From: Synergistota bacterium
GTDB taxonomy: Bacteria; Synergistota; Synergistia; Synergistales; Aminobacteriaceae
Length of the DNA stretch: 49,417 nucleotides
NCBI GenBank assembly: GCA_022704435.1
Contig: JAKJGK010000003.1
Coordinates: forward strand, 1 to 49,417
Direction of reading: 5' to 3'
Of the stretch, positions 1-49,417 are shown one piece after another. The notes beneath the pieces are model-generated. The model ran no database searches. It saw nothing but the letters and a program-made list of their open reading frames with translations, and was not told the origin of the DNA. The number at the start of each line of letters is the position of its first letter. Position 1 is the stretch's first letter. A program made the translations under genes and the position numbers.

Positions 1-981
1 GTAGGGGTAGGCGTCCCCCCTGTTCGGGTCGAACCCCCAGATCACGGGGGAGAGCGGGCCCCTCGCCGGCATTCCCAGCCCGAAGTAGACCGCGTCCACT
101 ATCGCCTGCTTGTCGACCGCGTAGTTGATCGCCTGGCGGGCGAGCTTGTTGTCAAGCGGCTTGACCGCCACGTCCAGCCCGAGGTAGTTGGTGGCCATGG
201 CCGGGCAGGTGTAGGTCTTGAAGCCCTTGTTGCCCTGGAAGTTCACGAACTCCGCGTAGGGGAAGTTCGCCGGGATGAGGTCTATCCCGCCGGACTCGAG
301 TTCTATCAGCCTGGTGGCGTCCTCCGGGATGCCGCGGTAGACTAGCCTGTCTATCTTGGCGGGGCCGCCGAAGTATTCGTCGTAGCGCTCCAGGACGACC
401 TTGTCGCCCCTGGACCAGCTCGTGAACCTGTACGGTCCGCAGCCGACCGCGACCTTTGAGCCGTAGTCGGCCCCAGCCTCCTCCACGGCCTTCCTGTTCA
501 GGATGGCGGTCTCGTAGCGGCTGAGGCTCATCAGCATAGGGGCGTAAGGCCTGGCGGTGACGAGCATGACCGTGTGATCGTCGATCACCTCCACGGACTT
601 GACCTCCTTGAGGTGGGTCGCGCCGGGCGCGGCGGTCGAGGGATCCTTCAGCCTGTCGAAGGTGAACTTCACGTCAGCGGCGGTAACCGGCTCGCCGTTG
701 TGGAACGCGACGCCCCGGCGCAGGTGAAACACCCAGGACAGGTTGTCGGGGTTCTCCCAGCTCTCCGCGAGGTCGGGGATGATCTGCATGTTCTCGTCGA
801 CCTGCACCAGGTTGCTGTACACCTGCCGTATCACGTTAGCCGAGTACACATCGTTGACCTTCTGCGGATCCATGCTTGCGATATCCGCAACCTGCGCTAT
901 CCTGAGCTCCGACGCGAGAGCCGCCGGGGAGAGGATCAGGAGAAGCGCCGACACCATGAGTATTGCGCGAGAGACCTTCAT
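1..981 (-). CDS. ABC transporter substrate-binding protein, oligopeptide/dipeptide type (SBP_bac_5), N-terminal 327 residues
   Basis: Partial gene: it starts at ATG 981 and is still open at the left edge after 327 codons. Residues 1-24 form a signal peptide (MKVSRAILMVSALL..., then a small-residue cleavage region ALAS). The mature part shows the family pattern: SMDPQKVNDVYSANVIRQ near the start, then LAESWENPD and the FHLRRGVAFHNGEPVTAADV block typical of DppA/OppA-like proteins. It would bind peptides or another small solute in the periplasm and deliver it to an ABC permease encoded beyond the left edge. A GGAAAGGAAG ribosome-binding site lies about 9 nt upstream and a good promoter lies at 1030-1058. 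The family is clear; the substrate cannot be told from this fragment. Confidence 0.93.
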   Translation of the reverse strand, partial: MKVSRAILMVSALLLILSPAALASELRIAQVADIASMDPQKVNDVYSANVIRQVYSNLVQVDENMQIIPDLAESWENPDNLSWVFHLRRGVAFHNGEPVTAADVKFTFDRLKDPSTAAPGATHLKEVKSVEVIDDHTVMLVTARPYAPMLMSLSRYETAILNRKAVEEAGADYGSKVAVGCGPYRFTSWSRGDKVVLERYDEYFGGPAKIDRLVYRGIPEDATRLIELESGGIDLIPANFPYAEFVNFQGNKGFKTYTCPAMATNYLGLDVAVKPLDNKLARQAINYAVDKQAIVDAVYFGLGMPARGPLSPVIWGFDPNRGDAYPY

Positions 982-1029
982 TCAACCGCACTTCCTTTCC
1001 GTGGTGTATGTAAACCTTGTTGCCGATTC

Positions 1030-1058
1030 AGTATAATTTTACCACGAAGGTCCCGCAA
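1030..1058 (-). promoter_or_regulatory. Sigma70-like promoter for the SBP_bac_5 gene
   Basis: On the minus strand TTGCGG (1058-1053) is followed after exactly 17 bp by TATACT (1035-1030). It points to the start codon at 981 and gives a leader of roughly 40 nt. The -10 box has five consensus bases and the -35 box four. Confidence 0.6.
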
Positions 1059-1089
1059 GATACAGATCGCATTATGCAGGAGGTATGGA

Positions 1090-1243
1090 GGGGAACCTGC
1101 CTACACGGGATCAGGGCTTCCTGGACTGGCTTCCGGGCTTCCCGCCGTCGGGGGAACCTTCCTGCGCGAGGGCAGGGCCTCTATCAGCGCGCGTGGCATC
1201 ACACCGCAGGCGGGGTACCTTCCTGCGCGGGGGCCAGGGCCTC
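1090..1243. repeat. Three copies of a ~31-bp repeat spaced ~61 bp
   Basis: Copies at 1090-1120, 1151-1181 and 1212-1243 share the pattern GGGGWACCTKCCTGCGCG followed by a CAGGGCYTC end. Copies 1 and 2 match at 24 of 31 positions. Copies 2 and 3 differ by two substitutions and one inserted base. The last copy ends 13 bp before the -35 box of the next gene's promoter. Each copy carries CCTG and CAGG in inverted order, 8-12 bp apart. The function is unknown: protein-binding sites or a decaying minisatellite are both possible. Confidence 0.75.
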
Positions 1244-1256
1244 CATGCTCCCGCTG

Positions 1257-1285
1257 TTGACATCCGCGCCTGCGAAAACTATATT
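1257..1285 (+). promoter_or_regulatory. Near-consensus sigma70 promoter for the ZIP transporter operon
   Basis: A perfect TTGACA (1257-1262), a 17-bp spacer and TATATT (1280-1285). Transcription would start near 1292, so the inverted repeat GCCGCCCC/GGGGCGGC (1289-1296/1312-1319) would sit at the very 5' end of the mRNA, about 50 nt before the start codon. Confidence 0.75.
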
Positions 1286-1372
1286 TGAGCCGCCCCGCGC
1301 GATAGGCGGGGGGGGCGGCCGACATCCGCGGTCGCCGGACTTGATCAAAACCGACCGGAGGGGGTAATTCTC

Positions 1373-2188
1373 ATGGAACTGAACAACGTCCTGTTCGCGC
1401 TCGGGCTGACCGTGCTGGCGGGCCTCTCCACCGGCATAGGCAGCGCGCTCGCCTTCTTCGCGAAGCGCACCAACACCCGCTTCCTGGCCTTCTCGCTCGG
1501 CCTCTCGGCCGGGGTCATGATATACGTGTCGCTCGTCGAGATCTTCTTCAAGGCGCAGGTCGCCCTGAAGTCGGACCTCGGCGAGAGGGGAGGGGCCTGG
1601 GCGGCCGTCGCGGCCTTCTTCCTGGGGATAGTCGCGGTCATGCTGATTGACAAGTACGTGCCGTCGGAGGAGAACCCGCACGAGATGCACCGGGTGGAGG
1701 AGCTGCGCGGACGCGCGGGGGAGCTCGGAAGGGAGCGCTCCCTGATGAGGATGGGCCTGATGACCGCGCTCGCCATAGGGATTCACAACTTTCCCGAGGG
1801 GATAGCCACGTTCATGGCGGGGCTGCACAACCCCCACCTGGGCATCCCGATAGCCTTCGCGATCGCGGTGCACAACATACCGGAGGGGATAGCGGTCTCC
1901 GTGCCGATCTACTACGCCACCGGCAGCAGGAGGAAGGCCTTCTGCTACTCCTTCCTGTCCGGGGTCGCGGAACCGCTGGGGGCCCTGCTGGCCTGGCTGG
2001 TGCTGATGCCCTTCCTGACGGAGACCCTGTTCGGGGTGGTATTCGCCGCGGTGGCGGGGATAATGGTGTTCATCTCGGTGGACCAGCTGCTTCCTGCGGC
2101 AAGGAAGTACGGGGAGCACCACGTGTCGATATACGGGCTCGTGACAGGCATGTTCATCATGGCCACGAGCCTGCTGCTGTTCATCTGA
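1373..2188 (+). CDS. zupT: ZIP-family divalent metal transporter (ZupT-like)
   Basis: A 271-residue inner-membrane protein predicted to import zinc, and possibly iron or manganese, into the cytoplasm. Diagnostic ZIP metal-binding motifs are present in two neighbouring helices: HNFPEGIATF and HNIPEGIAVSVPIYYATGS. The N-terminal block LAFSLGLSAGVMIYVSLVEI also matches ZupT-like proteins. About eight hydrophobic segments are seen, with a short charged loop around residues 100-125. The length is usual for the family. The start is supported by GGAGGGGG about 9 nt upstream. It is followed after 15 nt by the M20 peptidase gene, so they are probably cotranscribed from the promoter at 1257-1285. The gene symbol follows the family; the metal specificity is not shown by sequence. 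Confidence 0.92.
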   Translation: MELNNVLFALGLTVLAGLSTGIGSALAFFAKRTNTRFLAFSLGLSAGVMIYVSLVEIFFKAQVALKSDLGERGGAWAAVAAFFLGIVAVMLIDKYVPSEENPHEMHRVEELRGRAGELGRERSLMRMGLMTALAIGIHNFPEGIATFMAGLHNPHLGIPIAFAIAVHNIPEGIAVSVPIYYATGSRRKAFCYSFLSGVAEPLGALLAWLVLMPFLTETLFGVVFAAVAGIMVFISVDQLLPAARKYGEHHVSIYGLVTGMFIMATSLLLFI

Positions 2189-2203
2189 AAAGGGGGAGTT
2201 GCG

Positions 2204-3334
2204 ATGCGGGCGAAGCTGGACGTGGAGCAGTACCTGAGGGATCTTGAGCACCTGGTGAACATCGACAGTCACACCGCGGACCCGGAGGGGGTGGAGGCCG
2301 TGGCCGGGTTCTTCGAGAGGGCCTTCGCCGAGGCCGGGTGGTCCGTCAAGCGGGTGGACATAGGTACCGGAGCGGGGCCGTGTCTCGAAGCGACCAACGG
2401 GCAGCCCCCCTACGACGCGCTGCTTCTGGGGCACATGGACACGGTCTTCCCCAAGGGCACTGTCTCGGATCGTCCGTACTCCCGCGACGGCGACCGCGCC
2501 TTCGGGCCGGGGGTGGTCGACATGAAGTCCGGCCTGCTGTTTGCCCTGTACGCGGCGCGCGAGTTGACCGCGACGGGAGCGTCGGGGTCTTTCTGCATCG
2601 CGTTCAACAGCGAGGAGGAGACCGGCTCGACGAGCGCCCGCCCGTGGATCGAGCGGCTGGCGCGGGAGAGTCGGAGCTCGATAGTGCTGGAGCCTGCGAG
2701 GGCGAGCGGGAACCTGGTGAACCAGCGCAAGGGCATCGGGCACATCCACGCTGTCTTTCACGGCAGGGCGGCTCACGCGGGGGTGGAGCCGGAGAAGGGG
2801 GCGAGCGCGGTGAACGAGATGGCCCGGTGGATCATCGAGCTCAACGAGCTTGCGAACGTCGACCGGGGCACCACCCTGAACACCGGCCTTGTGTCGGGCG
2901 GCACGGGGGCCAACGTGGTGCCGGAAGTCGCGTCCATCACGGTGGATGTGCGCGTCAGGAGCCTGGACGAGGCGGAGAGGATCGCCGCGCGCATAGAGGA
3001 GATGAAGGCGCGCCCCTTCACTCCGGGGGTGTCGGTCGACGCCGGGCTGGTGATGACGAGGCCCCCCATGAACCCGGACGCCGGGACGCAAAGGCTCTGC
3101 GCGCTGGTGGAGGAGGCCGCGGGGGAGGCCGGGGTGGAGTTCGGCTGGCAGGCGACCGGAGGAGGTTCGGACGGCAACTTTACAGCGGCCCTCGGGGTCC
3201 CGACGGTCGACGGAATGGGGCCCGTGGGCGGAAGGTCCCATTCGGTGGACGAGTACCTCGACCTCGCGTCGCTGCCCTCCAGGTTCGACATGCTCATGGG
3301 GGTCCTCGCGAGGATCCCTGGCTCGGAGGTCTAG
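2204..3334 (+). CDS. M20-family metallopeptidase (carboxypeptidase G2-like)
   Basis: A 376-residue cytoplasmic amidohydrolase likely to remove the C-terminal residue from N-acylated amino acids or small peptides with a di-zinc centre. Motifs in order: GHMDTVFPKG (His77, Asp79), GPGVVDMKSG (bridging Asp106), FNSEEETGS (catalytic and ligand Glu near 137-139) and GGRSHS (His346). The dimerisation domain lies between about 175 and 290 (start KGIGHIHAVFHGRAAHAG). No signal peptide is seen. The ribosome-binding site GGGGGAG lies 6 nt before ATG. The next gene starts 3 nt after the stop. The exact substrate is unknown; glutamate carboxypeptidase, aminoacylase-like and dipeptidase activities all occur in this group. 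Confidence 0.9.
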   Translation: MRAKLDVEQYLRDLEHLVNIDSHTADPEGVEAVAGFFERAFAEAGWSVKRVDIGTGAGPCLEATNGQPPYDALLLGHMDTVFPKGTVSDRPYSRDGDRAFGPGVVDMKSGLLFALYAARELTATGASGSFCIAFNSEEETGSTSARPWIERLARESRSSIVLEPARASGNLVNQRKGIGHIHAVFHGRAAHAGVEPEKGASAVNEMARWIIELNELANVDRGTTLNTGLVSGGTGANVVPEVASITVDVRVRSLDEAERIAARIEEMKARPFTPGVSVDAGLVMTRPPMNPDAGTQRLCALVEEAAGEAGVEFGWQATGGGSDGNFTAALGVPTVDGMGPVGGRSHSVDEYLDLASLPSRFDMLMGVLARIPGSEV

Positions 3335-3336
3335 CG

Positions 3337-4044
3337 GTGGTCGCCCCGGCGGCGACCGCCCGCAGGACGATAACGCGCCTGGGCGGCGATTCGCTCGCGT
3401 CGGCGGAGGACGAGATGCTGGTGGAGACGCGTCTTGTCCTGGTCGTGAACGGCGCGGAGGTCGAGAGCGCGGTCTGCACGGCCGGTTACGAGGAGTACTG
3501 GGCGGTCGGGCACCTGGTCTGCGGAGGCGCCGTGTCGAGAATCGAGGACGTTGAAGGGATCGACGCAGCCCCCGGCAGGGTGTCCGCGAGGGTCGCGGGG
3601 CGCGTCGGGCCCCGCCCGGAGGTCCCGTCGCGCATCGTTCGCGCATCCGTGCTGGTGGACGGCGCGGAGTGGCTTGCGGGGGCGCCCGTCTTCCGCGCCA
3701 CCGGCGGCACTCACGTGGCTGCCCTGGTGTCCCTGGACGGGGAGAGGCTGTTCAGGGTGGAGGACATCGGGCGTCACAACGCGGTGGACAAGGCGGTGGG
3801 GTGGGCGGTCATGAACCGCGTCCCGCTCGCGGGGGTGGCCCTGCTGGTGTCGGGCAGGCTGCCGTCCGACATGGTGGGCAAGGCCGTCGCGGCGGGAGTC
3901 CCGGTCATGGGCAGCGTGTCGGCGGCCACCTGGGACGGCGCCGCGGCCGCCGAGGCTGGAGGGGTTGTGCTGGCCGGGTTCATCCGCGGCGGCAGGATGA
4001 ACGTCTATACCTTCCCCGAGAGGGTATCGGGCAGCAGCCAGTGA
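3337..4044 (+). CDS. fdhD: FdhD-like formate dehydrogenase accessory protein lacking the CxxC motif
   Basis: A 235-residue protein with clear FdhD landmarks: FRATGGTHVAAL (119-130), VEDIGRHNAVDKA (141-153), VSGRLPSDMVGKA (171-183) and a GF.RGG..NVYT end. In known FdhD proteins a CxxC loop transfers sulfur from IscS to the Mo/W cofactor of formate dehydrogenase. Here the matching segment (about 98-112) has no cysteine at all; only Cys47 and Cys62 exist. It may therefore work differently, serve as a cofactor-binding relative, or be inactive. The GTG start at 3337 is chosen because GGAGGT (3325-3330) precedes it by 6 nt and it follows the M20 stop by 2 nt. No formate dehydrogenase gene lies in the window. 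The 3' end overlaps the convergent kinase gene by 40 nt. Confidence 0.88.
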   Translation: MVAPAATARRTITRLGGDSLASAEDEMLVETRLVLVVNGAEVESAVCTAGYEEYWAVGHLVCGGAVSRIEDVEGIDAAPGRVSARVAGRVGPRPEVPSRIVRASVLVDGAEWLAGAPVFRATGGTHVAALVSLDGERLFRVEDIGRHNAVDKAVGWAVMNRVPLAGVALLVSGRLPSDMVGKAVAAGVPVMGSVSAATWDGAAAAEAGGVVLAGFIRGGRMNVYTFPERVSGSSQ

Positions 4045-6305
4045 AGCAGCGCCTCCCAGAGCCTTTCGGCGGTCACGGGCTTGGGGACGTAGTCGTTCAT
4101 CCCGGCCTGCATGCAGGCGTCCTGGTCGCCCTTCATGGCCCTGGCGGTCATGGCCACTACCGGCACCAGCCGGTTGGGGAAGTCCTCCGGCATGGCGCGC
4201 AGACGGCGGGCGGCCTCCAGGCCGTCCATGTTCGGCATCTCGACGTCCATCAGGACGAGGTCGTAGGGGTCCATTGACAGTATCTCCAACGCCTCGACCC
4301 CGTCGGATGCGACGGCGGGAACGACGCCCAGCTTGCGCAGGATGGCGACCGCCACCTTCTGGTTTATCAGGTTGTCCTCCACCAGCAGGACCCGCTTCTT
4401 TGCGAGGGCCGACATGCACGACTCGTCAAGGGTCAGGGCCCCTCTCCGCTCGCCGGGCCGGGCCTCGGGACGGTCCGCCACCGGAAGCCTGACCGAGAAG
4501 CGGAAGAGCGAGCCGGGCCCGCCGCGCGCGGCAACCTGCGCCCTGCCGGGTGCCGGGCTCGCGACGGACAGCCGGCCGCCCATCATCTCGGCGAGCTGGC
4601 TGGTTATGGCGAGGCCGAGCCCGGTGCCTCCGTAGCGCCTGGTGGTGGACCTGTCCGCCTGGACGAACTTGTCGAATATGTGCGCGGCCCTGTCGGGAGG
4701 TACGCCCACGCCGGTGTCGCGTACGGTGAAGACCAGGTCCGCGTCTTTCGCGCCCGTCCGCTCGGAGTGGAGCTCCAGGGCCACCTCCCCCTCGTCGGTG
4801 AACTTGACCGCGTTGCTGAGCAGGTTGGTGAGCACCTGTCTCAATCGACCCGGGTCGCCGAGGACGAAGCGCGGCGCCTCGAGGTCGAAATCGCTCCTGA
4901 ACTGTATCCCCTTCTCGGCGGCCGCGGCGGCGAAGTGGGCCGCGACCCTGTCCACCAGTTCGCGCAGGTCGAAGCGGACGCTCTCGAGCTCCAGCCTGCC
5001 GGCCTCTATCTTGGAGAAGTCAAGTATGTCGTTCAGCAGGCCCAGCAGGGACTCCGCGCTGCTCAGAAGGGTCTCGGCGCAGTCCCTCTGGTCGTCGTTC
5101 AGCCCCTTCTCCAGGAGCAGCGAAGCCATGCCTATGATCCCGTTGAGGGGGGTGCGTATCTCGTGGCTCATGTTGGCCAGGAACTCGCTCTTGGCCACGT
5201 TCGCGCTCTCGGCCTTGCGCGCCAGCTCCTGCGACAGGCGCGACTCCTCCTCCAGCCGGCTCATCGCGGAGGCGAGGGCCCGCTCCGCGGCCCTTCGGGC
5301 GGTGATGTCGCGCGAGACCCCAAGTATCCCGGCCAGCTCGCCGGAGGGGGTATAGATGCCGGTGATGGAGGCGTCCGTCCACACGGTCGTCCCGTCCTTG
5401 CACGGCTGCTCGAGCTCCACGTGATTATCCTCGGGGTCGTCCAGAATCTTTTCGCCCTTCGCTATCCGCTCCCATATCCCCTTCATCCCTTCCACGAAGA
5501 GATCCAGCGATCCGGGGCAGATCGCCTCCTCGGTTGGCTGGCTCATTACCTCCTCGGGGGTGTAGCCGCGCAGGCGGAAGACCGACGGACTGACGTAGGT
5601 GAAGCGCCCCTGCAGGTCCAGGGTCCAGATCACGTCCATCGCGTTGTCCGCCACGAGCCTGAACCTCTCCTCGCTTTCGCGCAGCGCCTCCTCGGCGGCT
5701 CTCCTCGCCGTGATGTCGCGCACTACCGACAGGATCCCGATGAAGGCCCCATCGTCGGAGTAGAGGCCGGTGGACCTGGCCTCGGCCCAGAAGGTAGAGC
5801 CGTCCCTGCGGATCAGCTCCATCTCGCGCGATTTGCCGCTGTCGGGGTAGGGGAGGCCGGCAAGCACGGCCTCCTTGATTTGGAGGGCGCGCTCCTTGAG
5901 GGACCTGTCCTCCTTGCCCCCGCGGACGAGGTCCAGCGGGTCCATCCCTAGGAGCTCCGAAGGGGCGTATCCGAGCACGGCCGAGCACGACGGGCTGGTG
6001 TAGATGAAATGCCTGTCCAAGTCGGTAACCCAGATGATGTCCTTCGAGTCCTCGACGATCTTTCTGTAAAACTCCGCGCTCCTCCTGAGTCCGTCGGCGT
6101 CGTCGGGACCCCTGGTGAACGGGTGCGCGGACGCGGGGCGCGGGCGCGCGAGGCAACAGACCACCAACAGCAACGCGGCAACAAGGCCCGGCACCGCCGC
6201 GCCGCGCAGGGAGATCAGGCATAACAAAACAAGCAGAACCGTTGCGACGCCGACCGGGAGAAGTCGACGGGCGGCGGCTTTTTTCAGATCCGCGAAGGCT
6301 GTCAC
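4005..6305 (-). CDS. Hybrid sensor histidine kinase: 2 TM - PAS - PAS - HisKA - HATPase - receiver
   Basis: A 766-residue inner-membrane kinase. Two hydrophobic helices (about 16-34 and 38-53) leave almost no periplasmic domain, so sensing is probably cytosolic or in the membrane. PAS domains lie at about 77-205 and 210-340 (YTSPSCSAVLGYAPSELLG; YVSPSVFRLRGYTPEEV). HisKA has the phospho-acceptor His381 in FLANMSHEIRTPLNGIIGM. The ATPase domain has N-box LLSNAVKFTDEG, DTGVGVPP and GGTGLGLAI. The receiver begins at about 637 (RVLLVEDN) with acceptor Asp687 in LVLMDVEMPNMDG. It starts with GTG, 13 nt after the cheW stop, behind only a weak GAAAG site, so it may be translationally coupled. It lies in one minus-strand run MCP-cheW-kinase. 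The stimulus is unknown. Confidence 0.93.
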   Translation of the reverse strand: MTAFADLKKAAARRLLPVGVATVLLVLLCLISLRGAAVPGLVAALLLVVCCLARPRPASAHPFTRGPDDADGLRRSAEFYRKIVEDSKDIIWVTDLDRHFIYTSPSCSAVLGYAPSELLGMDPLDLVRGGKEDRSLKERALQIKEAVLAGLPYPDSGKSREMELIRRDGSTFWAEARSTGLYSDDGAFIGILSVVRDITARRAAEEALRESEERFRLVADNAMDVIWTLDLQGRFTYVSPSVFRLRGYTPEEVMSQPTEEAICPGSLDLFVEGMKGIWERIAKGEKILDDPEDNHVELEQPCKDGTTVWTDASITGIYTPSGELAGILGVSRDITARRAAERALASAMSRLEEESRLSQELARKAESANVAKSEFLANMSHEIRTPLNGIIGMASLLLEKGLNDDQRDCAETLLSSAESLLGLLNDILDFSKIEAGRLELESVRFDLRELVDRVAAHFAAAAAEKGIQFRSDFDLEAPRFVLGDPGRLRQVLTNLLSNAVKFTDEGEVALELHSERTGAKDADLVFTVRDTGVGVPPDRAAHIFDKFVQADRSTTRRYGGTGLGLAITSQLAEMMGGRLSVASPAPGRAQVAARGGPGSLFRFSVRLPVADRPEARPGERRGALTLDESCMSALAKKRVLLVEDNLINQKVAVAILRKLGVVPAVASDGVEALEILSMDPYDLVLMDVEMPNMDGLEAARRLRAMPEDFPNRLVPVVAMTARAMKGDQDACMQAGMNDYVPKPVTAERLWEALLHWLLPDTLSGKV

Positions 6306-6318
6306 GACTTTCGGCGGC

Positions 6319-6783
6319 TTAATCCGAGGACTGGGCCAGGGCCTCCTGCTCCTCGGCGGAGAATATGCGATCGAGGTCCAGGAAGATGATGAGCCTCCCC
6401 TCGACCTTGGCCACTCCCCTGATGAAGTCCGAGCTGACGCCGCTCGCGACTATCGGGGGGGTCGGCTCGATGGCCTCGTCCGGTATGCGCAGGATCTCGG
6501 AGACCCCGTCCACCAGGATCCCGATGTTCTGGCCGGACATGTTGACCACAATGATGCGCCTCTCGGCGTCCACCGACTCGCTCCTGTCGGCCACCAGGAA
6601 CCTCTTGCACAGGTCCACTATGGGGACTATCTGCCCCCTGAGGTTGACGATCCCCTCCACGAAGTCCATCGACTGCGGAATCGTGGTGATGTTCTGGAGC
6701 TTGACTATCTCCCTCACCCGGGAGATGTCTATGCCGAACTCCTCCTTGCCCAGGCCGAATACCACCAGCTGCTGCTCAGCCAT
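6319..6783 (-). CDS. cheW: CheW-like chemotaxis coupling protein
   Basis: A 154-residue single CheW domain: QLVVFGLGKEEFGIDISRVR at the start, IPQSMDFVEGIVNLRGQIVP in the middle and IRGVAKVEGRLIIFLDLD near the end, all standard for CheW. It normally bridges chemoreceptors and the kinase CheA. No CheA, CheY, CheB or CheR gene lies in the window; its neighbours are a chemoreceptor upstream and a hybrid kinase downstream. The start is supported by AAAGGAGGAGA close before ATG. The acidic C-terminal tail (AEEQEALAQSSD) extends a little past the domain. Confidence 0.94.
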   Translation of the reverse strand: MAEQQLVVFGLGKEEFGIDISRVREIVKLQNITTIPQSMDFVEGIVNLRGQIVPIVDLCKRFLVADRSESVDAERRIIVVNMSGQNIGILVDGVSEILRIPDEAIEPTPPIVASGVSSDFIRGVAKVEGRLIIFLDLDRIFSAEEQEALAQSSD

Positions 6784-6840
6784 CTTCTCTCCTCCTTTAT
6801 CGCAGGTTCCTGCGAAATGTCGGGGTACACGTCAATTCTA

Positions 6841-8967
6841 TCAGATCGCCCCCCCGGCCTCCACCCTGAATCGTCCGACCGAGCGCCTCATCTCCCCGGC
6901 CAGGCCGACCAGCTCGTCCGCCGCAGAGGCGATCTCCGCCGCCATACGACCCTGCTCCTCCATCGAGCGGTTCATTCCCTCGACCTGCTCCGCTATCTCC
7001 GCGCTCGAGCGCGCGACGTGGTCCATACCCGCAGTCATCTCCTCCGCGCTCGCCGACTGCTCCTCCATCACCGCGGCTATCGACTGAACGTTCTCCGTCA
7101 CGGACCCGATCTTATCCACCACGTCGTCTATCGTGGCCTTGGTCTCCTTCGCCCGCTGGACCAGCTTCTCTATCTGACCCACGCTGCTCTTCTGGTCGCT
7201 CCTGGCGTTGTCCGTCTTGCCGGAGATCTCCCCTATCACACGGCCGACCTCGCCCGCGGCGCGGTTGGACTCCTCGGCAAGCTTCCTGACCTCCTCGGCG
7301 ACCACCGCGAACCCCCTGCCCGCCTCGCCCGCGCGGGCAGCCTCTATCGCCGCGTTCAAAGCCAGAAGGTTGGTCTGGTCGGCTATCCCGGCTATGGTGT
7401 CCACGAAACCGGTGATCCCCGCCACGGAGCCGGCAAGGTCGTCCACGGCCTCGCTGACCTTGACTCCGGAGCGCGACACCTCGGCTATCATCCTCACCAT
7501 GTCGTCGAGGGCGGCGCCTCCCTTCTCGGCGGCCCTGGATATCTCCTGGGCGCGCTCGCCGGTCTCGGCGGCGGACTTCGCTCCGGCCTGGGCGCCGCTT
7601 GACACCTCCTCTATCCCTGCGTTGGCCTCCTGGACGGCGCTCGAGGTCTCCTGGGTGTTGCGCACCACCCTGCCGGCGAGGGCGAGGGCCTCCTGGACGG
7701 ACGCGCTGGAGCGCTCCGCGGCCGTGCTCATCTCCTCGGCACGCGTCAGGACGCTGCCCGCGCCGGACAGGATGTTGACGACGGCGTCGGCGGTGCCCTC
7801 TATCATGGCGTTCAGCGCGTCGGCGACGCCGCGGATCTCCTCTATCGTCGTGCGGACGGTCAGGCGGGTGGTGAGGTCGCCGGTGTCGGCCACGCGCCTG
7901 GCCTCGTCGGCCACCCTGCGCAGGGGCCTGGTCAGGCTGCGCGAGAAGAGCAGCACCACCACGATGGAGGCCAGCAGCACCGCGGCTATGCCGATGTAGA
8001 CGGCGCGCCTCATCCCGGTTATGGCCGCCAGGGACTCGGCGGTGTCCGCGGCCGCGGCCACTATGTAGCCGTTGCCCAGGCGGCGGAAGGCTAGCGTCTT
8101 CTCGGCGCCCTCGTAGGCGTAGGAGAACCTGCCCTCGTGCTCGTTCAGCATGGTGTCGGCGAAGGGGGCCAGCGAGCCGCCGGAGACCTCCCTGAATCCT
8201 GGGCCGTCGAAGGCGTGCACGGGGTGGTACAGGAACTTCATGCCGCGGTTGAGCAGCAGGGCGTAGCCGTGGTCGTATATCCTGACCCTCTGGAGCATCT
8301 GCCTGACGAAGGAGAAGTCGAAGGTCATGCCCGCCACGGCGACCACCTTGTCGTCTATCTTGACCGGCATGGCGTAGGTGACCACCTCGGAGCCGTCCTC
8401 CCTGCGGCTGATGTCGCCCCAGTAGGGGGCACCGGTGTCAAGCGCGGACCAGTACCAGGAGGTCGTCTGGTTCTTTCGGTCGATGAGGTCGGAGGGGGAG
8501 AAGGTGTTCTCGTCCAGGTACATGTACAACGAGTTCTCGTCCTTGCGCTCGAAGCCGGCCATGTAGGTCTTGGCGACGCCGAAGATCTCCGGGTTGAATA
8601 TCACGAACAGCCTGCGCGCCTCTCTCGACTGGACGCCCAGGTCGTTGATGAACTTGCTGTTCTGGGCCCCGAACTGCGGGATCACTATGTCGGCGATGTC
8701 GGGGCTGGGCATGTTGGGGAAGCGAGTGGTAATCAGAGCCGACAGCGCCTGCAGAATGCCGTCGAAGCGGTTGAACGTGGCGTCGAGCTCGAACGCTATG
8801 GAGTTTGCGGTGGCGATCTCGTAGTCGTTTACCAGCTTCTGGATGCTGTTGCCCGATATGTTCATCGCGTAGAAGGCTATGCCCCCCACCGACGCCACCA
8901 GGAGCACTATAACCACGGCGAGAATGCGCGCCCCCAGCCTGTTGAACCTGAACAAGTTGACCCTCAT
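6841..8967 (-). CDS. Methyl-accepting chemotaxis protein with a periplasmic Cache-type sensor
   Basis: A 708-residue chemoreceptor. TM1 is at about 12-34. A roughly 280-residue periplasmic domain follows, with Cache-like features ([40 protein letters not shown]), typical of sensors for small organic acids, amines or amino acids. TM2 is at about 318-343 and a HAMP linker at about 344-398 ([20 protein letters not shown]). The cytoplasmic signalling domain contains the hairpin-tip sequence [20 protein letters not shown] strong AAGGAGG site precedes ATG. It is the first gene of the run MCP-cheW-hybrid kinase, 57 nt before cheW. The ligand cannot be told from sequence. Confidence 0.95.
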
Positions 8968-9018
8968 CGGTACTACCTCCTTGACTTTCGGGGCCGTATC
9001 GCCGTCCCCGAATAAAGT

Positions 9019-9051
9019 GCCGCGGCCCCCGTAAAGGCCGGAGGCCGCGGC
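9019..9051 (-). terminator. Probable hairpin terminator after the thioesterase gene
   Basis: Perfect 9-bp arms GCCGCGGCC (9019-9027) and GGCCGCGGC (9043-9051) with a 15-nt loop. Read on the minus strand it is followed by ACTTTATT, a weak U-tract. It lies between the thioesterase gene and the MCP gene, so the latter may have its own promoter. Confidence 0.5.
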
Positions 9052-9167
9052 TATCTTGCTCCTCCGGCGGCCCGGCCGTCATCGCCCCCTTGGACGGAAG
9101 ACCCGTGGCTTTGCGTCCCCGCCTTTCGGCGGGTTTGCCCTCTTGCGGATGTCGTCTTCATTTTGCG

Positions 9168-9599
9168 TCAGAGCTTCTGCCTGAGCTCCTTCAGCTGGTT
9201 GGCCCGCTCTTCGCCCCTCTCCTCCAGGCCGATGCGGTTGACAACGGCCCTCTCGTTGACCGCCTTGAACACCACTCCAAGGGCGTCCGAGGCGACGACG
9301 TCGAACAGCAGCCGGTTTCCCCTCAGCTCGCGAAGGGTAGCGGTTACGATCACGGTGGTCCCGATCTTCGCCGGCACATGGTGCTCCAGGTCGAGCCTGC
9401 GCCCTACCGACAGGTAGCCCTCGGGCAGCCTTCCCTCGGTCGCCGCCATCGCGGCCGACACTGCGAGCGACGCGCAGGCCGAAGTCGACAGGTACTGGTT
9501 GAGGTACGGCGAAGAAGTCCCGATCGTGTCGTCGATGTCGACGGTCTTCTTGACCTCGCCCGTCATGCCTGGCTGCAGGAATTCGCTTAAATCGATCAT
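9168..9599 (-). CDS. Hotdog-fold acyl-CoA thioesterase (fluoroacetyl-CoA thioesterase FlK-like family)
   Basis: A 143-residue cytoplasmic protein resembling the FlK-like hotdog family, which hydrolyses short acyl-CoA thioesters. Seen: PGMTGEVKKTVDIDDTIG at the N-terminus, a central hotdog helix region LSTSACASLAVSAAMAATEG, then GYLSVGRRLDLEHHVPAKIG and VTATLRELRGNRLLFDVVA, where the order and spacing match the family. The start at 9599 is chosen over an upstream in-frame ATG at 9698 because GGGGAGGG lies about 8 nt before it and the extra 33 residues do not look like the domain. It is monocistronic, with its own promoter (9746-9774) and a probable terminator. The natural substrate is unknown. 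Confidence 0.82.
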   Translation of the reverse strand: MIDLSEFLQPGMTGEVKKTVDIDDTIGTSSPYLNQYLSTSACASLAVSAAMAATEGRLPEGYLSVGRRLDLEHHVPAKIGTTVIVTATLRELRGNRLLFDVVASDALGVVFKAVNERAVVNRIGLEERGEERANQLKELRQKL

Positions 9600-9745
9600 G
9601 TCCTGATCCCTCCCCTGAGAGTGTTGAATTACGGTCGTCGCTTTGCGGAATCCCTGAATGACGCTGCGCGGGCCCAGGGGGGCGCTCGGCGGTGTCAAGA
9701 CAGATGACGGAGGAGACTTCTTCGATCAGGGGTTCCTCAAGGTGC

Positions 9746-9774
9746 ATTTTACACTATCTCGCTTACAATTGAAA
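9746..9774 (-). promoter_or_regulatory. Promoter for the thioesterase gene
   Basis: On the minus strand TTTCAA (9774-9769), a 17-bp spacer and TAAAAT (9751-9746). The A/T-rich island stands out from the GC-rich surroundings. It gives a leader of roughly 140 nt before the ATG at 9599, in which I see no known riboswitch. Confidence 0.45.
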
Positions 9775-9846
9775 AGCCGCGGAGGAAAGGCCGAGTGGAA
9801 ACGCCGGACCGCGCCGAATCGGCGTGCGACCGCGCGCGCTTTGGTA

Positions 9847-9852
9847 TATACT
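9847..9852 (+). promoter_or_regulatory. Candidate -10 element for the parA operon
   Basis: TATACT inside the A/T-rich TTTGGTATATACTTG, about 42 nt before the parA start. No good -35 box is seen 16-18 bp upstream, so only the -10 is proposed. Confidence 0.35.
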
Positions 9853-9893
9853 TGAACAAATGCGACTATCGTTCGTCTTCGGAGGGATCCTGT

Positions 9894-10661
9894 ATGAAGA
9901 TCGTCGGGTTTTGCAATCTCAAGGGGGGGGTCGGCAAGACGACCGCCTGCCAGAATCTGGCGGTGGCCCTGGCCCGTTCGGGTCTGAGGGTCGCAGCGCT
10001 GGACCTGGATCCGCAGAGCAACCTCACGACGGGGTTCGGGATATCGGTCCCGGAGGAGGGCCCCTACATCTACGACTTCCTGATGGGGGACGCGCCGTTC
10101 CAGGAGGTGAAGACCGCGCGCGAGGGGGTGGACGTGGTGCCCAGCACCCTCGACCTGGCGGTGGCCGAGATGCGGCTGGAGAGCGAGCCCGGACGCGACA
10201 CCCTGCTGAAGGACGCGCTCGAGTCCGCCCCCCTGTCCGACTACGACGCGGTGTTCCTGGACAGCCCGCCTCAGCTCGGCATATTCACTCGGAACGTGCT
10301 GACCGCATGCGAGGAGATAATAGTGCCGCTCGACAGCGAGTTCTACAGCCTCTCCGGCCTGCGGCTTCTGTCGCAGACGGTCGACCTGTACCGCAAGCGT
10401 CTGAACAGAGGGCTTCGGATCTCCGGGGTGCTGTTGACCAGGCACAACCCCAAGATCATAATGAACCGCGAGGTGGAGGCCGAGATCCGCAACCACTTCG
10501 GGGACAGGGTCTTCAACAACTACATTCGGCGCAACATCAGCCTCGTCGAGGCGGGCGGCGCCGGGCTCTCCATCTTCGGCTACGACGAGGGCAGCAACGG
10601 CGCCGCCGACTATGCGGCCGTCGCCGCGGAGCTTCTTGAGAGGTGGAAGAACGATGGCTAA
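9894..10661 (+). CDS. parA: ParA/Soj-family ATPase
   Basis: A 255-residue cytoplasmic P-loop ATPase. The deviant Walker A motif KGGVGKTT (10-17) is near the N-terminus, followed by ALDLDPQSNLTTGFG and the Walker B-like VFLDSPPQLG. ParA proteins form DNA-bound, ATP-dependent dimers that position chromosomes, plasmids or protein clusters. ATG 9894 is chosen because GGAGGG (9881-9886) precedes it by 7 nt; upstream in-frame codons lack such a site. No ParB gene or obvious parS site lies nearby. Instead its last 8 nt overlap the next, unrecognised gene. This and the short length suggest an orphan ParA that positions a cargo rather than a chromosomal ParAB pair, but that is inference. Confidence 0.9.
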   Translation: MKIVGFCNLKGGVGKTTACQNLAVALARSGLRVAALDLDPQSNLTTGFGISVPEEGPYIYDFLMGDAPFQEVKTAREGVDVVPSTLDLAVAEMRLESEPGRDTLLKDALESAPLSDYDAVFLDSPPQLGIFTRNVLTACEEIIVPLDSEFYSLSGLRLLSQTVDLYRKRLNRGLRISGVLLTRHNPKIIMNREVEAEIRNHFGDRVFNNYIRRNISLVEAGGAGLSIFGYDEGSNGAADYAAVAAELLERWKNDG

Positions 10662-11148
10662 AAAGAAGAGGCCCAGCCTGAAGGACTTTCTGGCCACTGG
10701 AATGGTCGACACGGGGGAGGACAGTGCGCCGCGGAAGGTCGAGGCTCCTTCGGAAGGGGTGACGGACGAGGCCGCACGAACCGCGGTCGAGACCGGGTCG
10801 CCGCAGCCCGCCGTCGAGGTCGCGCCGCCGCAGGCCGAGGCGAGGGATCCCGAGCCTGGCGAAGCCGTCCCGTCGGAGCTACGCGACCTGCTCGCGATGC
10901 TGTGTTCGGAGGACAGGAGTACCTGGGAGAGGGTCTTCGCGGCTGCCGAGGCGGAGGTCCTGCCGCTCGACCTGGTCGAGCGCAGGGAGGACTTCCGCAC
11001 GATGGACAGGGCCCGCTTCACCCTGTTCAAGCTGGAGGCGCCGGGGGAGCCGCTGTTCCACGTCCGGACCAGCGTGCAGATACGCGAGCCGCTGACGGCG
11101 CTGATCAAGTGGGACGAGACCGGCAGGGCCTCGGTCTACAGGCCGTGA
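10654..11148 (+). CDS. Unknown 164-residue protein overlapping parA
   Basis: I do not recognise a family. The start (MAKKKRPSLKDFL) is strongly basic. It is followed by a disordered acidic/proline-rich linker (about 20-75, e.g. PQPAVEVAPPQAEARDPEPG) and then a compact part (about 78-164) with LLAMLCSEDRSTWERVFAAA and ALIKWDETGRASVY. It overlaps parA by 8 nt (ATG 10654 within the parA end) with AGGTGGAAG upstream, so the two are translationally coupled. A basic N-terminal tail plus a linker is how ParA-ATPase-stimulating partners (ParB-like or cargo proteins) often begin, so it may be the ParA partner; this is inference. The downstream mntP gene starts 34 nt later. Confidence 0.8.
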   Translation: MAKKKRPSLKDFLATGMVDTGEDSAPRKVEAPSEGVTDEAARTAVETGSPQPAVEVAPPQAEARDPEPGEAVPSELRDLLAMLCSEDRSTWERVFAAAEAEVLPLDLVERREDFRTMDRARFTLFKLEAPGEPLFHVRTSVQIREPLTALIKWDETGRASVYRP

Positions 11149-11182
11149 CGGCGAGCTCGACTTGTGAAAGGTCGCGATTGAA

Positions 11183-11746
11183 TTGTCCCTGGCGGAGACC
11201 CTGCTGATCTCGCTGTCGCTCTCGATGGACGCGTTCGCGGCGTCGCTGGGCATCGGCGCCTGCCTGAGCGGAGCCGCCGCTGCGCCGGCCCTTCGCGTGG
11301 GCGCGGCCTGCGGTGTCTTCCAGTCACTCATGCCTTTGGCGGGCTGCGCACTCGGATGCCGCTTTCTCGACAAGTTATCCGGCTACGACCACTGGGTCGC
11401 CTTCTTCCTGCTCCTGCTGGTGGGCGGCAACATGATGCGCCAGGCCGTCTCCGGGAGAGAGGACTCCTGTCCGCGGGAGGACTCCTCAAGGGGGCTCGCT
11501 CTGCTGCTGGTCGCGGTAGCCACCTCCATCGACGCCCTCGCGGTGGGGCTTGGGTTCTCGGCTATAGGGGCCCCGGTGGCGTTGCTGGCGTCATCGGCGG
11601 GCATCATAACAGCGCTGCTCTGCTTCGCGGGAGTGATGGCGGGCTTTCGCACCGGCGCGCTCCTCGGCGGGAGGGCGGAGTTCGCGGGAGGGCTGGTCCT
11701 GTGCCTGGTGGGCGCGAACATCCTGAGGCTGCACCTGGGCGCGTAG
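11183..11746 (+). CDS. mntP: MntP-like manganese efflux pump
   Basis: A 187-residue inner-membrane protein of the MntP family, which exports Mn2+. Two half-repeats each carry a family acidic motif: LSLSMDAFAASLGIGA near the N-terminus and VATSIDALAVGLGFSAIG in the middle. The aspartates in these (SMDA, SIDA) are the expected metal-path residues. About six hydrophobic helices are visible and the length is standard. The start appears to be TTG at 11183, with AAAGG about 12 nt upstream; initiation may be weak. It lies 34 nt after the parA-partner gene and 14 nt before the GIY-YIG gene. In known bacteria mntP is often controlled by MntR or a yybP-type manganese riboswitch; neither is recognisable here. 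Confidence 0.9.
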   Translation: MSLAETLLISLSLSMDAFAASLGIGACLSGAAAAPALRVGAACGVFQSLMPLAGCALGCRFLDKLSGYDHWVAFFLLLLVGGNMMRQAVSGREDSCPREDSSRGLALLLVAVATSIDALAVGLGFSAIGAPVALLASSAGIITALLCFAGVMAGFRTGALLGGRAEFAGGLVLCLVGANILRLHLGA

Positions 11747-11760
11747 CGCGGGAGGCCTGG

Positions 11761-12009
11761 GTGTACATCCTCAGGTGCTCGGACGGAACCCTGTACACCG
11801 GCTGGACCTACGATACGGTCGCGCGGCTCGGGGCGCACAACTCCGGCAGGGGGGCTAGGTACACCGCGTCTCGTCTCCCTGTCGAGATGGTCTACTGCGA
11901 GCGAGTCCGGTCGAAGAGCGAGGCCTTGAGGCTGGAGCGCGCGATCAAGCGGATGGGGCGCGAGCGCAAGGAGCGCCTCGCGGAGTCCTCCGCTGGGGCG
12001 ACGGGATGA
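11761..12009 (+). CDS. GIY-YIG domain protein (UPF0213-type)
   Basis: An 82-residue stand-alone GIY-YIG nuclease-like domain. It opens with VYILRCSDGTLYTGWTYD, matching the GIY (VYI) and YIG (YTG) halves, then a helix with LGAHNSGRGARYTASR, and ends with the usual EALRLERAIKRMGRERKE segment. Small proteins of this type are common in bacteria and their biochemical role is largely unknown; some bind or cut nucleic acid. The GTG start at 11761 is chosen because GGGAGG lies 5-6 nt upstream. Its stop overlaps the next start (ATGA), showing translational coupling. Confidence 0.88.
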   Translation: MYILRCSDGTLYTGWTYDTVARLGAHNSGRGARYTASRLPVEMVYCERVRSKSEALRLERAIKRMGRERKERLAESSAGATG

Positions 12010-12338
12010 GCCGGCGACGTATGATCGCCCTGCTGCTCCTGTCGGCGCTGGCCCTCTCGGTCGTCCTGTTTCTGCTCAGGTCCCCGGCCCCCGTCGGCGG
12101 GCAACTGAGGGAGAGAGGAGAGATGGCCGTGGCAATAGGCGGAGAGCTGGCGGGCGCGGCCAGGGTCCAGCTCGACATGCTCCCGGCTGAAGACCGGGCC
12201 GAGGTCGAGGAGATGCTTGAAGAGCTGGAGAGAAGTGTGGCCGCGGTGAACGCGCTGCTGCGCGAGGCCCGCCCGGACGAGGCGGCGCTGTCGGCGGCGG
12301 TGGAGCAACTGGAGAGGTCGCTCGAGGCGACGCGATGA
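12006..12338 (+). CDS. Unknown 110-residue membrane-anchored coiled-coil protein
   Basis: No family is recognised. Residues 1-5 are basic (MSRRR), followed by a hydrophobic segment (about 6-24, MIALLLLSALALSVVLFLL), so it is an uncleaved signal anchor or signal peptide. The rest is charged and helical (AEDRAEVEEMLEELERSVAA; LSAAVEQLERSLEATR), with heptad-like spacing. This suggests a small inner-membrane or periplasmic coiled-coil protein. It overlaps the GIY-YIG gene by 4 nt and is followed 12 nt later by another small unknown gene. Confidence 0.72.
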   Translation: MSRRRMIALLLLSALALSVVLFLLRSPAPVGGQLRERGEMAVAIGGELAGAARVQLDMLPAEDRAEVEEMLEELERSVAAVNALLREARPDEAALSAAVEQLERSLEATR

Positions 12339-12350
12339 CGGAGGGGTATA

Positions 12351-12827
12351 ATGACATCGACTAGCGACGCGTCGGCCTTCGCCCGCAGGGTGGCGTGGCT
12401 GCTGGGCAGGTATATGAAGGTGCAGGAGGAGCTGTTCAAGCCCTCCCTGGGCAAGATCCTTCGAATACCGGGGCTGTACCGCCCGGTCGACTACGGGGAG
12501 AACCGGCGCATACTGAAGGAACTCCTGTCCGAGCTGTCCGAGGTAAAGTCGGACATCAGGCGGTTGAGGCCGGGGCAGGAGGAGTCCGTCTCGACCGAGG
12601 ACAGGTTCCTCGGGGTGCTCAGGAGGTACGTCTCTCAGATGGGCGATGCGGTGGAGATGCTGGCGGACATCTGCGGCAGGCTCAAGACCAGGAGCGAGGG
12701 CGGGGTGTACGCGCGGGCGGAATACAAAAGGGACATGGCGGAGCTGCGCGAGGCCCAGAGGAAGCACCTCGACACCGGCGCGGCGCTGAACGAGATGTTG
12801 AAGGAACTGGAGCGGGGGGGCGCGTGA
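12351..12827 (+). CDS. Unknown 158-residue helical cytoplasmic protein
   Basis: No family is recognised. The protein is soluble, highly charged and probably all-helical. It contains YMKVQEELFKPSLGKILRIP, then LLSELSEVKSDIRRLRPGQE and YKRDMAELREAQRKHLDTG, with heptad-like patterns. GGAGGGG precedes ATG 12351 by 5 nt. It is the last gene of the close run starting at parA; a likely terminator hairpin covers its last codons. A role together with the preceding coiled-coil protein is possible but not shown. Confidence 0.75.
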   Translation: MTSTSDASAFARRVAWLLGRYMKVQEELFKPSLGKILRIPGLYRPVDYGENRRILKELLSELSEVKSDIRRLRPGQEESVSTEDRFLGVLRRYVSQMGDAVEMLADICGRLKTRSEGGVYARAEYKRDMAELREAQRKHLDTGAALNEMLKELERGGA

Positions 12828-12849
12828 CGGCTGCCCCGGCGCTCCTTTT
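12809..12849 (+). terminator. Probable terminator or attenuator just before acoA
   Basis: GGAGCGGGGGGGC (12809-12821) pairs with GCCCCGGCGCTCC (12833-12845), 13 bp with two mismatches and an 11-nt loop, followed directly by TTTT. It overlaps the 3' end of the preceding gene and ends at the acoA ribosome-binding site (AAAGGGG, 12850-12856). It therefore could either end the upstream transcript or modulate acoA. Confidence 0.5.
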
Positions 12850-12864
12850 AAAGGGGTGATCTGT

Positions 12865-13869
12865 GTGTGTGCGAAGGCTGCGCGCGGCGGGGAGGGGACC
12901 TCTCCGTCGAAGTACGGCAAGGAGCTGCTGGCCGGCTTCTACAGGACGATGACGACCATCAGGCACTTCGAGCAGACGGTGGAGAAGTGCTTCCTCGAGG
13001 GGGAGATCCCCGGGTTCGTCCACCTGTACATAGGCGAGGAGGCCGTGGCGGCTGGGGTGATGGCCAACCTGCGCGACTCGGACTACATCCAGAGCACGCA
13101 CCGCGGGCACGGCCATGCGATAGCCAAGGGGGCCGACCTCAAGAGGATGATGGCCGAGATATTCGGCAAGAGCACCGGGAGCTGCAAGGGCAAGGGAGGC
13201 TCGATGCACATCGCCGACTTCGGCGTGGGCATGCTGGGGGCCAACGGCGTCGTGGGCGGCGGCTTCACAATAGCGACCGGGGCCGCGCTGGCGCACAAGA
13301 TGCAGGGGACGGACGGGGTGGCGGTCGCCTTCTTCGGGGACGGCGCGTCCAACCGCGGGACCTTCCACGAGGCGGCCAACATGGCCGCGGCGTGGGGACT
13401 GCCCGTGATCTTCGTCTGCGAGAACAACAAATGGGCGTCGACCACGCCCTACCGGACGACGACCTCGGTGGACCACATCGCCGACCGGGCCGCGGGCTAC
13501 GGGATGCCGGGGGTGGTGGTCGACGGCAACGACGTCTTCGCGGTGTACGAGGGGGCGAGGTCCCTCGTGGAGAGGGCGCGCCGCGGGGAGGGCCCCGCGC
13601 TGCTCGAGTGCAAGACCTATCGCATCAAGGGTCACTTCGTGGGGGACCCGGAGAAGTACCGCACGAAGGAGGAGGTCAGGAAAGTCTTCGAGGAGACCGA
13701 CCCGATCCCGCGCTTCGAGAGCGCTGTAGTCAAGGCGAGGGCCCTGACCAGGAAGGAGCTCGACGCCATCGACGGAGAGGCCCGCGAGGCTGTTCGCCTG
13801 GCGCTTGAGTTCGCCCGCACCTCCCCGGAGCCGGAGGAGTCGGCCCTGTTCGAGGGCCTTTACGTTTAA
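12865..13869 (+). CDS. acoA: Acetoin/pyruvate-type 2-oxoacid dehydrogenase E1 component, alpha subunit
   Basis: A 334-residue thiamine-diphosphate-dependent subunit. The ThDP motif begins with GDGASNRGTFHEAANM (about 158-173) and ends in the NN of FVCENNKWAS about 28 residues later. STHRGHGHAIAKGAD and GSMHIAD, common to AcoA/PdhA proteins, are present. With AcoB it decarboxylates or cleaves its substrate and passes the acyl group to lipoate on E2. The family is AcoA-like rather than the larger AceE type; acetoin is the likely substrate, but pyruvate or branched 2-oxoacids cannot be excluded. GTG 12865 fits the AAAGGGG site (8-nt spacing) better than the in-frame GTG 12856, which overlaps it. 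The beta-subunit gene follows 13 nt later. Confidence 0.92.
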   Translation: MCAKAARGGEGTSPSKYGKELLAGFYRTMTTIRHFEQTVEKCFLEGEIPGFVHLYIGEEAVAAGVMANLRDSDYIQSTHRGHGHAIAKGADLKRMMAEIFGKSTGSCKGKGGSMHIADFGVGMLGANGVVGGGFTIATGAALAHKMQGTDGVAVAFFGDGASNRGTFHEAANMAAAWGLPVIFVCENNKWASTTPYRTTTSVDHIADRAAGYGMPGVVVDGNDVFAVYEGARSLVERARRGEGPALLECKTYRIKGHFVGDPEKYRTKEEVRKVFEETDPIPRFESAVVKARALTRKELDAIDGEAREAVRLALEFARTSPEPEESALFEGLYV

Positions 13870-13882
13870 GGCGGTGGACGTG

Positions 13883-14854
13883 ATGAGTACGATCACTTTT
13901 GCTCAGGCAACGCTCGATGCTATGACAGAGGAGATGGCCCGGGACGAGCGCGTGTTCGTCATGGGCGAGGATATTGCCAGGCAGGGCGGGATATTCGGCC
14001 AGTTCAAGGGGCTGGCCGACCGGTTCGGCACCGGGAGGGTGATGGACACGCCCATCAGCGAGACCGCCATAGTCGGCGCCTGCATCGGCTCGGCGCTGGC
14101 GGGGATGAGGCCGGTGGCGGACATGCACTTCGCCGACTTCATAGGCGTCTGCTTCGACGAGGTGCTGAACCAGATGGCCAAGATCTACTACATGTTCGGG
14201 GGGCAGAAGTCCATCCCGATGGTGCTGCGCGCACCGGACGGCCTCGTGAACCAGGCCGCCGCGCAGCACTCGCAGTCGCTGGAGGCCTTCTTCCTGCACA
14301 TACCGGGGCTGAAGGTGGTCGCTCCGTCGAACCCGGCGGACGCCAAGGGGCTGCTCAAGTCGGCGATCCGCGACGACAACCCGGTCATCTATTTCGAGCA
14401 CAAGGCCCTGTTCTCGACGAAGGGGGAGGTCCCCGACGGAGACCACCTCGTCCCGATAGGCAGGGCGAACGTGGTCAGGAAGGGAAGCGACGTCACCCTG
14501 GTGTCCTACTCCATGACGATGAACCACTGCGTCAAGGCGGCGGAGATACTGGCAGGCGAGGGGATCGATGTTGAGCTGATAGACCTTCGGACCATCTCGC
14601 CGCTCGACGTCGGGACCATCCTGGAGTCCGTGGCCAGAACCACCCGGCTGGTCATAGCCCACGAGGCGGTGAAGCAGGGGGGAGTGGGCGCGGAGCTGGC
14701 GGCCATCGTAGCGGAGGAGGCGATCGACTGCCTCGACGCCCCGATCGTGCGTGTCGGTGCCCCATTCACGCCTGTTCCCTTCGCCCGCCCGCTGGAGCGG
14801 GCCTACCGCGTGACCCCGGAGAAGATCGCCGAGGCGGTTCGTTCGGTGATGTAG
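13883..14854 (+). CDS. acoB: Acetoin/pyruvate-type 2-oxoacid dehydrogenase E1 component, beta subunit
   Basis: A 323-residue transketolase-like beta subunit. It starts MSTITFAQATLDAMTEEMAR and shows VFVMGEDIARQGGIFG, DTPISETAIVGACIGSALAG and the substrate-channel region GLVNQAAAQHSQSLEAFF. The C-terminal half has the transketolase C domain (VELIDLRTISPLDVGTI). It forms the E1 heterotetramer with AcoA. ATG 13883 is preceded by AAGGCGG. The next genes are the TRAP transporter, not acoC, which is unusual because E1 beta is normally followed by E2. A 112-nt gap separates it from dctP. Confidence 0.93.
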   Translation: MSTITFAQATLDAMTEEMARDERVFVMGEDIARQGGIFGQFKGLADRFGTGRVMDTPISETAIVGACIGSALAGMRPVADMHFADFIGVCFDEVLNQMAKIYYMFGGQKSIPMVLRAPDGLVNQAAAQHSQSLEAFFLHIPGLKVVAPSNPADAKGLLKSAIRDDNPVIYFEHKALFSTKGEVPDGDHLVPIGRANVVRKGSDVTLVSYSMTMNHCVKAAEILAGEGIDVELIDLRTISPLDVGTILESVARTTRLVIAHEAVKQGGVGAELAAIVAEEAIDCLDAPIVRVGAPFTPVPFARPLERAYRVTPEKIAEAVRSVM

Positions 14855-14966
14855 GGCGTTTTACGGCGCCGGACCGGCCGAGGAGGTGAGTCGGGGGGCG
14901 ACGGGGGGCGCCGAGGGCATATAGTCGTATCAAGTGTCGGAAATCTCAATCTCAGGAGGCGTAAAG

Positions 14967-16046
14967 ATGAAAAAACTGGTTGCTGCAATGCTGCTGGCCG
15001 CGGCCCTGTGCGCGTTCACTGTCCCGGCCCTCGCGGAGTACAAGGCCGAGTACAAGCTGGACATAGTCCCGAGCCTCACGACCGCATGGGGGATGGGCGC
15101 CACCTACTTCACCGACCTGGTCAGGGAGAGGAGCGACGGAAGGATAAACATCAAGGTCTACCCCAACTCCCAGCTCACCACCGGGGCTCAGACCAACGCG
15201 TTCATGCTCGTCCGCAACGGGACGATCGACTTCGCCGTGCAGTCGTCGATCAACTACTCGCCGCAGATAGTCGAGCTCAACCTGTTCGCCCTCCCCTTCT
15301 TCATCGCCAACCAGCCCGACAAGTACGTCGCGATGGACGCGATCAAGGCGGGCGAGTCCGGCAAGCTGGTCGTCAAGGCCGTGGAGGACAAGGGAGTCAA
15401 GTTCCTGGCGTGGGGCGAGAACGGCTTCCGCGAGCTGACCAACTCGAAGAGGGAGATCCGCTCCCCCAAGGACATGGAGGGAATGAAGATCCGCGTGGTC
15501 GGCAGCCCGATCTTCCTGGACGCGTTCAGGGCCATCGGGGCCAACCCCCTGACCATGAACTGGAGCGACACGATGGCCGCGATACAGCAGGGAGTGGTGG
15601 ACGGGCAGGAGAACCCGATCAGCACCTTCTACCCGGTCAAGATTCATGAGTACCACAAGTACGTCACCGACTGGCACTACGTGATCGACCCGACCATGTA
15701 CGTCGTCAACCCGGCCGTATGGAAGACCTTCTCCGAGGACGACCAGAAGCTTATCCAGGAGGCGGCCGAGGAGGCCGGCAAGTACATGGTGGCGCTGGCG
15801 CGCATAAGCCTGGACGACGGGACGGCCTACAAGTACCTCGAGAGCATCGGCAAGCTGCCCGAGATCACCGACTGGTACAAGGAGCTGGCCAACGTCGGGA
15901 TGACCGTGAGCATCCTCACGCCGGAGGAGACCAGGGCGTTCGCCGAGAAGACCGCGCCCGTGGTCGACGAGTGGCGCTCCAAGATAGGCGAGGAGATAGT
16001 GGCGGCGGCCGAGGCCGACATGGCCGCGGCCGCGGCCTCGAAGTAG
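14967..16046 (+). CDS. dctP: TRAP transporter substrate-binding protein, DctP family
   Basis: A 359-residue periplasmic binding protein with a clear signal peptide (MKKLVAAMLLAAALCAFTVP, cleavage near ALA-E). DctP features include PNSQLTTGAQ, the LPFFIANQPDKYVAMD segment and KIRVVGSPIFLDAFRAIGAN, in which Arg176 is the expected carboxylate-binding arginine. It thus likely binds an organic acid, and the setting inside aco genes suggests a 2-oxoacid or an acetoin-related compound (inference). The start is secure: AGGAGG (14954-14959) is 7 nt before ATG. Transcription could continue from acoB, and the 112-nt gap may hold a further promoter, but I see only a weak TATAGT. Confidence 0.95.
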   Translation: MKKLVAAMLLAAALCAFTVPALAEYKAEYKLDIVPSLTTAWGMGATYFTDLVRERSDGRINIKVYPNSQLTTGAQTNAFMLVRNGTIDFAVQSSINYSPQIVELNLFALPFFIANQPDKYVAMDAIKAGESGKLVVKAVEDKGVKFLAWGENGFRELTNSKREIRSPKDMEGMKIRVVGSPIFLDAFRAIGANPLTMNWSDTMAAIQQGVVDGQENPISTFYPVKIHEYHKYVTDWHYVIDPTMYVVNPAVWKTFSEDDQKLIQEAAEEAGKYMVALARISLDDGTAYKYLESIGKLPEITDWYKELANVGMTVSILTPEETRAFAEKTAPVVDEWRSKIGEEIVAAAEADMAAAAASK

Positions 16047-16056
16047 AGATTGCCCC

Positions 16057-16087
16057 GGGGCAGGCCGAGGACCTCCTTGCCTGCCCC
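16057..16087 (+). other. Stem-loop between dctP and dctQ
   Basis: Perfect 9-bp arms GGGGCAGGC (16057-16065) and GCCTGCCCC (16079-16087) with a 13-nt loop, 10 nt after the dctP stop. No U-run follows, so it is more likely an mRNA-stabilising or attenuating element that lets the binding protein be made in excess over the permeases. Confidence 0.6.
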
Positions 16088-16169
16088 TTCAGAACGCCCG
16101 GCTCCCGCGCGCTCCCCGACCGCCGGCGGGTGCCGGGGTCCATTCTTTGACCAGAAGGGATTGGCCTCA

Positions 16170-16652
16170 ATGATAAAAAAAGTGTTCGACAACTTCGAGG
16201 AGCTGCTGGGGTCCGTCATCCTCGTCGTGATGGCGGTGATAACGTTCGCCAACGTCGTAACCCGGTACTTCATCCTCTACGCGCTGGCCTTCACCGAGGA
16301 GGTCACCATCTACCTGTTCGTCTGGCTGGTGATGCTGGGGACCGCCATAGCTTTCAAGAAGGGGGCCAACCTGAGCATGACCTTCGTCTACGACAAGCTC
16401 CCCGCCAGGGGGAAGAAGCTCTGCTTCTTCGCGTCCACCGCCCTGTCCCTGGCCTTCTTCGCTCTGCTCGCCTACCTGGGGTACGTGCAGGTCTCGGACG
16501 AGATAGCCCTGTCCGTGACGTCGCCGTCGCTTGCCATTCCCATGTGGTGGTACACCGTGTCGCTGCCCGTCTTCTCCGTCCTGATAATCGTACGCATCAT
16601 GCAGGCGGCGGCGGAGACCGTGCGGGGCGACGAATTCCGGAGGGGGTGCTGA
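16170..16652 (+). CDS. dctQ: TRAP transporter small permease, DctQ family
   Basis: A 160-residue membrane protein with four hydrophobic helices (about 10-32, 44-63, 83-105 and 124-146) and the family features FANVVTRYFILYALAFTEE and LFVWLVMLGTAIAFKKGAN. It pairs with the large permease DctM in sodium-driven uptake. AGAAGGG lies about 10 nt before ATG 16170. The next gene, dctM, begins 1 nt after the stop. Confidence 0.93.
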   Translation: MIKKVFDNFEELLGSVILVVMAVITFANVVTRYFILYALAFTEEVTIYLFVWLVMLGTAIAFKKGANLSMTFVYDKLPARGKKLCFFASTALSLAFFALLAYLGYVQVSDEIALSVTSPSLAIPMWWYTVSLPVFSVLIIVRIMQAAAETVRGDEFRRGC

Positions 16653-16653
16653 C

Positions 16654-17898
16654 ATGGAAACGCTGATTCACGAGCCCGCCTTCTGGACTATAGCCCTCTT
16701 CATCATACCGCTGCTGATCAGGGTGCCCATCGCGGTGGCGCTGGGGTCCGCGGCGATATTCGTCGTGTGGAACTGGGACCTCGGCTACCAGATGCTCTCC
16801 TACAGCTTCTTCTCCGGGATCGCAAAATTTCCCCTGCTGGCGATACCGTTCTTCATCCTGGCCGGGGTCATCATGGAGAAGGTCGGGATAGCCGAGCGCA
16901 TCATAGCCCTGATAAAGCAGCTCGTCGGCGACATGACCGGCGGGCTTGCGGTGGCCACCGTCATAGTGGCGGCCTTCTGGGGGGCCGTCAGCGGCTCCGG
17001 ACCGGCCACGGTCGCCGCCCTCGGGCTCATCCTGATCCCCGGAATGGCGGAGGCCGGGTACGACAAGGCCTTCGCGGCGGCGGTGGTCTCCGTCTCGGCC
17101 GGGCTGGCGATAATAATCCCGCCGAGCATCTCGTTCATCGTCTACGGCGACATCATGCAGCAGTCGGTCGGCACCCTGTTCGCCGCAGGCGTCCTCCCGG
17201 GGATAGTCGTTGCGGCCTTCCTGTGCGTCTCCGTCTGGCTGGTCAGCAGGGTCCACGGGTACAGGGGCGCTCCCAGGGGGTCGGCCTCCGAGGTGCTGCG
17301 CGCCCTCAGGGACGCCTTCTGGGGACTGTTCACCCCCGTGATCATCCTGGGGGGCATCTACGGCGGGATTTTCACCCCGACCGAGGCGGCGGCCGTGGCG
17401 GTCTTCTACGGCCTGTTCGTGGGAGTGTTCATCTACCGCACCCTCACGGTCCGAATCCTGTATGAAATACTGAGCGAGACCGTGGCGGCCACGTCGGTGG
17501 TGATGATCGTCGTCACGTGCGCGGGGCTATACTCCTGGCTCGGGGCCACGGTCGGGCTGATAGACAAGATCGCGGCGCTGCTGCTCGGCATATCGGAGAA
17601 CCCCGTGGTCATACTGCTGATGATAAACATAATCCTGCTGTTCGCCGGGATGCTGCTCGACGCCATATCCATAGCCTACGTCTTCCTGCCCATACTGGCG
17701 CCTGTGATCATGGCCTTCGGATGGGACCCGATCTGGTTCGGGGTCATGATGACGGTCAACATGGCGATAGGACAGGTGACCCCGCCTGTGGCGGTAAATC
17801 TCGCTACTCCTGCCCCGTATGATGGGCATGATGTAGCCCTAGCCCGGCGGCTTTCGCGATCCTTGATGAGGAGGGGTACCTTATGGCTTCACCAGTGA
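16654..17898 (+). CDS. dctM: TRAP transporter large permease DctM, C-terminally truncated
   Basis: The protein has 414 residues but only about the first 383 match DctM: LAIPFFILAGVIMEKVGIAE, VSGSGPATVAALG, VSAGLAIIIPPSISFIVYG, GIFTPTEAAAVAVFYG and the final conserved VNMAIGQVTPPVAVNL. After AVNL the sequence changes abruptly to about 31 unrelated, arginine-rich residues, and the frame runs 16 nt into acoC. Normal DctM proteins continue about 45 more residues with a last membrane helix. The missing part is not found in the other two frames, so this is not a simple frameshift. DctM forms the transport path, so function may be impaired. A deletion that joined dctM to the acoC upstream region fits best; an assembly error is the alternative. 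Confidence 0.9.
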   Translation: METLIHEPAFWTIALFIIPLLIRVPIAVALGSAAIFVVWNWDLGYQMLSYSFFSGIAKFPLLAIPFFILAGVIMEKVGIAERIIALIKQLVGDMTGGLAVATVIVAAFWGAVSGSGPATVAALGLILIPGMAEAGYDKAFAAAVVSVSAGLAIIIPPSISFIVYGDIMQQSVGTLFAAGVLPGIVVAAFLCVSVWLVSRVHGYRGAPRGSASEVLRALRDAFWGLFTPVIILGGIYGGIFTPTEAAAVAVFYGLFVGVFIYRTLTVRILYEILSETVAATSVVMIVVTCAGLYSWLGATVGLIDKIAALLLGISENPVVILLMINIILLFAGMLLDAISIAYVFLPILAPVIMAFGWDPIWFGVMMTVNMAIGQVTPPVAVNLATPAPYDGHDVALARRLSRSLMRRGTLWLHQ

Positions 17899-19163
17899 CA
17901 ATGCCCAAGCTCGGGCTGACAATGAACAGCGGAACCGTCTCCAGGTGGGGCGCGAAGGAGGGAGAGCCCGTTCGCAAGGGCAACCTCCTGGTGGTTATCG
18001 CCACGGACAAGCTCACCTTCGACGTTGAGGCGCCGGAGGACGGGGTGCTGCTGAGGGTGCTGGTCCCGGAGGGAGGGGAGGCCCCGGTAGGCGCCGTGAT
18101 CGCGTACATCGGCGCGGAGGGGGAGGTCCTCGCCGATGTCGAGGCATCGTCCCCGCAGCCGTCGAAGGCTGCCGCGCCCTCGCCGGCCCGGGCTTCAGCC
18201 GCCGTAGCCGCGCCTGCGGCGAGCATCGTGCGCGCCACGCCGCTCGCCCGCAGGATCGCCCGCGAGAGGGGGCTGGACCTCGCGATGATCGAGGGCACCG
18301 GCCCCGATGGCAGACGCCTCCGCAGGGACGTCGAGGCGGCGGAGCGGGTGAAGGCCAGCCCCGTCGCGGCGAGGATGGCGGCCGACCTGGGGGTCGACCT
18401 GGCCTCGGCGAGGTCACAGGGGCGCGTCATGAAGGAGGACGTGCTCCGGGCCGCTGCGGAGCGCCCGTCCGCCGGGGACGTCGAGGTCCCCCTGACTCCG
18501 ATGCGCAGGGTGATAGCCGAGAGGATGAGCCTCAGCAGCTCCACCATCCCGTCGGTGACGTACAACGTCGACGCGGACTTCACCGAACTGTCCGCCGCAA
18601 GGGAGAGGCTCAGGGAGGGGGCGGCCCGCGCCGGGGTGAAGATCTCGTTCAACCACCTGCTGATGAGGATCTGCGCCGCAGCCCTGGTCGAGTTCCCGAT
18701 GGCCAACTCCTCCTTCGGCGCGGACTCGATCACCATGCACCGGGATGTGAACATCGGGCTGGCGGTGTCGGTGGAGGGGGGGCTGCTGGTCCCCAACGTC
18801 AAGTCGGTCCAGGACAAGGGGCTGCTCCAGATCGCCCGCGAGACCGAGGAGCTGGTGAGCCGCGCCAGGGAGGGGACCCTGCCGCTCGACGCGGTGCAGG
18901 GGGGCACCTTCACCATCACCAACCTGGGCATGTTCGGGACGAGCAGCTTCACGCCGGTGATCAACCCGCCGGAGGCCTGCATCCTCGGGCTGAACGCCGT
19001 GGCCGACAGGCCGGTGGCGATCGGCGGCCAGGTGGTGGTGCGCCCGATGACGACCCTCTCGCTGTCGGCCGACCACAGGATCCTCGACGGCGCCGAGGCC
19101 GCGCGCTTCCTCGCGCGCATCAGAGAGCTGGTCGAGAACCCGTGGCTCCTGCTTCTAAATTGA
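17883..19163 (+). CDS. acoC: 2-oxoacid/acetoin dehydrogenase E2, dihydrolipoamide acyltransferase
   Basis: A 426-residue E2 enzyme. The lipoyl domain (about 3-80) has lipoyl-lysine Lys43 in ATDKLTFDVEAPEDG. An Ala/Pro linker follows. Two subunit-binding domains stand in tandem: about 117-153 (RATPLARRIARERGLDLAMI) and about 157-191 (KASPVAARMAADLGVDLASA, GRVMKEDV). The catalytic domain (about 200-426) ends with SADHRILDGAEAARF (His398, Asp402). E2 forms the complex core, taking acyl groups from AcoAB and passing them to CoA. GAGGAGGGG lies close before ATG. The gene starts 16 nt inside the end of dctM. One subunit-binding domain is usual in Gram-negative E2s; two is noteworthy. Confidence 0.94.
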   Translation: MASPVTMPKLGLTMNSGTVSRWGAKEGEPVRKGNLLVVIATDKLTFDVEAPEDGVLLRVLVPEGGEAPVGAVIAYIGAEGEVLADVEASSPQPSKAAAPSPARASAAVAAPAASIVRATPLARRIARERGLDLAMIEGTGPDGRRLRRDVEAAERVKASPVAARMAADLGVDLASARSQGRVMKEDVLRAAAERPSAGDVEVPLTPMRRVIAERMSLSSSTIPSVTYNVDADFTELSAARERLREGAARAGVKISFNHLLMRICAAALVEFPMANSSFGADSITMHRDVNIGLAVSVEGGLLVPNVKSVQDKGLLQIARETEELVSRAREGTLPLDAVQGGTFTITNLGMFGTSSFTPVINPPEACILGLNAVADRPVAIGGQVVVRPMTTLSLSADHRILDGAEAARFLARIRELVENPWLLLLN

Positions 19164-19173
19164 GGACCGAGGT

Positions 19174-20568
19174 ATGAGCGCGAAGAGAGTGGCGGTTATA
19201 GGCGCCGGCCCCGGCGGGTACGTCGCCGCAATACGGGCCGCGCAGCTCGGCGCGGACGTGACGGTCGTGGAGAGGGGCGCCGTCGGGGGGACCTGTCTCA
19301 ACGTCGGATGCATCCCGACCAAGGCGATGCTGCACGCTGCGGAGCTGTACGCGCAGGCCCGGGAGGGCGCGGCCTTCGGGGTCGTCGCCAAGGGGGTCTC
19401 GCTGGACTGGGGGGCCCTCATGGAGCGGAAGAGGGCCGTGGTCGACCAGCTCGTCGCAGGCGTGCGAACGCTGCTGAGCAGCAACCGCGTCAGGCTGATC
19501 GAGGGGGAGGCGTCGTTCGAGACGCCGCGCGATCTGTCCGTGCGGAGGGCTGACGGCACCGCGGAGCGAGTGGAGGCCGACGCGACGATAGTGGCCGCCG
19601 GGTCCGCCACCGTGATCCCTCCCGTGCCCGGCATAGACCTCGACGGAGTGATCACCAGCACGGAGGCCCTGTCGCTGGAGGCGCCCCCGAAGTCCATCGC
19701 GGTGCTGGGGGGCGGGGTCATAGGGCTGGAGTTCGCGTCCCTCTTCTCCTCCCTGGGCGCGAGCGTCGCCGTCGTCGAGATGCTGCCGGAGATACTGCCG
19801 ACGATGGACGCGGAGATCGCCGGAATCCTGAGGGGTGCTCTGGCCAGGAGGGGCGTTTCCTTCCACCTGGGCTCGAGGATTTCCGAGGTCGCGAGGAGCG
19901 GTGGTGACCTGGTCGTGCGCGTGGAGACCCCGTCCGGCCCGACGACCCTGCGAGCCGAGAAGCTGCTGGTCGCGGCGGGCAGGCGCCCGGTATCGGAGGG
20001 GCTCGGGCTGGAGCGGATCGGGGTCGCGACGGAGCGCGGCAGGATCAAGGTGGACTCGCGCATGAGGACCGGGGTCGAGGGGGTGTACGCCGTGGGCGAC
20101 TGCGCCTCCCGCATAATGCTGGCCCACGTCGCCTCCCGCGAGGGGGAGGTGGCGGCGGAGAACATCATGGGCGCACCCGTCGTCATGGACTACAAGACAG
20201 TGCCGAGCGTGGTCTACACGAGCCCGGAGGCGGCCTCCGCCGGATTGTCGGAGGATGAGGCCCGGCGCTCCGGCCTCAGCGTGAGGGTCGGCCGGTTCCC
20301 GATGTCCGCCAACGGCAGGAGCCTCATCGCGAACCAGGGCGACGGGATGGTGAAGTACGTGGTGGACGAGAAGTACGGCGAGATAGTAGGCGTCCACATG
20401 GTGGGGCCGAGCGCGTCCGAGCTCGTCGCCCAGTCCTGCCTCGCGCTCAGGCTGGAGTGCACGGTCGACGAGCTGATCACCACGATTCACGCCCACCCGA
20501 CCGTGAGCGAGGCGCTGCGCGAGGCCGCGGCTGCGACGAGAGGGGCGGCGGTGAACCTGCCTGCCTAG
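19174..20568 (+). CDS. acoL: Dihydrolipoamide dehydrogenase (E3)
   Basis: A 464-residue FAD flavoprotein disulfide oxidoreductase that reoxidises the lipoyl groups of AcoC and reduces NAD+. Seen: FAD-binding VAVIGAGPGGYVAAI (6-20), redox-active disulfide GGTCLNVGCIPTK (Cys41, Cys46), NAD-binding IAVLGGGVIGLEFASLFSSL, YAVGDCASRIMLAHVAS and the C-terminal HAHPTVSEAL (His441, Glu446). No N-terminal lipoyl domain. It begins 10 nt after acoC with GAGGACCGAGGT directly upstream. It completes the complex AcoA-AcoB-AcoC-E3. The symbol follows operon context; by sequence alone lpdA would fit equally. Confidence 0.95.
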   Translation: MSAKRVAVIGAGPGGYVAAIRAAQLGADVTVVERGAVGGTCLNVGCIPTKAMLHAAELYAQAREGAAFGVVAKGVSLDWGALMERKRAVVDQLVAGVRTLLSSNRVRLIEGEASFETPRDLSVRRADGTAERVEADATIVAAGSATVIPPVPGIDLDGVITSTEALSLEAPPKSIAVLGGGVIGLEFASLFSSLGASVAVVEMLPEILPTMDAEIAGILRGALARRGVSFHLGSRISEVARSGGDLVVRVETPSGPTTLRAEKLLVAAGRRPVSEGLGLERIGVATERGRIKVDSRMRTGVEGVYAVGDCASRIMLAHVASREGEVAAENIMGAPVVMDYKTVPSVVYTSPEAASAGLSEDEARRSGLSVRVGRFPMSANGRSLIANQGDGMVKYVVDEKYGEIVGVHMVGPSASELVAQSCLALRLECTVDELITTIHAHPTVSEALREAAAATRGAAVNLPA

Positions 20569-20646
20569 GGGTAAGACTCAAGCGCGCGGCATGGTGACGA
20601 AGTATCCGTCATTTATTAACCTACCCCCGATCGGAGGGCAATAGGG

Positions 20647-22071
20647 ATGGACGGTATATTCCTGGGGGCGATTATCGGCGCGGCGGTCGCGCTGATTGCG
20701 GCGGTGCCGGTAGCGATCAGCATTCACTCAAGGCGCATGGCCGAGATCAGGCGGAAAGAGGCCCTGGCAAGGGCGGAGCTCGGCGAGAACATCGTCAGGC
20801 TCAACCTGCTTCTGGGGAACAGCTCCGCGGCGACGTTCATCTTCAGGGGCACCTGCTTCCTGGCCCTCAACCGCGCGACAGAGGGACTGACCGGCTACTC
20901 GAGGGAGGAGCTGCTGGCCATGAGAGGGCTTGAGCACTTCCACCCGGATGATCGCACAGCCGCGGTGGAGAGGTCGCTCGCCCGGGCCAGAGGGGAGCCT
21001 GTGCCGTCTTTCTACGAGATCAAGTTGCTGACCAAGGACGGAGAGACCAAGTGGGCCGAGTTCATAGCGCGGGACGTCATCTTCGACGGGCAGAGGTGCA
21101 CCGTCGGCAGCGCGTACGACGTCACGGAGCGAAACCGAATCAAGGACGAGCTGCGGCTCAGCGAGGCCAGGTACAAATTCCTGACGGAGAACATGAAGGA
21201 CGTGGTCTGGACGATCGACACCGAGACCATGCGCTTCGTCTACGTGAGCCCGTCGGTCGAGAGGCTCAGGGGGTACACCTCCGACGAGGTCCTCGCGGCT
21301 CCGATAGAGGACTCGCTCGCTCCGGAGGACTCGGCCAAAGTGAGCGAGCTGATACGCGCGGGGCACAGAAAGCTGTGCGAGGAGGAGGGGGCTCTCGGTG
21401 CCGCGTTTCACACCATGGAGCTGCTTCAGCCGCGCAAGGACGGCTCGCTCGTGTGGACCGAGACCATAGTCTCCTTCCAGAGAAACCCGATCAGCGGCAG
21501 GATGGAGCTGCACGGGGTGACCCGCGACATCTCCGAGCGCAAGGAGGCCCAGGCCAGGATGGCGGAGATGGCGCTGCACGATGCGCTCACCGGACTTCCC
21601 AACAGGAATCTGTTCTCCGACCGTCTCGCCCTGGCGATAGCGGCCTCCCGGCGTGAAGGCGCGCGGGCGGCGCTGCTCTTCCTCGACCTGGACAGGTTCA
21701 AGCCTATCAACGACACCTACGGGCACGCCTTCGGGGATCTGCTGCTGAAGCAGGTGGCCGGCAGGCTGACCGCCACCGTGAGGGGGGTGGACACGGTGGC
21801 GCGCATAGGCGGGGACGAGTTTCTCGTGCTGTTGCCGGGCGAGGGAGACGAGGGGGCCGCTGCCGCTGCGGACAGGCTTGTGGAGGCGGTGGGCAGGCCG
21901 TACCTGGTGGAGGGGCGTGATATCAGGATGTCCTGCAGCATCGGGATAGCGTTCCACCCGGACGATGCGCTTGGCGAGATCGAGCTCGTCAAGAACGCCG
22001 ACGAGGCGATGTACAGGGCCAAGCAGGCCGGCGGAGGGTGCTGGCGCATGTACGGGCAGCCGGGCTCATGA
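20647..22071 (+). CDS. Membrane-anchored PAS-PAS diguanylate cyclase
   Basis: A 474-residue protein: a hydrophobic N-terminal segment (about 4-26), PAS at about 50-165 (TFIFRGTCFLALNRATEGLT), PAS at about 172-300 (FVYVSPSVERLRGYTSDEV) and GGDEF at about 310-470. The catalytic signature is intact (RIGGDEF, about 386-392) and is preceded by the inhibitory-site motif RGVD five residues upstream, so an active cyclase making c-di-GMP with product inhibition is expected. GGAGGGCAAT precedes ATG. It follows the aco/TRAP cluster after 78 nt and ends in a 6-nt convergent overlap with lplA. Regulation by PAS ligands is unknown. Confidence 0.94.
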   Translation: MDGIFLGAIIGAAVALIAAVPVAISIHSRRMAEIRRKEALARAELGENIVRLNLLLGNSSAATFIFRGTCFLALNRATEGLTGYSREELLAMRGLEHFHPDDRTAAVERSLARARGEPVPSFYEIKLLTKDGETKWAEFIARDVIFDGQRCTVGSAYDVTERNRIKDELRLSEARYKFLTENMKDVVWTIDTETMRFVYVSPSVERLRGYTSDEVLAAPIEDSLAPEDSAKVSELIRAGHRKLCEEEGALGAAFHTMELLQPRKDGSLVWTETIVSFQRNPISGRMELHGVTRDISERKEAQARMAEMALHDALTGLPNRNLFSDRLALAIAASRREGARAALLFLDLDRFKPINDTYGHAFGDLLLKQVAGRLTATVRGVDTVARIGGDEFLVLLPGEGDEGAAAAADRLVEAVGRPYLVEGRDIRMSCSIGIAFHPDDALGEIELVKNADEAMYRAKQAGGGCWRMYGQPGS

Positions 22072-23037
22072 GAGCAGGAAGTCCAGAAACTCCTCCGCAT
22101 CGGCGCCGTTGAAGTGCCGCCCCGGAGGGAAGGCCGCCAGGGCCTCGCGCAGCGAGTCCTCCCGGTAGGTTAGCCCCTCCAGCGCCCTCTCGAACAGGTC
22201 GCGGTTATCCGGACCGAAGTAGTCGCCGAAGAACCGCGCGCTCACTATCACGCCGCTCGACACCTCCAGCAGGGCCTCGACCCTGCCCCAGGAAAAGCGC
22301 CTCTCCTTGCGCTCCGTGAAGCGGGGGGACTCCCCCCAGTTCCACTCCCACCTGTCGTACTTCTCGTCGCGCAGCCTCTCGACCTCGGTGACCCGCCAGG
22401 GCTCGATCTCCATCGGCGATGCCTCCGGCGCGCAGCCTCGCAGGGCCTCCACGAACTCCTCGACCGTGACCGGACTCGGCATCAGCGGCAGCAGGTTGGC
22501 GACGCGGCTCCGCACCGACGCGAACCCCTTCGACGCGAACTTCCCCTCGTCCACGCGCAGCGCGCCCTCAAGGGCCGACAAATTGGCGTCGAACAGGATG
22601 GCACCGTGGTGGAGCAGATGCCTCCCGTCCGAGTGCTGGGCGCTGCCGGAGACCTTTCGCCCCCCGGCGCACAGGTCGTTTCGACCGCTGATCTCCGCCC
22701 GTACCCCCAGGCGCGCGATCGCCTCGACCACGGGCCTGGCGAAGCGGGCGAAGTCGAAGGCGTCCCCCTCGCACGGCAGTATAAAGGAGTAGTTCACGTT
22801 GCCGAGGTCGTGGTAGACCGCCCCGCCCCCCGTCATCCTCCTGACGACCCTTATGCCGCGCTCCCGGACGAACGGGCGGTTCACCTCCCCCGCGGTGTTC
22901 TGGAAGCGACCCACTACGACCGACGGGTCGTTCCTCCACAGCATGAACACTCCCCCGTCGGGCGGGGAGCGGAACAGGTGCTCCTCGAGGGCCAGATTGA
23001 AAGCGGGGTCGTGCGAGACCTCTCCGACGAAGCGCAC
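22066..23037 (-). CDS. lplA: Lipoate-protein ligase A
   Basis: A 323-residue cytoplasmic ligase that activates lipoate with ATP and attaches it to lipoyl domains. The signature RRMTGGGAVYHDLGNVNYSF is complete, with upstream VVVGRFQNTAGEVN and downstream RNDLCAGGRKVSGSAQ containing the expected catalytic-lysine region. A C-terminal domain (about 240-323) is present, as in full-length bacterial LplA. The start is GTG 23037, preceded by a near-perfect GGAGGTGATC. It lies convergent to the cyclase and within about 3 kb of the E2 gene at 17883, whose Lys43 is a natural target (inference). Confidence 0.94.
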   Translation of the reverse strand: MRFVGEVSHDPAFNLALEEHLFRSPPDGGVFMLWRNDPSVVVGRFQNTAGEVNRPFVRERGIRVVRRMTGGGAVYHDLGNVNYSFILPCEGDAFDFARFARPVVEAIARLGVRAEISGRNDLCAGGRKVSGSAQHSDGRHLLHHGAILFDANLSALEGALRVDEGKFASKGFASVRSRVANLLPLMPSPVTVEEFVEALRGCAPEASPMEIEPWRVTEVERLRDEKYDRWEWNWGESPRFTERKERRFSWGRVEALLEVSSGVIVSARFFGDYFGPDNRDLFERALEGLTYREDSLREALAAFPPGRHFNGADAEEFLDFLLS

Positions 23038-23070
23038 GGTCGATCACCTCCACCTCCGCGGATTCTCCCC

Positions 23071-23102
23071 TTGCAAAGGGGGCGACTTGGGTCCATTATA
23101 CA
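23071..23102 (+). promoter_or_regulatory. Candidate promoter for the MBL hydrolase gene
   Basis: TTGCAA (23071-23076) and ATTATA (23095-23100) with an 18-bp spacer, or TATACA (23097-23102) with 20 bp. It lies in the divergent gap between lplA and the plus-strand MBL gene. Confidence 0.35.
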
Positions 23103-23132
23103 CAGGAGCCTGTATCGGGAGGTGCATGAAGA

Positions 23133-24002
23133 ATGCTCGATTCATTGGAGATAGTCGTGCTGATGGAGGACTCGGTCCCCATGGACGGGGCGCTGGTCGC
23201 GGAGCATGGCCTGTCCTTCTTCATAAGGGGGACGAGGGACGGGCGCGAGATATGCGGGCTGCTTGACGTCGGGCAGACGCCCGAGCTGCTTGCCCACAAC
23301 ATGAGAGAGCTGGGCGTGGACCCGGCCTGCCTCGAGTTCGTGGTGCTGTCGCACTGCCACTACGACCACACCGGGGGCGTGGCGTCGCTGGTGCGATCCG
23401 TGGGCAGGCGCGAGCTGCCGGTGGTGGCGAACCCGGACCTGTTCCGCCCGCACTTCAGGAGCGCCCCGGTGGTCTCTGCCCTCGGAGTTCGGCCGGACGA
23501 CCGGCGCGAGGCGATAGAGGCCGCGGGCGGCAGGCTGCTGCTGTCCAGGGAGCCCTTCCCGTTGACCGACGGCCTCGCGACCACCGGCGAGATCCCCCGC
23601 GTCACGGACTTCGAGGGCGGCCCCACAGGATTCTTCACCCTTAGGGACGGGTCGCCGGCACCGGACCAGATGATGGACGACATGGGCGTGATCGCCAGGG
23701 TGAAGGGCAGGGGCGTGGTCTTCCTGTCCGGGTGCAGCCACTCCGGCATCATAAACATGCTCAGGCACGTCCGCGCCCTGTGCCCGGGGGAGAGGATGGT
23801 CGGCCTTGTCGGGGGACTCCACCTGGTGAACGCCGGCCGCGAGGCGATGGACAGGACGATCGAGGGGCTCAGGGAGTTCGACCTGGAGTGGATCTCCACG
23901 GGGCACTGCACGGGCTTCCCGATGCAGGCGCGCCTGCTGGAGGAGTTCGGCGACAGGTTCGTCCCGCTGTCGGTGGGCAGGAGGTTCTTCGTGGGGGCCT
24001 GA
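23133..24002 (+). CDS. MBL-fold metallohydrolase (dihydropterin phosphate synthase-like subfamily)
   Basis: A 289-residue cytoplasmic metallo-beta-lactamase-fold protein. Metal ligands are seen in LSHCHYDHTGG (His74, His76, Asp78, His79), later in LSGCSHSGIINML and in the final GLVGGLHLV and STGHCTGF motifs. This layout resembles the family annotated as aminobenzene 5'-phosphate synthase-like MBL proteins, whose true activities are mostly unknown. GGGAGGTG lies about 8-10 nt before ATG. The gene is followed by a repeat-rich gap and then a DnaJ-domain gene. No partner suggests its substrate. Confidence 0.87.
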   Translation: MLDSLEIVVLMEDSVPMDGALVAEHGLSFFIRGTRDGREICGLLDVGQTPELLAHNMRELGVDPACLEFVVLSHCHYDHTGGVASLVRSVGRRELPVVANPDLFRPHFRSAPVVSALGVRPDDRREAIEAAGGRLLLSREPFPLTDGLATTGEIPRVTDFEGGPTGFFTLRDGSPAPDQMMDDMGVIARVKGRGVVFLSGCSHSGIINMLRHVRALCPGERMVGLVGGLHLVNAGREAMDRTIEGLREFDLEWISTGHCTGFPMQARLLEEFGDRFVPLSVGRRFFVGA

Positions 24003-24030
24003 TTCGGGGCAGCGCGATTCGAGGTAGTGC
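24001..24030. repeat. 15-bp direct repeat, two copies
   Basis: GATTCGGGGCAGCGC is directly followed by GATTCGAGGTAGTGC (12 of 15 identical). The first copy includes the last bases of the MBL stop codon. Confidence 0.65.
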
Positions 24031-24055
24031 GACGCTGGATCCCTCGTCGCTTTGC

Positions 24056-24127
24056 TCCTCGGGATGACAGCGGACGTATTCCTCGGGACGACGGCAGGCA
24101 TATTCGTCGGGATAACGAAGTGCAATC
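24056..24127. repeat. 24-bp imperfect tandem repeat, three copies
   Basis: Units at 24056-24079, 24080-24103 and 24104-24127 share TCSTCGGGAYRACR followed by a variable GC/AT tail ending in AT or AATC. They lie between the MBL and DnaJ genes just before the DnaJ ribosome-binding site. They resemble the short dispersed repeats found in gaps of many GC-rich genomes; the function is unknown. Confidence 0.7.
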
Positions 24128-24148
24128 AAAGGGAGGTTGTGTCTCTCG

Positions 24149-24541
24149 GTGTTTCTGTTTCGTCTTTTGCTCAGGGCGGCGCCGTTGCTGCTCTTCCTGG
24201 TCTTCTCGAGGATAATGAGGGACGTGATGCGAGGCTGGTACGTTCCTCCCGGCCCCGGAGGCGCCGGCAGCCCTGGCGGTTCCGGCGATGGCGGGCGCTC
24301 GGGCGCGCCGGGCGGCGAGGCGTCGCCGCGCGCAGGACGCGACCCGTACTCCGTGCTGGGGTGTTCTCGCTCCTCGTCGGACGAGGAGATAAAAAAACGC
24401 TACCGCGAGCTCGCGGCCCGCTACCACCCCGACAAGTTCATAGGGCAGAAGCTCGACGACGAGTTCGTGGCCCTCGCCTCCAGGAGGTTCCAGCAGATCC
24501 AGGAGGCCTACGGGCGCATTCGCGCGGAGAGAGGGCTGTAG
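24149..24541 (+). CDS. Membrane-anchored DnaJ-domain protein
   Basis: A 130-residue type III J-protein. An N-terminal hydrophobic helix (about 2-20, FLFRLLLRAAPLLLFLVFSR) is followed by a Gly/Pro/Ser-rich linker (about 32-60) and a C-terminal J domain: DPYSVLGCSRSSSDEEIKKR, then RYHPDKF with the HPD triad at about 93-95. It would recruit and stimulate a DnaK-type chaperone at the membrane. GTG 24149 is taken as start because AAAGGGAGG lies about 12 nt upstream and the in-frame TTG 24137 touches that site; a residual start uncertainty of four codons remains. The gene follows the tandem repeats. Confidence 0.85.
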   Translation: MFLFRLLLRAAPLLLFLVFSRIMRDVMRGWYVPPGPGGAGSPGGSGDGGRSGAPGGEASPRAGRDPYSVLGCSRSSSDEEIKKRYRELAARYHPDKFIGQKLDDEFVALASRRFQQIQEAYGRIRAERGL

Positions 24542-24558
24542 TCGGCGCCGTTTTTCGG

Positions 24559-24564
24559 TACAAT
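24559..24564 (+). promoter_or_regulatory. Candidate -10 element for the PEPCK-like gene
   Basis: TACAAT after a T-run (TTTTTCGGTACAAT), 66 nt before the start codon. The following leader (24565-24629) can fold into GC-rich stem-loops, but I recognise no riboswitch class. The -35 is poor. Confidence 0.35.
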
Positions 24565-24629
24565 GGAGGCGTCCGGAGGCGCGACCCCCGGAGACAATCG
24601 CCCCGGCAGGGGAGAAAGAGGAGAGTGTT

Positions 24630-26282
24630 TTGTCTACCGTTGAGTTCTACACCGATCCAGCGAGCTTCTCGCAGATCAAGTCGCAGGCCAGGACCACGAT
24701 CGAGTCGGCGTTCTACGGGAACAACGTGGTGCCGGTGACTGGCCTCGAACAGGCCTACGAGCTTGCGCGGAGGTCCCCGGGGACCGTCGAGATGACCGGG
24801 ATGCCGGTCCACCGGCCGGTGGAGCAGGGGCTTCCGGCCGGGGCGAACGTCCTGCTGATGAACGACGGCACGGTGGTGGGGCGGTGCGCGGCCGCCAGGA
24901 AGATCGTGGGCGAGCCGGGAGTCAACATGGCGGACCTCGCCCCGCTGCTGAGGGAGGCTGTCTACGGGGCCAGGTTCCGGACCTTCTACTCGGCCGAGGC
25001 GTACATCGGCCTGCAGGAGGACTTCATGGTCAAGGCGCACCTGATGGTGCCCAAGGACTTCGAGAACCTCGTCTACAACTGGCTGTTGAACTTCCAGTAC
25101 ATGAACGAGGACTACGACAGAATGTACGCCTCCTCGAGGAGGATGGACGACGGCGACATCTTCGTGTTCGCGGACCCGGACTGGTCCTCGCCCGACTACC
25201 CCTACGGGCTGGCCTTCTTCGACCCGCTGCACAACTGCGCCGCCGTGCTCGGCATGCGCTACTTCGGCGAGCTCAAGAAGGGGACTCTGACACTGGCGTG
25301 GGGGATAGCCGCCCGCAACGGCTACGCCTCCTGCCACGGCGGCCTGAAGCGGTACAACCTCCAGGGCGGTCGCTCCTTCGTGGCGGCGGTGTTCGGCCTG
25401 TCCGGCTCCGGCAAGTCGACCATAACCCACGCGCGCCACGGCGACAAGTACGACGTGACCGTGCTGCACGACGACGCCTTCGTCATCCAGACGAAGGAGA
25501 AGTACTCGATCGCGCTCGAGCCCTCCTATTTCGACAAGGTGCAGGACTACCCGATGGGGTGCGACGACAACAGGTTCATCATTTCCCTTCAGAACTGCGG
25601 CGTCACCAGGGGGGCCGACGGGCTGCTGCAGGCCGTGACCGAGGACTTGCGAAACGGCAACGGCAGGGCGATCAAGTCCAAGTTCTGGTCGCCCAGGAGG
25701 GTGGACAGGATCGACGAGCCCATCGACGCGATATTCTGGCTGATGAAGGACTCCTCCCTGCCGCCCGTGGTGAAGCTGAAGGACCCGGACCTTGCGGCGG
25801 TGCTCGGCGCGACGCTGGCCACCAAGAGGACGTCCGCGGAGCGCCTGGCCTCGGGGGTGGACCCTAACGCCCTAGTGATCGAGTCCTACGCGAACCCGTT
25901 CCGGACCTACCCGCTCTCGGTCGACTACGAGAGGTTCAGGTCTCTCTTCGAGGACGGGGTCGCCTGCTACATCCTGAACACCGGAGACTTCATGGGCAGG
26001 AAGGTGAAGCCCGCGGACACGCTGGGCATCGTGGAGTCGATCGTGGAGGGGACAGCGGAGTTCGCCCCCCTGCTCGCGTTCGGCGACATGGAGACGATCG
26101 ATCTTCCCTCCTTCCCGATCGACCGCGACGACGAGCACTACCGCCGCGAGCTGCTTTCACGCCTCAGGGATCGGCTGTCCTTCGTCGTGTCGAGAGCGAC
26201 CGAGAAGGGCGGGCTGGACAAGCTGCCTCCCGAGGCCGAGGCGGCGCTGCGGAAGGCGATAGGCGGGATCGAGGCGGTGTGA
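24630..26282 (+). CDS. Phosphoenolpyruvate carboxykinase (ATP)-like protein
   Basis: A 550-residue protein with the PEPCK-type P-loop: VFGLSGSGKSTITHA (about 255-269), a kinase-2-like HDDAF (280-284) and an earlier conserved core (GLAFFDPLHNCAAVLGMRYF, KKGTLTLAWGIAARNGYASC). True ATP-PEPCKs interconvert oxaloacetate and PEP. Here the region after the P-loop is unlike the classical enzyme (no IGDDEHGW-like block), so this is a divergent relative that could have another phosphotransfer substrate. The start is TTG 24630, with GAGGAG 8 nt upstream. It has its own leader and ends in a hairpin shared with a convergent gene. The superfamily is secure; the activity is uncertain. Confidence 0.85.
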   Translation: MSTVEFYTDPASFSQIKSQARTTIESAFYGNNVVPVTGLEQAYELARRSPGTVEMTGMPVHRPVEQGLPAGANVLLMNDGTVVGRCAAARKIVGEPGVNMADLAPLLREAVYGARFRTFYSAEAYIGLQEDFMVKAHLMVPKDFENLVYNWLLNFQYMNEDYDRMYASSRRMDDGDIFVFADPDWSSPDYPYGLAFFDPLHNCAAVLGMRYFGELKKGTLTLAWGIAARNGYASCHGGLKRYNLQGGRSFVAAVFGLSGSGKSTITHARHGDKYDVTVLHDDAFVIQTKEKYSIALEPSYFDKVQDYPMGCDDNRFIISLQNCGVTRGADGLLQAVTEDLRNGNGRAIKSKFWSPRRVDRIDEPIDAIFWLMKDSSLPPVVKLKDPDLAAVLGATLATKRTSAERLASGVDPNALVIESYANPFRTYPLSVDYERFRSLFEDGVACYILNTGDFMGRKVKPADTLGIVESIVEGTAEFAPLLAFGDMETIDLPSFPIDRDDEHYRRELLSRLRDRLSFVVSRATEKGGLDKLPPEAEAALRKAIGGIEAV

Positions 26283-26289
26283 CGGACCG

Positions 26290-26310
26290 GGCCGGGGCGC
26301 ACCCCCGGCC
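26290..26310. terminator. Bidirectional hairpin between convergent genes
   Basis: GGCCGGGG (26290-26297) and CCCCGGCC (26303-26310) form an 8-bp GC stem with a 5-nt loop, filling the 30-nt gap between the PEPCK-like gene and the convergent unknown gene. No strong U-tract follows on either strand, so efficiency may be modest. Confidence 0.55.
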
Positions 26311-26312
26311 TG

Positions 26313-26867
26313 TCATCTTCCTCGCAGGGGGGCGCGGTGCTCCGCAACGATCACGTCCCCCCGCATCAGCCTCGCACCCGGTATGATCCTTCGCCCGCGC
26401 ACCCACTCGAAACCCTCGCGGGCGGTGCGCTCGTCGGTCCTGTCCCTCTCGACCCCCTCGTGGTCCAGGGCCGCCCCCGGCCAGGACCTCCACTCGCCCG
26501 TGAGCGGCTCCTGGTACATCACCAGCCAGGAGTAGTCGTCGAACACCCCCAGTATGCGATAGCGCTTCCTGCCCTCCCCCTCCACCCGGATCATCACGCT
26601 GACCTCGTCGCGGAACCTGGTTACCGTGCCGGAGTAGGCGCCGGCATCGCTCGTCCCGGAGAAGTCGGCGGACTGCCCGTCGCGCGTCACCCCCTCGGCC
26701 GCGCACCACTCCCTGACGGCAGCCAGCAGCGACTCGAAGTCGAGCTCGATTCCGTTGGCCGCCGCGTAGACCTGCGCGAACCTGCGCTCCAGTATGAACT
26801 CGCCGGGCCTGTGCGACGGGGCGCAAAGCAGGTGCATGCGCGAGGGGAATTGTGGTTTCTCCGTCAT
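26313..26867 (-). CDS. Unknown 184-residue protein
   Basis: No family is recognised. There is no signal peptide or membrane helix, so it is probably cytoplasmic. It has a mixed composition with several tryptophans and motifs such as ILERRFAQVYAAANGIELDF, ILGVFDDYSWLVMYQEPLTG and EGFEWVRGRRIIPGARLMRG. The length and even codon use look like a real gene, and CTGGAGGCGGC sits directly before ATG. It is monocistronic and divergent from the MATE exporter gene, 102 nt away. Confidence 0.75.
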   Translation of the reverse strand: MTEKPQFPSRMHLLCAPSHRPGEFILERRFAQVYAAANGIELDFESLLAAVREWCAAEGVTRDGQSADFSGTSDAGAYSGTVTRFRDEVSVMIRVEGEGRKRYRILGVFDDYSWLVMYQEPLTGEWRSWPGAALDHEGVERDRTDERTAREGFEWVRGRRIIPGARLMRGDVIVAEHRAPLRGR

Positions 26868-26923
26868 GCCGCCTCCAGGGTGTAAAATATTTCGCTTGCC
26901 GCGAGGTATCGAGCGTCAGCTCT

Positions 26924-26931
26924 GGTATAAT
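26924..26931 (+). promoter_or_regulatory. Extended -10 promoter for the MATE gene
   Basis: CTGGTATAATC gives TGG directly before a perfect TATAAT (26926-26931), an extended -10. The -35 region (TTGCCG at 26896) is too far away at 24 bp, which fits extended -10 promoters. The start codon lies 38 nt downstream. Confidence 0.6.
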
Positions 26932-26969
26932 CATACACTAGGGTAAATTGTACCCGGAGGAAGGTAATT

Positions 26970-28373
26970 ATGGAAAAGAATCTGGATAAATCACACGCGA
27001 TGGGGACCGACTCGATCGGCCGCCTGATGTTGCGCTTCTCGCTGCCCGCGATCGTCGGCATGGTGGCGAACGCCCTCTACAACATCGTAGACAGGCTCTT
27101 CGTCGGGCAGACGGTGGGAGCGGCGGGGATCGGCGCGATAAGCGTGGTATTCCCCTTCACGATAATGGTGATAGCATTCGGGCTGCTGATAGGCGTGGGA
27201 GCGGGCTCCTACATCTCCATATCGCTGGGCGAGAAGAAGCACGCCAGGGCCGAGAAGGCCATGGGCAACGCGATAGTACTTCTCCTGTGCGGCGGGGCGG
27301 TTCTTACCCTGCTCGGAGTCCTGTTCGCCGAGCCCATACTGGTGCTGTCCGGCGCGAGCGAGACCCTGCTGCCGATGTCGCTCGAGTACATGGGGTACGT
27401 GGTCTGGGGGGTCTTCTTCTCCACCCTTGCCTTCGGTCTGAACTTCTTCATCCGGGCGGAGGGGAACCCGCGCTACGCGATGTTCACCCTCATCATCGGC
27501 GCGGGGGCGAACGTGGCGCTCGACGCCTACTTCATCCTGGGGCTGGACATGGGGGTGGCGGGCGCGGCGATAGCCACGCTGATCTCGCAGGTGATATCGG
27601 CGGCCTGGGCGGTGATGTTCTACGTGCGCAGGAGGGGGACGCTCCGCTTCCGCGCGAAGAACCTGTCACTCGAATGGCCGGTGATCCGCCGCATACTGGC
27701 GGTGGGGGCGGCCCCGGCTCTCACCGAGGTCAGCTTCACCTACATCCTGATCGTGTTCAACCGGACGCTGCGCTTCTACGGCGGAGACCTCGCCATATCG
27801 GCGATGGGGATATTCTTCAGCCTGGACAGCCTGTTCTTCCTGCCGGTGCTGGGGCTGGCGGGCGGGGTTCAGCCGATAATCAGCTACAACTACGGGGCCA
27901 AGAACTACGACCGGGTGATCCGCTCCGTGCTGGCCGCGATAAAGATCGGGGCCCTGTTCTTCACCGCGAGCTTCGCCCTGGTGATGCTGGTACCCGATTA
28001 CATGATACGCCTGTTCAACTCCGACAATGCGGAGCTGATGGCGATGGGCGCGAGGGGGATGCGCCTCGGCTACTGCGGCATAATCATGGCCTCGGTGAGC
28101 CTGGTGGCGTCCCACACATTCCAGGCGATCGGCAAGGCGCGGATTGGGCTGTTCCTGACTCTGTCCAGGCACTTCCTGTTCATCCTGCTGCCCCTGTTCC
28201 TGCTCCCGCCCATCCTAGGGATCGACGGGGTGTGGCTGTCGATGCCCCTGTCGGACCTCGGGGGGGCTCTGGCGGGCGGGTGGTTCCTGAGAAGGGAGTT
28301 CCGCGAGATGAGGTCGTCGGAGGCTCTCCTGCGACTGGTGCCGGCGGAGGGGTGCGGCGGATCGCCGGATTGA
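26970..28373 (+). CDS. MATE-family multidrug/cation efflux transporter
   Basis: A 467-residue membrane protein with about 12 hydrophobic helices. MATE hallmarks include LRFSLPAIVGMVANALYNIV near the N-terminus, FVGQTVGAAGIGAISVVFP and the mid-protein repeat LAGGVQPIISYNYGAKNYDR that opens the second half. It exports organic cations or drugs using a Na+ or H+ gradient. CGGAGGAAGG precedes ATG by about 5 nt. It has its own promoter. The MBL-fold gene starts 52 nt after its stop with a separate -10. Substrate unknown. Confidence 0.94.
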   Translation: MEKNLDKSHAMGTDSIGRLMLRFSLPAIVGMVANALYNIVDRLFVGQTVGAAGIGAISVVFPFTIMVIAFGLLIGVGAGSYISISLGEKKHARAEKAMGNAIVLLLCGGAVLTLLGVLFAEPILVLSGASETLLPMSLEYMGYVVWGVFFSTLAFGLNFFIRAEGNPRYAMFTLIIGAGANVALDAYFILGLDMGVAGAAIATLISQVISAAWAVMFYVRRRGTLRFRAKNLSLEWPVIRRILAVGAAPALTEVSFTYILIVFNRTLRFYGGDLAISAMGIFFSLDSLFFLPVLGLAGGVQPIISYNYGAKNYDRVIRSVLAAIKIGALFFTASFALVMLVPDYMIRLFNSDNAELMAMGARGMRLGYCGIIMASVSLVASHTFQAIGKARIGLFLTLSRHFLFILLPLFLLPPILGIDGVWLSMPLSDLGGALAGGWFLRREFREMRSSEALLRLVPAEGCGGSPD

Positions 28374-28374
28374 G

Positions 28375-28380
28375 TATAAT
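28375..28380 (+). promoter_or_regulatory. Candidate promoter -10 for the second MBL gene
   Basis: A perfect TATAAT directly after the MATE stop codon and 45 nt before the next start. No convincing -35 is seen. Confidence 0.45.
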
Positions 28381-28425
28381 AACAGCGGAACATTCCCTCA
28401 TATTACAGCAAGAGGAGGAAATTTG

Positions 28426-29421
28426 GTGCAAGATTTCAACCTCAGCCGCGACAACGGAATTTTCGCAGTCCACGAGGGATACGGGTCGGCTTTGTACATG
28501 CTCGACCTGCCCCTCCCGCTCCCCGGATTCGACCATCACCTGTCCTCCTGGCTCCTGCGCGATCAGCGCGGCGGCAGGAACATACTGGTCGACACCGGCC
28601 CCTCGGCCTCCGTCGCCCACCTCGGACGTTCGCTGCGCTCCGTGGGGGTCGACAGGCTCGACCTGGTCCTGCTGACCCACGTCCACGCGGACCACGCGGG
28701 AGGGGTCGCCGACCTGCTGGAGCTCTTCCCAGAGGCTATGGTGCTCGCTCCCGAGAGGGGGGTAAGGCACCTGGTGCGGCCGGAGAGGCTCGAGGAGGCC
28801 ACCAGGGCGACCCTGGGCGACGAGATCGCCGACGCCTTCGGCCCGATACGCCCGGCGGCGCCCGACAGGTTCCTGGACGCGTCCTCTCCTCTGCTGGACC
28901 GGATCACCGTGATTCTGACTCCCGGACACGCGTCGCACCACAACTCCTATGTCCTGAAGGCGGGGTTCGGCCGGGTGCTCTTCCCCGGCGAGGCCGCTGG
29001 TGTGGGGCTGGGGGAGGCCGTCCGCCCGCTCTGGCTCGAGGGTGGCGAGGTCCCCGCCACGCCTCCGTACCGCTTTCCAGCTACCCCGCCCAGGCTCGAC
29101 GGCGCGGCCATGTACAGATCCATGGAGCTGCTCATGCCGGAGCGCGGCGCCAAGTACCTGTGCTTCAGCCACTACGGCTGGACCGAGGACGCGGCGGGAA
29201 CCCTCGAGGGGGCTGTCATCCAGTTTCGCGAATGGGAGGAGCGGGCGCGCGCCTGCGCGGTTCCCGAGGAGGACGCGGCGGTCGAGGCCCTGTTCGAGGA
29301 GGTGACGCGGGAGGACCCGCAACTCGGCCTTTGGCGTTATCTTAGGCCGGAGCAGAGGGATAAGGAGGGGTACTTCATCAGGAACAGCCTGAGGGGGGTA
29401 GTTAGATGGGTTCGGTCGTGA
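28426..29421 (+). CDS. MBL-fold metallohydrolase
   Basis: A 331-residue cytoplasmic metallo-beta-lactamase-fold hydrolase. Ligand motif LLTHVHADHAGG (His85, His87, Asp89, His90), a further TPGHASHHNSYVL histidine motif, FPGEAAGV and a final LCFSHYGWTEDA histidine are seen. A 60-70-residue C-terminal helical extension (about 265-331) follows. Similar proteins include lactonase- and glyoxalase-like enzymes, so the substrate is unclear. GTG 28426 is chosen since AGGAGG lies 7 nt upstream; the in-frame TTG 28423 would be only 4 nt away. The DUF1576 gene follows after 64 nt. Confidence 0.88.
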   Translation: MQDFNLSRDNGIFAVHEGYGSALYMLDLPLPLPGFDHHLSSWLLRDQRGGRNILVDTGPSASVAHLGRSLRSVGVDRLDLVLLTHVHADHAGGVADLLELFPEAMVLAPERGVRHLVRPERLEEATRATLGDEIADAFGPIRPAAPDRFLDASSPLLDRITVILTPGHASHHNSYVLKAGFGRVLFPGEAAGVGLGEAVRPLWLEGGEVPATPPYRFPATPPRLDGAAMYRSMELLMPERGAKYLCFSHYGWTEDAAGTLEGAVIQFREWEERARACAVPEEDAAVEALFEEVTREDPQLGLWRYLRPEQRDKEGYFIRNSLRGVVRWVRS

Positions 29422-29485
29422 CGCAGCACGGTTGCAGCCCGGGCGGGAAGGGACCGCGTTCCGCCCTCGAAGGGGCGGTGTGACG

Positions 29486-30766
29486 ATGGGAGAGCTCACT
29501 GGAAAGTTCGGTGCCGAGCGCTTCCTGGTAGGAGACGGGATAAAAAGGCTCTTTCTTTATCTCTTCGGCGCGACCCTGTGCGCCGTCGGCCTGCATCTCG
29601 ACTCTCCGGCCTCCTCCTTCTTCGGCCTGTTGAGGATCATCGTGGAGCCGGACTACCTCATCTCCGACTACTTCTACGTCGGCGGCCGAGGCGCCGCGTT
29701 TCTCAACAGCGGCATCCTGGTGCTGCTGTTTACCTCCATCCTGGTCTACTACAGGGTTAGGATCAGGGGAATATCCATAGCCTCGATATTCACAGTGGCA
29801 GGGTTCGCCATGTTCGGCAAGAACCTGTTCAACGTCTGGTTCATTCTCGCCGGGGTCTGGCTGTACGCCAGGCACCAGGGAGAGTCCTTCATGAAGTTCA
29901 TATACATAGCCTTCTTCGGCACCTCGCTCGCGCCGCTGGTGAGCCAGCTGATGTTCGGGCTGTACATACCCTCCCCGTTCAAGTACGTCGCCGGTGCGGC
30001 GGCCGGCCTCTCCGCGGGCTTCCTGCTCCCCTCCCTGGTGCCGGCCTTCCTCTCGGTCCACAAGGGCTACAACCTGTACAACGTCGGCTTCACGGCCGGG
30101 ATGATAGGCACGATCCTGGTGTCGCTGCTGCGATCCCACGGGTTCATAGCCGAGGCGAGGGTCCTGTGGACCGCCGGGGGCGCCCAGGACATCGCCCCGC
30201 TGCTGGCCGAGATCTTCCTGCTGATGATACTGGTGGGCAACATGCTCAACAGGAAGTCTTTCAGGGGCCTGTACGACATGTGGAATCACCCGGGGCGCCT
30301 TCTGGCGGACTTCGTGGACATCTTCGACTTCCCGCTGACCCTCGTGAACATGGGAATCAACGGGCTCATAGTCACGGTGTACCTGCTGGTGATCAAGGGG
30401 GACTTCAACGGACCCACCCTGGGGGGAATACTGACGGTCGTAGGCTTCAGCGCCATGGGCAAGACCCCCAGGACCATCCTGCCGGTGATGGGGGGAGTAA
30501 TCATAGGCAGTCTGTCCAAGGGATGGAGCCTCACGGACCCGTTCGTCCAGCTTGCCGCCCTGTTCGGCACGACCCTGGCCCCGATATCGGGCGAGTTCGG
30601 CTGGAAGGCCGGGATGCTGGCGGGCTACATTCATTCGTCCGTGGTGCAGTACGTGGGCGTGCTGCACGCGGGCTTCAACCTTTACAACAACGGCTTCGCG
30701 GGGGGACTGGTGGCCGGAATGCTGGTCCCGCTGTTCGAGGCGCTCAGGGGGAGGGAGAGACGATGA
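29486..30766 (+). CDS. DUF1576 family membrane protein
   Basis: A 426-residue polytopic membrane protein of the DUF1576 family, whose function is unknown. About ten hydrophobic segments are visible. An internal duplication can be seen: KGYNLYNVGFTAGMIGTILV (about 192-211) and AGFNLYNNGFAGGLVAGMLV (about 395-414) occupy matching places at the ends of the two halves. The halves also share IAFFGTSLAPL and AALFGTTLAPI. Such inverted or direct two-fold repeats are common in transporters, so a transport role is plausible but unproven. GAAGGGGCGG lies upstream of ATG 29486. It overlaps the next small gene by 4 nt (ATGA). Confidence 0.86.
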   Translation: MGELTGKFGAERFLVGDGIKRLFLYLFGATLCAVGLHLDSPASSFFGLLRIIVEPDYLISDYFYVGGRGAAFLNSGILVLLFTSILVYYRVRIRGISIASIFTVAGFAMFGKNLFNVWFILAGVWLYARHQGESFMKFIYIAFFGTSLAPLVSQLMFGLYIPSPFKYVAGAAAGLSAGFLLPSLVPAFLSVHKGYNLYNVGFTAGMIGTILVSLLRSHGFIAEARVLWTAGGAQDIAPLLAEIFLLMILVGNMLNRKSFRGLYDMWNHPGRLLADFVDIFDFPLTLVNMGINGLIVTVYLLVIKGDFNGPTLGGILTVVGFSAMGKTPRTILPVMGGVIIGSLSKGWSLTDPFVQLAALFGTTLAPISGEFGWKAGMLAGYIHSSVVQYVGVLHAGFNLYNNGFAGGLVAGMLVPLFEALRGRERR

Positions 30767-31113
30767 AGTATGAAAGGCTCGTCGTCTCGCGCATAGTAAG
30801 CGAGATGATGAACTTCTTCTTTTCCATGGGGGCGGGCGATTTTACCGCTCAAGTCGTACGGAGCGACGAGAAGTTCGAGATCACCATAGAGACGGACTAC
30901 GCCGGGAACCAGTCGAGCAAGATCCGGGAGATGACCCGGCTCTTGAGGATGCCGCGCGCGGAGGAGACCGAGGAGTACTTCTGGTCCCTGTCGGGCGAGA
31001 TAAGCACCGGGCAGGAGATCTACCTGGTGGGCATAATGACCGATCACGTGTCGGTGGAGCACGACGAGGAGGCCAGGCGCGTCCGCATCGGCCTCGTGCG
31101 TCTGTTGAGCTGA
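30763..31113 (+). CDS. Unknown 116-residue protein coupled to DUF1576
   Basis: No family is recognised with certainty. The protein is soluble and acidic: RIVSEMMNFFFSMGAGDFTA at the start, ITIETDYAGNQSSKIREMTR in the middle, DHVSVEHDEEARRVRIGLVR at the end. It looks like a compact alpha/beta domain. Its ATG overlaps the DUF1576 stop by 4 nt with GGGAGGGAGAG upstream, so the two are translationally coupled and probably work together. The DUF917 gene follows 18 nt later. Confidence 0.78.
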   Translation: MKYERLVVSRIVSEMMNFFFSMGAGDFTAQVVRSDEKFEITIETDYAGNQSSKIREMTRLLRMPRAEETEEYFWSLSGEISTGQEIYLVGIMTDHVSVEHDEEARRVRIGLVRLLS

Positions 31114-31131
31114 CCTGAAAGGGGAAGGACA

Positions 31132-32208
31132 ATGTCGAAGCTTCAACTGACCATGGACATACTCGAACAGGCGTTGCTTGGCGCCTCGATCCTGGGCGGC
31201 GACGGCGGGACATCGATAGACGAGGCGATGATGCTGGGGGAGCTCGCCCTCAAGGTAAACCCCCCGGTCCTGCTTGACATAGAGGACCTGCCGCCCGAGG
31301 GGACGGTGGTGACCTGCGCGACGGTCTCCTGCCCTCACAGGGGGAAGAAGACTCCGTTCGTCAGCCCCAGGGCCCACGTCAGGAGCCTCGAGCTGCTGCT
31401 CGAGAGCGGGCTGGAGCGCCCGGTGGCGCTTACATCCAACGAGAGCGGAAGCGGCGGGGTGGTCAACGGATGGCTCCAGGCCGCCGTCCTGGGCCTGCCG
31501 CTGGTGGACGCTCCCTGCAACGGGCGCGCCCACCCGACGCCGGAGATGGGGTCGATGGGGCTGCACCTGGACCCCGACTACCACGGCCTCCAGGCTTTCG
31601 CGGGCGGGGACCCGGACCAGGGGTGCTACATCGAGGGGGTGCTGCGCGGAAAGGTCAAGACCGTCTCCTCCTCCGTCAGGCACGTTGCCTGCGCGGCCGG
31701 CGGGCTGCTGGCCGTCGCCAGGAACCCGGTCAAGGTCGAGTTCCTCCAGAAGAACGCGGCGCCGGGGGGTGTCAAGCTGGCCATCTCTCTGGGAGCGGCG
31801 ATTCTGAAGGCGCGAAGCGGCGGAGGCGGCGCGGTGGCCGAGGCGGTGCTCGAGATGCTGCACGGCACGGAGCTGTGTCGCGGGCGGGTCGGCGAGGTCG
31901 ACCGGTTCACCGCCGGGGGGATAGACTCGGGCTCCGCCGTCATAGGCGACATGTCCCTGACCTTCTGGCGCGAGTACATGACCGCGGAGCGGGACGAGGA
32001 GCGGCTTGCCACCTTCCCGGACCTCATAACCGTGATCGACGCCGAGACCGGAATGACGGTGTCCGGGTCGGAGATCGCCCCGGATATGAACGTCATACTC
32101 GTCAAGATCCCGAAGGCCAGGCTGCTGCTGGGTGCCGGGATGCGCTGCCCCGACCTGTTCGAGCAGGCCGAGAAGGTGATAGGAAAGGACCTGCTGCAGT
32201 ACCTCTAG
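31132..32208 (+). CDS. DUF917 domain protein (hydantoinase-related)
   Basis: A 358-residue cytoplasmic protein of the DUF917 family, which often lies beside hydantoinase-type enzymes and cytosine permease-like transporters; its activity is unknown. Seen: LLGASILGGDGGTSIDEAMM near the N-terminus, LPLVDAPCNGRAHPTPEMGS and a Gly-rich FTAGGIDSGSAVIGD. Many DUF917 proteins fuse or neighbour ATP-grasp or hydantoinase subunits; none is present here. It follows the DUF1576 pair after 18 nt with GAAAGGGGAAGG upstream and is closed by a strong terminator, so DUF1576, the small protein and DUF917 form one transcription unit. Confidence 0.86.
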   Translation: MSKLQLTMDILEQALLGASILGGDGGTSIDEAMMLGELALKVNPPVLLDIEDLPPEGTVVTCATVSCPHRGKKTPFVSPRAHVRSLELLLESGLERPVALTSNESGSGGVVNGWLQAAVLGLPLVDAPCNGRAHPTPEMGSMGLHLDPDYHGLQAFAGGDPDQGCYIEGVLRGKVKTVSSSVRHVACAAGGLLAVARNPVKVEFLQKNAAPGGVKLAISLGAAILKARSGGGGAVAEAVLEMLHGTELCRGRVGEVDRFTAGGIDSGSAVIGDMSLTFWREYMTAERDEERLATFPDLITVIDAETGMTVSGSEIAPDMNVILVKIPKARLLLGAGMRCPDLFEQAEKVIGKDLLQYL

Positions 32209-32239
32209 CCCCCGGCGGGGGAGCTGAGACGAAGGCGAC

Positions 32240-32269
32240 AGGGGGCTCCGCCGGGGCCCCGTTTTTTTC
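32240..32269 (+). terminator. Rho-independent terminator after the DUF917 gene
   Basis: A GC-rich stem-loop (GGGGGC...GGGGCCCC, 32241-32260) is followed directly by GTTTTTTTC and soon by a second T-run. It closes the DUF1576-DUF917 unit. Confidence 0.85.
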
Positions 32270-32290
32270 TTGATTTTTTTCCCAGGGCTG

Positions 32291-32319
32291 TTCCCATACG
32301 ACGGTTTTTCTGGTAGAAT
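32291..32319 (+). promoter_or_regulatory. Promoter for the DUF1254 lipoprotein gene
   Basis: TTCCCA (32291-32296), a 17-bp spacer and an extended -10 TGGTAGAAT (TAGAAT at 32314-32319). The start codon is 75 nt downstream. Confidence 0.6.
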
Positions 32320-32393
32320 GATCCCGATAGGTAATTCTACTGATTCTGCCGAAAGTAGTTTTGCATAGATCATTAGGGAAAGGAGCGTCGTCC

Positions 32394-33809
32394 GTGGAGA
32401 GCAGAAGGAACGCGGCATGGTACTGTTTTCTGGTGGCAATCGCGTTGCTGCCCCTCTCCGGGTGCACGCTCTCCGGGGACGCAGGCAGCTACGACGAGGC
32501 TCGTGCCATCGCCGAGGAGGCCTACATCTTCGCTTACCCGATGCTCGAGAACTACAGGATGATGCAGCTCCAGGCGGTGGCCACGGACAGCTTCAACCGC
32601 TTCGTGCACGCCTCGGAGCTCCCCGTTCCCCCGGCCAAGGAGGCCTCAGCCGCGGCCGGCGGGGTCAGGGAGCAGAGGGACACCCTCTCCTCAACCGCCT
32701 GGCTGGACCTCCAGGCCGAGCCCATGGTGCTCGTCCTGCCTCCCATCAAGGACCGCTACTTCTCCTTCCAGTTCGTGGACATCTTCACGTTCAACTTCGC
32801 CTATGTGAGCCCGAAGACCTTTGGCCCGGCCGGCGGCGTCTTCCTGATCGCAGGCCCCGACTGGAACGGCAGGAAGCCCCGCGGGGTGGACGCGGTGTTC
32901 AGGTCGGAGGGCAATTTCGTCATGTGCATAGGTCGCACCGCTGTCGACGGCCCGGAGGATCTGGACAGCGTACGGGCGCTGCAGCAGCGCTACGTGCTGA
33001 AGCCGCTCAGCTCCTGGCTGGGCGTCCCTGCGCCCAAAGCCCCGCCGCGCGACCCGTTCCCGCTGTACATGAGGATAGCCGCGGACTCCGCTCATTTCAT
33101 ATCGTACCTTAACTTCCTCCTCGGCCAGTCGAGGCCGCACCCGTCGGAGGAGCAGCTGTTCGAGCGCTTCGGCCTGGTGGGGATAGGCCCCTCCTACCGA
33201 TTTGACGCCAACGAGTTCAACGGCACGATACGCGACGCCATAGACGACGCCGTCGCCTCGGCCCTTCAGCAGATAGAGGAGGCCCAGGTGCTGCTGTGCG
33301 AGAAGTCCAACGGCTGGGCGGTCTACCGCAGGGTGTTCGGCGACCGCGAGAGGATGCAGGGGCTCTACCTGGTCCGCGCAGCCGCCGCCAGGACCATGCT
33401 CTACGGAGCCGACCAGGAGGAGACGACCATCATCAACGCCTTCCTGGACGAGGACGGGGACCCGCTGGACGCCTCCGCGCACTCCTACGTCCTCAAGTTC
33501 GAGAAGGACGAGCTACCCCAGGTGGAGGCCTTCTGGTCGCTGACCATGTACGCCCTGCCCGGGCAGAACCTGGTGGAGAACCCGCTGGAACGCTACACCC
33601 TCGGCAGCAGGAGCTCGTCGCTGGTCTACGGCGCGGACGGCTCCCTCACCATATACATCGGCGCCCGCTCGCCGAGGGGCTCGAACGAGGCCAACTGGCT
33701 CCCCGCGCCCGAGGGGCCTTTCTCCCCGACCCTCCGGATGTACCTTCCGATGACGATCCCCGGGACACCGCAGTACGTCCCCCCGCCGATACGCAAGGCG
33801 ACCTGGTAG
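32394..33809 (+). CDS. DUF1254/DUF1214 domain lipoprotein
   Basis: A 471-residue protein exported as a lipoprotein: basic start, hydrophobic core and lipobox PLSGC with Cys24. The body matches the DUF1254 (about 55-190) plus DUF1214 (about 345-455) family: EEAYIFAYPMLENYRMM, DLQAEPMVLVLPPIKDRYFS, GVFLIAGPDWNGRKPRGVDA and FWSLTMYALPGQNLVENPLE near the end. The molecular function of this family is unknown. GTG 32394 is chosen as start since AAAGGAG lies about 8 nt before it. It is a single-gene unit with its own promoter and terminator. Confidence 0.9.
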   Translation: MESRRNAAWYCFLVAIALLPLSGCTLSGDAGSYDEARAIAEEAYIFAYPMLENYRMMQLQAVATDSFNRFVHASELPVPPAKEASAAAGGVREQRDTLSSTAWLDLQAEPMVLVLPPIKDRYFSFQFVDIFTFNFAYVSPKTFGPAGGVFLIAGPDWNGRKPRGVDAVFRSEGNFVMCIGRTAVDGPEDLDSVRALQQRYVLKPLSSWLGVPAPKAPPRDPFPLYMRIAADSAHFISYLNFLLGQSRPHPSEEQLFERFGLVGIGPSYRFDANEFNGTIRDAIDDAVASALQQIEEAQVLLCEKSNGWAVYRRVFGDRERMQGLYLVRAAAARTMLYGADQEETTIINAFLDEDGDPLDASAHSYVLKFEKDELPQVEAFWSLTMYALPGQNLVENPLERYTLGSRSSSLVYGADGSLTIYIGARSPRGSNEANWLPAPEGPFSPTLRMYLPMTIPGTPQYVPPPIRKATW

Positions 33810-33814
33810 AGAAA

Positions 33815-33846
33815 AAACGGGGCCCCCGGAGCGCCGGGGGCCTTTA
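33815..33846. terminator. Bidirectional terminator between DUF1254 and ABC ATPase genes
   Basis: GGCCCCCGG (33821-33829) pairs perfectly with CCGGGGGCC (33834-33842), 4-nt loop. On the plus strand TTTAAA follows. On the minus strand CCGTTTTTTC follows, a good U-tract, so it probably ends both convergent transcripts. Confidence 0.85.
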
Positions 33847-33864
33847 AACTTCTCTTTCGGACGG

Positions 33865-34962
33865 CTACGCCTCCGCCTCCGGCAGCGCCTTGGTCAGCTC
33901 CGGTATGAAGGAGATCGACACCGCCTCCCCCTCGCCGAAGACCCGGCGCGCGTCCGGGTTGTCGACCTGCACCAGGATCTCCCCCATGTCCGTGGACACG
34001 AAGGACTCGATGCTGTGCCCCAGGTAGACGTTGGTCGTCACCCGCCCGTCCAGTATCCCCTCGCCGGGGGGGAGCAGGGTGAGCGACTCCGGGCGGCACA
34101 TGACCAGGGCCCGCTCCGCGCCCCTCAACCGCTCGGAGAAGCGCGGCAGGGCGAAGGTCTTCCCCCTGACCTCGACCGTGCAGGCTTCGTCGATGCCAAT
34201 CACCGCGGCCGGGAAGAAGGCCACCTTGCCGATGAACCCGGCCACGAAGGCGTCCGCCGGGTCCCTGTAGACCTGGTGCGGCGTGCCGATCTGGACAATC
34301 TTCCCGCCGTTCATCACTATGATCCTGTCAGACAGGCTCATGGCCTCGACCCGATCGTGGGTGACGTAGGCCGCGGTTATGCCGAGCGACTTCTGTATGC
34401 GCCGTATCTCGACCCTCATCTGCTCGCGCAGCAGCGCGTCGAGGTTCGACAGGGGCTCGTCAAGCAGGAGCACCGAGGGCTCTACGATGAGCGACCTGGC
34501 CAGCGCCACCCGCTGCTGCTGCCCTCCCGACAGGCGCGACGGGGGGCGCTTCGCGAGGTCGCCAAGCCCGACCATCCCCAGGTAGCGCATGACCCTCTCG
34601 GAGAGCTCCTTCTGCGGCACCTTGCGGAGCCTCAGCCCGTACGCCACGTTGTCGAACACGTTCATGTGCGGAAACAGCCCGTAGCTCTGGAAGACCATCG
34701 CGGTGTCGCGCTTGTTGGGCGGGAGCAGGGTGATGTCCTCCGTGTCGATGCGGATCCTGCCGGTCGTCGGCAGCTCGAAGCCCGCGATCATGCGCAGGGT
34801 GGTGGTCTTGCCGCACCCGGACGGGCCGAGCAGCGTGACCAGCTCGCCGGGGGCGATGGTGAAGTCCGCGCCGTCGACCGCGACCACGTCCCGTCCCGAC
34901 TGCGGGTCCTTGAATACCTTGCTCACGTTCTCAAGAGTTACAGATTTCGACTGGATGTCCAT
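33865..34962 (-). CDS. fbpC: ABC transporter ATP-binding protein, Fe3+/polyamine type (FbpC-like)
   Basis: A 365-residue ATPase for the ABC importer encoded just upstream. Walker A GPSGCGKT (46-53), Q-loop region FQSYGLFPHMNVFDN, signature LSGGQQQRVALARSL, Walker B LLLDEPLSN and H-loop YVTHDRVEAMSL are all intact. A C-terminal TOBE-like domain (about 240-365) is present (MCRPESLTLLPPGEGILDGR). AAGGTGG lies upstream of ATG, and the start is 12 nt after the permease stop. The symbol reflects the iron-type operon layout (binding protein, fused permease, ATPase); phosphonate, polyamine or thiamine relatives share this fold, so iron is an inference. Confidence 0.93.
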   Translation of the reverse strand: MDIQSKSVTLENVSKVFKDPQSGRDVVAVDGADFTIAPGELVTLLGPSGCGKTTTLRMIAGFELPTTGRIRIDTEDITLLPPNKRDTAMVFQSYGLFPHMNVFDNVAYGLRLRKVPQKELSERVMRYLGMVGLGDLAKRPPSRLSGGQQQRVALARSLIVEPSVLLLDEPLSNLDALLREQMRVEIRRIQKSLGITAAYVTHDRVEAMSLSDRIIVMNGGKIVQIGTPHQVYRDPADAFVAGFIGKVAFFPAAVIGIDEACTVEVRGKTFALPRFSERLRGAERALVMCRPESLTLLPPGEGILDGRVTTNVYLGHSIESFVSTDMGEILVQVDNPDARRVFGEGEAVSISFIPELTKALPEAEA

Positions 34963-34974
34963 ATTCTAACCACC

Positions 34975-37176
34975 TTAGTTGCTCACGGTCTTCGCGAGGT
35001 TCTCGTTCTTCCTCACCAGCACGTGCAGGAGGCCGAACGTCAGCAGCACAATCACTATCAGGGTCGTGGCCAGCACGCTGGCCAGGCCGAAGCGCAGGCA
35101 CTCGGAGAAGTTGTAGATCTGCACGGTCAGGTGGTACCATTTGGCCGAGATCAGGAAGATCACCGCGCTGACGGCGGTCATCGAGCGCACGAAGGTGTAG
35201 GACAGGCTCGATATGAAGGCCGGGCGCACCAGGGGCAGCACGATGGTGCGGAAGATCGTGGGCACGTCGGCACCCAGGTCGGCCGCGGCCTCCTCTATCG
35301 ACGGGTCGATCTGCCGCAGAGAGACGATCCCCGCCTCCACCCCCACCGGAAGCTCCCTTATGACGTAGTTGATGACGATTATGGCCCCGGTGCCCACCAG
35401 TATCAGCGGCGCCTTGTTGAAGGCCAGGATGTAGCTGATTCCGACCAGTGTCCCGGGCAGGGCGAACGGCGTGAGTATCAGCATGTCCAGCAGTCTCTTG
35501 CCGGGGAAGTTCTTCCTCGTCAGCACCAGGGCGGCGATCATGGCCAGGAAGCCCGCTATCGGCGTAGCCATTCCTGCCAGGGTCAGGGTGTCGAGGAGCA
35601 CGCGCCAGCCGCGCTCGAACGCCTCGCGGATGTTGGACAGGCTGAAGGAGTAGTCTATCCCCCAGTTCTTGACGAAGCAGCCCGCGATTATCGTGCCGTA
35701 CAGGCTGAGCAGGAAGGCGATTATCACGAACATCGCAGCCAGCAGGACCCTCTTCAGCCCCGGCGACACCAGGTCGGTCAGCCGGGCCGACGGCTTGCCG
35801 GTCACAGTGACGAACGACCTGCGGCTCACCCAGTAGCGCTGGACCAGGAAGGCCGACAGGGTCGGCATCAGCAGCAGCAGCGACAGCGCCGCGCCGTGCC
35901 CCAGACGGTTCATCCCCGTGACCTCCATGTAGGACTCGACCGACAGCACCCGGAAGTTCCCCGCCAGGATCAGAGGGTTGGCGAAGTCCGCGAGCGAGTT
36001 CGTGAAGACTAGGAGCCACGAACTCAGCAGCCCGGGCACGGAGAGGGGCAGGGTCACGGTCCTGAAGGTCTCCCACCTCGTGGCGCGAAGGTTCATCGCC
36101 GCGTCCTCGAGCGTCGAGTCTATCCCCTCCAGCACCCCTATCATCGTCAAGTAGGCGATCGGGAACATCCCCATCGTCTGGACAACGGTCAGCCCGCCGA
36201 GCCCGTAGATGCTGAAACCCTCCAGCTGCAGCAGCTGCCTGGTGATCAGGCCGTTGTTGCCGAACAGCAGTATGATCGACAGGGTCAGGGAGAAGGGGGG
36301 CGAGATCACCGGCAGGGTGGCGATCGCCGACAGGAACCTCTTGCCTCGGATCCCGGTCCTGGAAATGACGAATGCGAACAGAAAGCCGACCGCGGTCGAC
36401 GCGGTGGCCGTGTAGACGCCCAGCTCTATGCTGCCCTGCAGGGCGTTCAGATACTGCTTCTGAGACAGTATCGACCTCCAGATCTCCAGCGAGAATCTGC
36501 CCTCCTGCACGAAGGTCAGCCGCACCGCCTCGAACAGCGGGTAGGCCACGAAGATCGCTACTATGGTGAACAGTCCCAGTATTATGAAGCCGGTCACCGG
36601 GTCGCGGCTGTAGGTCGCCACGGCGAAGACGGCGGTGAAGATGACGAGGGCGAGGATGAACAGCCCTCTCATCAGCGTCAGGAAGCTGTCGAAGTCCGAA
36701 GACGAGATCAGGAAGAGCGCGGTGCCCACGATGTCGCCTGTCTCTCCGTCGTGGGCGGGGGCGAAGAGCACGCGCCTCGTCTCGCCGCGCACGGTCAGCC
36801 TGTCGGATGGCTGGAATACCTCGTCGTACATGCTGCTCTCAAGGCCCTTGGCGAAGGACCTGGTCCCCTCGTAGCTCCCGAGCAGCTCCTCGAGCTCCGG
36901 CGTGCCTGCGAAGGCCCTCATCCCCCCCTCGTCCTCCGGGAAGCCCCTGAGGAAGATCAGGTCGAACTCGTCGTTCTGAGAGGAGATGCGCTTCAGCCAC
37001 GCTTCGATGGCATCGTCGCCGGAGGGCGCGGAGCCCATGGCCGCGACCGCCGTCTTCCTCTGGCGGCCGTCCGCGAGCGACTGGAAGGAGTCGGTCAGGG
37101 ACGAGTTTATCCAGAAGAGGATCGCGGCGAAGAGGAGCACTGACAGTGCGAGGGTGATCGACCTTTTGGACGGGAT
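34975..37176 (-). CDS. fbpB: Iron-type ABC transporter permease with two fused permease domains and an N-terminal extracytoplasmic domain
   Basis: A roughly 733-residue membrane protein. Two permease domains each carry an EAA loop: LEDAAMNLRATRWETFRTVT in the first half and IEEAAADLGADVPTIFRTIV in the second, the FbpB-type fusion. Ahead of them lies an unusual N-terminal part: one helix, a soluble extracytoplasmic domain of about 120 residues (e.g. DEFDLIFLRGFPEDEGGMRA), then more helices. The start is taken as ATC 37176. GGAGGGG (37189-37183) lies 6 nt before it, no ATG/GTG/TTG is near, and it adds PSKR before the first helix. The first usual codon in frame, GTG 37140, has no ribosome-binding site and would cut the basic n-region. 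Confidence 0.9.
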   Translation of the reverse strand: MPSKRSITLALSVLLFAAILFWINSSLTDSFQSLADGRQRKTAVAAMGSAPSGDDAIEAWLKRISSQNDEFDLIFLRGFPEDEGGMRAFAGTPELEELLGSYEGTRSFAKGLESSMYDEVFQPSDRLTVRGETRRVLFAPAHDGETGDIVGTALFLISSSDFDSFLTLMRGLFILALVIFTAVFAVATYSRDPVTGFIILGLFTIVAIFVAYPLFEAVRLTFVQEGRFSLEIWRSILSQKQYLNALQGSIELGVYTATASTAVGFLFAFVISRTGIRGKRFLSAIATLPVISPPFSLTLSIILLFGNNGLITRQLLQLEGFSIYGLGGLTVVQTMGMFPIAYLTMIGVLEGIDSTLEDAAMNLRATRWETFRTVTLPLSVPGLLSSWLLVFTNSLADFANPLILAGNFRVLSVESYMEVTGMNRLGHGAALSLLLLMPTLSAFLVQRYWVSRRSFVTVTGKPSARLTDLVSPGLKRVLLAAMFVIIAFLLSLYGTIIAGCFVKNWGIDYSFSLSNIREAFERGWRVLLDTLTLAGMATPIAGFLAMIAALVLTRKNFPGKRLLDMLILTPFALPGTLVGISYILAFNKAPLILVGTGAIIVINYVIRELPVGVEAGIVSLRQIDPSIEEAAADLGADVPTIFRTIVLPLVRPAFISSLSYTFVRSMTAVSAVIFLISAKWYHLTVQIYNFSECLRFGLASVLATTLIVIVLLTFGLLHVLVRKNENLAKTVSN

Positions 37177-37205
37177 GTCGTTCCCCTCCTTTCGGATTGT
37201 TGAAA

Positions 37206-37237
37206 AGGTGCGAAGGGGGCGATGCCCCTTCGCACCT
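37206..37237 (-). terminator. Stem-loop between the binding-protein and permease genes
   Basis: A perfect 13-bp inverted repeat, AGGTGCGAAGGGG (37206-37218) and CCCCTTCGCACCT (37225-37237), 6-nt loop. On the minus strand it runs into TTTTC. It probably gives partial termination or mRNA protection so that the binding protein is made in excess over permease and ATPase. Confidence 0.8.
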
Positions 37238-37257
37238 CGCGCATATTTGAAGTCGGT

Positions 37258-38262
37258 CTACCTGAGGTCGCCGATCTCCCTGTTCCAGCGGTCGAGCAGG
37301 CGCTCCTTGTTCGCGGCATCCCATACGTCGTCCTGGTTGACCAGGACCATCTTGTCGAAGGAGAAGCCGGTGTCCACCGGGGAGGCCTTCGAGCTGAGCG
37401 GGATCACGAACCAGCTGGCCACTATGTCCATCGCGCTCTGGCCGAGCACCCAGTCGTACAGCTTCTTGCCGTTCACGGGGTCCGGGCCGTCCTTGACCAT
37501 CGACATGGCAGCGGTCTCGAAGCCGGTGCCGTCGTTGGGAACCGCGATCTCCAGCGGCGCGCCCTGCACCTTGAGCTTGATCAGGTCGTGCAGGTAGCCG
37601 ATAGCCACGGGGATCTCGCCTATCGCGCAGCTCTTGCCCGGCGCCGAGCCGGACTTGGTGTACTGGTCGATGCTGCGGTCTAGCTGCCTCAGGAACTCAA
37701 ACGCCTTGTCCTCGTCGTCTCCGGCGATGCGGATCAGGGTCGTGATCATGTTGTAGGCCGTGCCGGAGGTGCCGGGGTTGGCCACGCGGGCCAGCTTCTC
37801 GTACTCGGGCTTGATTATGTCGGCCCAGGATTTGGGCATGTCGAGCCCGAGCTCCCTGGCGCGGTCGGTGTTCATCCCGAAGGCTATCGGGCCTACGTAC
37901 AGGCCGATCCAGTAGTGATCGGGGTCCCTGAACTTCTCGGGTATCGAGGAGGCGACCCGCGAGTTGTACGGAGTGGTCAGCCCCTTGTTCTTGGCGTCGA
38001 TGTGCAGTGTGCCTACGCCGCCGACCCAGACGGACGCCCTGGGGGTGGCCTTCTCGGCCTCGAGGCGGGCCACGGCCTCGCCCGATGTCAGGCGCACCCA
38101 GTCGACCTTGATGCCGGTCTCCTTCTCGTAGGCGTCGAACAGCTCCTTGGCGTGCATCTCCTCCAGGGTCGTGTACACGCTGACCGTCTCCGCGGCGGCC
38201 ACCCCGGCCACCAGCATCGACAGCACCACCGCAAGCGCGCAGAACAGGCTCAAACGTTTCAT
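37258..38262 (-). CDS. fbpA: ABC transporter substrate-binding protein, Fe3+-type (FbpA/AfuA-like)
   Basis: A 334-residue periplasmic binding protein with signal peptide MKRLSLFCALAVVLSMLVAG and cleavage near AAA-E. The mature part opens VSVYTTLEEMHAKELFDAYE and has VWVGGVGTLHIDAKNKGLTT and the typical KVARVANP-like and GTSGTAYNMI segments. Proteins of this cluster bind ferric iron or small phosphorylated or organic ligands. I see no full classical Tyr-Tyr iron motif by eye, so iron remains inferred from operon type. AAGGAG lies about 12 nt before ATG 38262. It is first in the operon behind a near-consensus promoter and a leader hairpin. Confidence 0.9.
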   Translation of the reverse strand: MKRLSLFCALAVVLSMLVAGVAAAETVSVYTTLEEMHAKELFDAYEKETGIKVDWVRLTSGEAVARLEAEKATPRASVWVGGVGTLHIDAKNKGLTTPYNSRVASSIPEKFRDPDHYWIGLYVGPIAFGMNTDRARELGLDMPKSWADIIKPEYEKLARVANPGTSGTAYNMITTLIRIAGDDEDKAFEFLRQLDRSIDQYTKSGSAPGKSCAIGEIPVAIGYLHDLIKLKVQGAPLEIAVPNDGTGFETAAMSMVKDGPDPVNGKKLYDWVLGQSAMDIVASWFVIPLSSKASPVDTGFSFDKMVLVNQDDVWDAANKERLLDRWNREIGDLR

Positions 38263-38286
38263 CCCATGCAACTCCTTTTTTAGAGA

Positions 38287-38312
38287 TGCCGGCCCGCGTG
38301 AACGGGCCGGTT
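38287..38312 (-). other. Hairpin in the leader of the ABC operon
   Basis: CCGGCCCG and CGGGCCGG arms (within 38289-38311, 6-nt loop) fall between the promoter and the ribosome-binding site of the binding-protein gene, about 27 nt before the start codon. A leader regulatory or stabilising structure is possible. No known riboswitch is recognised. Confidence 0.55.
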
Positions 38313-38323
38313 TAACCCCATAG

Positions 38324-38352
38324 AGTATAGGAAGAGCAGCGCCCTGTGTCAA
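38324..38352 (-). promoter_or_regulatory. Near-consensus sigma70 promoter for the iron-type ABC operon
   Basis: Minus strand: a perfect TTGACA (38352-38347), a 17-bp spacer and TATACT (38329-38324). It lies just after the DUF4403 gene end (38379). I see no clear Fur-box palindrome overlapping it, which weakens but does not exclude iron regulation. Confidence 0.82.
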
Positions 38353-38378
38353 ATCAACCGACCGTGGCCGGCCGGGAG

Positions 38379-39884
38379 TCACTTTTTTCCGCCCGAGGCG
38401 CGATCCGTGCCGTAGCGCAGGGCGACCTCGCCCCCGAGGCTCAGCGACAGGCGCAGCCCGTCCGCGCCCACCGACAGGCTCTCCAGCGACAGGGAGGAGA
38501 GGTCACCCTCCATGACAAGCGAGTCGGCGACCCTGCGCCCCTTGAGCATCTCCGATAGCGACGCGGCGGTCTGCTCGCGCAGCTCGGCCAGGGGCCATAC
38601 CATGCGCTCGGTCATCTGCTTGAGCAGGGCGGGCCTGGCAAGCCACGCCGCGGCCTTCGCCAGGGCGCTGTTGGTTCTCTCCTCGAAGTCCGCGTCCTCC
38701 ATTCGGATGACCTCGTCGTCGCGCGAGTAGACCGGCCTTCCCATTATGTAGACCTTCCCCTCCACTGCCCCGCCCGGACCCTTGCCGGAGATCTCCGCCT
38801 CCGCCACCAGTCTGTCGCCCCTGCCGAAGAATCTGACGTCCTTGACCACGACGCTACCCCCGGGGATGTCGATCTCCGGGATGTCCACGGATCTCGCGTA
38901 GTCCGCCAGCGCGCCGTAGGAGATGCTGCTCTCGACGTTCAGCAGGATGCCGGGCGCCATGTTCGGCGGCATCGCCGCGAGGGGCGGCAGGGGGTTGGGC
39001 TCGCGCGGGGCGGGCCTCTCGGCCGTCACCGAGAGCAGGCACTTCAGCCCCGCCACGGCCGTCAGCCTGCCGTCGCGGGCGGAGAAGGGGGGCATCGCCA
39101 GGGATAGGGGGGTGACCGAGAGCCACAACTCCGGGTCCGAGCCCAGGGGTATCGGCTCGTACAGCCCGGCCCACTCCCTTTGAGCGTGCTCCCTGATCTC
39201 CGCAGAGCGGTTGATCTCCTCCTCGGCGCGGGCCAGCAGCTCCCCCGACCGCCTGTTGAACAGGTCCGTCAGCAGGGAGGCTATGCCGATCTCCTGGCCG
39301 AAGAGGTTCAGGGTGGGGGAGCGGGTCCACTCCAGCCTGGCCGAGCCGTTGAGCCTCAGCCTCCAGTCCTTGTCCAGGGCGGGGGCCATGGTGAGGTGCA
39401 GTCGCCCCGCGCCCAGGATCTCGTTCCTGGTGCTGGATGGTATGCCGAGGATGTTCCCCTTCCAGGAGACCATCGACGAGAACCTGAAGGGCAGGAAGAA
39501 GTCCGCCGCGCCCTTAGAGAAGGAGACCGCCACCCTGCCGGTCTTCTCGAGCAGCAGGTCCGCCATCGTCTCCCCGAAACTGCGGTCCACCACCTCGTTT
39601 TTGATGTCGTACAGCGGGTTGACCAGCGCCTCCTCGAGCATCGCCAACGCCTCTTCGGCCGTGACGTACACCGGGACGGAGATGAAGGACTCCGCCGCGG
39701 GGGGCGCGGGCTGAGGGGGAACGTCCTCCGGCGGCGCCGTGTCCAGGAGGTCCGGCGCCGACTCCTCCTGCTCCGTCTCGCCACCCCAGAATGTGGGGAG
39801 GCCGTCGACCGCTCGCGTGGAGAGCAGGAACGCCGCCGCTCCGAGCAGCATGAAGAGCAGCGGCAGGGCAATCGATCTTTTCAT
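38379..39884 (-). CDS. DUF4403 family exported protein
   Basis: A 501-residue protein with an N-terminal signal anchor (MKRSIALPLLFMLLGAAAFL), a Pro/Glu-rich linker (about 40-65) and a large body resembling DUF4403: SVPVYVTAEEALAMLEEALV, GRVAVSFSKGAADFFLPFRF, SARLEWTRSPTLNLFGQEIG and GKVYIMGRPVYSRDDEVIRM. DUF4403 is a bacterial family of unknown function. It is probably periplasmic or membrane-anchored. ATG 39884 is chosen over ATG 39893 because GGGGAGGGAG overlaps the latter. It follows the DUF362 gene by 27 nt and is probably cotranscribed with it. Confidence 0.85.
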   Translation of the reverse strand: MKRSIALPLLFMLLGAAAFLLSTRAVDGLPTFWGGETEQEESAPDLLDTAPPEDVPPQPAPPAAESFISVPVYVTAEEALAMLEEALVNPLYDIKNEVVDRSFGETMADLLLEKTGRVAVSFSKGAADFFLPFRFSSMVSWKGNILGIPSSTRNEILGAGRLHLTMAPALDKDWRLRLNGSARLEWTRSPTLNLFGQEIGIASLLTDLFNRRSGELLARAEEEINRSAEIREHAQREWAGLYEPIPLGSDPELWLSVTPLSLAMPPFSARDGRLTAVAGLKCLLSVTAERPAPREPNPLPPLAAMPPNMAPGILLNVESSISYGALADYARSVDIPEIDIPGGSVVVKDVRFFGRGDRLVAEAEISGKGPGGAVEGKVYIMGRPVYSRDDEVIRMEDADFEERTNSALAKAAAWLARPALLKQMTERMVWPLAELREQTAASLSEMLKGRRVADSLVMEGDLSSLSLESLSVGADGLRLSLSLGGEVALRYGTDRASGGKK

Positions 39885-39911
39885 CGTGTTCATCTCCCTC
39901 CCCGTCGGGGG

Positions 39912-41042
39912 CTACCTGCGCAGCAGCTCCAGGGTCCTCAGCAGCAGTCCTTTCGAGAACTGGATCGCGTCCGCCGGGCAGACCTCCTGGCAGCAGTAGC
40001 AGCGAATGCACCTGCCGTAGTCTATCCTTATCCTACCGTCGTCCTCCATCCGCATCGCGCCGGCCGGGCATATCCTGACGCACTTGCCGCACCCGACGCA
40101 CTTCTCCCTGTCCTGCACCGGGCGGGAGGTCAAAAAACGCTTGCCCAGGCCGTCCAGGAAGGGGGGTAGCAGGTGCAGGGCATCCAATTCGGGGAGCTCG
40201 ACTGGATCGATCGCGAACCCCTCCGGCAGGCCGTGCGCGCTCCAGTCCATGCCCTCGTGCGCCAGCCCCCTGGCGAGCGCCGCCTGGTATAGGGGGAAGT
40301 CGGCCAGCGGTGCGCCGAGGAGGGAGCATACCCGAAAGTCCAGGTCCAGCGGGTCGGTCGACGCGGCCAGCAGCCCGAAGGCCCGCGGCCTGCCGTTGCT
40401 CGGGCCCCGCCCCTCCATGCCCGTGATGCCGTCCAGCACGGTGAGACACGGGGCCAGCCCTCTCGCTATGTCGAGGTGCAGATCGGCGAACGACTCGCGC
40501 CGCAGCCCGACGTTGTAGTGCCACTGAGCCTTCCTCTGGCTGACCACCGTGCCGAACAGGTTCTTGACACCCAGGGTCAGCATCATCTGGGCGTGGGTCT
40601 TGAGCTTGGGGATGTTGATTATCCTGTCCGCGGACAGGGCCAGGCGCGATACCTCCACTTTCTTGAACACGGCGCCCTCCGCCGGGGGCAGGGGCGTCGG
40701 GTCGTCCAGTTCGACGCAGGGGATGTTCAGCTCCCGAGCCACCGCCTCCATGCCGGTCCTGCGGGCCACGTCGGAGAAGCGGTCCAGGCCGGGACTGTCG
40801 GCGATGAAGGGCCTTGCGCCCGCCTCCAGGGCCATCAGGACCACCGCGCGCACCACCTCCGGGTGGGTGGTTATGCACTCGTCGGGGGCCGAGGCTGACA
40901 GCATGTTCGGCTTGATCAGAACCGAGTCGCCGCGGGAGAAGAAGCGCGAACTCCCCCCGAGCCCCTCCACCAGGGAGCGCAGGGCCGCCTTGAGACCCTG
41001 TCTGCCGTAGCCGCCGCACTGGATGAACGCCGATTTCTCCAT
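39912..41042 (-). CDS. DUF362 protein with two [4Fe-4S] ferredoxin motifs
   Basis: A 376-residue cytoplasmic protein. The N-terminal DUF362 domain (about 1-300) has SVLIKPNMLSASAPDECITT, HPEVVRAVVLMALEAGARPF and the INIPKLKTHAQMMLTLGVKN block. The C-terminal ferredoxin part has CVGCGKCVRICP and CIRCYCCQEVCP, two complete [4Fe-4S] ligand sets. DUF362-ferredoxin proteins are common in anaerobes and presumed to be redox enzymes or electron carriers of unknown reaction. GGGAGGGG lies about 9 nt before ATG. It starts from a palindromic divergent promoter and precedes the DUF4403 gene. Confidence 0.92.
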   Translation of the reverse strand: MEKSAFIQCGGYGRQGLKAALRSLVEGLGGSSRFFSRGDSVLIKPNMLSASAPDECITTHPEVVRAVVLMALEAGARPFIADSPGLDRFSDVARRTGMEAVARELNIPCVELDDPTPLPPAEGAVFKKVEVSRLALSADRIINIPKLKTHAQMMLTLGVKNLFGTVVSQRKAQWHYNVGLRRESFADLHLDIARGLAPCLTVLDGITGMEGRGPSNGRPRAFGLLAASTDPLDLDFRVCSLLGAPLADFPLYQAALARGLAHEGMDWSAHGLPEGFAIDPVELPELDALHLLPPFLDGLGKRFLTSRPVQDREKCVGCGKCVRICPAGAMRMEDDGRIRIDYGRCIRCYCCQEVCPADAIQFSKGLLLRTLELLRR

Positions 41043-41067
41043 GATTTTTACCCCTCCCGCCGGTTAT

Positions 41068-41081
41068 TGTATTATAATACA
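41068..41081. promoter_or_regulatory. Palindromic overlapping divergent -10 elements
   Basis: TGTATTATAATACA is a perfect 14-bp palindrome. It contains TATAAT on the plus strand (41073-41078) and on the minus strand (41076-41071), placed between the DUF362 gene (start 41042) and the GNAT-like gene (start 41135). Both genes may compete for RNA polymerase here. No strong -35 box is seen on either side. Confidence 0.6.
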
Positions 41082-41134
41082 CCGCAACCCCGAAACGGGA
41101 ACGCTCGGTAACAGAAGAAGGGCTGGTGATTTCA

Positions 41135-41863
41135 ATGCCTAACAACGTTCAGCAGTTCTTCCTGCTGAGGAGAGGCCTTGGGTATGTCGCCCCGATCCTC
41201 TGCACCATGCGCGGGCTGGGAGAGCACGACATCGAGGAGGCGCTGTACTTCCACAAGAGGATAACCGACGAGATCGGTGACGAGGACATATTCTCGGAGG
41301 AGAACACTATCGCGGAGAGCGTCATGGGAGACGGTCTGGCGGTAGGGGTGTTCGCCGAGGGCAGGCTGATCGCGCTGCGCTCCGTCTCCTACGTGAGGGA
41401 GCACGTGGACGAGGCGGTGGAGGACCTCGGGCTGAGTCCGGAGGAGTCGGACAACGTGGCCGTGATGGACTTCTGCGTCACGGACTCCTCCTTCAGGGGG
41501 AACTACATACAGTTCTTCACCTACCTGTACATAGAGAGCCTGATGTATCCGAACAGGTACCACCTGCACACCACAGTGTCGCCGCGAAACGTATTCAGCC
41601 TGAAGAACGTGCTGAAGTGCGGATTCGTCGCGGTTGGATTCAAGAAGAAGTACGGAGGGCACAACCGGTTCGTCCTGTACAAGAACCTGAGGAGGCCGGG
41701 GGCGGTGAGCACCAGGGGCAGAAAGCAGGTGCTGCTTCGGAACTACGACTACCATCCGAAGGTCATGGCGGACGGCTTCGTCGGGTACAAGACCAAGCTC
41801 AAGTCCAACGGGATGGTCATGCTGTACGGGAGGCCTCTTGAGGAGGTCCCGCAGGGAGTATAA
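41135..41863 (+). CDS. GNAT-like N-acetyltransferase domain protein
   Basis: A 242-residue cytoplasmic protein. Fold-level features suggest a GNAT acetyltransferase: an N-terminal helix pair, GLAVGVFAEGRLIALRSVSY, VAVMDFCVTDSSFRGNYIQF (strand then acetyl-CoA loop-like region) and HTTVSPRNVFSLKNVLKCGF (typical late GNAT motif). The usual Q/RxxGxG/A loop is altered to SSFRGNY, so this is a divergent member with unknown substrate. ATG 41135 is preceded by GGTGAT; an in-frame GTG at 41126 is the alternative start. The stop overlaps the next gene's ATG by 1 nt, so they are coupled. Confidence 0.75.
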   Translation: MPNNVQQFFLLRRGLGYVAPILCTMRGLGEHDIEEALYFHKRITDEIGDEDIFSEENTIAESVMGDGLAVGVFAEGRLIALRSVSYVREHVDEAVEDLGLSPEESDNVAVMDFCVTDSSFRGNYIQFFTYLYIESLMYPNRYHLHTTVSPRNVFSLKNVLKCGFVAVGFKKKYGGHNRFVLYKNLRRPGAVSTRGRKQVLLRNYDYHPKVMADGFVGYKTKLKSNGMVMLYGRPLEEVPQGV

Positions 41864-43080
41864 TGGCCGGTATCACGAAGCGATGGGTCGAGTGCGCGCT
41901 CAGGCTTGAGCAGGCGGGGCACGAGGGCCTGCTGGTGGGCGGCGCGGTTAGGGACCTGCTGCTCGGGCGCGCGCCCGAGGATCTGGACATGGCAACCGAC
42001 GCGCCGCTGTCCGTCCTGGAGGAGCTCTTCCCCGGCGGCCGCAGGGTGGGTCGCGGGAACAAGAGCGTATTCCTCGTGCCCTGCGAGGGTGGCTCATGCG
42101 AGGTCACCTCCTATCATGGAGGGGACCTGGAGCATGACCTTGCCAGGCGGGACTTCACCGTGAACGCGCTGGCCATGCGCTTCACCGGGGAGATAGTCGG
42201 GACGCCCCGAAGCAGGAGGGACGTCCGCGACAGGGTCCTGCGATTCAACGGCAGGGCGTCGGACAGGCTGAACGAGGACCCTTTGAGGGCGCTCCGCCTG
42301 CCGCGACTGGCCGCGACCCTGCCCGGCTTCTCTGTGGAGAGGGGGGCAGTGCGCGCCGCGCGCCGCGCCGCGCCCTCCCTGCGCCTGTGCGCGCCGGAGC
42401 GGATCGGTCGCGAGATGAGGCTGGGCCTGTCGGGGAACGTCAGGACGTTCATCCGTCTGCTGACCTCCTGCGGGCTGGCCGGGCTGCTTCGCCCCCTGTC
42501 GGGGGGCGTGCCGCGCCCTCTGCGCCTCTTGCGCTCGCTGGACAGGCTTGACGACGGGCGCTCCCCTCTGGCCCGGAGGGCGGCGCTGATCGCCTCCCTC
42601 GGCAGGGGGAGAGAGTACCCCGACCTTAAGGGGCGAGACGAGGTGGCCCGGCTGCTCGGCGAGTGGAACTGGCCGGAAGGAGTGCGCTCCGAGGTCGCGA
42701 CGTGCGTCGGGTTGAGAAACGCGCTCGCCGCGTATCTGCCCCGAGAGGCCCTGGCCGCGCTGATCCTCGAGGTAGGGGAGGCCGGCTGGAGTTCGCTGGC
42801 CGCCGTGGCGGACGCGCTGCCGGGCGGGCGAGGCCGCATGGCGAGCCTGAACAGCCGGGAGGCCGCCGCCGGGATCCTGGCGCTCCTGGACAGGTCGGCC
42901 GACCTCCTGCCGACGGGGGACGAGCTGATGCGGCGGCTGTCCGTGCCCGAGGGGCCGGAGATCGGGAGGATCCTGAGGGAGCTTCGGACGGAGTGCGCCC
43001 TTGGACGCCACGGTACGAAGGAGGAGGTCCTCGAGAGGGGCGCCGCGCTCCTCTCGTCAAAAAATACGCATACGGAGTGA
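41863..43080 (+). CDS. CCA tRNA nucleotidyltransferase / poly(A) polymerase family protein
   Basis: A 405-residue class II nucleotidyltransferase. Catalytic head: LLVGGAVRDLLLGRAPEDLD with metal-binding Asp40 and Asp42, then LARRDFTVNALAMRF. The neck has EDPLRALRLPRLAATLPGF. The C-terminal helical half (about 190-405) is diverged and Arg/Leu-rich. It could add CCA ends to tRNA or short tails to RNA; the family does not decide between them. No HD domain is obvious. It begins within the stop of the preceding gene and ends 3 nt before the cyclase gene, all in one run. Confidence 0.9.
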   Translation: MAGITKRWVECALRLEQAGHEGLLVGGAVRDLLLGRAPEDLDMATDAPLSVLEELFPGGRRVGRGNKSVFLVPCEGGSCEVTSYHGGDLEHDLARRDFTVNALAMRFTGEIVGTPRSRRDVRDRVLRFNGRASDRLNEDPLRALRLPRLAATLPGFSVERGAVRAARRAAPSLRLCAPERIGREMRLGLSGNVRTFIRLLTSCGLAGLLRPLSGGVPRPLRLLRSLDRLDDGRSPLARRAALIASLGRGREYPDLKGRDEVARLLGEWNWPEGVRSEVATCVGLRNALAAYLPREALAALILEVGEAGWSSLAAVADALPGGRGRMASLNSREAAAGILALLDRSADLLPTGDELMRRLSVPEGPEIGRILRELRTECALGRHGTKEEVLERGAALLSSKNTHTE

Positions 43081-43083
43081 GCC

Positions 43084-44724
43084 ATGCTTCAGAAGACGGA
43101 AATTGTCGCGCTATTAAAGGAACACGCAGCGCCAACGGAAAATCGCGGCGATCTTGTTCCGTGCTCCGAGGCTTGTTGCGCCGACGGGAGCTCCACGGAG
43201 GACCTGGCGGCGGCTCTGGACAGGGCGGTGGAGAGGGTCAGGGCTCTGCTGGGACTCAGGTCCGCCGCCGTGTTTCTCTTCGATCCCGACCCTGATTCGC
43301 CCGATGTCCTGGCTGCGCCCCGCGATGCCCTTCCGGAGCTGGAGGAGGTCGCACGCCGCCTGTGCGAGAATGGGGAGCTCGACGCCCTCCGGGAACGTCA
43401 GGGCCCCGTGCTGCACGAGAGGGAGGGTGCGTCGCCGGTGGTCGTCCACCTCATGAGGTCGCCGTTGCACTGCAGGGCTGTGGGCGTGATGGTGGGCGAG
43501 GTGGGGGAGGACGGTCGCGACATAGCCTGCGGGAGGCCGGCCATCGGCGCGGCGGCCCTGTCGGAGTGCGCGGCCGTACTTGAGAACTGCCGCCTGTGCA
43601 GGGGACTTCAGCAGCTGGAGGCGGAGCTGGTGGTGAGGACTACACTGCTGGAGAGCTCGCTCTCCGAGGTGCAGAGGTTCAGCCTGGACTTGGAGGGGAG
43701 GGTGGCGGAGAGGACCAGGGAGCTGACCGAGGCCAACGAGGAGCTGTCGAGGGAGATCGCCGACAGGATGCGCGCCGAGGAGAAGTACCGTTCGAACGAG
43801 AGCATGCTCAGGCTGGCGCTGGAGGGGGTGGGCGAGGGGCTGTGGCTCTGGGACGTAAGGTACGACCAGGTCGACCTGTCCCCTCTGTCGATGGAGTTGC
43901 TCGGATGCGCGTCCGACCCGGCGACCTGTCCGCCCGAGATGAGGTCGAGGAACGGGTGGGAGGCGCTGATTCACCCCGACGACGTCGACAGGGTGCGCTT
44001 CAAGAAGAACAAGTGCGTGGAGGGGAGCATCCAGGGGTACTCGGTGGAGTACCGAATACCCGACGGCGCGGGGGGACAGAGGTGGATACTTGAGAGGGGT
44101 CGCGTGGTGCTCAGGGACGGGCGCGGGCTGCCGATCAGGATTGCGGGCACCCACTCCGACGTGACCAAAAGGCGGGAGCTCGAGGAGCAGATCCGCCATC
44201 AGGCCAACCACGACTACCTGACCGGCCTCCCGAACCGCTACCTCTTCTCCGACAGGCTGTCGCTCGCCCTGGCGCGCGCCAACAGGAACGGCTCGATGGC
44301 CGCGCTGGTGTTCATAGACATGGACAACTTCAAGACGGTGAACGACGAATACGGCCACGAAGCGGGCGACGAGCTTCTAAAGATGATGGCCGACAGGATG
44401 AGGGGCGTCTTTCGCGAGGTTGACACGGTGTGCCGCATCGGCGGGGACGAATTCGCGGTGGTGCTTTCGGACATCTGCGGGCGTCCCGACGCCGAGGCCG
44501 CGGTGGAGCGCCTGATGGACGCATTCGACGCGCCCTTCCCGGTCGCAGGGGGAGAGACCCTGATCAGGATCTCGGCCGGCGTGAGCCTGTTCCCCGACGA
44601 CGGGACGGACGAACAGGCCCTGCTCAGGTGCGCGGACATGGCCATGTACCGGACCAAGCAGAAACTCGGCAGGAGCGCCTGCACATTCGCGCAGGACATC
44701 CTCCCGGGGAAGGGGGCGAGGTGA
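43084..44724 (+). CDS. GAF-like / coiled-coil / PAS / GGDEF diguanylate cyclase
   Basis: A 546-residue soluble protein. The N-terminal region (about 35-185) resembles a GAF-like sensor ([20 protein letters not shown]) and contains several cysteines. A long coiled coil follows (about 185-235, [20 protein letters not shown]), then a PAS3-type domain (about 240-370, [14 protein letters not shown]). The GGDEF domain (about 375-540) keeps CRIGGDEF and the inhibitory-site motif REVD five residues before it, so it should be active. GGAGTGA precedes ATG. It is followed 4 nt later by the glycerate kinase gene. No membrane segment is seen. Confidence 0.93.
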
Positions 44725-44728
44725 CGAT

Positions 44729-46009
44729 ATGGATGCAAGGCGCGACGCCCTGGAGATAGCCAGGCGCGCAATCCAGGCCGTTCTGCCCGAGAGGGCGGTG
44801 CGGGAGGCCCTGTCGGAAAAGTCGTTCTCCGAACGCCTGGCCCTCGGCGGAAGGCTGGTGCTGGTCGCCGTGGGCAAGGCCGCCTGGAGGATGGCGTCGG
44901 CCGCGTCGGAGGCCCTGGGGGACAGGCTGGACCGCGGGGTGGTCGTCACGAAGTACGGGCACTCGTCCGGGAGCATAGGGGGGCTTGAGATATTCGAGGC
45001 GGGGCACCCCCTGCCGGACGAGAACGGCGTCAGGGGCGCGGCCCGCGCCCTCGAGATGGCCTCCGGCCTGTCGAAGTCGGACACGGTGCTGTTCCTGGTG
45101 TCAGGCGGCGGCTCGGCCCTGTTCGAGAAGCCGGCCGACGGCCTGAGCCTGGACGACCTGGCCGACGTCACCGGCAGGCTGCTGGCCTGCGGGGCCGACA
45201 TCGTCGAGATAAACACCATCCGAAAGAGGCTCTCCGCGGTCAAGGGGGGGCGCTTCGCGCAGGCGGCGCACCCCGCGCACGTCTTCTCCGTGGTGCTGTC
45301 GGACGTCCTCGGCGACAGGCTCGACAGCATAGCCTCCGGGCCGGCCTGCCCCGACTCCTTCACGTCCGGGGACGCGGCCCGCATCGTCGCGAAGTACGGT
45401 CTCGAGCTTGCCCCGCGGGTGACCGACGCCCTGCGCGTTGAGACGCCCAAGTCGCTCGACAACGCCACCGCCGTGATCACCGGAAGCGTGACCGCCCTGT
45501 GCGCCGCGGCCGAGGAGGCAGCTAGGGCGCTTGGCTACGAAACCTTGGTCCTCACCACATCGCTCGACTGCGAGGCCAGGGAGGCCGGGGCGTTCCTCGC
45601 CGCGCTGGCCAGGGAGGTCCGGGCATCCGGCAGACCGCTGGCCGCGCCATGCGCGGTCATCCTCGGGGGGGAGACGATAGTCAGGGTAGTCGGGGGCGGC
45701 AAGGGCGGGCGGAACCAGGAGCTCGCGCTGGCGGCCGCGGAAGGCATCAGAGGGCTGGAGGAGACGGTCGTGATCTCCGTCGGCTCGGACGGCACGGACG
45801 GGCCAACCGACGCGGCGGGGGGAATAGTGGACGGCAAGACCGCGGGAATCCTCGCGGACCTGGAGGTCGACCTGCACGGGGCCCTGGCCGACAACGACTC
45901 CTACCGCGCGCTCGACGCCTGCGGCGGGCTGGTGAGGACCGGCCCCACCGGCACCAACGTGAACGACCTGACTATGCTGCTGTGCGGCGCTCCGGCCCCG
46001 AGGGGCTAG
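44729..46009 (+). CDS. Glycerate 2-kinase (GckA/MOFRL family)
   Basis: A 426-residue cytoplasmic kinase converting D-glycerate to 2-phosphoglycerate, linking glycerate or serine breakdown to glycolysis. Family marks: [56 protein letters not shown], the MOFRL domain with [20 protein letters not shown] and near the end [26 protein letters not shown] lies 5 nt before ATG 44729. It overlaps the convergent PAS/GGDEF gene by 4 nt. The preceding genes have no metabolic link that I can see. Confidence 0.92.
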
Positions 46010-47256
46010 TCGGCGTCGGGGTCGAAGAAGCGGAAGCAGTCCCCGCCGGCGTCCTTCCCCGCGGTCAGGGCCGTCTCCGCCGCCCTTAGCAGTGACTTGG
46101 AGTCCTGACCGTCCTCCGGGAATACGCTGATCCCGATCGTGGCGGTCAGCTTGAACGAGCCCTGTTTCTCGGGCGCGGCGCTTCGTATGGCGCTCAGCAC
46201 GCGCTCGGCGACCGCAGATATGCTGTTCCTGTCGCCCGGCTTGGGGAGGATGAGGTAGTAGTTGACCCCCTCCATCCTGTACAGGATGTCGTCCTGCCGG
46301 CACGCGCCCTGCAGCCTCTGCCCGACCCCCTTCAACAGGATGTCCGCCATGTCCCTGCCCATCGCCTCGTTGACCGAGTTGAACCTGTCCAGGTCGATCA
46401 TGAACAGTGCCAGCGAGGAGCTGCTCCTCTGGGCCTCCGCCAGCGCCAGCAGGAGCGACCGGTTGAAGCGCGCGCGGTTTGTTCCCGCGCCCAGAGGGTC
46501 GAACCCCGCCTGGAGCATTATCTCCCTCTCCAGCTCCTTGCGCGCTGTTATGTCGAGCGCGACGCACACCACGGCCCTCCTGCCGTCGATCGGCTCGGGC
46601 ATGAGCGAGATGCGGGTCTCGTGGTAGTGTTTTTTGCCGTTGATCTCAACGTCGTAGGCCACGGTCTGAGGGACGCCGGTCTCGATGCACCTCGCAAGCG
46701 GCACCAGCAGCTCGGCGGCCTTCTCCATCGGCAGGGACTCGCCGATGGTCCTGCCCACCAGGGCGGCCACCGCCTCGGTGCCGTCGGTCGAGCCGGAGAC
46801 CTCTATCAGCCTCCCGTCCTCGTCAAGCACCATCAGCATGGCGGGGATCGCGTCCATGAACGCGGCCAGCTTCGACTCGGTCTTGCGTATCTCCCCGTGG
46901 ACCTGCTTGTGGCTCGTTATGTCGGACAGGAGCCAGAGGGTCTCCTCCGGAAGCCCCTCCTCGCCCTCGATCACGCAGGTGCGGTGCAGTATCCAGCGCC
47001 AGTCGCCCTTCTTGTCGGCGATCCTGTAGGCTTTCGGCGACGGGTCCGGGTGGAAGGGGAGCACCGACGCGTCCTCGGGGTGGATCAGGTCCTCGTAGCG
47101 GACCCTGCCCGAGGTGAAGTCGTCGGGCTCGTAGCCGAGGAAGCGCACTGCCTCGGAGACGAAGCACGGGCTGCCCCCGGGGACAAGCCATATCATCGAG
47201 GCTATGGGGCTCCTGTTTACAACCTTCTCGAAGTTGACTCCACCGCACCGTTCCAT
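46006..47256 (-). CDS. PAS-PAS protein with degenerate GGDEF domain (possible c-di-GMP receptor)
   Basis: A 416-residue soluble protein. A PAS domain at about 15-118 ([20 protein letters not shown]), a second at about 125-240 ([20 protein letters not shown]) and a GGDEF-fold domain at about 245-405. The catalytic signature is replaced by EGVNY (329-333) and the usual DxLTGLPNR start is changed to DPLGAGTNR, so cyclase activity is not expected. The inhibitory-site motif RQDD (320-323) is kept five residues upstream, as in proteins that sense c-di-GMP. ATG 47256 is chosen over 47265 since AAGGAGATG overlaps the latter. The gene ends in a 4-nt overlap with glycerate kinase. Confidence 0.88.
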
Positions 47257-47287
47257 GGCTCCCATCTCCTTTAGGCAAACCCTTTTC

Positions 47288-47397
47288 CCAAATCCGCAGG
47301 TTCATCTCCGAGAAGGAGAAAAAGCATCCCCAGACCGATGGCTCGACAAGATATTTCAAAATTCGAGCCATCGGCCTGTCAATAACTGTGGATTTGG
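47288..47397. repeat. Short 110-bp element with terminal inverted repeats and a central palindrome (MITE-like)
   Basis: Ends CCAAATCCGCAG (47288-47299) and CTGTGGATTTGG (47386-47397) are inverted copies with one mismatch. Between them is a large palindrome (47331-47378). It lies within the left end of the insertion sequence, so it could be a non-autonomous derivative next to or nested in the IS. Confidence 0.6.
47331..47378. terminator. Large stem-loop after the transposase gene
   Basis: Arms at 47331-47346 and 47363-47378 pair over 15 of 16 positions, including a perfect CCGATGGCTCGA/TCGAGCCATCGG core, with a 16-nt A/T-rich loop. On the minus strand GGGGATGC then TTTTTC follows, so it may end the transposase transcript; it could also be recognised as DNA. 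Confidence 0.55.
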
Positions 47398-47496
47398 TCA
47401 TTATTCGGCATCTTCACCTCTTTCAATACATGCAACAACAGTCCGGAAACGGTCTCCCGGCTTGTCTGCTACCGTGGGCGAAGCAAATGGGAGACT

Positions 47497-49287
47497 CTAC
47501 TCCAGAAGGCAGCAGAGTTGGCGAAGCCTCTTCTCCGCGTGCTCGAACAGCGCACCTCCCCTGTCGCCCGACCAGATCTTCAGGATGGTCCGTCCGCCGT
47601 GGCGGACTATCTTGCAGACCATGGTGTAGAGCAGAAATCTCAACGTGCGGGGACGGCTCCTTCCGTAGACCGCGGGAAGGAGAAGGCGCTTCAGGAGGTT
47701 GTGGATGTTCAGCGCGAGGGCGCTTATGTTCCACCAGGCGGCGTTGGCGCCGAAGCTGCCGGAGGGGACGTGACCGCCTCCGAGCTCGTCCTTCAGGATG
47801 TGGTGGATCTCCTCGGACTTGCCGCATCTTTTTCTCTGCCAGTGGATTATTCTCTCCCCGTCCATGGCTTCGCCGTCAAAGCAGCCGAAGAGGCTCCCGT
47901 CCTCTCCGTCCTCTATGTTGGAGACTATGCCGCGGGTCCTGTAGATGCGGCCGCCCAGGGTCATGAATCGCTCGTCTCTCTTCTCCTCCGGGCGAGCCGC
48001 GTCCAGGTCGTCCTCGATCTCCTTGAGCAGACAGAGCTGCGTCGCCTCCTCCACCATGCGGCGCTGCCTCGCCCTCTCCTTCGCGCCGCCGTGCGGTGCG
48101 GCTTCTCCGAGATCTCCGAGACCTTTGGGGTTCATGGGGTCCCTGGGGTCCCTTATGGCGAAGAAGCGGTAGTCGGGGCCGCGCTTCTTGAGGCTAAGGC
48201 TGTTGGGGAAGTAGTGAACCTCCGCCCACTCGGCGGCGGGACGGACCGTGCCGTCCTTGAGAACCATCGTCTCACTGTCCAGGGGCTTCCAGTCATCCTC
48301 GGGTATCTGCCGAATGGCCTCGCGGAACTCCCTGACCATGGGGCAGGATATGCCGAAGAAGATGCGCCCGAATCTCTCGTTCCTCCCTTCGTTGCAGTAG
48401 GTGAGAAGGTCGGTCTGGTAGCCGGCGCAGTCGCTCCTGAGGGAGACTCCATTCACTTCGTCCGGGAGGACCGAGAGCACCCGCTCGAGCTCCTCCTTCT
48501 GTCCGTATCCGGGAGGGACGTTGCCGTCCCTGTAGCCTGACGCCAGCACTAGGTCGTGCTCGGGGCAGTAGGTGTTGAAGGTCTGGTAGCTCCTGTTCTT
48601 CTCGTAGTTCCACAATGAGCCGCTTCCCTCGGTCTCTATGAAGGTGGCGTCCTGGTCGAGGGTGATGCGACAGTCCCTCTTCCTGTCCTCGCCTGCTCTG
48701 CCGCCTGCTCCGCGGGGCGGGGAGGACTTCGCGGTCGTCCCGGCAATCCTGGTCGTCTCGGCAGTCTCGGCAGTCCCGGCAGTTCTGGCAGTTCTGGCCG
48801 CTTCGGCGACGGAGAAGGAGAGAAGGCGGGAGAAGACTCTCCTGAAGCCGGAGAGAAAGGGGTTCTCCTCGGGGACGAAGGCCCTGCCCTGTCCGCGCTT
48901 GTCGTCCTCCGCGCCGTTGTGGAACTCCTTCAGCCAGTTCCTGGTCGAAGTCGGAGAGGGAACGGGAACACCGAGACTGTCGAAGCAGAGCCTTTCCCTG
49001 AGATCCTTCAGATGGTCCACGGCGCATCCTCCGGCCAGATTGAGCAGGACGAGCGACAGAACGTGGTCGGAGTCGCAGTAGCCTCTTCCTCTCCTCGCTC
49101 CTATGCTGGAGTCTATCGTCTCGGGGAGACCGGTCTTTCTGAAGAGTTCCACCGCGGGCCACAGCCCCCCGTAGGGAGACATGCCGCTCGAGCCGTCCTG
49201 GATCTCTATGCGCACTTTGCCCAGGGGGGCGTTCTTTCTCTTGTTTCCGCAGTTTCTACTCTGGCTTTTTCTCGCGTTCCGGGGCAT
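47497..49287 (-). CDS. IS1380-family DDE transposase
   Basis: A 596-residue transposase, apparently intact. N-terminal region VRIEIQDGSSGMSPYGGLWP and RGRGYCDSDHVLSLVLLNLA; DDE-like acidic residues in RITLDQDATFIETEG and VSLRSDCAGYQ; C-terminal conserved WWNISALALNIHNLLKRLLL and TLRFLLYTMVCKIVRHGGR. A low-complexity tract of Thr-Ala-X tripeptides (about residues 160-185, ARTARTAGTAETAETTRIAG) is encoded by a 9-bp repeat and makes it longer than most relatives. AGAGGTG lies about 9 nt before ATG. A 17-bp palindrome (49341-49357) lies in its upstream region. Confidence 0.92.
   Translation of the reverse strand: MPRNARKSQSRNCGNKRKNAPLGKVRIEIQDGSSGMSPYGGLWPAVELFRKTGLPETIDSSIGARRGRGYCDSDHVLSLVLLNLAGGCAVDHLKDLRERLCFDSLGVPVPSPTSTRNWLKEFHNGAEDDKRGQGRAFVPEENPFLSGFRRVFSRLLSFSVAEAARTARTAGTAETAETTRIAGTTAKSSPPRGAGGRAGEDRKRDCRITLDQDATFIETEGSGSLWNYEKNRSYQTFNTYCPEHDLVLASGYRDGNVPPGYGQKEELERVLSVLPDEVNGVSLRSDCAGYQTDLLTYCNEGRNERFGRIFFGISCPMVREFREAIRQIPEDDWKPLDSETMVLKDGTVRPAAEWAEVHYFPNSLSLKKRGPDYRFFAIRDPRDPMNPKGLGDLGEAAPHGGAKERARQRRMVEEATQLCLLKEIEDDLDAARPEEKRDERFMTLGGRIYRTRGIVSNIEDGEDGSLFGCFDGEAMDGERIIHWQRKRCGKSEEIHHILKDELGGGHVPSGSFGANAAWWNISALALNIHNLLKRLLLPAVYGRSRPRTLRFLLYTMVCKIVRHGGRTILKIWSGDRGGALFEHAEKRLRQLCCLLE
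48732..48803. repeat. 9-bp tandem repeat inside the transposase gene
   Basis: About eight units of the form YGGYARTYY (e.g. CGGCAGTCT, CGGCAGTCC, TGGCAGTTC). They keep the reading frame and encode repeated Thr/Ala/Glu tripeptides. Confidence 0.8.
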
Positions 49288-49340
49288 AATAATCGCACCT
49301 CTCTGGTGAAGGTTTGTGTCTTGAACAACACTACCTTAAC

Positions 49341-49357
49341 ACTGTTCCCGGAACAGT
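49341..49357. promoter_or_regulatory. 17-bp palindrome upstream of the transposase
   Basis: ACTGTTCC-C-GGAACAGT is a perfect inverted repeat around a single base, 54-70 nt before the transposase start. It could bind a regulator or the transposase. Confidence 0.5.
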
Positions 49358-49417
49358 CCAGAGGGGTTTTTCGTATTTTCAAGGTGCGGATTTGGGATCA
49401 CCGGGCTGGAGTGGCGC

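Follow-up and report, generated by a model that had tools for sequence, protein, structure and literature searches.

What has become of the large TRAP permease gene, dctM, at a locus where its reading frame departs from the family sequence and runs into the dehydrogenase gene downstream, and what does this mean for the operon that holds both genes? The locus lies in the window, a stretch of 49,417 nucleotides from a contig (JAKJGK010000003.1) of a Synergistota bacterium. Here, the plus-strand ORF at positions 16654-17898 encodes a 414-residue TRAP large permease DctM, whose match to PF06808 ends at profile position 376 of 413. An earlier note on this DNA had described a protein that follows DctM up to ...TPPVAVNL before changing to an unrelated, arginine-rich tail, and an overlap of 16 nt between its ORF and acoC. 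Both observations hold. The residues after ...TPPVAVNL, from about position 17802, read ATPAPYDGHDVALARRLSRSLMRRGTLWLHQ, carry a net charge of +3 and are unlike any DctM, with no hydrophobic 19-mer being found in the 31-residue tail, and the frameshifted ORF does not stop until 17898, overlapping the first 16 nt of the E2 gene (acoC), whose ATG begins at 17883. The window DctM passes both family profiles (331 bits for PF06808, cut-off 23.8; 372 bits for TIGR00786, cut-off 268) and keeps the twin-proline motifs of the sodium sites, namely PPS (residues 156-158) and TPP (residues 376-378). It is not a full-length permease, which comprises both transport-domain repeats, TM11b and TM12 included.

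The closest genome with the locus comes from the same genus and is 90% identical in DNA (G003). There, dctM is intact (432 aa), with the same E2 gene coming next, and 365 of the 382 residues of the conserved part are identical to those of the window DctM. BLASTN aligned the window up to 17801 with G003 contig C74 up to position 1559, and the window from 17798 onwards with C74 from position 1672. Both copies of the locus in another genome of the genus (G002) likewise contain the extra segment, in a full-length dctM directly before the E2 gene. A complete dctM followed by acoC, which the earlier note had proposed seeking in close strains, was thus found in both genomes, and base-level comparison with them supported the proposal of a deletion junction, with 116 bp gone from the window. 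The missing length is not a multiple of three, and 49 native residues are lost. Provided that the parent sequence kept the conserved residues on both sides, the microhomology at the join could extend to an upper bound of about 7 nt (AAATCTC). It had also been claimed that no remnant of the missing part exists in other frames. This is wrong, since the native end survives in the +1 frame, where ISLLLPRMMGMM-stop aligns with, and is orthologous to, the native end of the G003 DctM, ISLFLPRMMGMM-stop; at the DNA level, positions 17798-17866 are 87% identical to G003 (E=1.8e-17).

Table 1. Features of the dehydrogenase-TRAP operon and of the dctM junction, in window coordinates.
Feature	Position	Strand	Details
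E1 alpha subunit gene, intact	12856..13869	+	PF00676, E=1.7e-91
E1 beta subunit gene, intact	13880..14854	+	PF02779, PF02780
dctP, solute-binding protein gene, intact	14970..16046	+	PF03480, E=1.8e-68
dctQ, small permease gene, intact	16167..16652	+	PF04290, E=3.4e-30
dctM, intact conserved part	16654..17799	+	382 codons, up to ...TPPVAVN; PF06808, E=1.2e-98, profile 2-376/413
Deletion junction	17798..17801	+	116 bp of G003 absent; 4-nt microhomology ATCT
Native dctM 3' end remnant	17798..17836	+	+1 frame, ISLLLPRMMGMM-stop; translation and alignment
Frameshifted DctM tail	17803..17898	+	31 aa, rich in arginine, without a membrane helix; TGA stop codon, 17896-17898
dctM-acoC native spacer	17837..17882	+	46 bp, equal to G003 length; sequence and alignment
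2-oxoacid dehydrogenase E2 gene ("acoC"), intact	17883..19163	+	Pfam Biotin_lipoyl, E3_binding, 2-oxoacid_dh
lpd (E3) gene, intact	19174..20568	+	TIGR01350, 537 bits, above cut-off

Whether a DctM ending at this point could be a natural form was considered across 55 DctM ORFs from the compared loci, all of them distinct, complete and bearing a TPP motif that could be recognised. In 54 of these, 47-53 residues follow the motif; the window protein has 31 unrelated ones. Moreover, each of the best-scoring DctM matches listed, about 155 from 37 relatives, extends to profile positions 411-413. A family of DctM proteins that naturally ends here, the existence of which the earlier note had held would speak against its reading, was as such rejected: none of the other 54 DctMs and none of the best matches listed ends there, and the junction occurs in no other of the 83 family genomes.

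The structural consequence of the change was addressed by alignment to PpSiaM (7qha chain B), in which the join falls after PpSiaM residue 376, a few residues beyond G325, G366, T369 and M372, which belong to the second sodium site. Because the join aligns just past this site, the sodium-site motif is kept and most of TM11b, together with all or nearly all of TM12, is lost from the window DctM. The earlier statement that the C-terminus is gone hence stands; the extent given for it, namely the last membrane helix and about 45 residues, falls short, as the 49 missing residues also take in most of TM11b. In PpSiaM, TM10a/b, TM11a-b and TM12 make up the second transport repeat in the transport domain (Davies et al., PMC9971032). 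AlphaFold modelled the tail helices of the G003 protein (residues 381-430) with pLDDT values of 83-94 and the window tail with values of about 47-53; at the TPP motif, pLDDT was 57 in the window protein, as compared to 81 in that of G003. Given that the lost part consists of transport-domain helices, the window permease is probably dead, and loss of transport, one of the options raised earlier, appears from the structure to be the likeliest outcome.

Selection on the remaining part of the gene was also considered. The part of dctM shared with G003 gave a dN/dS value of 0.076, the lowest among the seven genes compared. Four outgroup copies served to polarise the changes, of which 2 amino-acid and 35 silent ones fell in the window lineage, and 5 and 26, respectively, in that of G003. 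No excess of amino-acid changes, and so no relaxed selection after the deletion, was detected in the window lineage. Because the conserved part of dctM shows strong purifying selection and no decay, the deletion either arose very recently, represents a minor allele or is an artefact.

Examination of the neighboring genes revealed all of them to be intact. The window E2 is 86% identical to that of G003, with one codon being the sole indel, and a Shine-Dalgarno-like sequence for acoC, GAGGAGGGG, is found at 17868-17876, inside the native spacer. The name acoC is not itself established, since neither the E1 alpha nor the E2 protein reached an NCBIfam equivalog cut-off; pyruvate, acetoin or another 2-oxoacid are possible substrates. 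The order E1alpha-E1beta-dctP-dctQ-dctM-E2-E3 is seen in G002, G006 and G025, with records from other Synergistales, Bacillota and Negativicutes showing it at lower identity. The G003 contig starts within dctQ, and the order visible there is dctQ-dctM-E2-E3. As judged from gene order, the dehydrogenase-TRAP arrangement is ancestral and not a product of the deletion. Placement of dctPQM between the E1 and E2 genes (window 12856-20568; loci L029-L031, L063, L064, L066, L075, L131 and L133) is conserved in Synergistaceae, Bacillota and Negativicutes, which suggests that the TRAP transporter imports the substrate of the dehydrogenase. In the literature searched, no usable account of a TRAP set within an acetoin or 2-oxoacid dehydrogenase operon was found.

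The same gene set also appears in an alternative order, with E1-E2(-E3) lying together upstream of dctPQM, at four loci of other Synergistaceae (L033, L041, L043 and L076). In G002, the assembly of which has an estimated contamination of 8%, the whole operon is present twice (L110 and L111). A second match resembling E2 was seen at L112, L113, L131 and L133, where it precedes the match to lpd by about 330-410 bp; a lipoyl domain fused to E3 may account for it. Two genes downstream of the window lpd, a lipoate-protein ligase A gene (22066-23037, minus strand) fits a lipoyl-dependent dehydrogenase and is conserved in G003. Eleven other strong DctM matches were seen in the window genome, and no second copy of the dehydrogenase-TRAP operon.

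The reading favored here, with a probability of about 0.75, is that an old and conserved 2-oxoacid dehydrogenase-TRAP operon has recently lost 116 bp out of frame, with the ends being joined at a short microhomology. It is unlikely, although deserving of real weight, that the chromosome instead holds a full-length dctM, with the junction stemming from a chimeric read, faulty gap closure or a rare variant chosen in a mixed population. The assembly is indeed fragmented (236 contigs), the junction is found in the window genome only, being absent from the other 82 family genomes, and an assembly error or minor strain variant would equally leave the shared part of dctM without decay. At the same time, the flanks share no more than about 7 nt, and neither a direct repeat of at least 8 nt with the spacing of the deletion nor an inverted repeat was detected in G003, leading to collapse at a repeat being rejected. 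A match of about 7 nt is too short for such collapse at usual k-mer lengths, and assemblers normally do not join at 4-7 nt unless a read spans the join. Also speaking against an artefact, the remaining contigs of the window genome do not carry the missing segment (its translocation elsewhere in the genome was rejected for the same reason), and the approximately 14 genes that the window has in common with G003 across 20 kb show no further break in frame. General frame errors in the assembly were likewise rejected: the two places with a suspiciously split match, about 31126 and about 26922, were explained by a pair of neighboring genes and by an undamaged gene on the minus strand. The G003 segment showed no unusual single-strand folding (z -0.81), and viral_contigs held no independent copy of the junction, as expected.

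Two further readings accept the junction and differ in what it did. That the shortened DctM still works, or is a new truncated functional form, is highly improbable. The retention of both sodium-site proline motifs (TPP at the second site among them), the still-open ORF and the low dN/dS in the conserved part would all fit such a protein, but TM12 and most of TM11b are gone, no other DctM considered ends at this point, the tail model has low confidence and the evidence for selection dates from before the deletion. Equally improbable is a truncated DctM with a positive tail that can assemble with DctQ and transport all the same, or that serves as a regulatory dominant-negative subunit, with the 16-nt overlap coupling its translation to that of acoC. 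The remaining reading, raised in the earlier note, had the deletion create a fused aco-TRAP operon, as could be imagined from a junction next to acoC that brings the two ORFs into overlap. This was rejected, because the same order is found in relatives with a full-length dctM, from G003, with its 46-bp spacer, to G002, G006, G025 and the records from other phyla.

Returning to the favored deletion, the 116 bp would have been lost by replication slippage or end-joining at the 4-nt (at most about 7-nt) microhomology, and the permease would be inactive because transport repeat II is incomplete. Translation of acoC would continue from its own intact ribosome-binding site, while ribosomes on the frameshifted ORF would read through that site and terminate 16 nt inside the E2 gene, where they formerly did so 46 nt before it. 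If the deletion is real, the strain should have lost substrate import by the dehydrogenase-linked TRAP transporter and kept the dehydrogenase. Since the surrounding operon is old and intact, the event is an ordinary and probably inactivating small mutation, provided that the junction does not stem from faulty assembly. It holds little significance beyond the window genome, where the annotated dctM should carry a frameshift flag.

In terms of known systems, the 382 conserved residues of the window protein, which take in the TPP motif at the second sodium site, align unbroken with TRAP DctM/SiaM proteins (PF06808, TIGR00786), including the solved PpSiaM (7qha) and isethionate DctMQ (9pym) structures, both of which the G003 orthologue matches nearly end to end. 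By contrast, the window protein lacks most of TM11b and all of TM12 and bears an unrelated 31-residue frameshifted tail. The operon resembles 2-oxoacid dehydrogenase operons of the pyruvate or acetoin type in presenting E1alpha, E1beta, E2 and E3 in order, and differs from these in the dctPQM set that lies between E1beta and E2, a trait shared with its relatives. The change in dctM, finally, resembles ordinary bacterial gene inactivation by a small microhomology deletion, with 116 bp lost, a 4-nt match at the join and the native 3' end out of frame; as compared to other small frameshifting deletions, the only oddity is that the frameshifted ORF enters the next gene.

Follow-up and report, generated by a model that had tools for sequence, protein, structure and literature searches.

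Three groups of described membrane proteins are closest to the system considered here: the ammonium channels of the Amt/Mep/Rh family (PF00909), the urea transporters (UT, SLC14, PF03253) and the NqrB/RnfD sodium-pump subunits (PF03116). The Amt fold consists of two related halves round a central pore, and AmtB has the PII protein GlnK as its small cytosolic operon mate. NqrB is described as bearing a close likeness to the transporters of urea and ammonium (PMC10643135), AmtB as carrying a conserved aspartate, D160, 8 residues ahead of the pore histidine H168 (PMC10433425), and a Kuenenia sensor as an Amt protein fused to a histidine kinase (PMC5764959). Among soluble proteins, the relevant comparisons are the GHKL/HATPase_c group (SpoIIAB, the CA domains of histidine kinases, SiaB, ChpT) and the thiohydantoin and S-methyl-thiohydantoin desulfurases. 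Literature searches returned no paper on DUF1576 by name, and none on thiohydantoin desulfurase or on ergothioneine/hydantoin desulfurization.

The window, i.e., the whole stretch of 49,417 nucleotides of Synergistota DNA that was analysed, carries three consecutive genes on the + strand: a DUF1576 membrane protein of 426 aa (29486..30766; Pfam PF07613, 6.7e-107, in two tandem copies), a 116-aa protein referred to below as SMALL (30763..31113) and a DUF917/S-Me-THD family hydrolase of 358 aa (31132..32208; PF06032 2.6e-13, PF20906 5.3e-25). Their coupling, claimed in the sequence-only reading, is borne out by the open reading frames: the DUF1576 stop and the SMALL start overlap by 4 nt (ATGA), and 18 nt separate SMALL from DUF917. 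Upstream on the same strand lie a MATE-family exporter (26970..28373; MatE 1.5e-41), the first gene of a probable unit in the Synergistaceae clade, and an MBL-fold metallohydrolase (28423..29421; Lactamase_B 3.2e-22; TTG start as listed), with gaps of 49 nt from MATE to MBL and 64 nt from MBL to DUF1576; the window scan found no terminator-like site on the + strand between these two genes and the three-gene set. A MATE gene directly precedes DUF1576, or MBL plus DUF1576, in 10 of the 20 related loci, including 8/8 of the DUF917-bearing loci whose contig covers the upstream side (nine DUF917-bearing loci in total). Among these related loci, a close MBL homologue is found between MATE and DUF1576 in L041, L042 and L044 only. 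At the end of the unit (32242..32267, +), stem scanning and RNA folding reveal a hairpin with an 8-pair stem (7 G-C) and a T run behind it, shaped like an intrinsic terminator. Its folding energy (-16.4 kcal/mol, z -1.77) is equalled by 16 of 200 shuffles. A 10-kb scan yields 2 terminator-like sites vs 4.8 in shuffles, so that the earlier label of a "strong" terminator is supported by shape and position only.

DUF1576 is a separate, unstudied membrane-protein family, present in several phyla. At E <= 0.1 the protein matches nothing in Pfam but PF07613, and the PF00909, PF03253 and PF03116 profiles are all unmatched. The internal duplication proposed earlier is confirmed, as hhalign aligns the two halves with a probability of 99.8% (E 2.8e-30, 30% identity). 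Each half contains the motif H-x-G-x-x-x-Y-N-x-G (H192, H394); its residues, including both histidines, are invariant in 70/70 aligned rows, comprising the window copy and 69 of the 80 loci retained as the best of at least 442 relatives. Several of these 80 loci share a close origin with one another. By its structural matches, the AlphaFold model (pLDDT 92.3, pTM 0.92) has the predicted Amt fold of two related halves round a central pore. In VIA-align, Amt, Rh and urea channels fill all of the best 31 rows (Z 9.7-12.3, over 237-265 aligned residues), with 1u77, 8qpf, 6eu6 and others reaching Z 12.1-12.3 over ~250 residues at rmsd 4.8-5.0, and urea transporters up to Z 11.3. RnfD/NqrB follow at Z 8.7-8.9, after which the scores drop to Z 5.6 (UlaA). 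Together with the duplication, this predicted channel/transporter fold agrees with the transporter-like character first suggested for the protein. Foldseek against the PDB, however, places urea channels only at E 0.14-0.26, with unrelated proteins in the top rows. The likeness to Amt at this Z denotes a shared predicted fold, and is no proof of common descent.

Sequence proof of kinship was sought with hhalign and failed: DUF1576 shows no sequence-level link to Amt, UT or RnfD (E 0.16-0.29; Synergistota Amt 0.16, UT 0.24), these values do not improve on the MATE control (0.078), and UT vs Amt fails in the same test, which is therefore without power and would equally miss UT-Amt kinship. The compared sets left out the Amt loci L161 and L169 and the RnfD loci L171, L175, L176, L180 and L181, mostly for an unclean reading frame or a partial gene, as well as the UT of L114. 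DUF1576 resembles Amt proteins in its invariant histidine per half, but inspection of the sequence finds no Asp 8 residues ahead of H192, unlike the D160-H168 pair of AmtB; consequently, the equivalence of H192 to the Amt twin-His remains a candidate one. As with AmtB-GlnK, a small cytosolic protein is the operon mate, here GHKL-like instead of PII. In contrast to NqrB/RnfD, the unit has no Nqr/Rnf partner genes, and a profile search of the window's genome gave no PF03116 match.

For SMALL, the window copy has no Pfam or NCBIfam match at E <= 0.1, and 54 homologues give scattered weak Pfam matches, the best at 0.0013. Its predicted structure (pLDDT 88.7) reproduces the helix-strand order of the GHKL fold. 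Foldseek assigns probability 1.00 to histidine-kinase domains, though with an E of just 4e-3, VIA gives Z 8.9 to an anti-sigma factor, and the matches of both searches are histidine-kinase, anti-sigma and SiaB folds. In the alignment of 54 rows (the window copy and 53 of 56 SMALL matches), Glu is retained in 49, the position at Glu+4, which we take to be that of the N-box Asn, is Tyr/Phe in 50, and a DxGxG/GxGxG-type pattern occurs in one; these motif positions are putative, being assigned from the usual layout of the fold. Unlike typical GHKL/HATPase_c proteins, with which it shares predicted fold and strand order, SMALL lacks the N-box Asn, the Gly-rich ATP motifs and a Pfam match. It is therefore described, on the basis of the model, as a predicted GHKL/HATPase fold without canonical ATP-binding motifs.

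The association of SMALL with DUF1576 is readily apparent from the survey of 99 related genomes. DUF1576 exceeds the Pfam cut-off in 19 of them and SMALL is present in 18, all among those 19 (Fisher p 7.6e-19 for 18/19 vs 0/80, uncorrected for shared ancestry); in the one exception, G041, the contig ends within the DUF1576 gene. All 20 SMALL matches in these relatives adjoin a DUF1576 gene. In several phyla, 55 of the best 80 loci have SMALL directly downstream of DUF1576, its start usually overlapping the DUF1576 stop or falling within a few bases of it, and most of the Firmicutes loci among those listed contain the pair alone with variable neighbours. DUF1576 and SMALL are thus a near-obligate pair, and the conserved unit is smaller than three genes. 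The family is frequent in anaerobes, e.g., Clostridia-type lineages and Synergistota, and many of these organisms ferment amino acids.

DUF917 behaves differently. The sequence-only reading had staked its case on the three genes recurring together; they do so in one clade (at 9 loci from 8 further genomes of the family) and are found apart elsewhere. DUF917 occurs together with DUF1576 in 9/20 related loci and in 6 of the best 80, all Synergistota. In a tree of 31 sequences (one short row dropped), the window copy and nine other DUF1576-linked copies form one clade with a support of 99/100, in which the family motifs are well kept. DUF917 accordingly joins the pair only in one Synergistaceae clade, as a monophyletic subgroup behind a MATE gene, and the three-gene set was rejected as a conserved core. 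The family is now classified in Pfam as S-Me-THD_N (PF06032) and S-Me-THD_C (PF20906), the thiohydantoin desulfurase family, and the window protein matches both domains over its full length (50.8 and 88.3 bits, cut-off 27 each). It reaches only 243 and 238 bits against the desulfurase models NF058529 and NF058532, about half of the 440 and 450 required. The earlier hydantoin-related assignment is supported at the level of the family. Ten other Synergistota members, both DUF1576-linked and unlinked, also fall below these cut-offs. A profile search of solved structures gave one match, 2o3i, labelled hypothetical protein.

Urease and/or urea-transporter genes occur near DUF1576 in 9 of the best 80 loci, in several arrangements, and 8 of the 9 are labelled Pseudomonadota. 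In L129 a same-strand UreG-type gene ends ~10 bases ahead of DUF1576, and in L114 UreD lies just upstream. Since a true UT gene is present in 8 of these 9 loci, the role of DUF1576 points away from plain urea uptake. Urease alpha is absent from 2 of the 12 genomes behind selected loci (L107, L119), so DUF1576 also occurs without urease; the window's genome has neither urease alpha nor Amt. A survey of the class to which one gammaproteobacterial genome belongs found a single genome of 369 above the DUF1576 cut-off, namely the seed genome itself, and the urease linkage count thus rests on the best 80 of at least 442 relatives. Amt is found in 9/99 relatives, three of which (G002, G004, G088) also have DUF1576; a role as Amt replacement was rejected, the two neither replacing nor following each other.

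From the computed gene order, pairing, duplication, predicted folds and urease/Mrp linkage, we infer cargo, direction and gating for DUF1576 and the chemistry of the linked DUF917 subgroup. At somewhat under an even chance, DUF1576 is a small-solute channel or transporter family of the Amt/Rh/urea-channel/NqrB fold with SMALL as its dedicated cytosolic partner. The degenerate GHKL domain of SMALL would probably gate DUF1576 or read its state, as GlnK does for AmtB. Ammonia/ammonium would be the likeliest cargo, followed by CO2/bicarbonate or a small urea-like amide, because urease, UT and Mrp genes lie nearby in Pseudomonadota and the family is frequent in anaerobes, many of them fermenting amino acids. 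In the Synergistaceae clade, the pair is joined to the MATE exporter and the DUF917 subgroup, and together they would form a channel, hydrolase and exporter unit for a cyclic ureide-like compound containing sulfur or nitrogen. The nearest rival to this channel reading takes DUF1576 as an NqrB-like Na+/H+ translocating module that couples to subunits of Mrp-type antiporters and carries no small solute. Its NqrB/RnfD fold matches are the next best, and Mrp-type genes lie near DUF1576 in 8 of the best 80 loci, some urease/UT loci included, with MrpC-MrpD-like genes immediately ahead of it in L064 and a Pfam-confirmed DUF1576-MNHE (MrpE) fusion in L099, one of the urease/UT loci. It appears unlikely nonetheless, as ammonium and urea channels score above NqrB/RnfD, most of the best 80 loci have no Mrp genes nearby, and the urease and UT linkage is left unexplained.

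Import of a hydantoin- or amide-like substrate by DUF1576 and its breakdown by DUF917, as first suggested, is consistent with the well-kept clade of desulfurase-family proteins, with a urea-channel-like fold that suits a cyclic urea derivative, with the recurrence of the three genes and with a D-hydantoinase (G000:C96) just over its cut-off (393.4 vs 393.25 bits). That gene, however, sits on a different contig, with folate-linked and carbamoyltransferase-like genes as neighbours; the genome lacks Hydantoinase_B (0/1), and no hydantoinase was found among the nine proteins scanned in and beside the unit (23133-33809). Furthermore, MATE proteins are usually exporters, and the DUF917 scores are about half the desulfurase cut-offs. 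With DUF917 at a minority of DUF1576 loci and SMALL near-universal, DUF1576 cannot serve hydantoin uptake across the family, and this reading is quite unlikely. A sensor, with ammonium or another solute bound at the membrane part and the signal passed on by SMALL in the manner of Amt-histidine kinase sensors, gains from the Kuenenia structure 6eu6 among the tied best fold matches (Z 12.2) and from the kinase-ATPase fold of SMALL. It is very unlikely, given the degenerate ATP motifs of SMALL, its lack of a phosphorylatable histidine domain and the lack of a conserved response regulator beside it among the loci listed.

A bolder form of the channel reading, which is rather doubtful, regards DUF1576-SMALL as an unrecognised branch of the Amt/Rh/UT/NqrB fold acting as an ammonia/ammonium release valve, gated in anaerobes by the dead-ATPase GHKL protein. 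In Pseudomonadota the valve would be connected to Mrp subunits near urease, to the point of fusion, and nitrogen from urea or amino acids would thereby exit as ammonium, coupled to ion exchange. Ammonium is excreted in large amounts by many fermenting anaerobes, yet Amt is found in so few of the relatives, and DUF1576 may be an overlooked route for moving ammonia-like solutes. If true, DUF1576-SMALL would offer a pair of genes through which ammonia release, ureolysis and pH balance could be tested, and a GHKL protein that preserves its fold without an ATP site would gain a role as channel regulator.

The gene of the PF07613 (DUF1576) membrane protein (29486-30766, + strand; ORF and Pfam) is followed by that of its 116-residue partner, here called SMALL (30763-31113, +), with 4 nt shared by its start and the DUF1576 stop, and by a DUF917 gene (31132-32208, +; ORF and Pfam, the family being now S-Me-THD_N/C). 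Closing the group is a hairpin followed by a T run (32242-32267, +), detected by RNA folding and a terminator-like scan; the unit described in the sequence-only reading is present. Genes for a MATE exporter (26970-28373, +) and an MBL-fold hydrolase (28423-29421, +) lie closely upstream. On the same strand, 3' of the terminator, a protein combining DUF1254 and DUF1214, its start lipoprotein-like, is encoded at 32361-33809, with a close homologue at the equivalent place in loci L034 and L041. The stretch 24630-26282 encodes a 550-residue protein whose PEP-carboxykinase (ATP) domain is divergent; it has a P-loop and scores far under the NCBIfam enzyme cut-offs.

Of 99 related genomes, 19 have a PF07613 match above the cut-off, and SMALL lies 3' of DUF1576 in 19 of the 20 enlarged relative loci; the sole exception, L050, is cut by a contig end. 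Searched across whole genomes, the SMALL profile matched 18 of the 99, at 20 places, every one adjoining DUF1576. The 80 best-scoring named loci, from a scan with at least 442 relatives, span Synergistota, Firmicutes-type lineages, Thermotogota, a spirochaete, Pseudomonadota, Cyanobium and others. In 55 of them SMALL directly follows DUF1576; the remaining 25 comprise 12 Pseudomonadota-labelled loci, L098 (no phylum in its record title), 3 cyanobacteria-labelled loci and 9 others. Two Geosporobacter loci (L068, L070) carry DUF1576 without SMALL, 3' of citrate-lyase-like and oxaloacetate-decarboxylase-like genes (named by eye); Geosporobacter subterraneus has a second DUF1576 copy, L066, with SMALL.

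DUF917 is present at 9/20 relative loci and at 6 of the 80 best-scoring named loci, all Synergistota; the proposed three-gene unit recurs among relatives, and does not extend beyond this phylum in that set. The ten DUF1576-linked DUF917 proteins (window plus nine loci) form one clade (support 99/100), separate in the tree from further copies carried by these genomes or by related ones. Furthermore, MATE is found upstream in 8/8 DUF917-bearing relative loci whose contig shows that side, and in 0/9 loci with SMALL and no DUF917 downstream, one of which (L049) is without upstream sequence; L047, left aside here, has MATE and a contig that stops within SMALL. Collectively, the co-occurrence of SMALL, the single DUF917 clade and the MATE distribution mark the DUF1576-SMALL pair as the core, and MATE-(MBL)-DUF1576-SMALL-DUF917 as a clade-specific extension, which on present evidence arose once.

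The internal duplication of DUF1576 noted in the sequence-only reading is clear, the halves matching each other with an hhalign E of 2.8e-30. Each half carries an H-x-G-x-x-x-Y-N-x-G motif, in which H192, G194, Y198, N199 and G201, and likewise H394, G396, Y400, N401 and G403, are invariant in 70/70 alignment rows. The AlphaFold model (pLDDT 92.3, pTM 0.92) was compared by VIA-align 2 with the 1000 best Foldseek chains. The top 31 rows are ammonium, Rh and urea channels (Z 9.7-12.3), followed by four RnfD/NqrB rows (Z 8.7-8.9) and then UlaA at Z 5.6; as chance Z values up to 13 are possible for helical proteins, the point relied on is that one known superfold accounts for all of the first 35 rows and that the scores then drop. 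Foldseek alone gave weak matches, and hhalign profile comparison could not demonstrate kinship of DUF1576, missing that of the urea transporter (UT) and Amt as well. Consequently, the claim is limited to a shared predicted fold with Amt/UT, without membership in either family. Unlike AmtB, which has an Asp 8 residues before the pore His, DUF1576 has none at that distance before H192.

For SMALL, the predicted model (pLDDT 88.7) has a GHKL/HATPase-like fold, matched by histidine kinases and ChpT in Foldseek (probability near 1, best E 4e-3) and by anti-sigma factors and SiaB in VIA-align (Z 8.1-8.9). Since the N-box Glu is retained in 49/54 rows while the N-box Asn and the Gly-rich motifs are not kept among them, SMALL is probably a protein-binding pseudo-ATPase.

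Urease and/or UT genes occur in the fetched stretch at 9 of the 80 best-scoring loci (L091, L098, L099, L110, L114, L120, L129, L130, L131), lineages related to one another being among them; eight belong to the 12 Pseudomonadota-labelled loci, the ninth is L098, and UT is present at 8/9. Pfam confirms UT in L098, L110 and L131, urease beta in L098, urease alpha in L130, UreD in L114 and CobW/HypB/UreG-type GTPases in L129 and L098. The arrangement varies: DUF1576 is divergent from UreA in L098 and L130, convergent with UT in L110 and L114, and about 10 bases 3' of a UreG-type gene on the same strand in L129. Four Pseudomonadota-labelled loci show no urease/UT genes (L107, L117, L119, L124); the L107 and L119 genomes lack urease alpha, the L117 contig begins just ahead of DUF1576, and the upstream side of L124 is short. 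In L124, a Hyphomicrobiales contig, a NikR-type nickel regulator (3227-3766) lies directly 3' of DUF1576, convergent. Mrp-type antiporter genes are near 8 of the 80 best-scoring loci (L064, L085, L091, L098, L099, L124, L129, L130). In L099 the DUF1576 frame extends to include a Pfam MNHE domain, and long frames resembling it by eye occur in L119 and L130; an Ion_trans_2 pore-domain protein (9839-10597) is directly 3' of that of L119 (Thiohalocapsa).

Where urease is encoded nearby and a UT is already there, an Amt/UT-type channel would carry cargo on the product side, namely ammonia/ammonium or CO2. Against this stand the lack of urease and Amt in the window's own genome, the uncorrelated presence of Amt and DUF1576 among relatives, the missing AmtB-like Asp ahead of H192, the relatedness of some of the urease-bearing lineages, the variable or uninformative neighbours at most of the listed Firmicutes loci, and a survey of 369 genomes of one class that found DUF1576 in the seed genome alone. 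The earlier proposal, uptake and breakdown of a hydantoin- or amide-like substrate, is still a rival because a D-hydantoinase, only just above its NCBIfam cut-off, is encoded elsewhere in the genome. DUF917 itself matches the NCBIfam thiohydantoin desulfurase and S-methyl-thiohydantoin desulfurase models over its own full length, with 243 bits vs 440 required and 238 vs 450, respectively. The D-hydantoinase cluster (L196, contig C96 of the window's genome G000, 599-8981) also holds an ArgE/YgeY-like peptidase, a YgeW-like carbamoyltransferase, formate-THF ligase, FolD, a TRAP-type binding protein and a cyclodeaminase-like protein, all named by eye except the D-hydantoinase, and looks like anaerobic purine/ureide breakdown.

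Pairing, gene order, the duplication and the predicted folds come out of the analysis itself, whereas the cargo, its direction, the gating and the DUF917 reaction are inferred. If DUF1576 is a channel for ammonia/ammonium or CO2, Mrp-type antiporters would suit proton/sodium balancing as ammonia exits, and such cargo would also fit fermenting anaerobes. SMALL, co-translated with DUF1576, would gate or report on the channel, much as GlnK does for AmtB (PMC10433425), or the histidine kinase in the Kuenenia sensor Amt (PMC5764959). In the clade of the window, the DUF1576-SMALL pair is joined by a DUF917 hydrolase and a MATE exporter, sometimes also by an MBL hydrolase; going by its family name, DUF917 would act on a thiohydantoin-like ring.
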